Shown here: one piece after another, positions 1-39,334 of the stretch | Layout: each line of letters opens with the position of its first letter | Position numbering within the stretch: position 1 is the first letter of the stretch | Source: a virus | Reading direction: 5' to 3' (one strand) | Length of the DNA stretch: 39,334 bases | IMG/VR virus record: IMGVR_UViG_3300047463_000289 | Location: 1-39,334 of that record | The notes under the pieces: generated by a model | Told to the model about the DNA's origin: nothing | Database searches by the model: none | Seen by the model: the letters and a program-made list of their open reading frames with translations, nothing else | Translations under genes and position numbers: made by a program

Positions 1-277
1 GACCCGTGCCGTCTGGTGCCCTGCCCCCGTGGGGTGTGGGGTTATTGCACGCGCTAACTCGTGCCTAACTGTTTACGTTCTAGCTAACAAAAGATATACA
101 ATTGGGGGGATTCGTTTGTAATATCAATTACTTAAGGGGGGAATGTTATAGTGAGCGTATGAAAGATATACGGGTTTTCACAATTGGCTCTCAATGTTTT
201 CAAGCGTTTACACACGGCGCGCTATATGCAGTAGAGTATAGTTGAGAGACTTAACAAACCTTAACTAGGAGCGTTAT
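1..277. other. Non-coding left end, control region
   Basis: No convincing reading frame precedes the ATG at 278. The stretch starts GC-rich, with a CCCCCGTGGGG hairpin near 25-35 and a GCACG/CGTGC stem at 47-64, then turns AT-rich. The word AAAGATATAC occurs twice, near 90-99 and 162-171. There are two weak promoter candidates. TTTACG (72-77) lies 17 nt from TATACA (95-100). TTTACA (207-212) lies 19 nt from TAGAGT (232-237). Neither is strong, so the early operon may also be served by the extended -10 at the far right end if the genome circularises or is packaged as a permuted concatemer. That last point is inference. Confidence 0.6.
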
Positions 278-439
278 ATGAAACGAGACTTAACTAAACT
301 AGCACTAGTGCTTAGCATACTGCTAATGCTACTAGTATCAATAGCGATTAAACAATACGTCGAAGCCACTAAACACTTAGCTCGCGTTCATAGCATTCAA
401 GAAACAGTCGAAAGCCAATTCGAAGGCGGTGCCCAATGA
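278..439 (+). CDS. Small single-TM membrane protein (53 aa)
   Basis: The ATG at 278 follows an AGGAG ribosome site at 266-270. The protein begins MKRDLTKLA and then has one hydrophobic segment of about 18 residues (roughly 9-26, rich in L, I, V), followed by a short polar tail. This predicts a one-pass inner-membrane peptide with a basic N-terminus on the inside. Its TGA (437-439) overlaps the next ATG (436-438), so the two genes are translationally coupled. It is the first gene of the rightward early operon. No family is recognised; a small antiholin-like or superinfection-type protein would be possible, but nothing shows it. Confidence 0.7.
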   Translation: MKRDLTKLALVLSILLMLLVSIAIKQYVEATKHLARVHSIQETVESQFEGGAQ

Positions 440-651
440 TACGCGAAGTTGAAGGGTTAAAGTATCGTGGACTAGATGTCACTGCCACGGTCGAATTCTT
501 ATCACCGTTTGATGATACATATATCATCGATGCGGTATACACTGAGACGGGCATTCCGCTTGAGGAATTAGAGTGTGAATACCTTCGCAGTGTAAACAGA
601 ACTAGGTTAAAAGCTATGGGCAGTGAGTTATTAGAGGGGGGTGTTCTATGA
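436..651 (+). CDS. Hypothetical early protein (71 aa)
   Basis: The start overlaps the stop of the upstream gene (ATGA), and its own stop overlaps the next ATG at 648. The sequence is acidic, alternating beta-like stretches (TATVEFLSPF, YIIDAVY) with a short C-terminal helix. There is no signal peptide, TM segment or catalytic motif. I do not recognise the family. Position in a run of tiny coupled genes suggests an early function that modifies the host, but this is only context. Confidence 0.65.
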   Translation: MIREVEGLKYRGLDVTATVEFLSPFDDTYIIDAVYTETGIPLEELECEYLRSVNRTRLKAMGSELLEGGVL

Positions 652-920
652 AGCACGATATAACAAACGTCTATCGGCAATATCCGGCTATGTTTCAATG
701 GTTCACAAACGCATACGGGCACGACGACGCGACTGCCGAATTCGGAGCTGCATATATTTACGAGTGTTTAGCCACGCCTAGCAGTGATAATGCTATGTGG
801 CAGGTACTCGAAGCAGTCGCAGGCGGAGACTTTCAAGTTGACCGAGAATTGCTTATTGATGCGTCACATGCTATCATTGAAACAACTAAACTAAACACGA
901 AAGGAAAAAAACATGAGTAA
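648..920 (+). CDS. Hypothetical early protein (90 aa)
   Basis: The start lies in a GGGGGGTGTTCTATG context that supplies a ribosome site, and it overlaps the previous stop by 4 nt. The product is acidic and probably all-helical, rich in aromatic residues (YRQYPAMFQWFTNAYG near the N-terminus), with no cysteines beyond one and no membrane segment. The C-terminal lysine run (KGKKHE) is encoded by AAGGAAAAAAACATGAG, which also serves as ribosome site for the DUF932-like gene at 913. Family unknown. Confidence 0.65.
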   Translation: MKHDITNVYRQYPAMFQWFTNAYGHDDATAEFGAAYIYECLATPSSDNAMWQVLEAVAGGDFQVDRELLIDASHAIIETTKLNTKGKKHE

Positions 921-1629
921 CCCATTCGAAGCAATTGCTCCGAGCGTCAATGTTAGCTCGAAGTATGCCTTCATTAGTACCCGTCAATTCATCGAAGACA
1001 TGGCGACTTTAGGCTGGAATACATCATCGACTAAGAGCCGTTCACGCACCGGCTTAGGAAAACATATAATGCGTTTCAGGCATGAAAACTACAAGTGTCC
1101 TAGCGGAGACTTTGTAGAGATTGTTGCTCTAAACGCGCACGACGGCTCTTCATCGTTTGTACTGCAATTCGGTATCTTCCGTTTAGTCTGCTCTAACGGG
1201 CTCGTTATCGGTAAAGTGTTAGTCGAGCCTGTACGCATTCGGCACGTCGGATACACTGCGGACAAAGTAACAAACGCAGTCAATACCCTATTAGCTCAAC
1301 TTGAGAAAGTACATGCGGCGATTGCTAAACTACAAACGACTACATTAACCGACGAGCAGTACGAAAACTTCAAACTAGCTGCGACTGTACTGCGCGGTCT
1401 TAACCCTGTGACGACTGACATCGAGCAATTCAATACCGCGCGTCGTGAAGCAGACAAGGGATACACTGCGTGGGCAGTACTAAACCGCGTTCAAGAGTCT
1501 CTCGTTAATGGTTTTGGCTATGTTAACGAAAAAAACGAGATTCGTAGAGCGCGTGCGATTAAAGGGGTTAAGTCTCAACTTGACCTAAACACGCAGCTAT
1601 TCGACGCAGTGCTGCAGATTGCCGCCTAA
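913..1629 (+). CDS. DUF932-like phage/plasmid protein (238 aa)
   Basis: The protein reads as the DUF932 (phage/plasmid-like protein) family. It has an N-terminal region with STRQFIEDMATLGW, then a beta-rich core (MRFRHENY, FVEIVALNAHDGSSSF) and the signature segment LVCSNGLVIGK around residues 90-102, followed by a helical C-terminal half. In known members the biochemical role is unsettled; they often sit in plasmid or phage early regions near recombination or anti-restriction genes. It starts at an ATG preceded by AAAGGAAAAAAAC and overlaps the upstream gene by 8 nt. A stable hairpin follows its stop codon. Family assignment is from memory of the motif, so function remains unknown. Confidence 0.75.
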   Translation: MSNPFEAIAPSVNVSSKYAFISTRQFIEDMATLGWNTSSTKSRSRTGLGKHIMRFRHENYKCPSGDFVEIVALNAHDGSSSFVLQFGIFRLVCSNGLVIGKVLVEPVRIRHVGYTADKVTNAVNTLLAQLEKVHAAIAKLQTTTLTDEQYENFKLAATVLRGLNPVTTDIEQFNTARREADKGYTAWAVLNRVQESLVNGFGYVNEKNEIRRARAIKGVKSQLDLNTQLFDAVLQIAA

Positions 1630-1638
1630 CGTCAACAA

Positions 1639-1660
1639 GGGGATAGTTTCGGCTATCCCC
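1639..1660 (+). other. Stable intergenic hairpin flanked by TCAACAA direct repeats
   Basis: GGGGATAG (1639-1646), loop TTTCGG, CTATCCCC (1653-1660) form a perfect 8-bp stem ten bases after the DUF932-like stop. The 7-mer TCAACAA lies immediately on both sides (1632-1638 and 1661-1667). There is no T-tract, so it is not a normal intrinsic terminator. It could set differential mRNA decay or act as an RNase processing site within the early operon. Confidence 0.7.
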
Positions 1661-1677
1661 TCAACAAAGAGGTATAT

Positions 1678-1938
1678 ATGGATAACGGAAATTTATTAAC
1701 TAAACAGAAACTCTTAAACGAATTAATTGAATTAGATAAGTTGAAGAATAAGTACACGCGTTTAGTTTCATTAAACGGTGCCTTCGGAGTTACCGAATTA
1801 GACGGCGAGATAGAGTGGAATACAGACCGTAAACTCTTATCTCAGTATGTCGCATTGAAACACAAGGCGTTACTTATTAAGTTGAAGGCAGTAGACCAAA
1901 GAGTTAAACACTTAAACAAAGAACTGAAGAAAGGATAA
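1678..1938 (+). CDS. Small charged helical protein, coiled coil (86 aa)
   Basis: The ATG at 1678 has AGAGG five bases upstream. The protein is highly charged, with leucine- and lysine-rich helices (KQKLLNELIELDKLKNKY at 9-26 and ALKHKALLIKLKAVDQR near 61-77) separated by a short beta-like segment. Heptad spacing suggests a coiled-coil dimer. No enzyme motif is present and the family is not recognised. It lies between the hairpin at 1639 and the MGYTHYW gene. Confidence 0.65.
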   Translation: MDNGNLLTKQKLLNELIELDKLKNKYTRLVSLNGAFGVTELDGEIEWNTDRKLLSQYVALKHKALLIKLKAVDQRVKHLNKELKKG

Positions 1939-1941
1939 CAT

Positions 1942-2442
1942 ATGGGATACACGCATTATTGGTCCTTTAAGAAACCTAAACGTGGGAAAATGCGCGAGGC
2001 AGAAAAAAAGTATGCTGCAGCTATCAAAGATTGCGCTACTTTAATCCGTTCGTATTATATTGCAAACGGAGAGTTATCAGGATATTCGGCTCATACTAAA
2101 CCTGGTAAATACGACGGCATTCTTTTCAATGGTAAAGGCGACTTAGCGCATGAAGACTTTAGCCTTCGAGCGACTTTCAAAGAGGCGTCGACCGCCTGTC
2201 ACTCAGACTGTTATAACTTTAATTTCTGCAAGACTGCTAGAAAACCATATGATGAAGTGGTTGTAGCATGTTTACTAATTCTCAAACGGCATTTAGGTGA
2301 CTTAATAGAGATTAGCAGTGACGGCTATCTCGACGACTGGTACGACGGGCGCGAATTAGCACGCCGTTATTTTAAGGACAAGACTTTACAAGTACCCGCC
2401 AGCATTGGAGTAAATAACTATGCAGTTATTAACAAGAAATAG
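1942..2442 (+). CDS. Conserved phage protein beginning MGYTHYW (166 aa)
   Basis: Proteins that start MGYTHYW and contain a central FNGKGDLAHEDF-type block and a C-terminal LGDLIEISSDGYLDDWYDGREL segment are widely seen in phages and are of unknown function. This one fits that pattern over its whole length. Several conserved aromatic and acidic residues suggest a binding or enzymatic pocket, but no known active site is visible. AAGGATAACAT precedes the ATG. It overlaps the GP88-like gene by 23 nt, which implies coupled translation. Confidence 0.75.
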   Translation: MGYTHYWSFKKPKRGKMREAEKKYAAAIKDCATLIRSYYIANGELSGYSAHTKPGKYDGILFNGKGDLAHEDFSLRATFKEASTACHSDCYNFNFCKTARKPYDEVVVACLLILKRHLGDLIEISSDGYLDDWYDGRELARRYFKDKTLQVPASIGVNNYAVINKK

Positions 2443-3073
2443 CAAGATAAGAAAGTCGGAAAAACGCACGTTCAACTTCGGCATACCTGCGTATCAGTCA
2501 ACTACTGGACTAAAAACATGCCCTAACGCAGGGGCATGCGCTAAAGGTTGTTACGCGCTTGCAGGCGCATACCGTTTTTCGAACGTGGCGCAGGCATTTG
2601 AGCGTCGACTGGCAGTCACGCAGTCAAACGAATTCATTGACCTAATGTTAAAAGAGATTGACGCTAACCGCGCAGAGCGCATTCGCATTCACGATAGCGG
2701 AGATTTCTACTCTGAAGAGTACCTTCAAAGATGGTTGAAAATAATGCGCGCACGGCCACACGTTGAATTCTATGCTTATACTAAGATGATAACCATGTTC
2801 AAGTTTCATGCTCCGTACTTGCCGAAAAACTTCACGGTTATCTACTCCTTTGGCGGTACTCAAGACCGGCTAATCGATGTGAAGAGAGACCGGCATTCAC
2901 TGGTCTTTGAAACTCATGAAGACCTAATCCGTGCCGGCTATGCCGATGCATCTAATCAAGATGATATTGCACTCGAAGATAACCCGCGCATTGGACTAGT
3001 CTATCACGGCACAAAGAATATAGAGAATACCAATTGGTCGAAAGTACCAGAACTTAAAAGAAAGGCAGGATAA
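2420..3073 (+). CDS. GP88-like protein with Cys cluster (217 aa)
   Basis: The N-terminal half matches the GP88 family (named for mycobacteriophage gene 88). A short basic leader is followed by FNFGIPAYQST, then the cysteine cluster TCPNAGACAKGCYA with C34, C40 and C44, then RIHDSGDFYSEEYLQRWL (about 91-108) and a FYAYTKM block. The three cysteines could hold a metal or iron-sulfur cluster, but the function of the family is not established. The ribosome site GGAG (2408-2411) lies nine bases before ATG 2420, inside the end of the preceding gene. It is clearly not a shadow frame, since residues typical of the family are conserved throughout. Confidence 0.78.
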   Translation: MQLLTRNSKIRKSEKRTFNFGIPAYQSTTGLKTCPNAGACAKGCYALAGAYRFSNVAQAFERRLAVTQSNEFIDLMLKEIDANRAERIRIHDSGDFYSEEYLQRWLKIMRARPHVEFYAYTKMITMFKFHAPYLPKNFTVIYSFGGTQDRLIDVKRDRHSLVFETHEDLIRAGYADASNQDDIALEDNPRIGLVYHGTKNIENTNWSKVPELKRKAG

Positions 3074-3074
3074 C

Positions 3075-3251
3075 ATGAAAGATATTGAAATACCCTGCGC
3101 ATGGATGATGTTTACGTTTGAAACGAAAACTTATAAGGCACGCCTTGAACTAGACGATAACGGAATACCGTTTGTTAATGTTCATGAGTGCTCTAACGCA
3201 GGTGTACGGGAATACGCGCACAAACTTTTCGAAGAGTTAGGACTAATCTAA
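3075..3251 (+). CDS. Hypothetical protein (58 aa)
   Basis: A short frame beginning MKDIEIPCAWMMFTFETK just after the GP88-like stop, with AAAGGCAGGATAAC upstream supplying a ribosome site. It fills the otherwise empty 195 nt before the gene at 3269. Composition is ordinary, with a beta-like N-terminal half and a helical C-terminus (EYAHKLFEELGLI). No family recognised. Confidence 0.6.
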   Translation: MKDIEIPCAWMMFTFETKTYKARLELDDNGIPFVNVHECSNAGVREYAHKLFEELGLI

Positions 3252-3268
3252 ACAAAGAAAGGAAACAT

Positions 3269-3490
3269 ATGAGACTACATATAACCGAAATTAAAATTGG
3301 GGATAAGATTAAAATTGCTTATCCCAGTGAAGGGTTCAAATTCGTCTACTATGGTGAAGTCACGTCAATCTCTAAGCACACTATAGAACTGAAAACTTTT
3401 GACGGATTTATTGCACTGCCTGCGGAAACCTGCCGTGTGTTTACGGATGAACCGGCACCGGTATACAGGTTAACCGGAGACAAAACATGA
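3269..3490 (+). CDS. Small beta-barrel-like protein (73 aa)
   Basis: AAGGAAACAT precedes the ATG. The sequence MRLHITEIKIGDKIKIAY, then GEVTSISKHTIELKTFDG, alternates hydrophobic and charged residues with the G-D-K-I pattern typical of SH3-like or KOW-type barrels. Such folds bind nucleic acid or protein, but no specific partner can be named. The TGA overlaps the next ATG at 3487. Confidence 0.62.
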   Translation: MRLHITEIKIGDKIKIAYPSEGFKFVYYGEVTSISKHTIELKTFDGFIALPAETCRVFTDEPAPVYRLTGDKT

Positions 3491-3795
3491 AAAAACTTTT
3501 ATTAGGTTTACTGTTAATTAGTTCGACCGTAAAAGCAGAGATAGGGCAGGACAAGTACGTGCACTTTGGCACAGTCTATGCGCTGCAAACGGCAAGTTAC
3601 GGGTTAACGCGAGCAGCACTAAAACTCGACCAGAAAAATGCACTTATTTTTTCGACGTTCTTCACCTCTATGGTATGGTTTACCAAAGAGATGTTGGATG
3701 CACAGAAAACTCAACGTCTAGACTTGGGTGACATTGGAGCTAATGCATTAGGGCAGGCGGCTTCAATTGGCACAGTTCTTGTCTTTGACTTTTAA
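3487..3795 (+). CDS. Secreted or membrane protein, YfiM/DUF2279-like (102 aa)
   Basis: A signal peptide is obvious: MKKLLLGLLLISSTVKA, cleaved after the A at 17. The rest reads DKYVHFGTVYALQTASYG, a hydrophobic segment near 50-66 (ALIFSTFFTSMVWFTKEM), then DLGDIGANALGQAASIGTVL. The D-K-x-x-H-F start and the D-x-x-A-N-x-x-G end resemble YfiM/DUF2279-type small envelope proteins; that likeness is suggestive only. It would act in the periplasm or inner membrane. The ribosome site GGAG is seven bases upstream. Confidence 0.6.
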   Translation: MKKLLLGLLLISSTVKAEIGQDKYVHFGTVYALQTASYGLTRAALKLDQKNALIFSTFFTSMVWFTKEMLDAQKTQRLDLGDIGANALGQAASIGTVLVFDF

Positions 3796-3813
3796 CTATA
3801 AAAGGAGTATACT

Positions 3814-3945
3814 ATGATAGTGACTATTGTAAACGGGCAAAAACGGTATAAGTTTGAACTGGGACCTGGCGCTTACATTGAATCGAGTAATGTGTCCTTG
3901 GTGTTACGGTTTTTATACGATGCATGGGAGAATGACTATGAATAA
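3814..3945 (+). CDS. Hypothetical small protein (43 aa)
   Basis: A strong AAAGGAG (3800-3806) sits seven bases before ATG 3814. The frame starts MIVTIVNGQKRYKFELGPG and ends at TAA 3943-3945, overlapping the next ATG at 3938. The excellent ribosome site and the coupling support it as a gene despite its length. It looks like a small beta-hairpin protein. Family unknown. Confidence 0.6.
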   Translation: MIVTIVNGQKRYKFELGPGAYIESSNVSLVLRFLYDAWENDYE

Positions 3946-4120
3946 CTGTCCAATTCTAGGTTGTAACATTCTATTCGCAGACAAAGAAGATGCCGAACTA
4001 CATTCGGCTAACTCTTGGCATTGCATAGCATGTGGCTATAGTGATGACCGCGAATTAACAAACGAAAACCTCGCTGAACTATGTCCAATGTGTAGCGAGC
4101 AAACCATGGAGGAATTGTGA
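3938..4120 (+). CDS. Small zinc-ribbon protein (60 aa)
   Basis: The best start is ATG 3938, with GGAG seven to ten bases upstream; an in-frame upstream ATG at 3854 lies inside the previous gene and has no ribosome site. The product contains CPILGC near the start, CIACGY in the middle and CPMC near the end, giving paired cysteines suited to zinc binding. Such ribbons bind nucleic acid or proteins, for example RNA polymerase. The stop overlaps the GTG start of the next gene (GTGA). Confidence 0.6.
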   Translation: MNNCPILGCNILFADKEDAELHSANSWHCIACGYSDDRELTNENLAELCPMCSEQTMEEL

Positions 4121-4338
4121 AGGATACAGCACTATCAATTATAGCGCTAATTCTGCTCATATACAACTATCTTATTACGCGCAGTAACCAGAAACTTAAG
4201 ACTCAAATAAAGGAGAAAGAAGATGAAGCACTATCAGACAAACTCAAAGCAATTCAGCAAGAACGTGACCGCGCTCGTGACCGCATGCGCTCTTTACTTG
4301 AGCACTATCGCGGTGACGGTCCAAGCGGAGACGCCTAA
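4117..4338 (+). CDS. N-terminal TM, coiled-coil protein, possible i-spanin (73 aa)
   Basis: GTG start at 4117, overlapping the previous TGA, with GGAGG at 4109-4113 just upstream. Residues 5-20 (ALSIIALILLIYNYLI) form one TM segment; residues 22-66 form a charged coiled coil. This N-in, single-TM plus coiled-coil layout, with a second gene nested out of frame in its 3' half (4223), resembles Rz-type inner-membrane spanins. It is shorter than usual Rz proteins (about 150 aa), and the main lysis genes are elsewhere, so the spanin reading is tentative. Confidence 0.5.
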   Translation: MKDTALSIIALILLIYNYLITRSNQKLKTQIKEKEDEALSDKLKAIQQERDRARDRMRSLLEHYRGDGPSGDA

Positions 4339-4537
4339 ACCTAAATGCGATACGGTATTGGCAGCCTGTTTAGAATACAACGAGACTCTGGAAAAGGAGA
4401 GTAAGATTCTCAAAGATGTTATCAAGCGTCAAGATGAAAAACTTCGTGAAGCTGATTCATCTAAAGGATTGCCGTGGTATTTCTATGTACTCGCAGGCGT
4501 CACCGGAGCATTCGTATTTCAGGGGTTTACCAAATGA
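4223..4537 (+). CDS. Exported protein with C-terminal TM, overlaps upstream gene (104 aa)
   Basis: AAAGGAGAAAGAAG precedes ATG 4223, so initiation inside the upstream frame is well supported. The N-terminus has a signal-like stretch (about 15-35) ending in VQA. A VTAC within it resembles a lipobox, but its hydrophobic run before the Cys is very short. A soluble segment with C42 and C49 and a coiled coil follows, then a C-terminal TM near 82-100 (LPWYFYVLAGVTGAFVF). A protein anchored at both ends could bridge the envelope as a spanin-like factor. No family is firmly recognised. The next gene starts in its stop (ATGA). Confidence 0.58.
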   Translation: MKHYQTNSKQFSKNVTALVTACALYLSTIAVTVQAETPKPKCDTVLAACLEYNETLEKESKILKDVIKRQDEKLREADSSKGLPWYFYVLAGVTGAFVFQGFTK

Positions 4538-4722
4538 AGTACGACGCAAAGTGTATCGCGTGTAATACGACGTTTGAATACGAGCGCTCTATCAAAGAGC
4601 CAATAACACCAACGCCACCTTGTCCCAAGTGCAAGTCAGAGAATACTGAAAAGGTATTCACCCTAAACGCAGGGGGATTTGTGCTAAAGGGGCAAGGCTG
4701 GTATAAAAAAGGAGGATACTAA
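4534..4722 (+). CDS. FmdB-type zinc-ribbon protein (62 aa)
   Basis: ATG 4534 overlaps the TGA at 4535-4537. Cysteines form CIAC (residues 7-10) and CPKC (30-33), followed by a GGFVLKGQGWYKKGGY tail. This is the hallmark of the FmdB/CxxC_CxxC zinc-ribbon family, common in bacteria and in phages, where its role is unclear (putative regulator). The tail with GWYKxGY is complete, so the gene is intact. An in-frame upstream start at 4474 is inside the previous gene and lacks support. Confidence 0.72.
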   Translation: MKYDAKCIACNTTFEYERSIKEPITPTPPCPKCKSENTEKVFTLNAGGFVLKGQGWYKKGGY

Positions 4723-4961
4723 TGGTGACCGCAACATGGAAAGACCTGCGCGCACTGGTCGCATATGGCGACAAGGAAAAGTGTGCGGATGATGCACCTG
4801 TGGTAGTGAGTTTAACTGATGCTCCTGATATGACAATTCGATGCGCCTTTTCTGATGAGGAAAAGAGGCATTGCGTGATTGTTATTACGGATAAAGTGTT
4901 GGGTAGACGGGTTCAACTAATTAAATACATGGATTTACACACACGATTGGAGGAAAAATGA
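4722..4961 (+). CDS. Hypothetical protein (79 aa)
   Basis: The start shares bases with the preceding TAA (TAATG), with AAAGGAGG upstream. The protein begins MVTATWKDLRALVAYGDKEK and includes APVVVSLTDAP and HCVIVITDKVLGRR. This alternating pattern suggests a small alpha/beta fold. No signal peptide, metal site or known motif. The ATGA overlap continues into the next gene at 4958. Confidence 0.6.
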   Translation: MVTATWKDLRALVAYGDKEKCADDAPVVVSLTDAPDMTIRCAFSDEEKRHCVIVITDKVLGRRVQLIKYMDLHTRLEEK

Positions 4962-5167
4962 GTGACGGCATGTACGAAGTCTTTGCAAAGCGCAACAAGA
5001 AAAAGCTAACCGTTAAAAAACGTAGGATAAATAAGCACGTGGTTATACATGTGTATAGTGATGGTAGGGTACTCATTCGAAACTCGAAACAAGGAGCAAC
5101 GATTGCCTTAAAACTAATGACGCTAGAAAACATCGTTAAGAAGGTGCAGGAATGCTCCACCAATTAA
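4958..5167 (+). CDS. Small basic protein (69 aa)
   Basis: TTGGAGGAAAA precedes the ATG, which overlaps the upstream stop. The N-terminal third is strongly basic (KRNKKKLTVKKRRINKH), followed by VVIHVYSDGRVLIRNSKQG, a beta-hairpin-like segment, and a C-terminal helix. A nucleic-acid-binding role is plausible from charge alone. Not a recognised family. It overlaps the 5152 gene by 16 nt. Confidence 0.6.
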   Translation: MSDGMYEVFAKRNKKKLTVKKRRINKHVVIHVYSDGRVLIRNSKQGATIALKLMTLENIVKKVQECSTN

Positions 5168-5439
5168 TCGCTACTATCTGCGGTATTACTTTGCACACTC
5201 AAGTGAATGCTTGTCGCATCACTTTGCAGCAAGCCACCGTTGAGTATAATGCCAAACTAAACCGCAAGGCAGAGCGCATTAAAGTAGAGTTAGAAGAGCA
5301 AGTTAGAAATCAATATACTGAAACCTTGTTTGTCATAGGTAAGGTCGCATATGACAGACAAATAAACATAACGCATGGGCGGTTCAACGTATTGCTACGT
5401 TCGGACCGCACCATGTGCACAATTCGATGGGAGTTTTAA
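5152..5439 (+). CDS. Hypothetical, possibly exported protein (95 aa)
   Basis: AAGAAGG seven bases before the ATG acts as ribosome site. The first 21 residues (MLHQLIATICGITLHTQVNA) are mildly hydrophobic and could be a weak signal peptide ending before C21; the VNAC there is a poor lipobox. The rest is charged, with a helix at about 26-52 and a C-terminal beta stretch. The TAA is shared with the ATG of the 21-residue peptide at 5439. Unknown family. Confidence 0.55.
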   Translation: MLHQLIATICGITLHTQVNACRITLQQATVEYNAKLNRKAERIKVELEEQVRNQYTETLFVIGKVAYDRQINITHGRFNVLLRSDRTMCTIRWEF

Positions 5440-5504
5440 TGCTTAGTATTATTGTTGTACTAGTTATTATCATGATTTATAACATAGTCGGAGGTGTAGA
5501 ATGA
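5439..5504 (+). CDS. 21-residue hydrophobic membrane peptide
   Basis: This very short frame starts in TAATG, with GGGAG just upstream, and ends in ATGA with the protease gene. Residues 2-15 (LSIIVVLVIIMIYN) are almost wholly aliphatic, so the peptide is little more than one membrane helix. Translational coupling on both sides and the fit into an otherwise empty 60-nt gap argue that it is expressed. Possible roles include a small membrane regulator or a leader for the protease gene. Function unknown. Confidence 0.5.
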   Translation: MLSIIVVLVIIMIYNIVGGVE

Positions 5505-6157
5505 GATTCATTTTCTACTTTCACATTGCAGTACTGGCACTAGGTTTAGACGTGATACAAATTGACGTGGGTAATGCGATTGAGTTTACCGGTGACTTTA
5601 ACATGCCGGCTAACTGGTTTGTTCACCCATCAAAACACGGCACGGCAATGGCTTTATCACTAAAGGACCAGGCGCAAAAACTACAACTTGCCCCTATCTA
5701 TGCAGAGCAAGTGCTGTGGATTCCAGGGCGTGGATTTGAAATGACAATTATTAAAGCATTGCAGTTAGCCCACTTAAGAGGAACGCGCGTTCTATCTTTA
5801 AGTTACGGAGGGGGGATTCCAATTCCGTCAGAGTTTCTATTACTAAAACAGTTTGCAGAAAGCGACACGGTAATTGTTGCAGCCGCAGGAAATAATGGTG
5901 GAGGACGTATTTACTACCCAGCAAACTACCCAAACCCTTGTATGATAAGTGTTGGTACGTTAGTTAATGGCGTTAAAGCGTCATATTCAAATGACGCCGA
6001 CACGTGGATTGAGTATGTGCCTGGGGATATGCCAGGTACCTCGGCAAGTACCGCGAGAATGGGTGCTATTGCGTTGGCTTATCGCGTGACTTATCCGAAG
6101 CATAGTTGCAGGGAGATTGCGAAGTTAATCAAACAAAACTTTGGAGGTAGGAAATGA
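5501..6157 (+). CDS. Subtilisin-like serine protease, peptidase S8 (218 aa)
   Basis: All active-site elements of a subtilase are visible: D22 in VIQIDVG, H46 in KHGTAMA, the oxyanion N131 in AAAGNNGG, and S181 in PGTSASTA. SLSYGG at 99-104 matches the substrate-binding strand. At 218 residues it is smaller than mature subtilisin (about 275) and has no propeptide. Residues 1-16 (MRFIFYFHIAVLALGL) are hydrophobic, but they lead straight into the Asp motif, so they may be the first core strand rather than a cleaved signal. GGAGGTGTAG supplies the ribosome site. It could cleave a host protein or a phage structural precursor; no substrate can be inferred from context. Confidence 0.85.
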   Translation: MRFIFYFHIAVLALGLDVIQIDVGNAIEFTGDFNMPANWFVHPSKHGTAMALSLKDQAQKLQLAPIYAEQVLWIPGRGFEMTIIKALQLAHLRGTRVLSLSYGGGIPIPSEFLLLKQFAESDTVIVAAAGNNGGGRIYYPANYPNPCMISVGTLVNGVKASYSNDADTWIEYVPGDMPGTSASTARMGAIALAYRVTYPKHSCREIAKLIKQNFGGRK

Positions 6158-6531
6158 AAAAGTATAAAGATTTTTGGATTGGAAACTACAAACAAGTCAG
6201 AGTACAGACAAAAAAAATTAGCCGAGATGTACGCGAATCGTTAATTGATTTTCGATGTGAATTGGACGTATTTATTTTTCATTGGGATAACGCCCATGAC
6301 GACTTTAGTAGACACCTTACAATTGAATACCGCATACAGTGGATTCCAGGTTGGAAATTTGACGACGAAAGGTTTAGAATTTTAACAGAGTACGCATACA
6401 GCGAGGCATATTATAATAACGAATTAAAAATTTTATGTCGTCGACTTAATAAATTACAAAAACGATTAGGACGAATAGGGCGTCGTTTTATGAAACGCGC
6501 TCACTTAAAACGGTCATCTAATTCTGCATGA
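6154..6531 (+). CDS. Hypothetical basic protein, last gene of early operon (125 aa)
   Basis: The ATGA overlap with the protease stop and the GGAGG ribosome site show coupled translation, so it may work with the protease, perhaps as partner or inhibitor; that is inference. The protein is rich in W, Y, R and K, with IEYRIQWIPGWKFDDERF in the middle and a strongly basic helical C-terminus (CRRLNKLQKRLGRIGRR). Its last 31 nt overlap the convergent DUF5664 gene. No terminator is seen at this junction. Family unknown. Confidence 0.62.
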   Translation: MKKYKDFWIGNYKQVRVQTKKISRDVRESLIDFRCELDVFIFHWDNAHDDFSRHLTIEYRIQWIPGWKFDDERFRILTEYAYSEAYYNNELKILCRRLNKLQKRLGRIGRRFMKRAHLKRSSNSA

Positions 6532-6806
6532 TGTTCAGTATAGTAAATAAGAAAGAGGATGTTGGTTGCGGCATGAGCCAAGTGGTTGATGCCGCTTTCA
6601 CTATCGGTAGTCTCCCCTGCATTCCATTTCATCAAGTGCCTTTGAGTTGCAGCGTATAACCGCGACCACTGCATACCCTTTTTCCAATTGTGGTCCCCGT
6701 ATTTACAGGCACCAAACTGCAGTACCTTTGCCACTTCAAATAGCGATTCACTTGGGAGTAAGTCTAATCGTAACTTATCGGAGTCAAACTTTTTCGCATC
6801 ACTCAT
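6501..6806 (-). CDS. DUF5664 protein, dATP/dGTP diphosphohydrolase-like (101 aa)
   Basis: The sequence fits the DUF5664 family: KFDSDKLRLDLLP near residue 6, VAKVLQFGACKYGDHNWKKG at 25-44, then W-S-R-L-Y-A-A-T-Q-R-H and ESGINHLAHAATNILFL. The domain is MazG-like, all-alpha and predicted to bind Mg and hydrolyse dNTPs to dNMP plus PPi. In phages with 2-aminoadenine DNA the related MazZ supplies dGMP to PurZ; no purZ gene is visible here. It may therefore adjust nucleotide pools or destroy signalling nucleotides. GAGG six bases before the ATG is the ribosome site. It is the distal gene of the leftward early operon. Confidence 0.8.
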   Translation of the reverse strand: MSDAKKFDSDKLRLDLLPSESLFEVAKVLQFGACKYGDHNWKKGMQWSRLYAATQRHLMKWNAGETTDSESGINHLAHAATNILFLIYYTEHHAELDDRFK

Positions 6807-6958
6807 GGTGTCCTCGTTATTAAAAGGTAAACTAAAGTTGTATAGACTATTGCAATAACAAGTAAACTGTTGCTATTACATTGCGTGAATGACAAGCAAA
6901 CATGTAAACTTGTTAGTAATCCGGTGACCGGCAATAAATAAAATAGAGCACGTATCAC
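6803..6958 (-). CDS. Small two-TM membrane protein (51 aa, GTG start)
   Basis: This frame fills the gap between the DUF6496-like and DUF5664 genes. GTG at 6958 overlaps the upstream TGA (GTGA) and its own TGA overlaps the ATG at 6806. Two hydrophobic stretches are seen, ALFYLLPVTGLLTSLHVCL and SLLVIAIVYTTLVYLL, so it would be a hairpin in the inner membrane. The ribosome site is weak (AAACGAAAAAA), so translation would rely on coupling. No family recognised. Confidence 0.5.
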   Translation of the reverse strand: MIRALFYLLPVTGLLTSLHVCLSFTQCNSNSLLVIAIVYTTLVYLLITRTP

Positions 6959-7152
6959 TTTTTTCGTTTCATCGATAAGCGTTTTGCTGCAGATGACTTC
7001 TTGGGTACCGGCTCACCAGCTTCTCGTGCTTCCGAGAGAGCAATTGCAATAGCTTGCTTACGGGACTTTACTTTTGGTCCTTTTTTAGAACCACTATGCA
7101 ACTTCCCTTCTTTGTACTCATGCATTACTTTTTCAACTTTTCCTTTTCGCAT
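6955..7152 (-). CDS. DUF6496-like small basic protein (65 aa)
   Basis: The core KVEKVMHEYKEGKLHSGSKK followed by a VKSRKQAIAIALSEAR helix is the pattern of DUF6496, found in phages and bacteria with unknown function. ATG 7152 is chosen because AAAAGGAGAAAG lies eight bases upstream; the in-frame ATG at 7182 would overlap the previous gene by 50 nt. The protein is very lysine-rich, ending in KRLSMKRKK, which suggests nucleic-acid binding. Confidence 0.7.
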   Translation of the reverse strand: MRKGKVEKVMHEYKEGKLHSGSKKGPKVKSRKQAIAIALSEAREAGEPVPKKSSAAKRLSMKRKK

Positions 7153-7414
7153 TTTTCTTTCTCCTTTTCTTTTTGTACTCATGTTCTAGTATACGTTCAT
7201 CAGCTAACTTAGAAAGTCTTTTATCTTCTTCAATTTCTTCTTTAACTTGAAATGCATATTGCTCACATAAATAGTCTCCTACTTCATGACCACGTACAAT
7301 ATAACCACAACCTTGCAAAAAACTTACAAAACTATCGGTGGCCTCCATCCATGTAGCATCATCATTAAGTTTCATTTGTATATACCCTTCGCCATGTTTC
7401 TTTTTAAGTAGCAT
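7133..7414 (-). CDS. Hypothetical charged protein (93 aa)
   Basis: ATG 7414 is preferred to upstream in-frame starts because GGAGGAATAAC is directly upstream, within the end of terS. The protein opens MLLKKKHGEGYIQMKL, has a middle part with SFVSFLQGCGYIVRGHEVG, and closes with a long Lys/Arg/Glu helix (EHEYKKKRRKKNAKRKS). Position just after the small terminase might suggest a packaging accessory role, but no family is recognised. Confidence 0.6.
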   Translation of the reverse strand: MLLKKKHGEGYIQMKLNDDATWMEATDSFVSFLQGCGYIVRGHEVGDYLCEQYAFQVKEEIEEDKRLSKLADERILEHEYKKKRRKKNAKRKS

Positions 7415-7415
7415 G

Positions 7416-7811
7416 TTATTCCTCCGGGAGTTTAAACTTATCACTAACAGAAACATTTAATGATGCATGTTGACTGGGCGCTTGCCAACCGCAAATGCGA
7501 CATAGCAATTCAATTGCCTTTAACTTATCTCCAGCCCTACCTTCAGGGTTAATAAGAATATCAACTAAAGTATTAGCAGCCATGTCTGGCACATTTGGAA
7601 ACTGGCGTGTGATAGATGCCGATAATGCATTCTGAATCTTAGGCTGTGCTAACATTCGACTTGCCAACGATTCGGCACTGCCATCAGTAGTAACATTATA
7701 TCCGGCTGCAATTACAGAATCTTTTGCAGATAACCCTTGCGAGGCAGCAGCTACAAAGCGCTGTTGCTTTGGAGTTAAGCGCTCTGGTTTTATTTTCAAA
7801 TCATCAGACAT
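7416..7811 (-). CDS. terS: Terminase small subunit (131 aa)
   Basis: LTPKQQRFVAAASQGLSAKD at residues 12-31, followed by SVIAAGYNV and ASRMLAQPKIQNAL, is the DNA-binding helix-turn-helix start typical of small terminases. The central helical part (about 60-95) should form the oligomerisation core. Length is within the usual 130-180 range. It recognises the packaging site and feeds the large terminase. Unusually, it is in the leftward early operon, over 24 kb from terL. Confidence 0.8.
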   Translation of the reverse strand: MSDDLKIKPERLTPKQQRFVAAASQGLSAKDSVIAAGYNVTTDGSAESLASRMLAQPKIQNALSASITRQFPNVPDMAANTLVDILINPEGRAGDKLKAIELLCRICGWQAPSQHASLNVSVSDKFKLPEE

Positions 7812-7987
7812 AAACTCTCATTAAATCCTTTGTCCCACATGTAATCAAAGAACTCGCGGCGCGTTGCGCCCGTTCCCTTTTCCTTGTTAATCACAAAGCC
7901 AATGACTAACCACGGCTCATCGGATTGATGTTCGGCACAATAAGTTTTAAGTATAAAGACTGTTGCATATACGCTAGAAGATTTCAC
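7796..7987 (-). CDS. Hypothetical protein (63 aa, GTG start)
   Basis: GTG at 7987 with GGAGGAG seven bases upstream, a strong ribosome site lying in the end of the preceding gene. The product has YATVFILKTYCAEH and PWLVIGFVINKEKGTGATR, suggesting a small mixed fold, and overlaps terS by 16 nt. No family or membrane segment is evident. Confidence 0.6.
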   Translation of the reverse strand: MKSSSVYATVFILKTYCAEHQSDEPWLVIGFVINKEKGTGATRREFFDYMWDKGFNESLCLMI

Positions 7988-8429
7988 GAATCAACTCCTC
8001 CACTATTTCTATTTGGTGCTGTAACTTTGGCGCGTGCTTCTTACTCGCGTATTGCAGCGCGGTTTGTAACCGCTTCAAAAACTCTACACACTTTTGCTTT
8101 TGTGTTGCGTTCGATAGCAAAGGTTCTTCTGTCTCAACGGCAACACTAACTGTTTTGGTTTGGAGGGGTTGCTTTAACATGGCTGTCGCTTGTCTGGAAA
8201 TTTCTTCGTCCCTTTCAATTACCGTGTTGTTGCTCTTTGCGGTCAGGAATATAAATTCGGCAGATGGAAAGTGCGCCCGTAGTTCTGCTTCAGAATTTAA
8301 GGTTAGCGGAAAACACCCGTCTGGCATGTCGGTAACGGATTGCACGGGCACGGGCCGGTTGAAACTATCCATCGGCACGCGGAATAGTGACTGCCCTAGT
8401 TTCTGTATATACACCTTATTCCCTTGCAT
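7974..8429 (-). CDS. Hypothetical protein (151 aa)
   Basis: ATG 8429 is chosen: AGAGG lies six bases upstream, whereas the TTG at 8435 falls within that spacer. The N-terminal half is beta-like (NKVYIQKLGQSLFRVPMDSF), and includes FPLTLNSEAELRAHFPSAEF; the C-terminal 50 residues form a lysine/glutamine-rich helix pair (QKQKCVEFLKRLQTALQY, HQIEIVEELIREIF). No catalytic motif seen. Member of the terS operon. Confidence 0.6.
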   Translation of the reverse strand: MQGNKVYIQKLGQSLFRVPMDSFNRPVPVQSVTDMPDGCFPLTLNSEAELRAHFPSAEFIFLTAKSNNTVIERDEEISRQATAMLKQPLQTKTVSVAVETEEPLLSNATQKQKCVEFLKRLQTALQYASKKHAPKLQHQIEIVEELIREIF

Positions 8430-8655
8430 TTTCAACCTCTTGCAACCACTGCTGCTTCTTACCGTGCAGCCGTTTATACCGGTCGACTAGTCGCGGGTAG
8501 CGCATAATGTACATGCGAGCTTCAGCATACGCTTCCTCAACTTCGTCCGGTTCAATCCCCTCCAGGGGCAAGCCTAACTCAAAGCGCAAAACATCCTCGA
8601 CAGCTTGCGCTAAAATCATCAGCGATAATCTTGTTAACCTGCCCCTACTATCCAT
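8416..8655 (-). CDS. First gene of leftward early operon, leaderless (79 aa)
   Basis: The start is placed at ATG 8655 (MDSRGRLTRLSLMIL). The in-frame ATG at 8673 lies upstream of the promoter -10 and cannot be on the transcript. With TATACT at 8667-8662 the mRNA should begin at or beside the A of this ATG, so translation would be leaderless. The protein is acidic and helical (FELGLPLEGIEPDEVEEAYA), ending in a basic helix. The family is unknown; it could be a small regulator. Confidence 0.6.
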   Translation of the reverse strand: MDSRGRLTRLSLMILAQAVEDVLRFELGLPLEGIEPDEVEEAYAEARMYIMRYPRLVDRYKRLHGKKQQWLQEVENARE

Positions 8656-8690
8656 AATACTAGTATAATGCATGTCCGTAAAAAAGTCAA
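8656..8690 (-). promoter_or_regulatory. Leftward sigma70-type promoter for the terS operon
   Basis: On the minus strand, TTGACT (8690-8685), a 17-bp spacer, then TATACT (8667-8662), followed by AGTATT. The -10 and the bases after it form the palindrome ATACTAGTAT (8657-8666). The expected start of transcription is 8655, the first base of the ATG. A near-consensus TTGACA (8719-8714) upstream with weak -10 TATTTC may be a second, weaker promoter. Confidence 0.8.
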
Positions 8691-8733
8691 GAAATATTTT
8701 AATAATCTACTAGTGTCAAAGAACTAGACGCCC

Positions 8734-8808
8734 GTAAGTATTACTAGCGCAGCAAGTCTTTTAAGGACTTGCTTACCTATGTACGTATACACTACTTGCC
8801 GGCAGCTC
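8734..8808 (-). ncRNA. Candidate structured RNA A
   Basis: Read on the minus strand, the predicted transcript starts GAGCTGCCGG at 8808, continues with TAGTGTATACGTA, and then forms a hairpin. An outer GTAAG/CTTAC stem (8776-8772 with 8738-8734) encloses an inner stem (GCAAGTC with GACTTGC) capped by the loop CTTAAAA (plus-strand span 8752-8772). A close relative lies at 38579-38660 on the plus strand: 29 of the first 32 bases match, and the hairpin stems differ but still pair. No frame or tRNA feature is present and no T-tract terminator is seen, so the 3' end is unknown. Known families were not matched. Confidence 0.6.
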
Positions 8809-8843
8809 TATACTAGTTTACACGATAATTTACCGTTTGTCAA
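8809..8843 (-). promoter_or_regulatory. Promoter of RNA A
   Basis: Minus strand TTGACA (8843-8838), 17-bp spacer, TAAACT (8820-8815), then AGTATA (8814-8809). The predicted start is the G at 8808, exactly the first base of the block shared with RNA B. The 12 bases at 8809-8820 match the TATACTAGTATA palindrome at 11 positions. Confidence 0.8.
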
Positions 8844-8867
8844 TAGGCCCATGCAAAAATAAATAAG

Positions 8868-8902
8868 TTGCCTTTTTTCAAAAAAGGTTTATACTAGTAT
8901 AC
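8868..8902 (+). promoter_or_regulatory. Rightward promoter for the replication operon, with palindromic -10
   Basis: TTGCCT (8868-8873), 16-bp spacer, TATACT (8890-8895). The -10 is the left half of a perfect 12-bp palindrome TATACTAGTATA (8890-8901). The predicted start is 8902 or 8903, at the ATG of the nuclease gene. The palindrome is a likely binding site for a dimeric regulator; none is identified in the window. Confidence 0.75.
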
Positions 8903-9841
8903 ATGAATACATTTTTACAAGCAATGAAGGCTATGTTAACTGAAACCGATCGCATTAACTTTAGGGATAGACGGGGACATTATCCTAGCTCTAACCTTTC
9001 TTGTTTACGTGATCAATACTGGGCATGGAAAGGAGAACCTGAGACTAACAAGACAGACTTTACTGGCGCCATGCGAATGCTTGTTGGTGACGCTGTTGAA
9101 AAGATTCTTATTGAACGTGTGCTTCGCCACCTACATTTTGTAGGGTGGCACCCAGCGCCAGTGCAATCGCAGATTCCCGTAGGTCAATCTAACCCAAACT
9201 GGGATGGGTTCTTAGACTACTTGATGTATAAGAAAACTGAAACCGGTTGGGATAAATTTGCAGTTGAGATTAAAACTAAATCGGGATATGGAGCTGACTT
9301 GTTCTTTCAAAAGCCAGAGCCAAGCCAAGAATATTTAATTCAAATTGGATTATACTTAAAGAACTTGCACGATGCTGGTGAAACTAATCACGGGGTTTTC
9401 ATTTACGTTCTTCTTTCGGATAATCATTTTGGAGAAATCGTTACTATCAATTGCTACTACGATGAAAAGACTAACAGCGTTTACGCTAAAGATTATGAAA
9501 AAAGTAATGGCGAAGCAGGAACATTAGACGCTTCAGCCAATTTAACAGAAGCATTAGAACGGTGGAAAAAACTAGATGAGCACATTAAGAATAACACCGT
9601 ACCAGCAGGAGAATATAAATATAAGTACGAGTTAACTCCTGAAATTCTTCGTGACATGCCCGATGCTAAACTTAAAAAGTTAGTTGAAGGTAACATTATT
9701 TACGGAGATTGGCAACCACTTTACTCGCGTTACAAAAACAAACAATTGCTTGTAGATGGCATCGTTCCAGAACGTACTGAAGCAGAGATTGCTTTAGCTC
9801 GTGCTGAATACCGGCGGCGTCATCCTAGAAGCAAACTTTAA
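8903..9841 (+). CDS. Cas4/RecB-like PD-(D/E)XK nuclease (312 aa)
   Basis: The nuclease core is clear: GDAVEKIL at 62-69 (the position usually holding GxxxH), D105 in WDGFLDYL, E122 and K124 in VEIKT, and Q147 followed by Y151 in YLIQIGLYL. C34 in LSCLRDQYW matches the first cysteine seen in Cas4-like proteins, but the C-terminal cysteine triplet is missing, so an iron-sulfur cluster is unlikely. Phage enzymes of this kind act as exonucleases in recombination or DNA degradation. The start has no ribosome site and sits at the predicted mRNA 5' end, so it is probably leaderless. It is the first gene of the replication operon and is not linked to any CRISPR array here. Confidence 0.82.
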   Translation: MNTFLQAMKAMLTETDRINFRDRRGHYPSSNLSCLRDQYWAWKGEPETNKTDFTGAMRMLVGDAVEKILIERVLRHLHFVGWHPAPVQSQIPVGQSNPNWDGFLDYLMYKKTETGWDKFAVEIKTKSGYGADLFFQKPEPSQEYLIQIGLYLKNLHDAGETNHGVFIYVLLSDNHFGEIVTINCYYDEKTNSVYAKDYEKSNGEAGTLDASANLTEALERWKKLDEHIKNNTVPAGEYKYKYELTPEILRDMPDAKLKKLVEGNIIYGDWQPLYSRYKNKQLLVDGIVPERTEAEIALARAEYRRRHPRSKL

Positions 9842-9850
9842 GGAGGACAA

Positions 9851-10138
9851 ATGAACAACGCAAAACCACGAACACCCGATCTAGGTATCGGATACAAGAG
9901 TACATTTAAAGATAAGGAAGGTAATGAAAATGCCTATCTATCTTTGATGATTCGAGTAGAACAACTGCAAAACGTAGAGGCACAAGATGGAATGATTAGA
10001 CTGTCGGTGTTTCCACAACGCGGTGAAAAGAAAAATCCAAAGGCGCCAGACTTTGTCGTAAAGCCTGCGCTAACCAAAACCAAAACAGCCGGAGCAGGGA
10101 GAACACATGGTGGATCAACCAACAAGTTTCCTTTCTAA
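9851..10138 (+). CDS. Possible ssDNA-binding protein (95 aa)
   Basis: A strong AAGGAGGAC precedes the ATG. The first 75 residues look like an OB-type beta barrel (LGIGYKSTFKDKEGNENAYL, then LSLMIRVEQLQ, MIRLSVFPQRGEKK). The tail is Gly/Thr-rich and ends NKFPF, resembling the aromatic tips by which SSB proteins recruit partners, though without acidic residues. Its location between a nuclease and a RecA-fold ATPase fits an SSB or recombination mediator. This is inference; no family signature is certain. Confidence 0.5.
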   Translation: MNNAKPRTPDLGIGYKSTFKDKEGNENAYLSLMIRVEQLQNVEAQDGMIRLSVFPQRGEKKNPKAPDFVVKPALTKTKTAGAGRTHGGSTNKFPF

Positions 10139-10943
10139 CAAACGATTAGGTTTGGACACGGATAAATTTATCGAACGCATGAAGCGAAAGGTAGTCGGTG
10201 TGCAAACTGGGATTGAAAAGTTAGATAAAGAACTTCTTGGTTTGGCGGGTTTCTTTGCTATACTAGGTGAACCAAAATCATGTAAGTCAACTTTTGCTAT
10301 GCAACTTGCACTACACAACGCGAACATTGGTAACCCAGTATTCTTCATTGATCAAGAGAATGGTAAGCAACGGCTGACTGAACGCATCTTGTGTAACCAG
10401 TTCAATGAAACGTGGACATCCGTTAAAGAAATGCAGGGACTTAGAGAGCGCCATGCCGGGCTCTCTAAGCTCCCGCTTTATTTTAGTTTTGGTAAGATAG
10501 AGATGGCCGAGATTGAGTTAGCTGTTGGAGAGATGCTGCAGATGCACCCAGGTAAACGCGGTCTTGTTATCATTGACTCGTTGCAAGCAGTAGCACGTAA
10601 CCTTTCTGACTTGCGCATGTCGGTTGACCAGTGGCTGCTTGACCTAGATGCTATGAAGTTAAAGTATGACGGGCAATTGTCCATTGGTATTGTATGCGAG
10701 AAGCGTCGGGGTACTTACGGTGAGGCATCAGTAGATGCCGCTAAAGAGTCGGGCCGTATTGAGTACAAGGTAGAGCAACAACTTGATATGCGAAATACTG
10801 GACAGCAGATTATTATTGAGTGTACGCTTAACCGCGATGGCCCACGCGGTATCAAGGTACCGCTTCGAAAGTGCTTGAAGAATAACAACGAGCACGCTTT
10901 TACTTTTAAACTCGAAGCCGAGAAAGGATTGCTAGAGTTATGA
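10107..10943 (+). CDS. RecA/DnaB-fold ATPase, probable helicase or recombinase (278 aa)
   Basis: The protein follows the RecA-like fold: Walker A at 54-61 reads GEPKSCKS, VFFIDQENG at 78-86, Walker B in RGLVIIDSLQ with D157, and a C-terminal IGIVCEKRRG segment. Its size and lack of an N-terminal domain point to a RepA/AAA_25 or DnaB C-terminal-like ATPase that could unwind or load onto DNA at the phage origin. Walker A has C59 where a glycine is normal (GxxxxGKS); the DNA reads TGT clearly. It overlaps the preceding gene by 32 nt. It is the only helicase candidate in the window. Confidence 0.78.
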   Translation: MVDQPTSFLSNKRLGLDTDKFIERMKRKVVGVQTGIEKLDKELLGLAGFFAILGEPKSCKSTFAMQLALHNANIGNPVFFIDQENGKQRLTERILCNQFNETWTSVKEMQGLRERHAGLSKLPLYFSFGKIEMAEIELAVGEMLQMHPGKRGLVIIDSLQAVARNLSDLRMSVDQWLLDLDAMKLKYDGQLSIGIVCEKRRGTYGEASVDAAKESGRIEYKVEQQLDMRNTGQQIIIECTLNRDGPRGIKVPLRKCLKNNNEHAFTFKLEAEKGLLEL

Positions 10944-10981
10944 AATACCCAATAACAACTAAAACAAAAAAGGAAAAAACT

Positions 10982-11206
10982 ATGAATAAAAATGAAATGC
11001 TATTTGAATTAGTAAAAGCAACTTTACCCAAAACTATGGAGTTAAGTAGTGATGGTGCTACTCCCCAAAACATTTCCGTGGATTCTTTAAGGATTGCAAT
11101 TGCAACTTTAAATACATATTTAGATTATATTGAAACAAATACTGAAGAACAGAAAAATACAAACATAGATGCACTTGTTACGTTTGGTACACTTCAAAAA
11201 CACTAG
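10982..11206 (+). CDS. Hypothetical small acidic protein (74 aa)
   Basis: ATG 10982 has AAAAGGAAAAAAC upstream; an in-frame ATG at 10940, overlapping the ATPase stop, is an alternative that adds 14 Lys/Thr-rich residues. The protein is helical and acidic (NKNEMLFELVKATLPKTMEL, DSLRIAIATLNTYLDYIETN). No family recognised. It sits between the ATPase and the polymerase, so an accessory replication role is possible. Confidence 0.6.
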   Translation: MNKNEMLFELVKATLPKTMELSSDGATPQNISVDSLRIAIATLNTYLDYIETNTEEQKNTNIDALVTFGTLQKH

Positions 11207-11214
11207 GGTTTAAA

Positions 11215-13152
11215 ATGAATATAATTGCATTAGACATTGAAACTACCGGACTTAACCCACGCCGTGACCGCATTCACGGCGTCGGAACCTTTGATGGTAC
11301 AGCAGGTAATTACGTGGGCATAGATGACGTTGCACTGCGCCAGTACCTAGCCAACAAAGATAACCATATTGTAGGGCATAACATTCGCTTTGACCTAAAG
11401 TTTTTAGTGCAGGCGGGCATTGCAATTAACTGTCAAGTATGGGATACCAAGTTACTTGCGCAACTTATTGACGAGAACCAGCCGCTTGGGTTAAAAGATT
11501 TGTCAGTAAAATACTTTGGTAACTCTGCATTAGACAACAAGCGTGAACTTGACAGGGCAGTTACCTCAATTAATGGACGCTCGGTTGCAGACCTTTGCCG
11601 CCTAGATTTAGACGATGAGACAGAACCATTTTACCATATCATTAAAAAGTATTGCATTGAAGATTGTAAGAACACATTAAAGTTATTCTGGTCGTTGGTG
11701 CCAGCACTTAAAAACATGGACGCTGCCCTTAAAGCAAAGAAATATGTGGCGTCACCTTTAGATTATTACACAAATGAAATGATGCCTCTTGAATCCGTAC
11801 TTCTTAAAATGGAATTAGATGGGATTAAACTTGACGAGGTTGCATTAAACCGATACAGTTGTGCATTAACGTCAGAAAACGTGCGCTTACTTGCTGAGAT
11901 GTCTTTAATTTGTGCGAAAGAAATTAACAATATTGAGGAGGCCCTATATGAAAAAGTGCTCGCAACAAAACACACGCCGAAAGGCAAAGCAAACGTGCAA
12001 AGAAGAAGCACAAAATGCCATACAAAATTTAATTGGCAAAGTGCAGAACATTTGTCGTCGCTTATCTTCGGTGAATTTAAAATCCCTGAAAAGCTTGTGG
12101 AAAAAACTGCAACGGGTAAACCATCAACTTCCGAAAGTTCTTTGGAAGTTATTTATAAAGCACATGGTCCCCAAGATCGTATTAAAAAAGTTCTTGAAAT
12201 CTACAAAACGTGGAAGAAAAACATAAAGATATTAAATACTTACACAGGGGATGCGGTTGAGAAGACGGGGTTACTTGCTCACGTAGACAACGGACGAATC
12301 TACGCGGAGTATCTACAGACAGGCAGAAGCAAAGAGGATAGTTCGGGCGGTACAGTAACTGGTAGGTTATCATCAAGGAATCCAAACATGCAGAACTTGC
12401 CACGTGGATCTGAGATTAAGAAATTTTTCTTGCCAGATCCTGGGCAAATCTTTGTATACTTTGACTATAGCCAACTAGAGTTACGTCTGGCCGCCCATCT
12501 ATCCAATGATCGGCTTCTACTAAAAGGGTATAACGATGGAATTGACTTACACCAAATTACTGCGGATGCCATTGGCGCTGACAGACAGACTGGCAAGTCT
12601 GTTAACTTTGCCATGATATACGATGCTTCAGCCTACCGTTTAACGAGTATGATTGATAGGTCGGTTGAGGATTGTAGAGACATTATTGCGCAGTTCTATG
12701 ACCTTTATAAAGGATATAAAGCCTACTTAAACCAGCAGAAAGAGTTTATTGAACAGCACGCTTGTGTAATTTCTGAAGCAGGCAGGTTGCGTCGTTTACC
12801 CGCCATTGAGTACGAACCTACGGGCAGCAAGGAATGGAGGCACGCATTAAAGCAGGGGTATAACTTTCCAATCCAAAGTCTAGGGGCTACCATTACCAAG
12901 CGAGCAATGATTCAATTGCATAACATGGGGTACCGTCTGGTTACCCAGGTCCATGATTCGGTGGTTATCAGTATTCCCGATGACCACCAAGTAAACAGTA
13001 AACTAGCGGAGATTAAACAGGTTTCGGAAAATGTATACCCATTACGGGTGCCATTAAAAGTAGACATAAAACTCTTGACTTCACTTTCGGAGTCAGATAT
13101 ACTTGTAAATAAGGAGAAAACACATGAGTCAAAGACAAGTCAATACGGTTGA
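11215..13152 (+). CDS. Family A DNA polymerase with 3'-5' exonuclease domain (645 aa)
   Basis: The N-terminal proofreading domain has D7 and E9 (ALDIETTGL), D60 (GHNIRFDLKF) and Y146/D150 (YCIED), all DEDDy residues. The polymerase domain has VTGRLSSRNPNMQNLP at 381-396, motif A D417 (VYFDYSQLELR), the O-helix R457, K461, F465, Y469, and motif C H580-D581 (QVHDSV). It replicates phage DNA. F465 corresponds to F762 of E. coli Pol I. D470 replaces the near-universal glycine after the O-helix tyrosine. There is no 5' nuclease domain. A weak AGGG ribosome site lies seven bases upstream. Confidence 0.93.
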   Translation: MNIIALDIETTGLNPRRDRIHGVGTFDGTAGNYVGIDDVALRQYLANKDNHIVGHNIRFDLKFLVQAGIAINCQVWDTKLLAQLIDENQPLGLKDLSVKYFGNSALDNKRELDRAVTSINGRSVADLCRLDLDDETEPFYHIIKKYCIEDCKNTLKLFWSLVPALKNMDAALKAKKYVASPLDYYTNEMMPLESVLLKMELDGIKLDEVALNRYSCALTSENVRLLAEMSLICAKEINNIEEALYEKVLATKHTPKGKANVQRRSTKCHTKFNWQSAEHLSSLIFGEFKIPEKLVEKTATGKPSTSESSLEVIYKAHGPQDRIKKVLEIYKTWKKNIKILNTYTGDAVEKTGLLAHVDNGRIYAEYLQTGRSKEDSSGGTVTGRLSSRNPNMQNLPRGSEIKKFFLPDPGQIFVYFDYSQLELRLAAHLSNDRLLLKGYNDGIDLHQITADAIGADRQTGKSVNFAMIYDASAYRLTSMIDRSVEDCRDIIAQFYDLYKGYKAYLNQQKEFIEQHACVISEAGRLRRLPAIEYEPTGSKEWRHALKQGYNFPIQSLGATITKRAMIQLHNMGYRLVTQVHDSVVISIPDDHQVNSKLAEIKQVSENVYPLRVPLKVDIKLLTSLSESDILVNKEKTHESKTSQYG

Positions 13153-13450
13153 ACAAGTTAAACAGGTACTTACTGCCCTGCATGATAGTATCAATGAGGG
13201 TGCAGATTCATCTGCGCTATACATCCTGCAGTTTGGTATTGAACTTATACCTAATGAAGGTATAAACGCAGAGCAAGCAAAGACTGCAGTTAGGAAAATT
13301 AAAGAAGCATTAGCCTCATTGCAAGATGAGCAATTGTGTGTCTACACATTATCGTTTCAAGGATACCAAGAATCTGTAGGTAAAATTCTTCGTATTGCTC
13401 AAGACAAGCTTACTCCCCCAGAGCAAAAGGCTGCCCAACCACATGGGTAA
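13124..13450 (+). CDS. Hypothetical helical protein (108 aa)
   Basis: AAGGAGAAAACAC gives a good ribosome site and the gene overlaps the polymerase by 29 nt. The product is all-helical with Gln and Glu-rich stretches (NTVEQVKQVLTALHDSINEG, AEQAKTAVRKIKEALASLQD). No known motif. It lies between polymerase and resolvase, and overlaps the latter by 8 nt. Confidence 0.62.
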   Translation: MSQRQVNTVEQVKQVLTALHDSINEGADSSALYILQFGIELIPNEGINAEQAKTAVRKIKEALASLQDEQLCVYTLSFQGYQESVGKILRIAQDKLTPPEQKAAQPHG

Positions 13451-13898
13451 GCAGGTGCTCTACATAGACCCGGCCAGCATTTCGTCTGGCTGGGCTCTAT
13501 TCGAAGATGGAGTCTTGATAAACTCAGGCACCATCGCCGTTGATAAAAAAGATAACGTGTTTATCCGGCTGTGTAAGATATACAAAAGTTATCGCAAAGT
13601 TCCTAAAGTTGGGGAGGTTCACATTGAACAATTGGTTCGCAATACTCATATATACACTCACTGGTCTGTATCTGTTATCGCTATTGCTTTGCACCATAGC
13701 GGCTGCAATATTTCTGCGGACATTCCTATCGCGTCTTGGCAAAAGTATACGGATTGGCAAGGCAAAAAAGCGCCACTTCACAGTTATACAGGGCGGGTTA
13801 AATCCGAAGACGAACTCGCAGCCATCGGCATGGGACTCTGGCACACCGCCAGAACCGCCGGGGGCGGCATAGGTAAACGCTCAAGGAGAAAACGATGA
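13443..13898 (+). CDS. RuvC-like Holliday-junction resolvase (151 aa)
   Basis: RNase H-fold signatures: D9 in VLYIDPASISSGWALF, E62 in GEVHIEQL, and the acidic pair near 122-124 (KSEDELAAIGMG), matching the catalytic acids of RuvC-type resolvases. It would cut branched DNA before packaging. ATG 13443 starts the conserved domain directly; the upstream in-frame start at 13395 adds residues that lie within the previous gene. The tail is Arg/Lys-rich (GKRSRRKR). Confidence 0.75.
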   Translation: MGKQVLYIDPASISSGWALFEDGVLINSGTIAVDKKDNVFIRLCKIYKSYRKVPKVGEVHIEQLVRNTHIYTHWSVSVIAIALHHSGCNISADIPIASWQKYTDWQGKKAPLHSYTGRVKSEDELAAIGMGLWHTARTAGGGIGKRSRRKR

Positions 13899-14116
13899 GT
13901 TGTTGTTCGAGTAAAACATCAATTTATGAGTTGTGCGAAAAGTGTGCAAAAGAATTATTAGCCGGTGGAAGCGCACTATCCGAAGCAAGCACACCAGATT
14001 TTCCAGTGGTTGAATTTTCACCGCTTATTCGTTGCGAATGTGGCGCAGATAAAACCGGAGGACCAGGGCATAGCCACTGGTGCCCAAAATCGGAGGAAGC
14101 GTATGGCACAGACTAA
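13895..14116 (+). CDS. Small cysteine-rich, probable zinc-binding protein (73 aa)
   Basis: CAAGGAGAAAACG precedes the ATG, which overlaps the resolvase stop. Cysteine pairs are CEKC near 14-17 and C-E-C near 47-49, plus HSHWC near 59-63, so zinc binding is likely. Such small ribbons sometimes attach to replication or transcription complexes. It overlaps the exonuclease start by 14 nt. Family not recognised. Confidence 0.6.
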   Translation: MSCCSSKTSIYELCEKCAKELLAGGSALSEASTPDFPVVEFSPLIRCECGADKTGGPGHSHWCPKSEEAYGTD

Positions 14117-14825
14117 ACCAAAAGTCTTATTTTTTGACATAGAGACTGCCCCTAACCTTGCCTACGTATGGGGTAAATATGAGCAAGACGTCATTGCGTT
14201 TAAAGAAGAGTGGCACTTACTTTCGTTTGCATACAAATGGCTTGGCAGTAGTGAGGTACGATGTGAAACTATGCAGAACCAAAAGGATGACAAGCAACTT
14301 TCTAAAAAATTACGTGACCTGTTTGACCAAGCGGATGTAATAATAGGACACAACGGTGACGCCTTTGACATTAAGAAAGCGAGGGCACGCTTCGCCTTTT
14401 GGGGACTAAAACCCCCCTCTCAATTTGCAACGGTCGATACTTATAAGGTAGCTAAACGCTACTTTAATTTTAACAGTAACAAGCTTAACGACTTAGGTAT
14501 TTACTTTAAATTAGGGGAGAAGGTAAAGCACACGGGGTTTGACCTATGGTTGGGCTGTCTTAAAAACAGCCCTGACAGTTGGAACTTATTAAAGCGTTAT
14601 AACATGCGTGACGTTGTGTTACTTGAGAAAGTATACAATAAGTTACTTCCTTGGATGGACCGCCATCCCAACATGGCCCTGTTATCCGGCGGCTCTAAAA
14701 AAGGTTGTCCAAAGTGTGGTTCAGTCAAAGTTATTAAAGATGGCATTAGAGCAAACGCAATGTCACTTCAACAGCAATGGTACTGTAAAAGTTGCCATGG
14801 CTATTACTTAACAAAGCGTATATGA
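14103..14825 (+). CDS. DEDDy 3'-5' exonuclease with C-terminal zinc ribbon (240 aa)
   Basis: The exonuclease core has D12 and E14 (FFDIETAP), D89 in IIGHNGDAFDI, and Y166/D170 (YNMRDVVLLEKVY), as in PolB-type proofreading domains standing alone. The C-terminal part has C202-C205 (CPKC) and C228-C231 (CKSC), a zinc ribbon similar to those that grip DNA ends or single strands. ATG 14103 follows GGAGGAAGCGT; the in-frame ATG at 13965 lies in the previous gene. It may trim replication or recombination intermediates. The next gene begins within its stop. Confidence 0.8.
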   Translation: MAQTKPKVLFFDIETAPNLAYVWGKYEQDVIAFKEEWHLLSFAYKWLGSSEVRCETMQNQKDDKQLSKKLRDLFDQADVIIGHNGDAFDIKKARARFAFWGLKPPSQFATVDTYKVAKRYFNFNSNKLNDLGIYFKLGEKVKHTGFDLWLGCLKNSPDSWNLLKRYNMRDVVLLEKVYNKLLPWMDRHPNMALLSGGSKKGCPKCGSVKVIKDGIRANAMSLQQQWYCKSCHGYYLTKRI

Positions 14826-15169
14826 AAATTAAAAGTAACATGGTATGGATAAAATTTTGGGACCATGCTCATTGGTCAGGTGCTGAAGCTGCCCCTATTG
14901 AGTGCGAGATCTGTGGCGTCATTGTAGCTGAGAACGATGTGTCTTATATCGTTGCCGTATGGATATGCGGCCAGTCTATTGATGATAACGCAGAACAGTT
15001 TGCGATTGTTAAAGGGGCTATTATTGAAATGCGAAGGCTTGAAGTGGGTAAAATATTGGAGGTAACCAGTGACTCAAAAGGAACAATTAGCACTAACAGT
15101 CAAAAAAATAAACATCCTAGACGAGCAGCTAAAGCTCCTTCGCGTCGCCATTCATCGGCTCGAAAATAG
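14822..15169 (+). CDS. Conserved phage protein of unknown function (115 aa)
   Basis: The ATG overlaps the exonuclease TGA (ATGA). Residues 1-80 fit a small phage family with the pattern V-W-I-K-F-W-D-H-A-H-W-S, CEICGVIVAEND, and FAIVKGAIIEMRRLE; function is unknown. The final 33 residues (rich in S, K, R, A) coincide with the 5' part of the gene at 15069 in another frame and look like low-complexity read-through rather than a conserved domain. The overlap of 101 nt is unusual in this compact genome. Confidence 0.6.
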   Translation: MKIKSNMVWIKFWDHAHWSGAEAAPIECEICGVIVAENDVSYIVAVWICGQSIDDNAEQFAIVKGAIIEMRRLEVGKILEVTSDSKGTISTNSQKNKHPRRAAKAPSRRHSSARK

Positions 15170-15254
15170 GATTATCGCTTTGGAAGAAAACGCCGTAACC
15201 CGCGAAGTAGTTTTTGAAAGTGATTGGGACCCGGATTCAGATGACGATTACTAA
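15069..15254 (+). CDS. Small coiled-coil protein (61 aa, GTG start)
   Basis: GTG 15069 has GGAGG six bases upstream (15057-15061 region), which decides the start. The protein has a clear leucine-heptad helix (NILDEQLKLLRVAIHRLENR at about 15-34) and a very acidic tail (ESDWDPDSDDDY). Acidic tails of this kind are often protein-interaction sites or DNA mimics. It is the last gene of the replication operon and overlaps the convergent rhomboid gene by 83 nt. Confidence 0.6.
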   Translation: MTQKEQLALTVKKINILDEQLKLLRVAIHRLENRIIALEENAVTREVVFESDWDPDSDDDY

Positions 15255-15780
15255 ACCAAACGCCAGCTAATAACCCACCTAAATGAGCGCCAGATGCAAC
15301 GCCAATTGGATATGTTAAATTATAATAGGCAGCTTGTGCCTGCGTTACAATATGAAATATAAGAAGCGCCTTGGCCGTCAACTCAATAGGTTTAGGACCG
15401 CGATATCCCATAAGGACGGCGCCAGTCACGCCAAAGATTGCTCCACTACTACCAATCAAACCAAGCGGTTTAAAAAGCGCAAACATGTCAAAAAGGATTT
15501 GCGTCAGCAAAGCGGCGCCGCCAAAGAAGACAAACGTGCGAATAAACTTTTTCGTGCTTTTGAGTTTATACTCAAGATAAAACATATATGGAAAGCCAAA
15601 CATAAAATTACCAAGTAAATGCGTCCATCCACCATGGCTAACCATATGGGTAAAGAAGCTGACAAAGCGCCAAATGACTGATGGCTCACTATAAATATAG
15701 GCGGTAGTTGTGGGTGGAAATAAGAGTAATGAGATAACGCCGATAATAAAGAGGCTAACCGTTGCCACTAGATACCCCAC
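15172..15780 (-). CDS. Rhomboid-family intramembrane serine protease (202 aa)
   Basis: The rhomboid signature is complete: H49-G50-G51-W52-T53-H54 followed by N58 (HxxxN), the nucleophile S112 in GSSGAIFGVTGA, and H166 in ASGAHLGGLLAG. Six hydrophobic segments are visible, fitting the six-TM bacterial core. It should cleave single-pass membrane proteins within the lipid bilayer. The start may be GTG 15780 or GTG 15768; the latter shares bases with the XhlA-like stop (TAGTG) and has GGGG six bases upstream, giving 198 residues. It is the last gene of the late operon, directly after the lysis genes, so a role in lysis timing or envelope remodelling is a reasonable inference. Confidence 0.87.
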   Translation of the reverse strand: MGYLVATVSLFIIGVISLLLFPPTTTAYIYSEPSVIWRFVSFFTHMVSHGGWTHLLGNFMFGFPYMFYLEYKLKSTKKFIRTFVFFGGAALLTQILFDMFALFKPLGLIGSSGAIFGVTGAVLMGYRGPKPIELTAKALLIFHIVTQAQAAYYNLTYPIGVASGAHLGGLLAGVWFSNRHLNPGPNHFQKLLRGLRRFLPKR

Positions 15781-15989
15781 TTTTTTAGGGCAAAGCTAAC
15801 CAAAAGTGAGGCAACCGTTGCTACCCCAGCAACCTTTATTTTAAGTTTACCAACTTCAGACTTTACTTCCGTCAGATCAACTTTTAACTCTCTCAGTTGT
15901 TCTTCTGTTTCTAAAGCGTGCTCTTTACTTAAAGCCTCAAGTACAGCTAAACGCTTATCTATCTTATGGAGAAGTTGGTCGGCACGCAT
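15768..15989 (-). CDS. XhlA-like membrane-associated lysis protein (73 aa)
   Basis: A long charged coiled coil (residues 5-48, with LEALSKEHALETEEQLREL) is followed by one C-terminal TM segment (VAGVATVASLLVSFAL, about 53-68). This layout matches the XhlA/hemolysin-type accessory of phage holin systems. It would sit in the inner membrane with the coiled coil in the cytoplasm. It lies between the small TM protein and the rhomboid gene, downstream of the amidase, as expected in a lysis cassette. It overlaps the next gene by 13 nt or 1 nt depending on that start. Confidence 0.7.
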   Translation of the reverse strand: MRADQLLHKIDKRLAVLEALSKEHALETEEQLRELKVDLTEVKSEVGKLKIKVAGVATVASLLVSFALKKWGI

Positions 15990-15990
15990 A

Positions 15991-16146
15991 TTATTTACCT
16001 TTCTTTTGCAGTAGCCTCATAGGGAAATCCAAAAAATCTAGCACCGCGTCATCCCATTTCCACGGGGTATACCGGGCAATGACTTTAAGAGCGCCTATTA
16101 CTGTGAATACGGCGCTGACAATATCTAGTATATCTTGAAAGTTCAT
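15991..16146 (-). CDS. Small membrane protein, holin candidate (51 aa)
   Basis: ATG 16146 overlaps the amidase stop (ATGA). One TM segment spans about residues 5-24 (DILDIVSAVFTVIGALKVIA), followed by RYTPWKWDD and an amphipathic helix ending LLQKKGK. Size, single TM and position after the amidase suggest a holin or pinholin partner of the XhlA-like protein. No named holin family is recognised with certainty. Confidence 0.6.
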   Translation of the reverse strand: MNFQDILDIVSAVFTVIGALKVIARYTPWKWDDAVLDFLDFPMRLLQKKGK

Positions 16147-17024
16147 TGTTTAAAACCATTCTTTTGTGCATATTCATCTAAGTATTGTGGTAAATTTTTT
16201 CTAAAGTCCTTAATAAAATCTACCATTTCTCCGCCGTGTTCCGTTGTCTTTTTTTGTATTTCGGAATGCGCGTAAATATCTTTGGGACTTAAATTTTTTT
16301 GTAACATTGTTGTTATTATAAATTCACGTAGCGCTGCTGCACCTTTTTCTGAAAATTTATTACCTTTAAGATTTGGGTCATATGCTACTTCTATTCCAAT
16401 TGCATTTCTATTTGAAACTTTCGTTGGGAATCTGGTATAACTACCAACATTTTCTGGCTCTGTAATCCATGTTTTTTCATTTTTGGGGTTTGTTTTTGCA
16501 CCTATCGTGTGGGCACCAACCAAATCTGTACTTAAAGTTTGCTTTATTTCAGGAGTGTCTGTTGTAATTCCTGTCATCATATACTGAACGCTTTTATTTT
16601 GCATCGATTTCATTAAATCTTCAATAGATTTTTGAATTTTATTTCCTTCAGCATCTAACTTCCAAATTTTTTCTCCTGTATTTTTATCAATTCCTGAATA
16701 CTTGTATTGATCGCCAGTCCAATGTAACACTAAAGATAGCTGTTTATCTTTCATCTCTTTTTTACTTATAAACTGTTTTTCACTTTGTTGCGGCGTAAGG
16801 CCCATAGCTAATCTATCTTTAATAGCTGCCCAATCTTTTTCGTTTTGCATTGAACGCTCGTTATATCCGTTAATATCCCCATAGGGAACTGTTGTTAACT
16901 CGCCAGATACTCGACTTGGTATTTGCTGTGCCTGCTGTAGGGTTTGTTGTGCTGGTAAATTTGGTTGCGAAATATTAACCATCATGGATGGTATGATACC
17001 AAAAATTGAATCCCAATCAGCCAT
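16143..17024 (-). CDS. N-acetylmuramoyl-L-alanine amidase-type lysin (293 aa)
   Basis: Residues 95-275 follow the Amidase_2/PGRP pattern: H101 in LVLHWTGD, H172 in VGAHTIGA, NRNAIGIEV at 206-214, H253 in YAHSEI, and H263 in TEHGGEM where a D or C is usual, giving a possible third zinc ligand. It would cut the amide bond between muramic acid and the stem peptide. Residues 1-90 are Gln/Pro-rich and unlike a typical endolysin, resembling ejection proteins nearby, so it may also be packaged in the virion. No signal peptide is seen; release would need a holin. Its start and the previous stop share one base. Confidence 0.75.
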   Translation of the reverse strand: MADWDSIFGIIPSMMVNISQPNLPAQQTLQQAQQIPSRVSGELTTVPYGDINGYNERSMQNEKDWAAIKDRLAMGLTPQQSEKQFISKKEMKDKQLSLVLHWTGDQYKYSGIDKNTGEKIWKLDAEGNKIQKSIEDLMKSMQNKSVQYMMTGITTDTPEIKQTLSTDLVGAHTIGAKTNPKNEKTWITEPENVGSYTRFPTKVSNRNAIGIEVAYDPNLKGNKFSEKGAAALREFIITTMLQKNLSPKDIYAHSEIQKKTTEHGGEMVDFIKDFRKNLPQYLDEYAQKNGFKQ

Positions 17025-20000
17025 TACTTAAACCCCTTGAGTAGCTCGTTATACAACGGACTAGATTTACCAATCTCTGGAAATACTTCAAGTTTACGTT
17101 CCAATTCCTTTTTAAACTTGGCCTCATCCCAAACCGTAAACGGTATTGGCGACACAATCTTGTAAATATTTTTAGCGACGATTTGTGGGGCGGATGCAAT
17201 ACCATATTTTTGTATATCGGTAATAGCTTCAAACGGTTCTGACCCCGGTGGCAACGTGCGGCCCGTGGTACCTGCAAATGCTGCAAGAAGCATCAGTGGT
17301 TTATAGATTAGTTTAGCAAGATTACCGGGACGACCTTCCGAAATTGCTTCTGCTCCCCGCGTCAAGATGTTTCTACTGTAGGTTAAGAATGGGAATAATC
17401 TACCAAACTCACTACGTAAAATAGCTGGGGTATCTGCAAGGCCATATGCAAAGTTGATACGTTGCGTGATTAATAGAGCGTAGATATCACGTGCATTTTC
17501 AATGCCCCCACTTAAGTACGCACGGCTAACCATAGTTTTTTGCCCGGTTGTAAGTGCCGACTCATCTAACAACCGCCTAATACCCCCCTCTCCACCTTTC
17601 TCCCAGTAGTGTGAAAACTTGTTCTGCGCAGCAAGAACAGATTGAAGGCGGTTAAACTCCTCGCCTTTTTCCATTGTGCGTCTAGCAACTTTTCGTGCCG
17701 GAGCATTTAAGAAATCTATACCCTTTGCAATTACGTTAGTTGGGGCTTTACTAAACTCTGATTCAAGGACAGGGGCATTTTCAATTAACGATGCACGTAA
17801 AATCTTCTTAGCATTAGTAATTCGTTCTCTTCCAGCTATTGAAAGATTAAGAGCATCACGTGTTCCCGTTGCTGCCCAACGCTCACCAAGTTCAATAGCG
17901 CCAAGGGTAGGAAATTGTAGAAATTGTTTTACCCACGTTCCGGGATTTATACCGACTAACTTAACGTACATTGCTCGTGTTAACGAGTCATAAATTTGTT
18001 TTAAAGCGCCTTCGGGTTCAGGTAGTGCTCGAATAAAGTTATCAATTTCAGGTTTAATCTGATTTAATTTGTACGTTCCTAATACTTGTGATGCATCTTT
18101 TTGCGCATTTAGATTGAATGCATCAAATATCCATTGGCTAAAAGATTGGCTTTCATTTGTCAACCCAGACAAATGTAATTGATTTAAAGTTTCTGCGGCG
18201 TCTTCTAACGCGGGGCCAATAAATTTTTTGTTAGCAACTTCACGCAAATACCGGTCAGATAGGTTAACAATATTTGTTTCATGTATGCCTGGAACTAATT
18301 GACCGGATGTTCGAGCAAAATCTAAATCTGGCCTTAACTTAGCTTCAGCGCTACCTTTTGGAATGCCCATATACTCTGGTAATTCTCGAATAGGCACATA
18401 GCGTTTTAATCTAGGAACTCCCGCTTCATAAGCAAGACTGTCAAAAATATCCCGCAATTCACTAAATGCTTGAATTTGTTCGTCCGTTAACGCAGGACCC
18501 CGATATTCAGGTACCAGCAATTTTGTTGCGTCTTCAGATTTACTTGGGTTAAAAACTACACGACCATCGTCTAACTTCTCAAAGTATTGTAGTATGCGCG
18601 TTTGCTCATCAAGGTCAATGCCTGTTTTTTTAAGTAGAGCAATTGGCTTTGTCATCAAAGCCTTGTACTCGTTTTGTAAATTCTTCCCTTGGTTTAACGC
18701 CCATATTGTCTTTTGTACCGACTCGCCCGTTGGAATTCCAGTACGTCGTTGAACCTTGCCCCATCTAAATGTCTCAGTTAGAAAATTGTATTTTAACAAT
18801 TTTTCTGTTTTTAACTTAATACCATTGGACATTAGCACTTCTGAGTATACCGACTGCCTCAAAGAATCCGCAAGTTCTGGTTTAACAAACCCGCCCTTTA
18901 CTAGATCATCAACCAGTTTAGCTTGGTCTAATGCACGCAAGTGTACTTGTTCTGGAATATTTGTAGAACCAAAAGTTCGTGACCAATTAATATTGGTATC
19001 AACTCCAATTGCAGTTTCCTTAAGAGCTTGTTTTAATTGTTCTTGTTGAATAAGATTTTCTTGCAATTTATTGGCGGTGTCATTTAAGTCTTGTCGCATT
19101 GCCCGCTTTTGTTGTAACTGCCTTAAAAGCCTAATTCGTTCTTTTTGTAGATCAGTGCTAAGTTGCACGGCTTCTTTTGATAAGCGACCTTGAGCCTGTT
19201 TTTCAGCAATATTAGCTGACTTAATTGCAGCATCAGTTTGCCCTTGTAACTGCTGACGAGCAATAAGACGTTGATCGCGTGACATACCACGAGAAATATT
19301 GACATCATTTATCTGACCAATAACATCATCAATACGCCCGCGCTCTGCTATAATTTGCGCTTGTAAGCGGCTTACTTTATCTGCCTCGGCAACTTGATCT
19401 AAGGACATTATCTCTTGATCTAGTTCTTGAATACGCTGTAAAGAGTTAACGCGTTGTGCTTCAAGACTACTAACCTTATCATTAAATACTGTTGGATCTT
19501 CAATAGTGTTATCAAATGTTGATAACTTATTTTGAGCCTTTGCGATAGCCTCTTCTTTAGTTGCGGTTGCCATTGCTGACTCTTGTGATAGGCGGTCTAA
19601 ACGTGCTGCGGCTTTTTCTTTTGCGCCCATTTCTCTTTCAATTAATCGACCCGTTTGTTTAGAAATACGCGCTTCTGCGTCTGCTAATCCTTTTTCATAA
19701 ACAGCCTGCTGTGCAACACGGTCCTGAAGTTCTTGTTTTAAAATTGGACCTAACGTCTGATTTTCAACGGTCGGTAACTTTGGCGTCCAAATATCAAGAG
19801 GCTCAAATTCGCCCATAAGCCGTTTAGCTTGTCGCTTAATACCAAGATCAAATACTTGTTTAGCTTGTGATTCTGCCAGCGCTGCTTTAGTTAGGGCTTT
19901 AGCCGCCGGTACTCTAGCCGACATTAACAGCCCCTCTGGACCACCTAGCCCACCTAAAAACTCAGCAACATTCTCGACCCATCCTTCAGATTTATGCTCA

Positions 20001-20416
20001 ATAAGTGGTTCCATGCCAGGAACTTTTTTAAGTCCCTCCATAAACACCGATTCTTTTTCGCCTGGAAATTTGGGCGCAGATTCAGCAAATGCTATAGGTA
20101 AACCCATTGCACCACGCGCAACCGACTTTAAAATGCGCTCGCCTTTTTGAATGGGCGCCATCATGTCCTGCTCAAATTGTTGTAGAGGGGTGGGTGGGGG
20201 CGGTTTAAATGCCTCTTTATTAAACTCTTCCGGGGATACCGCGACTTCTTGGTACATCTCAACGGGAATGCCGCCCGCGTACACGGGCTCAGGCTCTGCC
20301 GGTTTAGGCTGCGCATCTTGATAAAGCTTTGCAGATGCCTGCTCAATCTCAGTTGGTGACATCGTATCAGGAAATTCAACAATGCCTACATTTGGTATGT
20401 CGACTTGCGTTGCCAT
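17024..20416 (-). CDS. Large ejection / internal virion protein (1130 aa)
   Basis: By far the longest gene. The N-terminus (GIVEFPDTMSPTEIEQASA) is typical of phage ejection proteins. Residues 170-480 form long charged coiled coils, and the C-terminal half is hydrophobic-rich in parts (LAKLIYKPLMLLAAFAG near 1045-1061). No lytic transglycosylase motif is visible. In podoviruses such proteins are packed in the head and form a channel across the host envelope during DNA entry. The calls rest on size, composition and position after other ejection proteins. Start ATG 20416 follows TAACTATTCC-type spacing close behind the preceding gene. Confidence 0.7.
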   Translation of the reverse strand: MATQVDIPNVGIVEFPDTMSPTEIEQASAKLYQDAQPKPAEPEPVYAGGIPVEMYQEVAVSPEEFNKEAFKPPPPTPLQQFEQDMMAPIQKGERILKSVARGAMGLPIAFAESAPKFPGEKESVFMEGLKKVPGMEPLIEHKSEGWVENVAEFLGGLGGPEGLLMSARVPAAKALTKAALAESQAKQVFDLGIKRQAKRLMGEFEPLDIWTPKLPTVENQTLGPILKQELQDRVAQQAVYEKGLADAEARISKQTGRLIEREMGAKEKAAARLDRLSQESAMATATKEEAIAKAQNKLSTFDNTIEDPTVFNDKVSSLEAQRVNSLQRIQELDQEIMSLDQVAEADKVSRLQAQIIAERGRIDDVIGQINDVNISRGMSRDQRLIARQQLQGQTDAAIKSANIAEKQAQGRLSKEAVQLSTDLQKERIRLLRQLQQKRAMRQDLNDTANKLQENLIQQEQLKQALKETAIGVDTNINWSRTFGSTNIPEQVHLRALDQAKLVDDLVKGGFVKPELADSLRQSVYSEVLMSNGIKLKTEKLLKYNFLTETFRWGKVQRRTGIPTGESVQKTIWALNQGKNLQNEYKALMTKPIALLKKTGIDLDEQTRILQYFEKLDDGRVVFNPSKSEDATKLLVPEYRGPALTDEQIQAFSELRDIFDSLAYEAGVPRLKRYVPIRELPEYMGIPKGSAEAKLRPDLDFARTSGQLVPGIHETNIVNLSDRYLREVANKKFIGPALEDAAETLNQLHLSGLTNESQSFSQWIFDAFNLNAQKDASQVLGTYKLNQIKPEIDNFIRALPEPEGALKQIYDSLTRAMYVKLVGINPGTWVKQFLQFPTLGAIELGERWAATGTRDALNLSIAGRERITNAKKILRASLIENAPVLESEFSKAPTNVIAKGIDFLNAPARKVARRTMEKGEEFNRLQSVLAAQNKFSHYWEKGGEGGIRRLLDESALTTGQKTMVSRAYLSGGIENARDIYALLITQRINFAYGLADTPAILRSEFGRLFPFLTYSRNILTRGAEAISEGRPGNLAKLIYKPLMLLAAFAGTTGRTLPPGSEPFEAITDIQKYGIASAPQIVAKNIYKIVSPIPFTVWDEAKFKKELERKLEVFPEIGKSSPLYNELLKGFK

Positions 20417-20420
20417 TTAA

Positions 20421-21371
20421 CTATTCCAGTTTCATAGTGTTTTGGTTAAACTTTAAAATTGGCCTTCCTTCGGGGGATAGCGCCGACTTTTGTAATGCAG
20501 GTGGCTGTTTACTTGGCGGCCTTGTCATGTTATATATAAGACCCTCTAGTGCCAGTCCAATGCGCTCTCTGAATGAGGGCGTTTTATCAACCATGCCAAG
20601 CTTTTGAAGACCCGTAATAATCTCCATTCGTTGCTCCGGTTTTTTACCAGCCATTCCTGGGAAGCCTGCAATTACGGCAGATAGCCCTTCAGGGTCAGAC
20701 TTTAACGCCGGGTTCTTACTAATTACCCTCTCAACAAAAGTCTGTAAAGACTGCGTTTCTTCTTCTTTTTGCTTTTTACGAGCCGCTTCTTTTCTCTTCT
20801 CTTCCTCAAGTTTATTTTGTAATGCCGCTTGTTCTTTTCTCATACTTTCCGATCTCGCTTCTCCCTTACTCATTAATTGAGTTTGTAATTTATATAGGTC
20901 GTCAATTGGAACCCCGGAGTTTTTAGCGCTAATCAGAGTCGTTTTATCATTATCACTAAGTGCTGTATTTGACCTAACGGACATTTCAAAATTACCTAAA
21001 CCCTGCTGCCGTTGCACTTCTTTATTAAATGCATTGCGATCTCCGCTTTGAATAGCGGATTCAATTTGTGGTGTTTTTTGCAATTGAAATGCTGGTTGTG
21101 CTTGCGCTTGTGCCATACCAGGTTGAGCAGTTGCTGCCGGTGGCTGCGCTTGAAACTGTTGCTGCACTAGTTGATTAAGTAAGTTGCGTTGCTCTTGCTG
21201 CTGCATCTGTTGAAGCGGTATTGGGTTACCTTGCATAGCCGCGTATTGAGCGCCTGCCTTTTCAATTTGTTTTAAAATAGGCGCTGCTGGGGATGTAATA
21301 GCATTAATTACGTCTAGTAACCCCTGACCTGCCCCTTGACCAAACTTTGTAATATCTTCTAAAAATGCCAT
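20421..21371 (-). CDS. Ejection / internal virion protein, Gln-rich (316 aa)
   Basis: The first 100 residues are Gln/Ala/Pro-rich (LQQMQQQEQRNLLNQLVQQQ at about 53-72), the middle has a Lys/Glu coiled coil (KLEEEKRKEAARKKQKEEE), and the C-terminus is mixed. There is no enzyme motif. The composition and place between two similar proteins suggest one of the trio of DNA-ejection proteins seen in P22-like phages (gp7, gp16, gp20 analogues). Sequence identity to these is not claimed. Confidence 0.6.
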   Translation of the reverse strand: MAFLEDITKFGQGAGQGLLDVINAITSPAAPILKQIEKAGAQYAAMQGNPIPLQQMQQQEQRNLLNQLVQQQFQAQPPAATAQPGMAQAQAQPAFQLQKTPQIESAIQSGDRNAFNKEVQRQQGLGNFEMSVRSNTALSDNDKTTLISAKNSGVPIDDLYKLQTQLMSKGEARSESMRKEQAALQNKLEEEKRKEAARKKQKEEETQSLQTFVERVISKNPALKSDPEGLSAVIAGFPGMAGKKPEQRMEIITGLQKLGMVDKTPSFRERIGLALEGLIYNMTRPPSKQPPALQKSALSPEGRPILKFNQNTMKLE

Positions 21372-21378
21372 ATATCAC

Positions 21379-22134
21379 CTATTTCCCAAAAAGCCCGCCA
21401 GAACGCCCTTTCATTTCGCCAGTTTGAATCTGTTGCCCAAGTCCTTGACCTAAGCTTAATAAACTTGATAACAAGTTTTGTTGAGCGCCCATCCCTGTTT
21501 GTGCAAGCCCGGTAACCGCCTGTTCTCTGCCCAATAATGCCCGGTTTGCAGCTTCTGCTGCAGCCTGAGCTTGTTGCGCCTGAGATAACTCTCTACCCTG
21601 CTGTTGTTGAAACGCTTGAAAAAGCGCTGGGTTTGCGGCCAATCTAGCTTGCATACCTGCTTGGGCTTGCAAAGCCCTAGATGCTGCAGGATTGCCTTGA
21701 AATTGCTGCGCTATACGCTGCTGTTGCGTTCCTGCCTGTTGAGCTAACCCTTGGGTAGCTTGCGCTGCAAGTGCCCGTGTAATCGCATCTGGCGTTGCTG
21801 AAAACTGAAATTGACTAGAAGGCATAACAATGCCCTTTTGTAATGCTTCCCTAGATGCTCCTAATTGAGACATTAAATCGCCAACACTACCTTGATACCC
21901 GCCACGAGCAGCTTCAATGCGCTGTAAATCTTCTGGCCTAAATTGCGTAAAACTACGTTGTCCTTGAGTTTGTTGACTCGATGTTCCAAATAAACCCTGG
22001 GCTAAACCTAACCCACCTGCAATTGCCCCCGTTATAGGATCAGCTAAAATACAGGTAACACCTGGAACTGTCGTCCAACCAAATATTCGATCAAGGATTG
22101 AAAACCCTAAAAGTAGTAAAAATAACTTTTTCAT
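21379..22134 (-). CDS. Ejection protein with N-terminal hydrophobic segment (251 aa)
   Basis: It begins MKKLFLLLLGFSILDRIFGW, a signal-like or TM segment, then an Ala/Gly hydrophobic patch (ADPITGAIAGGLGLAQGLFG), and a long Gln/Ala helical region (residues 120-215). Such a layout fits a P22 gp7-like ejection protein that inserts into the host membrane. ATG 22134 shares a base with the preceding stop. An N-terminal signal in a virion protein is unusual but is common in this gene position in podoviruses. Confidence 0.6.
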   Translation of the reverse strand: MKKLFLLLLGFSILDRIFGWTTVPGVTCILADPITGAIAGGLGLAQGLFGTSSQQTQGQRSFTQFRPEDLQRIEAARGGYQGSVGDLMSQLGASREALQKGIVMPSSQFQFSATPDAITRALAAQATQGLAQQAGTQQQRIAQQFQGNPAASRALQAQAGMQARLAANPALFQAFQQQQGRELSQAQQAQAAAEAANRALLGREQAVTGLAQTGMGAQQNLLSSLLSLGQGLGQQIQTGEMKGRSGGLFGK

Positions 22135-22475
22135 TATTGTCCTCCGCCTAAAGTTCTAAGTAACGCTGCAAGATCCATTTGCTGAATTGGCTGCTGTTGT
22201 TGCGCAGGTCCTAAGTTCATCATTGGCATTGCGTTTCGTAAATTTTGTTGTGCACGGTCATTTACATTTTTAAGTTGGTCCATTGTAGACTGAGAAAAAA
22301 TAGGATTAGTCGTTGGATTTGCAGGCCCAAATCCGCCGGAACCTTGTGTCAAATCTTTTGCTTGAGCTAAAATATCCGGTTGCAATAGCCCTTTACCCAT
22401 AACAGCACTATTTGCTGCGCCGGTAGCTCCTGCTGACCCAAATAAACTACCAAGACTTGATAATACCTCTGCCAT
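22134..22475 (-). CDS. Small Gln/Gly-rich virion-associated protein (113 aa)
   Basis: ATG 22475 (MAEVLSSLGSLFGSAGA) is preferred because GGGGGGAAAATAGT lies upstream; the in-frame start at 22496 falls inside the previous gene. The protein has a hydrophobic Gly/Ala N-terminus and a Gln/Pro-rich C-terminus (GPAQQQQPIQQMDLAALL). It likely belongs to the ejection or tail-tip set by composition and location. No family is recognised. Confidence 0.55.
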   Translation of the reverse strand: MAEVLSSLGSLFGSAGATGAANSAVMGKGLLQPDILAQAKDLTQGSGGFGPANPTTNPIFSQSTMDQLKNVNDRAQQNLRNAMPMMNLGPAQQQQPIQQMDLAALLRTLGGGQ

Positions 22476-22476
22476 A

Positions 22477-22794
22477 CTATTTTCCCCCCATTCCACGTCT
22501 ATTTTGATTTTGCAAACCTTGTAATAAACCTGTTAAATTTTGCGCATTATTACCTTTACCCGTAAATCCCGGCTCTTTTCCTGGCACTTGTTGAGTAGCT
22601 TGTGGCGGTTTTAATTGTTGCGCAGGAGCAGTAGTTGTCGGTACCGTCTGTGCTACCAGAGTTTGTGGTTGTGGTGCCGGTTGTGAACTAATATTAGGTT
22701 CTTTTCCTGGAATTGGCATTGCCGGTTTTTGCACTGGCTGTTGAACAGGTTGCTGTGGTTGTAAGCGCGTTACCTGCTGATTCAAGTCACCCAT
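22477..22794 (-). CDS. Low-complexity Gln/Pro-rich protein with PGKEP repeats (105 aa)
   Basis: ATG 22794 shares a base with the GNAT stop (TAATG) and has GAGGGG seven bases upstream; the in-frame start at 22824 lies in the previous gene. The sequence is rich in Q, P, T and A, and the word PGKEP occurs twice (IPGKEPNI and VPGKEPGF). It is probably disordered and may act as a virion linker. No enzymatic role is apparent. Confidence 0.55.
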   Translation of the reverse strand: MGDLNQQVTRLQPQQPVQQPVQKPAMPIPGKEPNISSQPAPQPQTLVAQTVPTTTAPAQQLKPPQATQQVPGKEPGFTGKGNNAQNLTGLLQGLQNQNRRGMGGK

Positions 22795-23270
22795 TAAACA
22801 CCCCTCAATAAAGAATAAATACACTCATCAACAAGCTTACCACGGTATAAGCAAGACTGTTTAAGCGTTCCTTCGTGTGTATAACCGTTGTCAAGTAGTA
22901 TTTGCTTTAAACCTTCGCGATGCGCTAAAATTACACAAAAAATTTTATTACAGCCAAGTTTATTAAAGAAGATTTCTTTAAGCAGTTCATTTAATTTAAC
23001 GGAGTCTCCGCGCTCTTTTTTTGCTAATACAACGCCCCACTTTGCTGCACGACTTAAATGATCTTCAATGCCCATACTGAGCATTCCAATGGCTTCTCCA
23101 TTTTTAACTACAATGTACTTATCGCCCATTTGTTGCATGAACTTAGATGGTTCTGCCCAATCGCATACCGGAGGAGTACGACGAAAATACTCGTCAAGTT
23201 GTGGGTCTTGTGCCCACTCAATTACCATGTTAAAGTCTTCAATTGTAATTGGACGTAAGTGCATTTGCAT
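22794..23270 (-). CDS. GNAT-family acetyltransferase-like protein (158 aa)
   Basis: The start MQMHLRPITIEDFNMVIEWA followed by DPQLDEYF is typical of RimJ/RimL-type GNAT enzymes. Later segments fit the fold: KYIVVKNGEAIGMLSMGIED, KWGVVLAKKERGDSVKLNEL (acetyl-CoA region; the usual Q/RxxGxG/A is degenerate here), and LLDNGYTHEGTLKQ. It could acetylate a host or phage protein. ATG 23270 or 23264 may be the start; ribosome sites are weak for both. Its place between the collar fibre and ejection genes is unusual. Confidence 0.68.
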   Translation of the reverse strand: MQMHLRPITIEDFNMVIEWAQDPQLDEYFRRTPPVCDWAEPSKFMQQMGDKYIVVKNGEAIGMLSMGIEDHLSRAAKWGVVLAKKERGDSVKLNELLKEIFFNKLGCNKIFCVILAHREGLKQILLDNGYTHEGTLKQSCLYRGKLVDECIYSLLRGV

Positions 23271-23274
23271 ATAC

Positions 23275-24348
23275 TCAATATTTGATGATATAATTAAATA
23301 CTAAATAAGGCTGCATATTTTTATCAACACGCGATTCATTTACAGAAGTGGATGTACCCTGTGTTGCAATACCATTTGTCATACTTTGAGTAATTCCGTT
23401 CGCGCCTAAATAATCATAACCTTGATTTGAAAGATATGATGGTGTATTAACATATAGACCACGGGTACTAATACTAGTTGAACCAAATCTTCCTTGCATA
23501 GCTACTATTGATCCCGCATCATGGGTATGATTTTCTAAATTTTCTTGTCCACCAGTTCCAGCTAAAGTTCTAGCTGTTAAGCCAGCGCCTGTTCCTGCAC
23601 CTACAGGAACTCTTCCCCGTGTATCTGGCAATTTAAAACTAGCCGCGCCAGTACCGCCATAAGTTGTGCCAATAACAGCAAATAAAGCTGCGTATTTTGG
23701 ATTAGCAACAGAATCTAAAGTTACATCACCGCAAAGTAACCAACCTTCAGGTGCAACAGAACCAGCAAACATTTGCAATGACCCTACAGGAGGTCCTATA
23801 GGTGACCATCCGTCACTTCGTTTTACTGATACTTGCTCTGCGGTGCTATCATATAAAATAGAACCTGTTTCTGGGGAAACAATTGCATTACGCTGTACCG
23901 TAGTTTTGACTGGTGGCTTTACTCCATTTTGGTTAACTTTAAAAATATCAACCGAATTATGCGTAATATGTATTGCCGGAATATCAACATTAGCGCCCAG
24001 CACCATCTTTAGTTCAGCGCATCCAATACCCGCTTGCGTTTGCGAGTCTGTTAAAAGGATTGCTGATTTACCAGCGCCTAGTGCGGCATTCTGCACAATC
24101 TCAATAGACTCGCCGGTTCCTGAGTTACGAATGTATAACGCTTGATTTCCTGAAGATTGCTCTAATCGTAAAATTGGATAGTATGGTGTTGATGGTAACG
24201 CCGATACCCGTGGATACAGAATACCAAAACTTTCGGTATCAAAACTATTACTGTTTGCCCAGTTAGAAATTGCCGTAAAGTTAGAATTAACTTCTGTAGC
24301 TTTAGCCGGTGTTCCAGCCGTAAATACATATGGTATTGTTAAAGCCAT
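23275..24348 (-). CDS. Tail fibre with phage collar domain (357 aa)
   Basis: The N-terminus MALTIPYVFTAGTPAKATEVN is the usual fibre anchor. The C-terminal half has the Phage_Collar pattern: SVAPEGWLLCGDVTL near 197-211, YGGTGAASFKLPDTRGRVPVG near 230-250, and GGQENLENHTHDAGS near 265-279. Such proteins form trimeric fibres or tips for host recognition. The gene sits after the tail-nozzle gene, with 11 nt between it and the 128-aa gene upstream. Confidence 0.83.
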   Translation of the reverse strand: MALTIPYVFTAGTPAKATEVNSNFTAISNWANSNSFDTESFGILYPRVSALPSTPYYPILRLEQSSGNQALYIRNSGTGESIEIVQNAALGAGKSAILLTDSQTQAGIGCAELKMVLGANVDIPAIHITHNSVDIFKVNQNGVKPPVKTTVQRNAIVSPETGSILYDSTAEQVSVKRSDGWSPIGPPVGSLQMFAGSVAPEGWLLCGDVTLDSVANPKYAALFAVIGTTYGGTGAASFKLPDTRGRVPVGAGTGAGLTARTLAGTGGQENLENHTHDAGSIVAMQGRFGSTSISTRGLYVNTPSYLSNQGYDYLGANGITQSMTNGIATQGTSTSVNESRVDKNMQPYLVFNYIIKY

Positions 24349-24359
24349 AGGTTACCCCA

Positions 24360-24746
24360 CTATAACGAAAAATTTCGAGCGTGAAACCAAAAGTTGCCAA
24401 CGGCGTCGACAGCCGGAGCTACGTTGCCGGTTCTCGTTTTTGTAACAGCCACTACACACCCCTCACCAAAAAACCGTAAAGGGCTATCATTAACGTCTTT
24501 ACCAAACGATTGATCTGCCTTAATACGCATTGTCATTACTGGAGCAGTTACCCCAACGGTAACTGCTGCTGCTGACGCTGCGTCAAAAAATTGTATAAAC
24601 ACATCATCGCCACTCATTTCCTCGACTAGAAACCCATAAAGGTTTCCTCGCCCAGAAAATATAAGTTTTGCTGTTGCATTTAGGTCAGATTTATACGCAT
24701 GACTCGCAGCTACAGACGCGCTTCCTGATACTGAAGGTACTCCCAT
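24360..24746 (-). CDS. Small structural beta protein (128 aa)
   Basis: The protein has no charged helices and mostly beta-like segments (NATAKLIFSGRGNLYGFLVE, GDDVFIQFFDAASAAAVTVG, TAPVMTMRIKADQSF), ending in NFWFHARNFSL. It sits between the tail-nozzle gene and the collar fibre, so a tail or fibre-linking subunit is likely. Family not recognised. Confidence 0.6.
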   Translation of the reverse strand: MGVPSVSGSASVAASHAYKSDLNATAKLIFSGRGNLYGFLVEEMSGDDVFIQFFDAASAAAVTVGVTAPVMTMRIKADQSFGKDVNDSPLRFFGEGCVVAVTKTRTGNVAPAVDAVGNFWFHARNFSL

Positions 24747-24755
24747 ATTATTCTC

Positions 24756-26798
24756 CTATAGACCTGAAAATATGCTTCCCGACACGCCCCAACCGAGGAG
24801 CGTTAAAGGAGCATTTGCATCATCTTGAATAAAAACTAATTGCATCATTTCTGCTTTATTGTGCAGATGATAAACTTTTTCTTGTAAGGTAGAACCTTGC
24901 CAAATAAGGTCAAGTGGGTTTACGACATTATTAGCCCAATTGTAATCATCCCAAGTTGTCCCTGCTCCAAAAATTGTAAATGAAGTTAAATTTTCGGTAG
25001 CGTCGTTTAAATCATATTGAGCCCCAAACTCAAATTGATATGTGCTATCTTGTGCAAGGGCAAATATCTTTGCCTTTTTATAAAGCTTAGTGATCATGGG
25101 CTGTGAAAACATATATGGTTTACTTACAAGCCGCATATAAATGGCTCTACCGACAGGTTGACCACCTACGTAGGAATCTGCTAAATAGTCGGCGGTTCCA
25201 GTATTCATTTTATAATACTGACCTTCCGTTCCCGCATATCCAAAGTAAACGTCAAGTCCACCATTAGCAGTAGCTTCCGTTTGAAAAAAACAACCGGCAC
25301 GTAATCCTGGGTTTAATGTATCATTTGGACCTTCATCATATGTAGTCCAACGAAACTGTGGATATTGTTGATAATCGCCAACTAAAGTTAAATCGGGTAT
25401 AGAGGATGCTTCCTCTTTAAATACTTGAATATAGATTCTGCGGTTTTTAGTGTCATTGATGGCAGAGGTTCGACTTGCTTTCGTTCCACTGTAGTCTGCG
25501 TTTTTAACTAAATTTTGAATTTGAGTTGCAATGGGTCTTACATTCTGCCCGTCAGTTGCATATACGTTATCACGACCTAAAAAGATTAATTCGTCATAAA
25601 CTTGACATTGAGCGTGATGCGATACTGCACCGGTAACATCTGAAATTTCTCGGTACATATATGTGATATTATCTGCGCTATTTCCAAGATCAGGCAAACC
25701 AATCTCTTCTAGTCTACCAATTGAACGCTCTTTAAGAATAATAGGTACACCTTTAATTTGTCCAGCACCTACTAATGAATCTGCATTCCCAAATTTACCG
25801 CCAATACTAAACTCATTGATAACTGGGAAGCTTTCGGGTAGTGGCCCATTAAAACCAATCTTTGAAAAAATACCTTTGTTTTGCGTTGGGTGAAATAGGA
25901 TTAGCCTATTTCTAGCAACAACAGGAAATTTAGATTGTAGGTAGTCACCTGATAGTTGTGAGTTATCAAAAGACATTTGCTCTGAATCTAACGCGTCATC
26001 ACTTGCAGTAGAAGAATAAGCAAGCAAATTCCCAAGTATCTCTGTTTCTAAAAACAGGATACTTCCATTTACTACCGTTCTAAAGATTCGATGCTTAATT
26101 ACTAAGTGACTATACCCTGCAGCAAGGTAACTTGGAAACGCTTGTAAAGTTAAATCAACCTGTTTATTTGTAGACGTTGTGCTAACTTCGGCAAGTGGGG
26201 AGGGGCTGCTTTCTGCTATTAGTTGCCCACCAAAGTAAAACGCGTATGTGTGCGCGTAAATATAATCACCCTCTTCAAGGCCAGACCCTACTACCGCGCT
26301 TGCAGATAGTGCCGTTGGAGCAGCAATGCCCATGGGCCGCGTATACGCACCATTTGCTTCATAGGCAAATGGGACATAAGAACTGCCGGTTCCATCAAAG
26401 TAAAACAGCGTGTCGTTTATCTGTGCAAACGACGGCCTAAAGTTGGGAGAGAGTCCAAGAGATCCGCCGGTAAAGTTAGTTAATTCGCTAAACGCGCCGG
26501 TCAACAAGTTAATTTTACCAAACTTTGCGGCTGCGACATTTGTCATGTACAGTAATTTTTCCGTAGCAAGCGGGCTTTTAAACTCAACGCCTTGCAAGAC
26601 CGAAAAGCCTGTTTGAGCTTGGGCTTGGGTAAACTGATTAACATACCCGTCACGTTTAATGTAGGACCCGGTAGTACCCAAATTCACGTTCTTTGCTTCG
26701 CGCACGTATCCGGTTGCAACAAGGTTAATAGGCGAAGCCGTATCAAGCCCCTTTGCATCTGCATATTCTAATTCTTCTACATAGCGTCGTGTAGCCAT
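24756..26798 (-). CDS. Tail nozzle / DNA-stabilisation protein, gp10-like (680 aa)
   Basis: A large beta-rich protein whose N-terminus (MATRRYVEELEYADAKGLDT, then ASPINLVATGYVREAKNVNL) and repeated strands with GxxxYIKRDGY resemble P22 gp10-type stabilisation or nozzle proteins, which have a beta-propeller core. It closes the portal channel after packaging and carries the tail tip. ATG 26798 follows directly on the adaptor's stop. The assignment rests on size, fold impression and order relative to the adaptor gene. Confidence 0.62.
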   Translation of the reverse strand: MATRRYVEELEYADAKGLDTASPINLVATGYVREAKNVNLGTTGSYIKRDGYVNQFTQAQAQTGFSVLQGVEFKSPLATEKLLYMTNVAAAKFGKINLLTGAFSELTNFTGGSLGLSPNFRPSFAQINDTLFYFDGTGSSYVPFAYEANGAYTRPMGIAAPTALSASAVVGSGLEEGDYIYAHTYAFYFGGQLIAESSPSPLAEVSTTSTNKQVDLTLQAFPSYLAAGYSHLVIKHRIFRTVVNGSILFLETEILGNLLAYSSTASDDALDSEQMSFDNSQLSGDYLQSKFPVVARNRLILFHPTQNKGIFSKIGFNGPLPESFPVINEFSIGGKFGNADSLVGAGQIKGVPIILKERSIGRLEEIGLPDLGNSADNITYMYREISDVTGAVSHHAQCQVYDELIFLGRDNVYATDGQNVRPIATQIQNLVKNADYSGTKASRTSAINDTKNRRIYIQVFKEEASSIPDLTLVGDYQQYPQFRWTTYDEGPNDTLNPGLRAGCFFQTEATANGGLDVYFGYAGTEGQYYKMNTGTADYLADSYVGGQPVGRAIYMRLVSKPYMFSQPMITKLYKKAKIFALAQDSTYQFEFGAQYDLNDATENLTSFTIFGAGTTWDDYNWANNVVNPLDLIWQGSTLQEKVYHLHNKAEMMQLVFIQDDANAPLTLLGWGVSGSIFSGL

Positions 26799-27527
26799 TT
26801 AATCACCGGGTTCAAATCCTGGAACGTCTAATGAATCGCTCATCCCGTCAAAGCGGGCTTCCAGTAAAGACTTAATGCGTGGGTTTTCCACGTCTGAAAG
26901 ATTAGCAAGATCAGCCTGAATATCTTGTTTAATAAGCGCTAAAGCCTCTTGTTTTTTCATGGGCGCGCGCTCATCATTTTCGCGGTCTAATGCCATGGAG
27001 ATTACATACTCAATAAAGGATTCCTGATACTTATAAGGAATCACTGGGTAGTTAGCAAAGTTATTAGTGGGCGCAGGGGTTATCTTTCCATCGATTTTAA
27101 GAGCGATGACTTTGGTGCTTGGGGGCCAAAGGCGAATCTTGTTATCTTCTATAGGTGCCCAATACATGGGTGTATCTTCGGCTGATCCGTCATCATTAGC
27201 GGTATCAAAGCGCCGAATTTGATTTAAGTCAACGCGTTTAAGAACAACGCCGTCAACTTCAGCACGAATAGTTTCCACATCAGTCGCAGCCATGTAGTAA
27301 CCAATAGTAGCGCTAGATAATGTGTATTCGGCTGTTGCTAAGGAGGTAGTTAAAGTAAGACCCGTTCTGCGTAAAAATCCCCAATCGTGCATTTTACAAA
27401 AGCGATACTCGGCAAGGGCAAGGGTTTGCTCAACATAGGTTTGAAACCCTAAGCTATCATTACCAATATAGTTTTGAACGCGAGAGACAATCTCTGCGTA
27501 TGAAAATCCTGAAGTTGTGTTAGGCAT
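26799..27527 (-). CDS. Head-tail adaptor protein (242 aa)
   Basis: The N-terminus SYAEIVSRVQNYIGNDSLGF and W-rich middle (KMHDWGFLRRTGLTLTTSLA) fit phage adaptor or gp11/TTPA-like proteins that form a ring below the portal. A beta domain with IRLWPPSTKVIALKIDG follows, then a helical C-terminus (ESFIEYVISMALDRENDE). Position between capsid and nozzle genes supports it. It overlaps the preceding gene by 8 nt. Confidence 0.72.
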   Translation of the reverse strand: MPNTTSGFSYAEIVSRVQNYIGNDSLGFQTYVEQTLALAEYRFCKMHDWGFLRRTGLTLTTSLATAEYTLSSATIGYYMAATDVETIRAEVDGVVLKRVDLNQIRRFDTANDDGSAEDTPMYWAPIEDNKIRLWPPSTKVIALKIDGKITPAPTNNFANYPVIPYKYQESFIEYVISMALDRENDERAPMKKQEALALIKQDIQADLANLSDVENPRIKSLLEARFDGMSDSLDVPGFEPGD

Positions 27528-28014
27528 TTGCTAACCTCTTTGCAATTTCTATTTTACCAAAAAAGCTTGCGCGGTCGTAATCTGACTCGCCAAGCCCTGC
27601 ACAACCGAATGCTTTTTTAACTTTTTCAGCCGATGCTATTTTTCGGTTGATTAACATAAGTCCTAAAGAACGCCAGCCAAGGACGGCTAATTTCGTATAC
27701 TCCATATTAAATATATCATACTCAGGAATAAAGTCAAGACAAATCGACGTAATAAATATGTCCATTTGGCCGCTTTCTAAAGCGTCTAAGTATTTGGCAT
27801 GGCCTTCATTTACAAGATTGCGCTCGTGTTGCGCAACTCCTACAGAGGCTTTTCTAGGGCGTTTAAGATATAAAGCACTAAATTTAAGTCCATTTTCACG
27901 TACTTGCTTACGTGCAGTATCAATGTAAAGTTCTGGGTGAACCTTTTTTAACTTATCTTGTAAACTCATTAAGGTCATTTTAGGCTGTTCCCAAGGTATA
28001 AGTGTAAAAGCCAT
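27520..28014 (-). CDS. Hypothetical structural-cluster protein (164 aa)
   Basis: An alpha/beta protein with an N-terminal tryptophan (MAFTLIPWEQPKMTLMSLQD), basic middle (KFSALYLKRPRKASVGVAQH) and a central hydrophobic part (SICLDFIPEYDIFNMEYTKL, AVLGWRSLGLMLINRKIA). Not a recognised head gene family. Its position between the capsid and the adaptor gene suggests a head completion or assembly role. The first Met at 28014 could be replaced by internal ones (residues 13 and 16), but no strong ribosome site decides. Confidence 0.55.
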   Translation of the reverse strand: MAFTLIPWEQPKMTLMSLQDKLKKVHPELYIDTARKQVRENGLKFSALYLKRPRKASVGVAQHERNLVNEGHAKYLDALESGQMDIFITSICLDFIPEYDIFNMEYTKLAVLGWRSLGLMLINRKIASAEKVKKAFGCAGLGESDYDRASFFGKIEIAKRLANA

Positions 28015-28027
28015 TGACAGTAAGTTA

Positions 28028-28043
28028 GGGGTGAGATTACCCC
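28028..28043 (-). other. Intergenic hairpin after the capsid gene
   Basis: In the 42-nt gap downstream of the capsid stop, GGGGT and ACCCC pair around a 6-base loop. No T-tract follows on the minus strand, so a full intrinsic terminator is unlikely. It may protect the capsid mRNA 3' end or reduce read-through into tail genes. Confidence 0.35.
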
Positions 28044-28056
28044 ACCCCCTTCTATA

Positions 28057-29013
28057 TTATGTTAATGAAGATGCACTATTAACAGCAATAACACGCTTAG
28101 AACCTGTTTGCAGGTACTTAGCAGCAAAGCCATTAATTTTGTATCCAACTGTTGCAAACTGATCCAAAGGATCAACTGCTCCAGCAGAACCGTGTTTTTT
28201 CATAATCATTTTCATTGCGTCGCCATTGAGTTCTACAACTCCAAAAGCTTCTTCACCAATGACAAAAGATTGAACAACATTTGATGGTCCACCGTGAACA
28301 GCAGGTAATGAATTAAGCATTTTGTCTGAAACAAGGAATCTCATTCCATACATTCTGCCAATTTCACCGTTTAGCACTGGTCGATTATCAGTATATTTTT
28401 GAATATCGAGAAAACTACCAGCCTGCGTGTCTGACAATAAATCATATTCTGCATGTGCATGTAATACACAAACATAATCACCAGATTCGTGTGGTCCGAT
28501 ATACTCGGCTTTTTGACGAATCATAGCTTCGATTAGTTCTTTATGATTTAGAACGTCCGATACGCCTGGAGTGGCACCAATTGCAGCAAAGTTAGCTCTT
28601 CCGTTTACGTTTTGGTTTGCGCAATTTTGAGAAATCTCAGAAATAATAAGTTCTTCGATTGTCTTAGAAGCGGCAATACCGAAACGCTCAGAAAGATTTT
28701 CCATTACTGGATCAATTGCGGTATCTGACAAAAGATCAGAAACTTTAGCAAATTGACCATATTGTTCAATATCTGCTTGCACAGTTGCTGTTGTGAAAGC
28801 AATCTCATTAGGAACTGTACCTTCAGTTAGTGGAACTACTGAACTATTAATTGCACTATATCTGAGCCATTTAACTCGTTTTCCATTTCCTTTTGGAAGT
28901 CTTTGTTTTTTTCCAAGAGGTTGAAGGACTAGACGAGGTTCAAGGACAGATAATAGCTTTTTTTCATAATACAAGTGCAGATTTGCTGCATTTGTGAGTG
29001 TTGTTGAAGCCAT
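28057..29013 (-). CDS. Major capsid protein, N4-gp56 family (318 aa)
   Basis: The start MASTTLTNAANLHLYYEKKL, the KKQRLPKGNGKRVKWLRYS segment near 35-53, and VPLTEGTVPNEIAFTTATVQ followed by DIEQYGQFAKVSD at 80-95 are the pattern of N4-gp56-type HK97-fold capsids. A later VCVLHAHAEYDLLSD block and GRMYGMRFLVSDKM strengthen the call. It builds the icosahedral head on the scaffold. Length fits the small end of the family (usual 300-400). No maturation protease gene is seen beside it. Confidence 0.85.
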   Translation of the reverse strand: MASTTLTNAANLHLYYEKKLLSVLEPRLVLQPLGKKQRLPKGNGKRVKWLRYSAINSSVVPLTEGTVPNEIAFTTATVQADIEQYGQFAKVSDLLSDTAIDPVMENLSERFGIAASKTIEELIISEISQNCANQNVNGRANFAAIGATPGVSDVLNHKELIEAMIRQKAEYIGPHESGDYVCVLHAHAEYDLLSDTQAGSFLDIQKYTDNRPVLNGEIGRMYGMRFLVSDKMLNSLPAVHGGPSNVVQSFVIGEEAFGVVELNGDAMKMIMKKHGSAGAVDPLDQFATVGYKINGFAAKYLQTGSKRVIAVNSASSLT

Positions 29014-29022
29014 TATTTACTC

Positions 29023-29826
29023 CTAATCGTCGCTCCGTCCAAGAGCCTTACGCATCTCATCAAGTGAGAGTTTATCAAAAGGCACTGAAGCATCTGTTTT
29101 AGATACTGCAGATTCGGACTGAGCACGTTGTTTTTCTGATCGCACAGAAAGACCGCCTTGCTGTGCGCGCTCAGCAGCTTGCTTGGTATAATAATCTAAA
29201 TCCATACCACGAGACATAAGATCTAATGCCCTTAAAGCTTTAACAGAACTTAATGCTTCTGGACGAATAATATCTTGCATCTCTATTGCTAACTGCTGCA
29301 TCATCGGCTCACGTCGAGCATAATCAGGATTTTCCTGTTTTTGCTTTCTGTAATATCCTTCAGCTTCCATTCGCGACTGTTCTCGCGATTGTTGCTGTAT
29401 TCGATTAGACACTGCATTCAAGGCCATTTTCACAGCCGTGCGCGGGTCTTCATCAAACTTGGAATCAAAGACAGCGATAGGGTCCTGTTCTTCCTCCATT
29501 TGAACCGTTTTTGGTTGCCGTTGAGTTGCTGCCTGTGCATATGCGATTCGTTCTCGTTCTGCTTGGCGGAACTGCTCCTCTACGGTTTCCTTCTCTTTTC
29601 GAGTAGAACCTAACTCAGATGCGAGCCTACCACGTTCTCTTTCGAGTTCCCGGTATGCTTGGATAATCTCCAATGGAGACTTTCCTACGAACTTCTGAGG
29701 TATAGAGTTCGCCTCTTCCACTGCTTCAGATTGGCCAAGAGTAGAGATCTCTTGGGTCTGTGGCTGTTCAACAGCCTGACTTTCTTGCGAGGTCGCTTGT
29801 GGCTGCGCGATTTTCTCGTCTGACAT
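29023..29826 (-). CDS. Scaffolding protein (267 aa)
   Basis: Highly charged and Gln/Glu-rich with a long coiled-coil middle (YRELERERGRLASELGSTRK to about residue 125) and a KLSLDEMRKALGRSDD C-terminus, typical of phage scaffold proteins whose C-terminal helix binds the capsid. It lies just upstream of the capsid gene with 9 nt between them. It would guide procapsid assembly and then leave. Function rests on composition and position. Confidence 0.75.
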   Translation of the reverse strand: MSDEKIAQPQATSQESQAVEQPQTQEISTLGQSEAVEEANSIPQKFVGKSPLEIIQAYRELERERGRLASELGSTRKEKETVEEQFRQAERERIAYAQAATQRQPKTVQMEEEQDPIAVFDSKFDEDPRTAVKMALNAVSNRIQQQSREQSRMEAEGYYRKQKQENPDYARREPMMQQLAIEMQDIIRPEALSSVKALRALDLMSRGMDLDYYTKQAAERAQQGGLSVRSEKQRAQSESAVSKTDASVPFDKLSLDEMRKALGRSDD

Positions 29827-29840
29827 GTTATCCTCCTAGT

Positions 29841-30182
29841 TTAGCCCTCTTCAGGGGACTGGGTTTTTTGCTCCTGCAACGCAAGACCTTCGGCAATTTT
29901 ATAATCGACAAAGTTCATTACGTTTTGGTAAGCTTTGACCGCCTCTTGAAGGCGGCGGAATTTGTCTAAATCTTGTTCGTATGTGAGTTTCTCTTTTAAG
30001 TCTGCACATGTTTCTTTAAGTAAAGTTTCAAGTAACATCCACCCACGAGCCTGTTTAAGCTGTGCAAGAGCTTGACCTTCATCAATAACTCGCTCTGCTT
30101 CAGCGTCAATAACTTCCTCTTTACCGGACATTTCGCCCGTTTCAGGGTTCCAAATCTTGATGTTTTCGTTTGCGTATAACAT
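29841..30182 (-). CDS. Hypothetical protein between portal and scaffold (113 aa)
   Basis: ATG 30182 shares a base with the portal stop. The N-terminus reads MLYANENIKIWNPETGEMSG, followed by acidic helices (AEAERVIDEGQALAQLKQAR, ETCADLKEKLTYEQDLDKFR). All-helical C-terminal part with conserved-looking aromatic sites. A head-assembly helper is probable from position, but no family is recognised. Confidence 0.58.
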   Translation of the reverse strand: MLYANENIKIWNPETGEMSGKEEVIDAEAERVIDEGQALAQLKQARGWMLLETLLKETCADLKEKLTYEQDLDKFRRLQEAVKAYQNVMNFVDYKIAEGLALQEQKTQSPEEG

Positions 30183-32056
30183 TATTTAAGCCCTAAAGCT
30201 GCCAATACGTCTTGACTTGGCTGCACATTTAAGTTAGCTTCTTGCGCATTCGGTTGTGGTGCGTTCATACCCTGCTGTGCATTGACAGCTTGCTGTGCTG
30301 CAAGCTGCTGCATTTGCATCATTTGACGCTCTTCAGGGCTATTGACAAAGCGTTTTACTTGGCGACCCAATAGTGGGCGTAATAGCGCCTCTAATATAAC
30401 GTCTGATTTAACCGTTCCGGGCTGACTTCCTTCGATTGCTTGAAGGATTTGGGACACGGTTTGTATCTTTTGAAACTGCCCCTCTGGGCCGCCGGTTTCC
30501 AACGTCGTCTCAACGAGGAAATCGAAGGCCCTGAAAAATGCATCAGGTGGTAACTCAACGAATGGGTTAGGCGTATTGGGATCTAATACCCGTACCCACT
30601 GGCTTTCAGTTACAAATTGCCTGTTAGTAAGTAGCATGATTTTAGCTACTGGTTTAAAAAACATTTCGGCAAGCATCCGTGCTTTAAGACTGATACGAGA
30701 GCTTGCAAAGCTTTGAATAAAATTAACGCCGGTTGCAGAACGTCCAAACTGTTTACCAAGGTTTGAAGCTACAGGTGCAGCATTTACCATGGCGGTAGCA
30801 TTCTGAATGTCGTTTTGTATAAACGCCATTTCCTCACGCGATCCAATCGAAGGGTCCATTGGCGGTAACGGTTTAATCGCATTAATATCGTTGGTCCAGA
30901 TTACGCCGTTAGGTCGTGAGAATAAACTTTTGGTATTGATCCCTGCAGCCCGGTCAGCAATCCACATGGGATTTACCGATAGATTAATGTTGTCAAGTCT
31001 AGCATTGCGAAGCGTATTGGCTTCTTTGATCAAAGACCGTACAGCCATTAGTTCTGGAACGCCATAGAATTCAGATTCGCGCATGTAGTTAGGACATGCG
31101 ACAAACGGTTTAAATTTATAATCATAGAAGTTAGGTTCGCACCTAAGAACTACGTCACCGTTTGCAATTACAATAATGTACTCTTCAAAGTTGCCGTCTT
31201 GATTGGGGTCAAAAAGACCCCAGTATTCCCAAACTTCTACGGTTCCTTCTTCTTTAACGCCATCTTCATTGTCGTTTAGCCGGTCAAAATCATCTTTATA
31301 AGCGTCCGAGTAGTATGGACGCGCCCACGCGTCTTCGCCCTTAACACTAATACTGACTTCAATTTCCTTTAGGTTTTTGTAGAGGGGGTTGGTTTTAAGC
31401 GCTGCCAAGGTCTTGTACGTGCGGTGGACGCAGCCCCTCATGGATGCGACGTCTCCTGGGCGCTTTACGGTCCAGTCTGGGAAGAAGTCGGCAATGGGCA
31501 CAATTTCGAGGTCTGGCCCATCAAATAGCACTTCAACGGCGGGCTGTTTAATGGACAACGGGATACCGGTTATAGGGTCCATTTGCATCACGCGACGCAT
31601 GGTTTCCATCTCTTTATATCTGTACGGTACCTTAGCGATGGCGGTTCCATCTAAAAGCATTGCTTTAATAAATGCGGCAGACTTTGACTGCAGTCCCATC
31701 TCTTCAAACTGATGCACGTGAAAGTCGGTAATGGCGTCTTCGTACATGGCGTCGTTTGCATCTTGCCCCTTAAACTGTACGGCGTTGCCACCCCTAAAAA
31801 AGATGTCAACTAGTTGCGGAGTTTGCGTTTCAATAATGGTAAAACCAAACGGCAATTTAAGATTAGCACGCTGTACAATGCTACGGTTAGCAGGCGACCA
31901 GTTTTCATACAACTCCCTAGATTTTACAGCAAGTTCAATGTGTGGGTCGCGGTACTCATCGCTGTTACGCATAAATGCGCGCACAATGCGAATTGCGTGC
32001 AACTCTTTTGATTGCTCTTTTTGCTGTAGCTCATCATGTTCAAAAGGATTTTTCAT
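30182..32056 (-). CDS. Portal protein (624 aa)
   Basis: The gene follows terL and precedes scaffold and capsid. Early residues (VKSRELYENWSPANRSIVQR, then ANLKLPFGFTIIETQTPQLV) and the ELMAVRSLIKEANTLRNARL and DNINLSVNPMWIADRAAGIN segments (about 337-376) are those of podovirus-type portals, which form the dodecameric ring at the head vertex. The C-terminal 60 residues are Gln-rich (MQMQQLAAQQAVNAQQG). Size is normal for the type. Confidence 0.82.
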   Translation of the reverse strand: MKNPFEHDELQQKEQSKELHAIRIVRAFMRNSDEYRDPHIELAVKSRELYENWSPANRSIVQRANLKLPFGFTIIETQTPQLVDIFFRGGNAVQFKGQDANDAMYEDAITDFHVHQFEEMGLQSKSAAFIKAMLLDGTAIAKVPYRYKEMETMRRVMQMDPITGIPLSIKQPAVEVLFDGPDLEIVPIADFFPDWTVKRPGDVASMRGCVHRTYKTLAALKTNPLYKNLKEIEVSISVKGEDAWARPYYSDAYKDDFDRLNDNEDGVKEEGTVEVWEYWGLFDPNQDGNFEEYIIVIANGDVVLRCEPNFYDYKFKPFVACPNYMRESEFYGVPELMAVRSLIKEANTLRNARLDNINLSVNPMWIADRAAGINTKSLFSRPNGVIWTNDINAIKPLPPMDPSIGSREEMAFIQNDIQNATAMVNAAPVASNLGKQFGRSATGVNFIQSFASSRISLKARMLAEMFFKPVAKIMLLTNRQFVTESQWVRVLDPNTPNPFVELPPDAFFRAFDFLVETTLETGGPEGQFQKIQTVSQILQAIEGSQPGTVKSDVILEALLRPLLGRQVKRFVNSPEERQMMQMQQLAAQQAVNAQQGMNAPQPNAQEANLNVQPSQDVLAALGLK

Positions 32057-32059
32057 GCA

Positions 32060-33772
32060 TTATCCTATAATAAATCCCGTTTCAGGATCAACTGTGTACT
32101 CTTGAATTTCCGTGCGCGTGCTCTCATCTACATCCCATTCCCGTGAACTGCTCATCTCTTCTGTTAATGCTGCTGCCATTACTAAATCGTCATGCGCATC
32201 GGCACTTGCTTCGCGTCGAACCGAGCCGCCACTCTTACCTGCAATTTGCACAAAGGTCGACATTTCTGAAATCAATTCTTTGTCAAGAATTATTAGCTTG
32301 CCTTCCTTAGCGGCGGTTTTAAACTTTTCCGTAATCATAATCTTTGTCTGACTGGTAGTAACAAAGCCAATCTTTTTTGTGGGCTTATTAGTCATCTCAT
32401 CAATGGTTGACCGCTTATATAAGTTGCGGTATCCCATCTCTTTAAGTACGTGCAACACCACGTGCCCGTGGTTGTTTGCTTCAACGCAAAGCCAAGCGTT
32501 GTTATAAAACTTGCCCAATTTGTAAATCTCTCTAGCAAAATCTGCGGGGGTTATGTCACCCCATACGCGTGCAACGAGCTTGTTAGTCTTGTTATCTTTT
32601 ACGTATGCAGCGCCATTATCCTGACCTACCCCTCCACTAGGATCTGCTCCTATGGAGTATGTGTGCGACGGGTCTGGCTCTTCCCAAATAGTAACGCATC
32701 CTTTTGGGTCATCATGAATTTCCATTTTATTGCCATCAGAAATTAGGTGCCCGGTAAATATGGGTTCGCGCGTATTACGATCTTGCATCTTTAAGATGCT
32801 GCTAGAGAATACGTTTGCATCGCCCGTTAAAAAGCAATCTTGGTCGTTTGTTGGGTACTCATTTTCAAATAGTTCTTCATCACCGCCGCACTTAGCTTCA
32901 ATACACCACCGACGCCAAAAGATGTGGTTTTCAGTAACCTTATCTTTGTACATTACCATTAGTTCGCGTTCGCGGTTAGTAAGTACAGCTTCTTTGGGTA
33001 GTTCCCATTCTTCAAGATTTTCCGGGTAATACTTGTACCATGGAATAAAACATCCACGATACGGAGCTACGCTACCTTTGGTTTTCCAACTTTGCCAAAG
33101 GCGGTAAAATTCTCCAGACCTACCAGCAGCCGTTGACTCTAAAGTAATTTCGCCGTTATCAGGTACGCCATTTAGCGATCCAACTAAGCGGTCACGCTCG
33201 ATACGCGCTGCTTCTGAAACGTGCATAAAGTGAATTGTTTTACCACGAAAGTCGTGTAGCACTAGGATTGAAGACTCTAGTGGGCGGCCAAGGCCGTCAT
33301 GTGCAAAACTTAATGCGGTACTAGAATCGCTCTTTTCAACGGGCTTATACAAATGTCCCCAGTCGCGTAAGAACCAATTATAGCAAAACTTGGTAATGTC
33401 ATTAAAGATGGTTTTAACAACTTGCAACTTGTGGCACATAATGCCCGTTCGCATGTTGCTCTCCCAAAGTGCGTAGTCTAGTGCCCGTATGCAATTAAGG
33501 GTTGTAAACCCTACTTGTCGACATTTAAGAATAATGTTACGCACGTGCTTGGTCTTTAAGTATTTTTCCTGTGGCGCATTAGGTATAAAAAACTTAGCTT
33601 GCTTGGTCAGTTTATCTTGAACGCGGTAGAGGTTGCGAATGCGTTCTTCGTGTCCCAACTTTAACATAGCATCCCGAAAGGCCAGCTTGCCCCTCTCTGG
33701 CCCTTCAAGACGTGCTATCTGTAAAACTGCGTCGTAGGCTTCCTGAAACTTTTTTGTATAATGTTTAGCCAT
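32060..33772 (-). CDS. terL: Terminase large subunit (570 aa)
   Basis: The ATPase domain shows an unusual but known Walker A CRQVGFTT (84-91), a Walker B ending HVSEAA with catalytic E187, and the coupling motif LESTA at 211-215. The RNase H-type nuclease domain has D377 (SIGADPSGG), E431 (LCVEANNHG) and D528/D529 (AHDDLV). It cuts and pumps DNA into the procapsid. ATG 33772 overlaps the previous stop in TAATG. It lies far from terS. Confidence 0.92.
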   Translation of the reverse strand: MAKHYTKKFQEAYDAVLQIARLEGPERGKLAFRDAMLKLGHEERIRNLYRVQDKLTKQAKFFIPNAPQEKYLKTKHVRNIILKCRQVGFTTLNCIRALDYALWESNMRTGIMCHKLQVVKTIFNDITKFCYNWFLRDWGHLYKPVEKSDSSTALSFAHDGLGRPLESSILVLHDFRGKTIHFMHVSEAARIERDRLVGSLNGVPDNGEITLESTAAGRSGEFYRLWQSWKTKGSVAPYRGCFIPWYKYYPENLEEWELPKEAVLTNRERELMVMYKDKVTENHIFWRRWCIEAKCGGDEELFENEYPTNDQDCFLTGDANVFSSSILKMQDRNTREPIFTGHLISDGNKMEIHDDPKGCVTIWEEPDPSHTYSIGADPSGGVGQDNGAAYVKDNKTNKLVARVWGDITPADFAREIYKLGKFYNNAWLCVEANNHGHVVLHVLKEMGYRNLYKRSTIDEMTNKPTKKIGFVTTSQTKIMITEKFKTAAKEGKLIILDKELISEMSTFVQIAGKSGGSVRREASADAHDDLVMAAALTEEMSSSREWDVDESTRTEIQEYTVDPETGFIIG

Positions 33773-34386
33773 TAAAACCCTACGCGATCAATGTCTAAGT
33801 ACGTGTGACCAATGTTACCAAATATGGTTGCACTGCCGGTTCCGGTACTTCGGTCAAATTTGATTTGCAAGTAATCGTTAATATCAAGATCAACAATTGT
33901 ACTGCCACTTAAGTTTATGCCGTTAGATCCTGTAATGTTATACTGTTGATCTAGGATTGCAACGTCATTGTTGTTGATAGTTAAGATCAACTGTGGACTT
34001 GCGTTATTCCATAAACTTCCAGCAGGTTGTATGGCAATGCGAGCAGACACGCGATATTTACCCGGCAAGGTCACTTTAATCTTAGTGCTTGTTCCAGTAC
34101 CAGAAACTAATGATTGAGATTCAAAGTCAGCCGTAGAAATTCCAACTACTGCTGTAGTGCTGACAGCTACCGTTTGATTTGTTGGAAGATAGAATCTTCC
34201 TACTACTGGAGTAACGGCTGCTTCCTTGCTAATGCCTTGCTCATCGATCTGATAGAGAATGCCATCTTTAATGTACAACTCTACCGTTCCGGCTTGTGGA
34301 GCCGTTTCAGCTTCCTTACGCGTACGCAAACGTAGGCTGTCTAGTGCGTATGTGCTGCGACCATCTTGTAGTTTTACGAATGACAT
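33772..34386 (-). CDS. C1q-like fibre tip or receptor-binding protein (204 aa)
   Basis: ATG 34386 (MSFVKLQDGRSTYALDSLRL) is preferred over the frame start at 34452, which runs into the previous gene; the TAA of that gene lies at 34390-34388. Residues 60-204 form a beta sandwich with PGKYRVSARIAIQPAGSLWN, SGSTIVDLDINDYLQIKFDR and HTYLDIDRVGF, fitting the C1q/TNF-like fold of phage receptor-binding tips. It probably trimerises at the end of the fibres encoded just upstream. Confidence 0.68.
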   Translation of the reverse strand: MSFVKLQDGRSTYALDSLRLRTRKEAETAPQAGTVELYIKDGILYQIDEQGISKEAAVTPVVGRFYLPTNQTVAVSTTAVVGISTADFESQSLVSGTGTSTKIKVTLPGKYRVSARIAIQPAGSLWNNASPQLILTINNNDVAILDQQYNITGSNGINLSGSTIVDLDINDYLQIKFDRSTGTGSATIFGNIGHTYLDIDRVGF

Positions 34387-34387
34387 A

Positions 34388-36427
34388 TTATGCAGGATTA
34401 ATAATAAACCAAGCGCATTCTTGGTCAGCGCCAACAGGGTTTGCGTGCGCAATTTTAAATGATCCCGAATTTTTGGTAGTTACAGCAACATACGCTGTAC
34501 TTGTGTTATTAGTGACTAAGATAATAGAAGTAGCGCTGCATTTATTTGTAGTGACAGTCACTTCGGAATTACCGTTTAAAATGGTAGCAAGTCCGGCTGT
34601 AGCGTCAGATCCAGTTTTAATTTTTAACCCATTACCGGCTGTGTTGAGAATTACATCGCCATTGCTCACTCTCAAATTGCCAGTACCAACGTCTAATTTT
34701 TCTGCCGGGGTTGCAGTTCCAATCCCTACTTTGTTATTTGTACCGTCGGTAACAAGTAAGTTTGCATCAGTGGAACCTTTTACTTGCAAATTGTAATTGC
34801 CACCAATGTTGTTTATTACTGCGCCATAAGTGCCAGTAACAGCCGCATTAATTTTTAATGTTTGCGAAGCGGTAGTATTATTAAACTGTCCATACATCAA
34901 AGCCGCAGCTTTTTCTGCTGTTGTATTTGCTTGTTGAACAGTTGTACCATTTAGATAAAATTCCTGATTTGCCGTGCAATAAGTTCCCGCATATCGTCCT
35001 AAAAACACTGAACTTGTAGATGTGGCGCTATTAGCCGCATAAGAACCTATTGCAATGCTATTATCGCAAGCTCCAGCAGAACCTCCCGCTTGTTCGCCAA
35101 TAGCAATCGCAGACACTCCAAATCCAGAATTGTAACCCGCATATCTTCCAATACAAATTGCATAATTTTTGCTACTGTAGCCAGCATTGTATCCAATAGA
35201 TATTGCACTGCTAGTGTTTGTTCCTGCGCCTCCAGCCAAAGTTCCCAACCCAACGCAGTCAACTCCATTATTTAGAGTTTCACCGGCCTGATAACCAATA
35301 AGGACATTTCGTGTATTTAGATTGTTTACTCTTGAACATTGATATCCGATGGTTACGTTATAAGTAGTGTTAGTTCCAGCAACTAAACACTCACTTCCTA
35401 TTACCACATTGTTAGTTCCTGTATTTAGGGCTGGAGTTAAACTTTTTCCTACAATAACATTGTCATTTCCAGTGGTCAGAGCAGTGGCACTACCACTTCC
35501 CAAAATCGTGTTTGAACTACCAGAGGAAAGCGTTTTTCCAGCGTTTTTTCCAACACAAATATTTTCAGTACCACTAAGGATTGTCGTTCCACCCGCTGCA
35601 TTTCCGATAAGAATATTGTCTGTTCCCGTGCTACCTGTTCCGGTACTGGGACCACAAGATTGACCTATAAGAATATTTGAAGTTCCTAATGGGCTGGCAT
35701 TACTATAACCAATTACAACAGAGTTAGTCCCTCTAGCATTAGAAGATTGTCCAATTACAACACTACTTGCAGAGCCAGATCCACTGGCTGCTCCAATTGC
35801 TATAGCACCGTTAGCAGTTGCATTTGCTCCTGCACCAATTGAAACTGTAGAATTTGCTGAACTTAAACCTCCAGCAACTTGATCACCTATACAAACATTT
35901 GATGTACCAGTCAGATTAACTGCTGCATAAAAACCAATAGCTACATTTTGCCCACCTGACGAGACTGAGCTTGTTACAGCTCTTTCACCGATAAACACAT
36001 CATAATTAGATGATGTTAAAGCAATTCCGGCTTTATCCCCAATAATTACCGATTGAGTTCCCGTCGATAAAACCTTTGCAGCTTCAGAACCTAAAATGAC
36101 CATTCTAGTTGCCGTGGTCATTGCGTTACCTGCCGTGGAAGGGCCAATAATTAAATTTGCAGTTCCCGATAAACTACCAGGTTTACTCCTTCCAAGGATT
36201 ACGTTATCAGTTCCAAAATTTCCAGAACCAAGCCCAGCATATTGCCATGAGGCAACTCCAGAAGAATCAACCGCTACAACTTTATCAGCATCCGTTGGAT
36301 TTACCGAGGAAGGAAGCCCAGAGATTGTTAAATTTCCTGAACCAAGAAGGGAGTTACTGTTAATGGTTTTTATGTTTGTACCACTAACTAATAAATCCTG
36401 TTTTGAGGGTGCAATATTATAAGCCAT
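34388..36427 (-). CDS. Fibre with YadA-head-like beta-roll repeats, copy 2 (679 aa)
   Basis: From about residue 70 to 490 the protein is built of 14-20-residue repeats of the form N-V-x-I-G-x-x-A-G (for example TDNVILGRSKPG, GQNVAIGFYAAV, SSVVIGQSSNAR, NNVVIGSECL). This is the left-handed beta-roll of trimeric autotransporter heads, also common in phage fibres. After that comes a fibre stalk (KVGIGTATPAEKLDVGTG) and a Cys-containing C-terminus. It would bind the host surface. The 15-nt gap to the upstream fibre gene and a shared module show it is a paralogue of that gene. Confidence 0.75.
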   Translation of the reverse strand: MAYNIAPSKQDLLVSGTNIKTINSNSLLGSGNLTISGLPSSVNPTDADKVVAVDSSGVASWQYAGLGSGNFGTDNVILGRSKPGSLSGTANLIIGPSTAGNAMTTATRMVILGSEAAKVLSTGTQSVIIGDKAGIALTSSNYDVFIGERAVTSSVSSGGQNVAIGFYAAVNLTGTSNVCIGDQVAGGLSSANSTVSIGAGANATANGAIAIGAASGSGSASSVVIGQSSNARGTNSVVIGYSNASPLGTSNILIGQSCGPSTGTGSTGTDNILIGNAAGGTTILSGTENICVGKNAGKTLSSGSSNTILGSGSATALTTGNDNVIVGKSLTPALNTGTNNVVIGSECLVAGTNTTYNVTIGYQCSRVNNLNTRNVLIGYQAGETLNNGVDCVGLGTLAGGAGTNTSSAISIGYNAGYSSKNYAICIGRYAGYNSGFGVSAIAIGEQAGGSAGACDNSIAIGSYAANSATSTSSVFLGRYAGTYCTANQEFYLNGTTVQQANTTAEKAAALMYGQFNNTTASQTLKINAAVTGTYGAVINNIGGNYNLQVKGSTDANLLVTDGTNNKVGIGTATPAEKLDVGTGNLRVSNGDVILNTAGNGLKIKTGSDATAGLATILNGNSEVTVTTNKCSATSIILVTNNTSTAYVAVTTKNSGSFKIAHANPVGADQECAWFIINPA

Positions 36428-36441
36428 ATTTTTTTATTTCC

Positions 36442-38472
36442 TTACATTATGAACCATGCAGAACCACTGCACATTAAAGAATAAGAACCATAATTTGCTG
36501 CAATAAGTTTGGTGTTTGTGCCGTCGATGGTTTCAGCGCCACTTGCCTGAAGAGTGATGTTGTTTGTTGCAGCGCTATTGCTTTCATCTTTAATTACTAG
36601 AATAAACCCCTGCCCTGCCGTTGCAGCAGCAGGAAGGTTTACGGTTTTGGCTGCAAGTGAACAATCAACGCCAATGTAGTAATTTGCGGTTGTTACGGTA
36701 ATGACGTTTGCGGTACCTGTTTGAGCGTGAACTGAAGCGTGTTTTTCACCGCAAGATATTTTAACAAGGCCATCGGCGGTAACACGCATTCTTTCAACGT
36801 GGGGGTTTAAAACATATCCAGAAACTCCGCCTGCTGGAGCGGTTGAAATTAAAACATCTCCACCAACTCCCGTGCCACTTCCTTGCGCACCCCCAATTGT
36901 AAATGTGCTTGTTGTTTTGCTTTGATTTAAAGAATAACCAACTGGTGATAGAGTTAAAACAAACGGTGCGGCTCCATTGGCTCCACCACCTTCACCAAAA
37001 TAGGCTGCACGAATTGGTGTTAAACCACTTCCAATAAACATTGCACTATTAACTTGTCTATTGGTTAAATCCCACCAAGGAGCAGCAGCAGTGCAATTAT
37101 CACCAAGTAAAATACTATAATCAGTTCTGCTTTGTGAAAAGTCAGCACTGGCGCTATTTCCTATAACGGTGCAAGTAGTGCGTGAAACAGCACCATATCC
37201 AATTGCAATTCCACCTGTTCCTGAACTTGCATAATTTCCAATTGCAACACCATTACCAATGGCATTTGAATTTGGCCCGATTGCAACGCTTGGAAACCAT
37301 GGATTACCCGCAGAGGTTGCATTATATCCTATTGCAACTCCACTAGCCACTGCGGCATTTTTACCAATTGCAACGCCACCATTAGATATAGTATTGTTTA
37401 CAATAGAAGTTGTATCGCCAATTAAAATTGAATCTGTAACTGCGGCAAATGAAGTTTCATTTCCTATGATTACATTTCTTTGTCCTGTGGTCAACACGTC
37501 TCCGGCCCCATTTCCCAAAAGAATATTTGTAGAGCCTGTAGTTAATGCATCGCCGCTACCAGATCCCGAAATTAAATTTGCAGTTCCAGATAAACTTGTA
37601 GGTTTTGCTCTTCCTAAAATTACGTTGTTAGTTCCTAAATTTCCATCACCAAGTCCTGCGTATTGCCAGGTTGTTAATCCTGTTCCTGAATCGTACGCTA
37701 ATACTTGTTGATCTAAAGCTCCAGCAGTATTAACTCCTGCTGCAGCCCAAGTGCCATCACCTTTTAAATATCGTGTAGCATCTCCAATAGCAGGAGCTGG
37801 AACTAACCCTTTTGTACCCCCCGCTCCTAAATCGCCACCAAAATTGTTTAGATAAGAAGTCGCGGTTGCAGAAGATAATGATACTAAATCTTTACCACTA
37901 CTTGAACCTACAAAAGTTGATGCAGTAAGTGAATTAAGATTAATGGCCGTTTTAACATATAGCGTTTGTGGGCGTGAAGCGCCTGCGGCTCCGATATTAT
38001 AGCTAGTATCATCGCCAAACAATAGGCTTTGGTTAATGGCAGTAGGTAGTAGGTTAGCAAGGTCGCGGTCAGCTTTATTGGCAAGGCCAATTAAAACGTC
38101 GGTAAAAACTAGCGGGTCAACATCGACGGCAATAGGTTCGGCGCTAGGGCTAACTAATTGAAAGATTTTATCGGCATTAAGGGTCCCTGCGGAAACAGGC
38201 ACAAGCATGTTGGGAAGAACGTCATTTGAGTTATTGGCGTCGGTTGCGCGGGTTAGGGTATAGTTACCTCCAGAGATTTCAACTACGTAGATACCATTTT
38301 CTTCTGGAGCTGTCTGTCCCCGTAATAAAACGCGTTCGCGGTCTGCAAGAGTTACCCCATCCACAATAAGGGGAGTTGCACCTGCTAAGGCTAATTGTGC
38401 GTCCTTACACGCTCTAACTGCATCTTTATATGTCGCTGATCCGCCGCCGGAAAAGGTGAGTAAAAAAGCCAT
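36442..38472 (-). CDS. Fibre with N-terminal anchor and beta-roll repeats, copy 1 (676 aa)
   Basis: First gene of the late operon; TTAGGAG lies eight bases before the ATG. Residues 30-130 form a common fibre N-terminal domain (VDGVTLADRERVLLRGQTAP, ENGIYVVEISGGNYTLTRAT). From about 250 to 480 come beta-roll repeats (N-V-I-L-G, N-I-L-L-G, N-V-I-I-G types). The C-terminal domain has IDGTNTKLIAANYGSYSLMC and ends in SAWFIM. The segment TWQYAGLGDGNLGTNNVILG recurs in the next gene, so the two arose by duplication. It attaches fibres to the virion and contributes to host range. Confidence 0.75.
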   Translation of the reverse strand: MAFLLTFSGGGSATYKDAVRACKDAQLALAGATPLIVDGVTLADRERVLLRGQTAPEENGIYVVEISGGNYTLTRATDANNSNDVLPNMLVPVSAGTLNADKIFQLVSPSAEPIAVDVDPLVFTDVLIGLANKADRDLANLLPTAINQSLLFGDDTSYNIGAAGASRPQTLYVKTAINLNSLTASTFVGSSSGKDLVSLSSATATSYLNNFGGDLGAGGTKGLVPAPAIGDATRYLKGDGTWAAAGVNTAGALDQQVLAYDSGTGLTTWQYAGLGDGNLGTNNVILGRAKPTSLSGTANLISGSGSGDALTTGSTNILLGNGAGDVLTTGQRNVIIGNETSFAAVTDSILIGDTTSIVNNTISNGGVAIGKNAAVASGVAIGYNATSAGNPWFPSVAIGPNSNAIGNGVAIGNYASSGTGGIAIGYGAVSRTTCTVIGNSASADFSQSRTDYSILLGDNCTAAAPWWDLTNRQVNSAMFIGSGLTPIRAAYFGEGGGANGAAPFVLTLSPVGYSLNQSKTTSTFTIGGAQGSGTGVGGDVLISTAPAGGVSGYVLNPHVERMRVTADGLVKISCGEKHASVHAQTGTANVITVTTANYYIGVDCSLAAKTVNLPAAATAGQGFILVIKDESNSAATNNITLQASGAETIDGTNTKLIAANYGSYSLMCSGSAWFIM

Positions 38473-38493
38473 TTCTTAGTCTCCTAAGCTATT

Positions 38494-38529
38494 TATAACT
38501 AGTCTAACATAGTTATTTGGGTTTGTCAA
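38494..38529 (-). promoter_or_regulatory. Late operon promoter
   Basis: Minus strand TTGACA (38529-38524), 17-bp spacer, TAGACT (38506-38501), then AGTTAT. The predicted start is near 38494, leaving a leader of about 22 nt that contains TTAGGAG. This drives the structural genes. The -10 and downstream bases again contain ACTAGT (38499-38504), as in the early promoters. Confidence 0.78.
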
Positions 38530-38543
38530 GCAAAAAATAACAC

Positions 38544-38571
38544 TTGACTTTTTTAAAATTTCTGGTATACT
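38544..38571 (+). promoter_or_regulatory. Promoter of RNA B
   Basis: TTGACT (38544-38549), 16-bp spacer, TATACT (38566-38571), followed by AATACA. The predicted start is 38578 or 38579, the first base of the conserved GAGCTGCCGG block. It fires divergently from the late promoter, about 15 bp apart. Confidence 0.78.
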
Positions 38572-38578
38572 AATACAT

Positions 38579-38660
38579 GAGCTGCCGGGAAATAGTGTAT
38601 ACGTATATAGTGTATACGCTGGTAGCCCAGCTTTTAAGGCTGGGCGTACTACCGGTAGCC
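38579..38660 (+). ncRNA. Candidate structured RNA B
   Basis: The predicted transcript begins GAGCTGCCGG, then TAGTGTATACGTA; the 11-mer TAGTGTATACG appears twice (38593-38603, 38608-38618). A hairpin follows: outer GGTAG/CTACC (38621-38625 with 38649-38653), inner GCCCAGC/GCTGGGC with loop TTTTAAG (38632-38638). The 5' end GCTGCCGG (38581-38588) can also pair with CCGGTAGC (38652-38659). It shares 29 of 32 opening bases with RNA A. It lies antisense to any read-through from the DUF6321-like gene. No T-tract terminator is visible; the 3' end is unknown. The 70-aa frame crossing it on the minus strand is not convincing. Confidence 0.6.
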
Positions 38661-38675
38661 TGTTAGGGGCGCGCG

Positions 38676-38987
38676 TTAGCAGCGCCACCTCTTTAATGCC
38701 GCGCCTTTAGGCGTCAGTTTGCCATCCTTACTGGTCGGTCCTTTAACCCCGCCCATGCGCGCACAAAAGCTCTTACGCCGTTTAGCATCCTTTGAGCCTG
38801 GCTTTACCTTGCCCGTAACCGGCGCTTGCAGGTTACTGCCGGTTTCCCTATTAACCTTACGGCGGTACTCGTCATTTAACCCCCCCTCCCTAGCATGTTT
38901 AGAAGGGGTGTAGCCAATAAAGGGGTCCTTAGACCCCGCTTTTCTAGCTGCTTTAGACAGCCGTAGTTTAGCTTTAAGTTTACTCAC
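38676..38987 (-). CDS. DUF6321-like small basic protein (103 aa)
   Basis: GTG start at 38987 with AAGGA six bases upstream. The basic protein contains KVNRETGSNLQAPVTGKVKP, then GSKDAKRRKSFCARMGGVKG, and ends LTPKGAALKRWRC; these are the features I recall for DUF6321, a family of short phage and bacterial proteins with unknown role. High Lys/Arg content suggests nucleic-acid or ribosome binding. It has its own promoter and a leader of about 135 nt, and its transcript would read through RNA B into the late operon, as no terminator is seen. Confidence 0.7.
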   Translation of the reverse strand: MSKLKAKLRLSKAARKAGSKDPFIGYTPSKHAREGGLNDEYRRKVNRETGSNLQAPVTGKVKPGSKDAKRRKSFCARMGGVKGPTSKDGKLTPKGAALKRWRC

Positions 38988-39122
38988 CGCGAGTCCTTTC
39001 TTGAGAAGTCCCGGTAGCCTCCGGGTAGCTCACCACTTAATCGCGAGTTGGCAGGTGACGCCCATGCGCACTATAGCCGCAGGTAAGATGAGATGGCGAC
39101 GCTTGCAAACGGCGCCTATCAT
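38988..39122 (-). other. Long 5' leader of the DUF6321-like gene
   Basis: About 135 nt separate the predicted transcription start from the GTG. Close to the ribosome site, CCCGG and CCGGG (39025-39021 with 39014-39010) pair around a 6-base loop, and GATAGGCG with CGCCATC near the 5' end may form another stem. No leader peptide or known riboswitch is recognised. The length, unusual in this genome, suggests regulation of translation. Confidence 0.45.
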
Positions 39123-39128
39123 ATCACA

Positions 39129-39157
39129 AATATACCATGGATTTTTGCCATTGTCAA
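39129..39157 (-). promoter_or_regulatory. Promoter for the DUF6321-like gene
   Basis: Minus strand TTGACA (39157-39152), 17-bp spacer, TATATT (39134-39129), with the start predicted near 39122. A T/A-rich tract lies just upstream (39161-39174). This promoter lacks the ACTAGT palindrome found at the others, so it may follow a different timing. Confidence 0.75.
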
Positions 39158-39174
39158 GCTTTTTTTTTATTAAA

Positions 39175-39201
39175 TACACTCAAAGCGTTTATATGAGTGT
39201 A
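39175..39201. other. Inverted repeat TACACTC / GAGTGTA
   Basis: A 7-bp stem with a 13-base loop in the AT-rich region between the DUF6321 promoter and the tandem repeats. No T-run follows. It might be a protein-binding site or a weak hairpin; function unknown. The rest of 39158-39241 holds no gene. Confidence 0.35.
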
Positions 39202-39241
39202 ATTAGCACAACCTATAGTTGTTTAAATGGCTACAGAGTTA

Positions 39242-39294
39242 ACCCCGCACGCTGCCGGTCGCTACCCCGCACGCTGCCGGTCGCTACCCCGCAC
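39242..39294. repeat. 22-bp tandem repeat, 2.4 copies
   Basis: The unit ACCCCGCACGCTGCCGGTCG plus CT occurs at 39242-39263 and 39264-39285, and its first nine bases again at 39286-39294. The copies are identical. They resemble iterons and lie near the end of the window, next to an extended -10. They could be an origin or packaging element, or the reason for the break of the assembly. Confidence 0.85.
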
Positions 39295-39312
39295 AAAAAT
39301 ACCCCTATTTTT

Positions 39313-39321
39313 TGCTATAAT
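39313..39321 (+). promoter_or_regulatory. Extended -10 promoter facing out of the right end
   Basis: TGCTATAAT is a perfect extended -10, with no clear -35. Transcription would start near 39328 and cross the window end. If the genome is circular or permuted, it would lead into the left-end early operon, whose own promoters are weak. Confidence 0.5.
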
Positions 39322-39334
39322 CGTTTATAAGCGC

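Follow-up and report, generated by a model that had tools for sequence, protein, structure and literature searches.

Two similar elements behind strong promoters

Why does a phage carry two copies of one short sequence, each directly behind a strong promoter? In the 39,334-nt sequence of an aquatic phage analysed here (the window), the copies are element A, read from 8808 to 8734 on the minus strand, and element B, read from 38579 to 38660 on the plus strand (Table 1). A preliminary description had taken them for two RNAs with covarying hairpins. Its starting point was borne out: an inverted-repeat search aligned 8777–8808 (minus) with 38579–38610 (plus) at 29 of 32 positions (91% over 32 nt), and locus A, used as a query against its own genome, matched itself and B only (E = 9.2e-8). 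Judged by this common sequence, which is conserved in related phages, A and B are homologous. The promoter-like sites each contain 10 of the 12 consensus bases and lie at the normal distance ahead of the leader. The placement of both loci directly behind good sigma70-type promoters, at two control regions, was also confirmed, and it holds in relatives. Each element proceeds from its strong sigma70-type promoter through a GC-rich stretch of 10–12 nt into an AT-rich, near-palindromic core, which lies at about +13 to +45 and is centred on TACGTA.

Table 1. Features of elements A and B and of their surroundings in the window
Feature	Position	Strand	Remarks
Promoter of element A, TTGACA-17-TAAACT	8815..8843	-	Same place in G002, G003, G007, G013, L064, L065
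Element A head and core (GAGCTGCCGG..TAGTGTATACGTA..)	8777..8808	-	29/32 identical to B
Hairpin of A, AGCAAGTC-CTTAAAA-GACTTGCT	8751..8773	-	p 0.027 against shuffles
Second promoter directly after A, for 79-aa gene with leaderless-type start	8662..8690	-	Conserved in relatives
79-aa gene heading leftward block	8416..8655	-	Three-helix model, no Pfam or PDB match
Promoter of element B, TTGACT-16-TATACT, TG-extended	38544..38571	+	Conserved in L003, G002, G005, G007, G013, G016, G020
Element B head and core	38579..38610	+	29/32 identical to A
Second TAGTGTATACG unit, 15 bp past the first	38608..38618	+	Pairs with the first as predicted stem P2
Hairpin P3 of B, arms GCCCAGC/GCTGGGC, loop TTTTAAG	38625..38645	+	p about 0.02 against shuffles
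P3 extension of B, GGTAG/CTACC	38621–38625/38649–38653	+
Predicted closing helix P1 of B, GCTGCCGG (38581–38588)/CCGGTAGC (38652–38659)	38581..38659	+	Not general in relatives

Genome layout

The related contig L003 bridges the junction between the end and the start of the window. The window is therefore circular or permuted and falls about 115 nt short of the full genome; the phage genome, at about 39.4 kb, is best regarded as circularly permuted. Element B points through this junction to a rightward early block (genes 436–6531, plus strand), and element A heads a leftward block (genes 8655–6501, minus strand) that includes the small terminase subunit. The two blocks converge, and gene positions give the same layout in G002, G007 and G013. 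B first runs antisense through a 103-aa gene (38987–38676) and its leader, and presumably leads on to the early genes 1.2 kb away; the rightward early genes might instead depend on an extended -10, TGCTATAAT, near 39310. The second promoter and the 79-aa gene lie within 150 nt after A, with the ATG about 6 nt past the -10. The 79-aa protein was considered as a trans factor and set aside, its three-helix model having no informative PDB match. The ATGs at window positions 8655 (minus) and 8903 (plus) each follow the -10 of a promoter by about 6–7 nt, which makes leaderless mRNAs likely here.

Transcription-primed replication origins might also take the form of two sites that are linked to promoters, carry short repeats and lie at divergent junctions. 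That role is highly improbable here, as the GC skew just tracks gene direction, with no separate switch, and no other origin feature was seen at the two sites.

Occurrence in related phages

Relatives were collected by the head pattern (one near relative, L003), by the terminase (38 loci) and by the nuclease gene adjoining A (two loci), and two more-distant relatives were found by nuclease alignment; the independent lineages sampled number only about four or five. A search of an annotated phage collection with the A region gave no phage matches at the DNA level, and no terminase relative was found in bacterial genomes. Two further contigs, L147 and L151, were considered as wider viral carriers of the core and discarded as chance matches in unrelated sequence.

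A strong promoter with a leader was found at the position of B in seven relatives and at that of A in six (Table 1). Place and strand are kept, together with the promoter, a shared core of 30–50 nt and often a hairpin; in L064 and L065, the most distant A loci, the promoter is retained and the core is lost. The 66-nt core and hairpin of B (38590–38656) differ from those of G002 by about one change, while the flanks have diverged. In the sequence examined, the palindrome TATACGTATA is confined to the two elements in G002, G007 and G013; in the window B alone carries it, A reading TATACGTACA there. The segment that follows the A hairpin is inverted between phages, being CGTAAGTAT in G002A (L004, about 5840–5850) and ATACTTACG in the window (8735–8755). 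The G002 contig (L054 1–160 and the end of L053) has element B at both ends, and small differences between these copies mean that they are not an exact terminal repeat.

The conserved leader might be thought to encode a leaderless micro-peptide, since an ATG 4–5 nt past the -10 opens about 29–40 codons (MSCREIVYTYIVYTLVAQLLRLGVLPVA) in B of the window, L003 and G002. Other genes of this phage have their ATG about 6 nt past the -10, and in the micro-peptide frame a pair of neighbouring changes between the two end copies of G002 is synonymous. Overall, however, there are six synonymous and eight non-synonymous changes, no better than in the best antisense frame; moreover, G005B and G007B run into an early stop, and at A the place of the ATG is taken by TAG. 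Coding of this kind is thus very unlikely.

Hairpins and folding

The preliminary description had inferred selection on an RNA fold common to A and B. The hairpins that it named exist: GCAAGTC/GACTTGC at A and GCCCAGC/GCTGGGC at B are each unusual against shuffled sequence (p about 0.02), and GGTAG/CTACC is present as well. The outer GTAAG/CTTAC helix of A, in contrast, is absent from the minimum-energy predicted structure, and the 75 nt of A fold no better than shuffled sequence (z about -0.95 to -1.1). The 82 nt of B reach z -5.6 against shuffles. The register differs, the hairpin of A beginning at +36 and that of B at +47, and the A loop, CTTAAAA, is the reverse complement of the B loop, TTTTAAG.

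Among the relatives, most lineages show strong structure at B (z -4 to -5 over 110 nt). The window lineage, G005, G016 and G020 have a GC hairpin there whose arms vary freely (p 0.007 to 0.017), and that of G002B was reached by none of 300 shuffles. In G007B and G013B the best-scoring stem falls in the core, and a further GC hairpin, AGCAGGTC/GACCTGCT, can be read from the sequence. At A, a hairpin is clear only in the window and in G002, where the arms differ from those of the window; shuffle tests gave no significant hairpin at A in G003, G007, G013, L064 or L065. The aligned B elements yielded no consensus fold (covariation term +0.63), and a search of them for compensatory changes in a common fold found none, leaving only the presence of a hairpin as the retained property of B. 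A conserved three-way junction, P1-P2-P3, is predicted in B of the window and L003 and fails as a general feature.

With the A stem not significant in several phages and no common fold at B, the apparent covariation is a swap of one hairpin for another, mainly at B. A hairpin is favoured, chiefly at B, and one covarying RNA is not common to both elements. The conserved part is the 5' core rather than the hairpin, and several A homologues have lost the stem, an outcome that the preliminary description had itself named as refuting its proposal.

The absence of a known RNA family was confirmed for both elements: Rfam 15 covariance models gave no match at gathering threshold over the window, none with E of 5 or below at A and none overlapping B. 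No tRNAs were found in the window. A pair of small trans-acting RNAs with host or phage targets would be in keeping with the strong promoters that A and B each possess, with the lack of a sense gene directly after B and the further promoter at once after A, and with the structure of B. Yet no intrinsic terminator was found right after A or B, the fold and the 3' part are conserved neither between A and B nor among lineages, and an RNA from B would run antisense into a gene. Such a pair is therefore quite unlikely. Of the roles first suggested, a regulatory RNA pair, host-targeting sRNAs or replication primers, neither sRNA nor primer gained positive evidence, and a cis role at two convergent early transcripts fits better.

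Concerted change of the two elements

Both loci are available in four genomes, the window, G002, G007 and G013. In all four, the best match of A other than itself is B, with exactly two copies per genome. The A–B score is 27 in the window, against at most 15.5 elsewhere in that genome, and 25 in G002, against 20; in G007 and G013 it is 32 and 30.5, against about 17–22, the latter partly from overlaps with A or B. Within a lineage A–B scores are 22–36, whereas A–A scores between the window/G002 and G007/G013 lineages are 12–19. Between these two best-sampled lineages the likeness of A to A is thus little above background, and within each lineage A and B are alike. The core reads TAGTGTATACGTATATAG in the window lineage and TATAGC-N8-GCTATACGTATAGCTATCGWTAGC in G007 and G013, and is close to CTAGTAWACACTAKCGTA in G003A and G020B. 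In G013, 19 of the left 20 nt of B agree with the reverse complement of the corresponding stretch of A, against 15 of 20 in direct comparison. As read from sequence, this inverted unit would suit a double-stranded DNA site or the inversion of a loop in a hairpin.

A and B co-diversify within each lineage, which points to one trans-acting partner. Gene conversion could also give cores that are shared by A and B.

Operators and stoperators of phage repressors are short, partly palindromic sites that are repeated at early promoters and co-evolve with their binder. A and B likewise are copies of a short, partly palindromic site that is common to the promoters and diverges in concert by lineage. 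Unlike such operators, the present site is placed downstream, between about +13 and +45, and has only two copies; no repressor gene was found among 20 early proteins.

A paired early control site

Tentatively, with a probability of about 0.45, a single cis-acting control site is present in two copies, A and B, each at the 5' end of one of the two convergent early transcripts. The site is best read as an operator-like core followed by a 3' hairpin, and one control factor probably acts on the two early gene blocks at once. This factor, encoded by phage or host, would act on the core at A and B soon after the promoter fires, so that the two early blocks would be switched, or modified, in unison. 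The hairpin, which B has in every lineage examined and A in some phages, may then stabilise, pause or load the transcript. The core could be recognised in double-stranded DNA, as an operator or roadblock is, or in the nascent RNA. Its partial palindromes, and the inner segment that is inverted in G007 and G013, favour DNA; the strong folding of B favours RNA.

The main rival, owing to its likeness to putL and putR of phage HK022, is a nascent-RNA processivity element of the put or nut kind, a leader that folds on leaving the polymerase and, on both early transcripts, renders it less prone to pause or terminate. PutL and putR are alike, about 70 nt long and rich in stem-loops, and lie at two early transcripts, one of them directly after its promoter (PMC9378689). 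A and B likewise are two similar hairpin-bearing leaders, about 70–80 nt long, that follow directly on the promoters of two early transcripts, and B folds strongly in most lineages. They differ in having no conserved two-stem fold: the B elements are without a common fold, A folds weakly, and the hairpin is missing in several A loci. Put acts on host polymerase, whereas the core of A and B changes in concert by lineage. Local alignment of the A and B elements with HK022 27000–36000 gave scores no higher than those of shuffled sequence for 14 of 15 elements, the exception being G002A (19.5 against a shuffled maximum of 19.0), and terminators that would need override are not in excess in the early blocks. 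Neither the sequence comparison nor the search for two conserved stem-loops supported placing A and B with put, whose antitermination is protein-free and works through the beta' zinc-binding domain.

The nutL and nutR sites of lambdoid phages consist of boxA and boxB, act with the N protein, and occur as two copies on two early transcripts, with lineage-specific sequence and a hairpin. A and B share the two early-transcript copies, the lineage-specific sequence in both and the hairpin, but no conserved boxA was seen, no N-like gene was identified, and the A hairpin is lost in several phages. A search of Pfam and PHROGs for an N-like protein gave no match; small basic proteins are encoded at 6955–7182 and 38676–38987. 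On balance, a processivity element of the put or nut kind is unlikely. It is decidedly doubtful that, in these uncultured phages, the paired, lineage-specific leaders modify host RNA polymerase through the nascent hairpin and core at both ends of the early region, and so form a class of antitermination or processivity element with no sequence kinship to put and nut.

Against the paired control site, no helix-turn-helix or other recognisable regulator scored above cut-off among 20 early proteins, and the lack of surplus terminators in the early blocks counts against it as well. Two co-evolving promoter-leader sites offer a precise, testable handle on the factor that would coordinate early genes in uncultured phages that have no recognisable regulator. 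If nascent RNA is what is read, they would extend a very short list of RNA-guided antitermination systems.

A structured RNA beside element B

On the strand opposite to B, at about 39122–38990 (minus; core 39006–39063), lies a further RNA, here called L, which is better supported as a structured RNA than A or B. It consists of GGCGUCACCUGCC, a variable stem, AAGUGGUGAGC and the hairpin CCCGG-AGGCUA-CCGGG, which across phages is CCCGG-NGGCUA-CCGGG. It has no match in Rfam and is present in eight related phage contigs (the window, L003, L053, L008, L010, L016, L019 and L023), among which two base pairs show compensatory changes. These contigs include that of G005, in which no counterpart of the downstream 103-aa gene was found.

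The core pattern of L also matches unrelated contigs, although an estimated 14 or so of 16 matches in bacterial genomes are expected by chance. Five matches, one of them viral, share a hairpin that was not part of the query, with the loop AAGCAGAG and changing stems. This combination of L-like core and hairpin loop with covarying stems occurs in L156 (347), L163, L167, L173 and L176, which are unrelated viral and MAG contigs; L157 has an L-like core without the loop. None of the matches in unrelated contigs reached the Rfam gathering threshold. A covariance model built from the phage copies of L found two unrelated viral contigs (E = 0.005 and 0.01). Kinship between phage L and these RNAs is no more than suggested; they may form a broader RNA family that has yet to be catalogued, in which the loop could pair with CUGC as a pseudoknot. 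In L163, L173 and L176 the L-like RNA precedes an ATPase-like gene. Within the promoter of L (window 39105–39140, minus), all eight contigs have another -10-like hexamer about 12 nt past the first -10, and its position resembles that of a sigma-dependent pause site.
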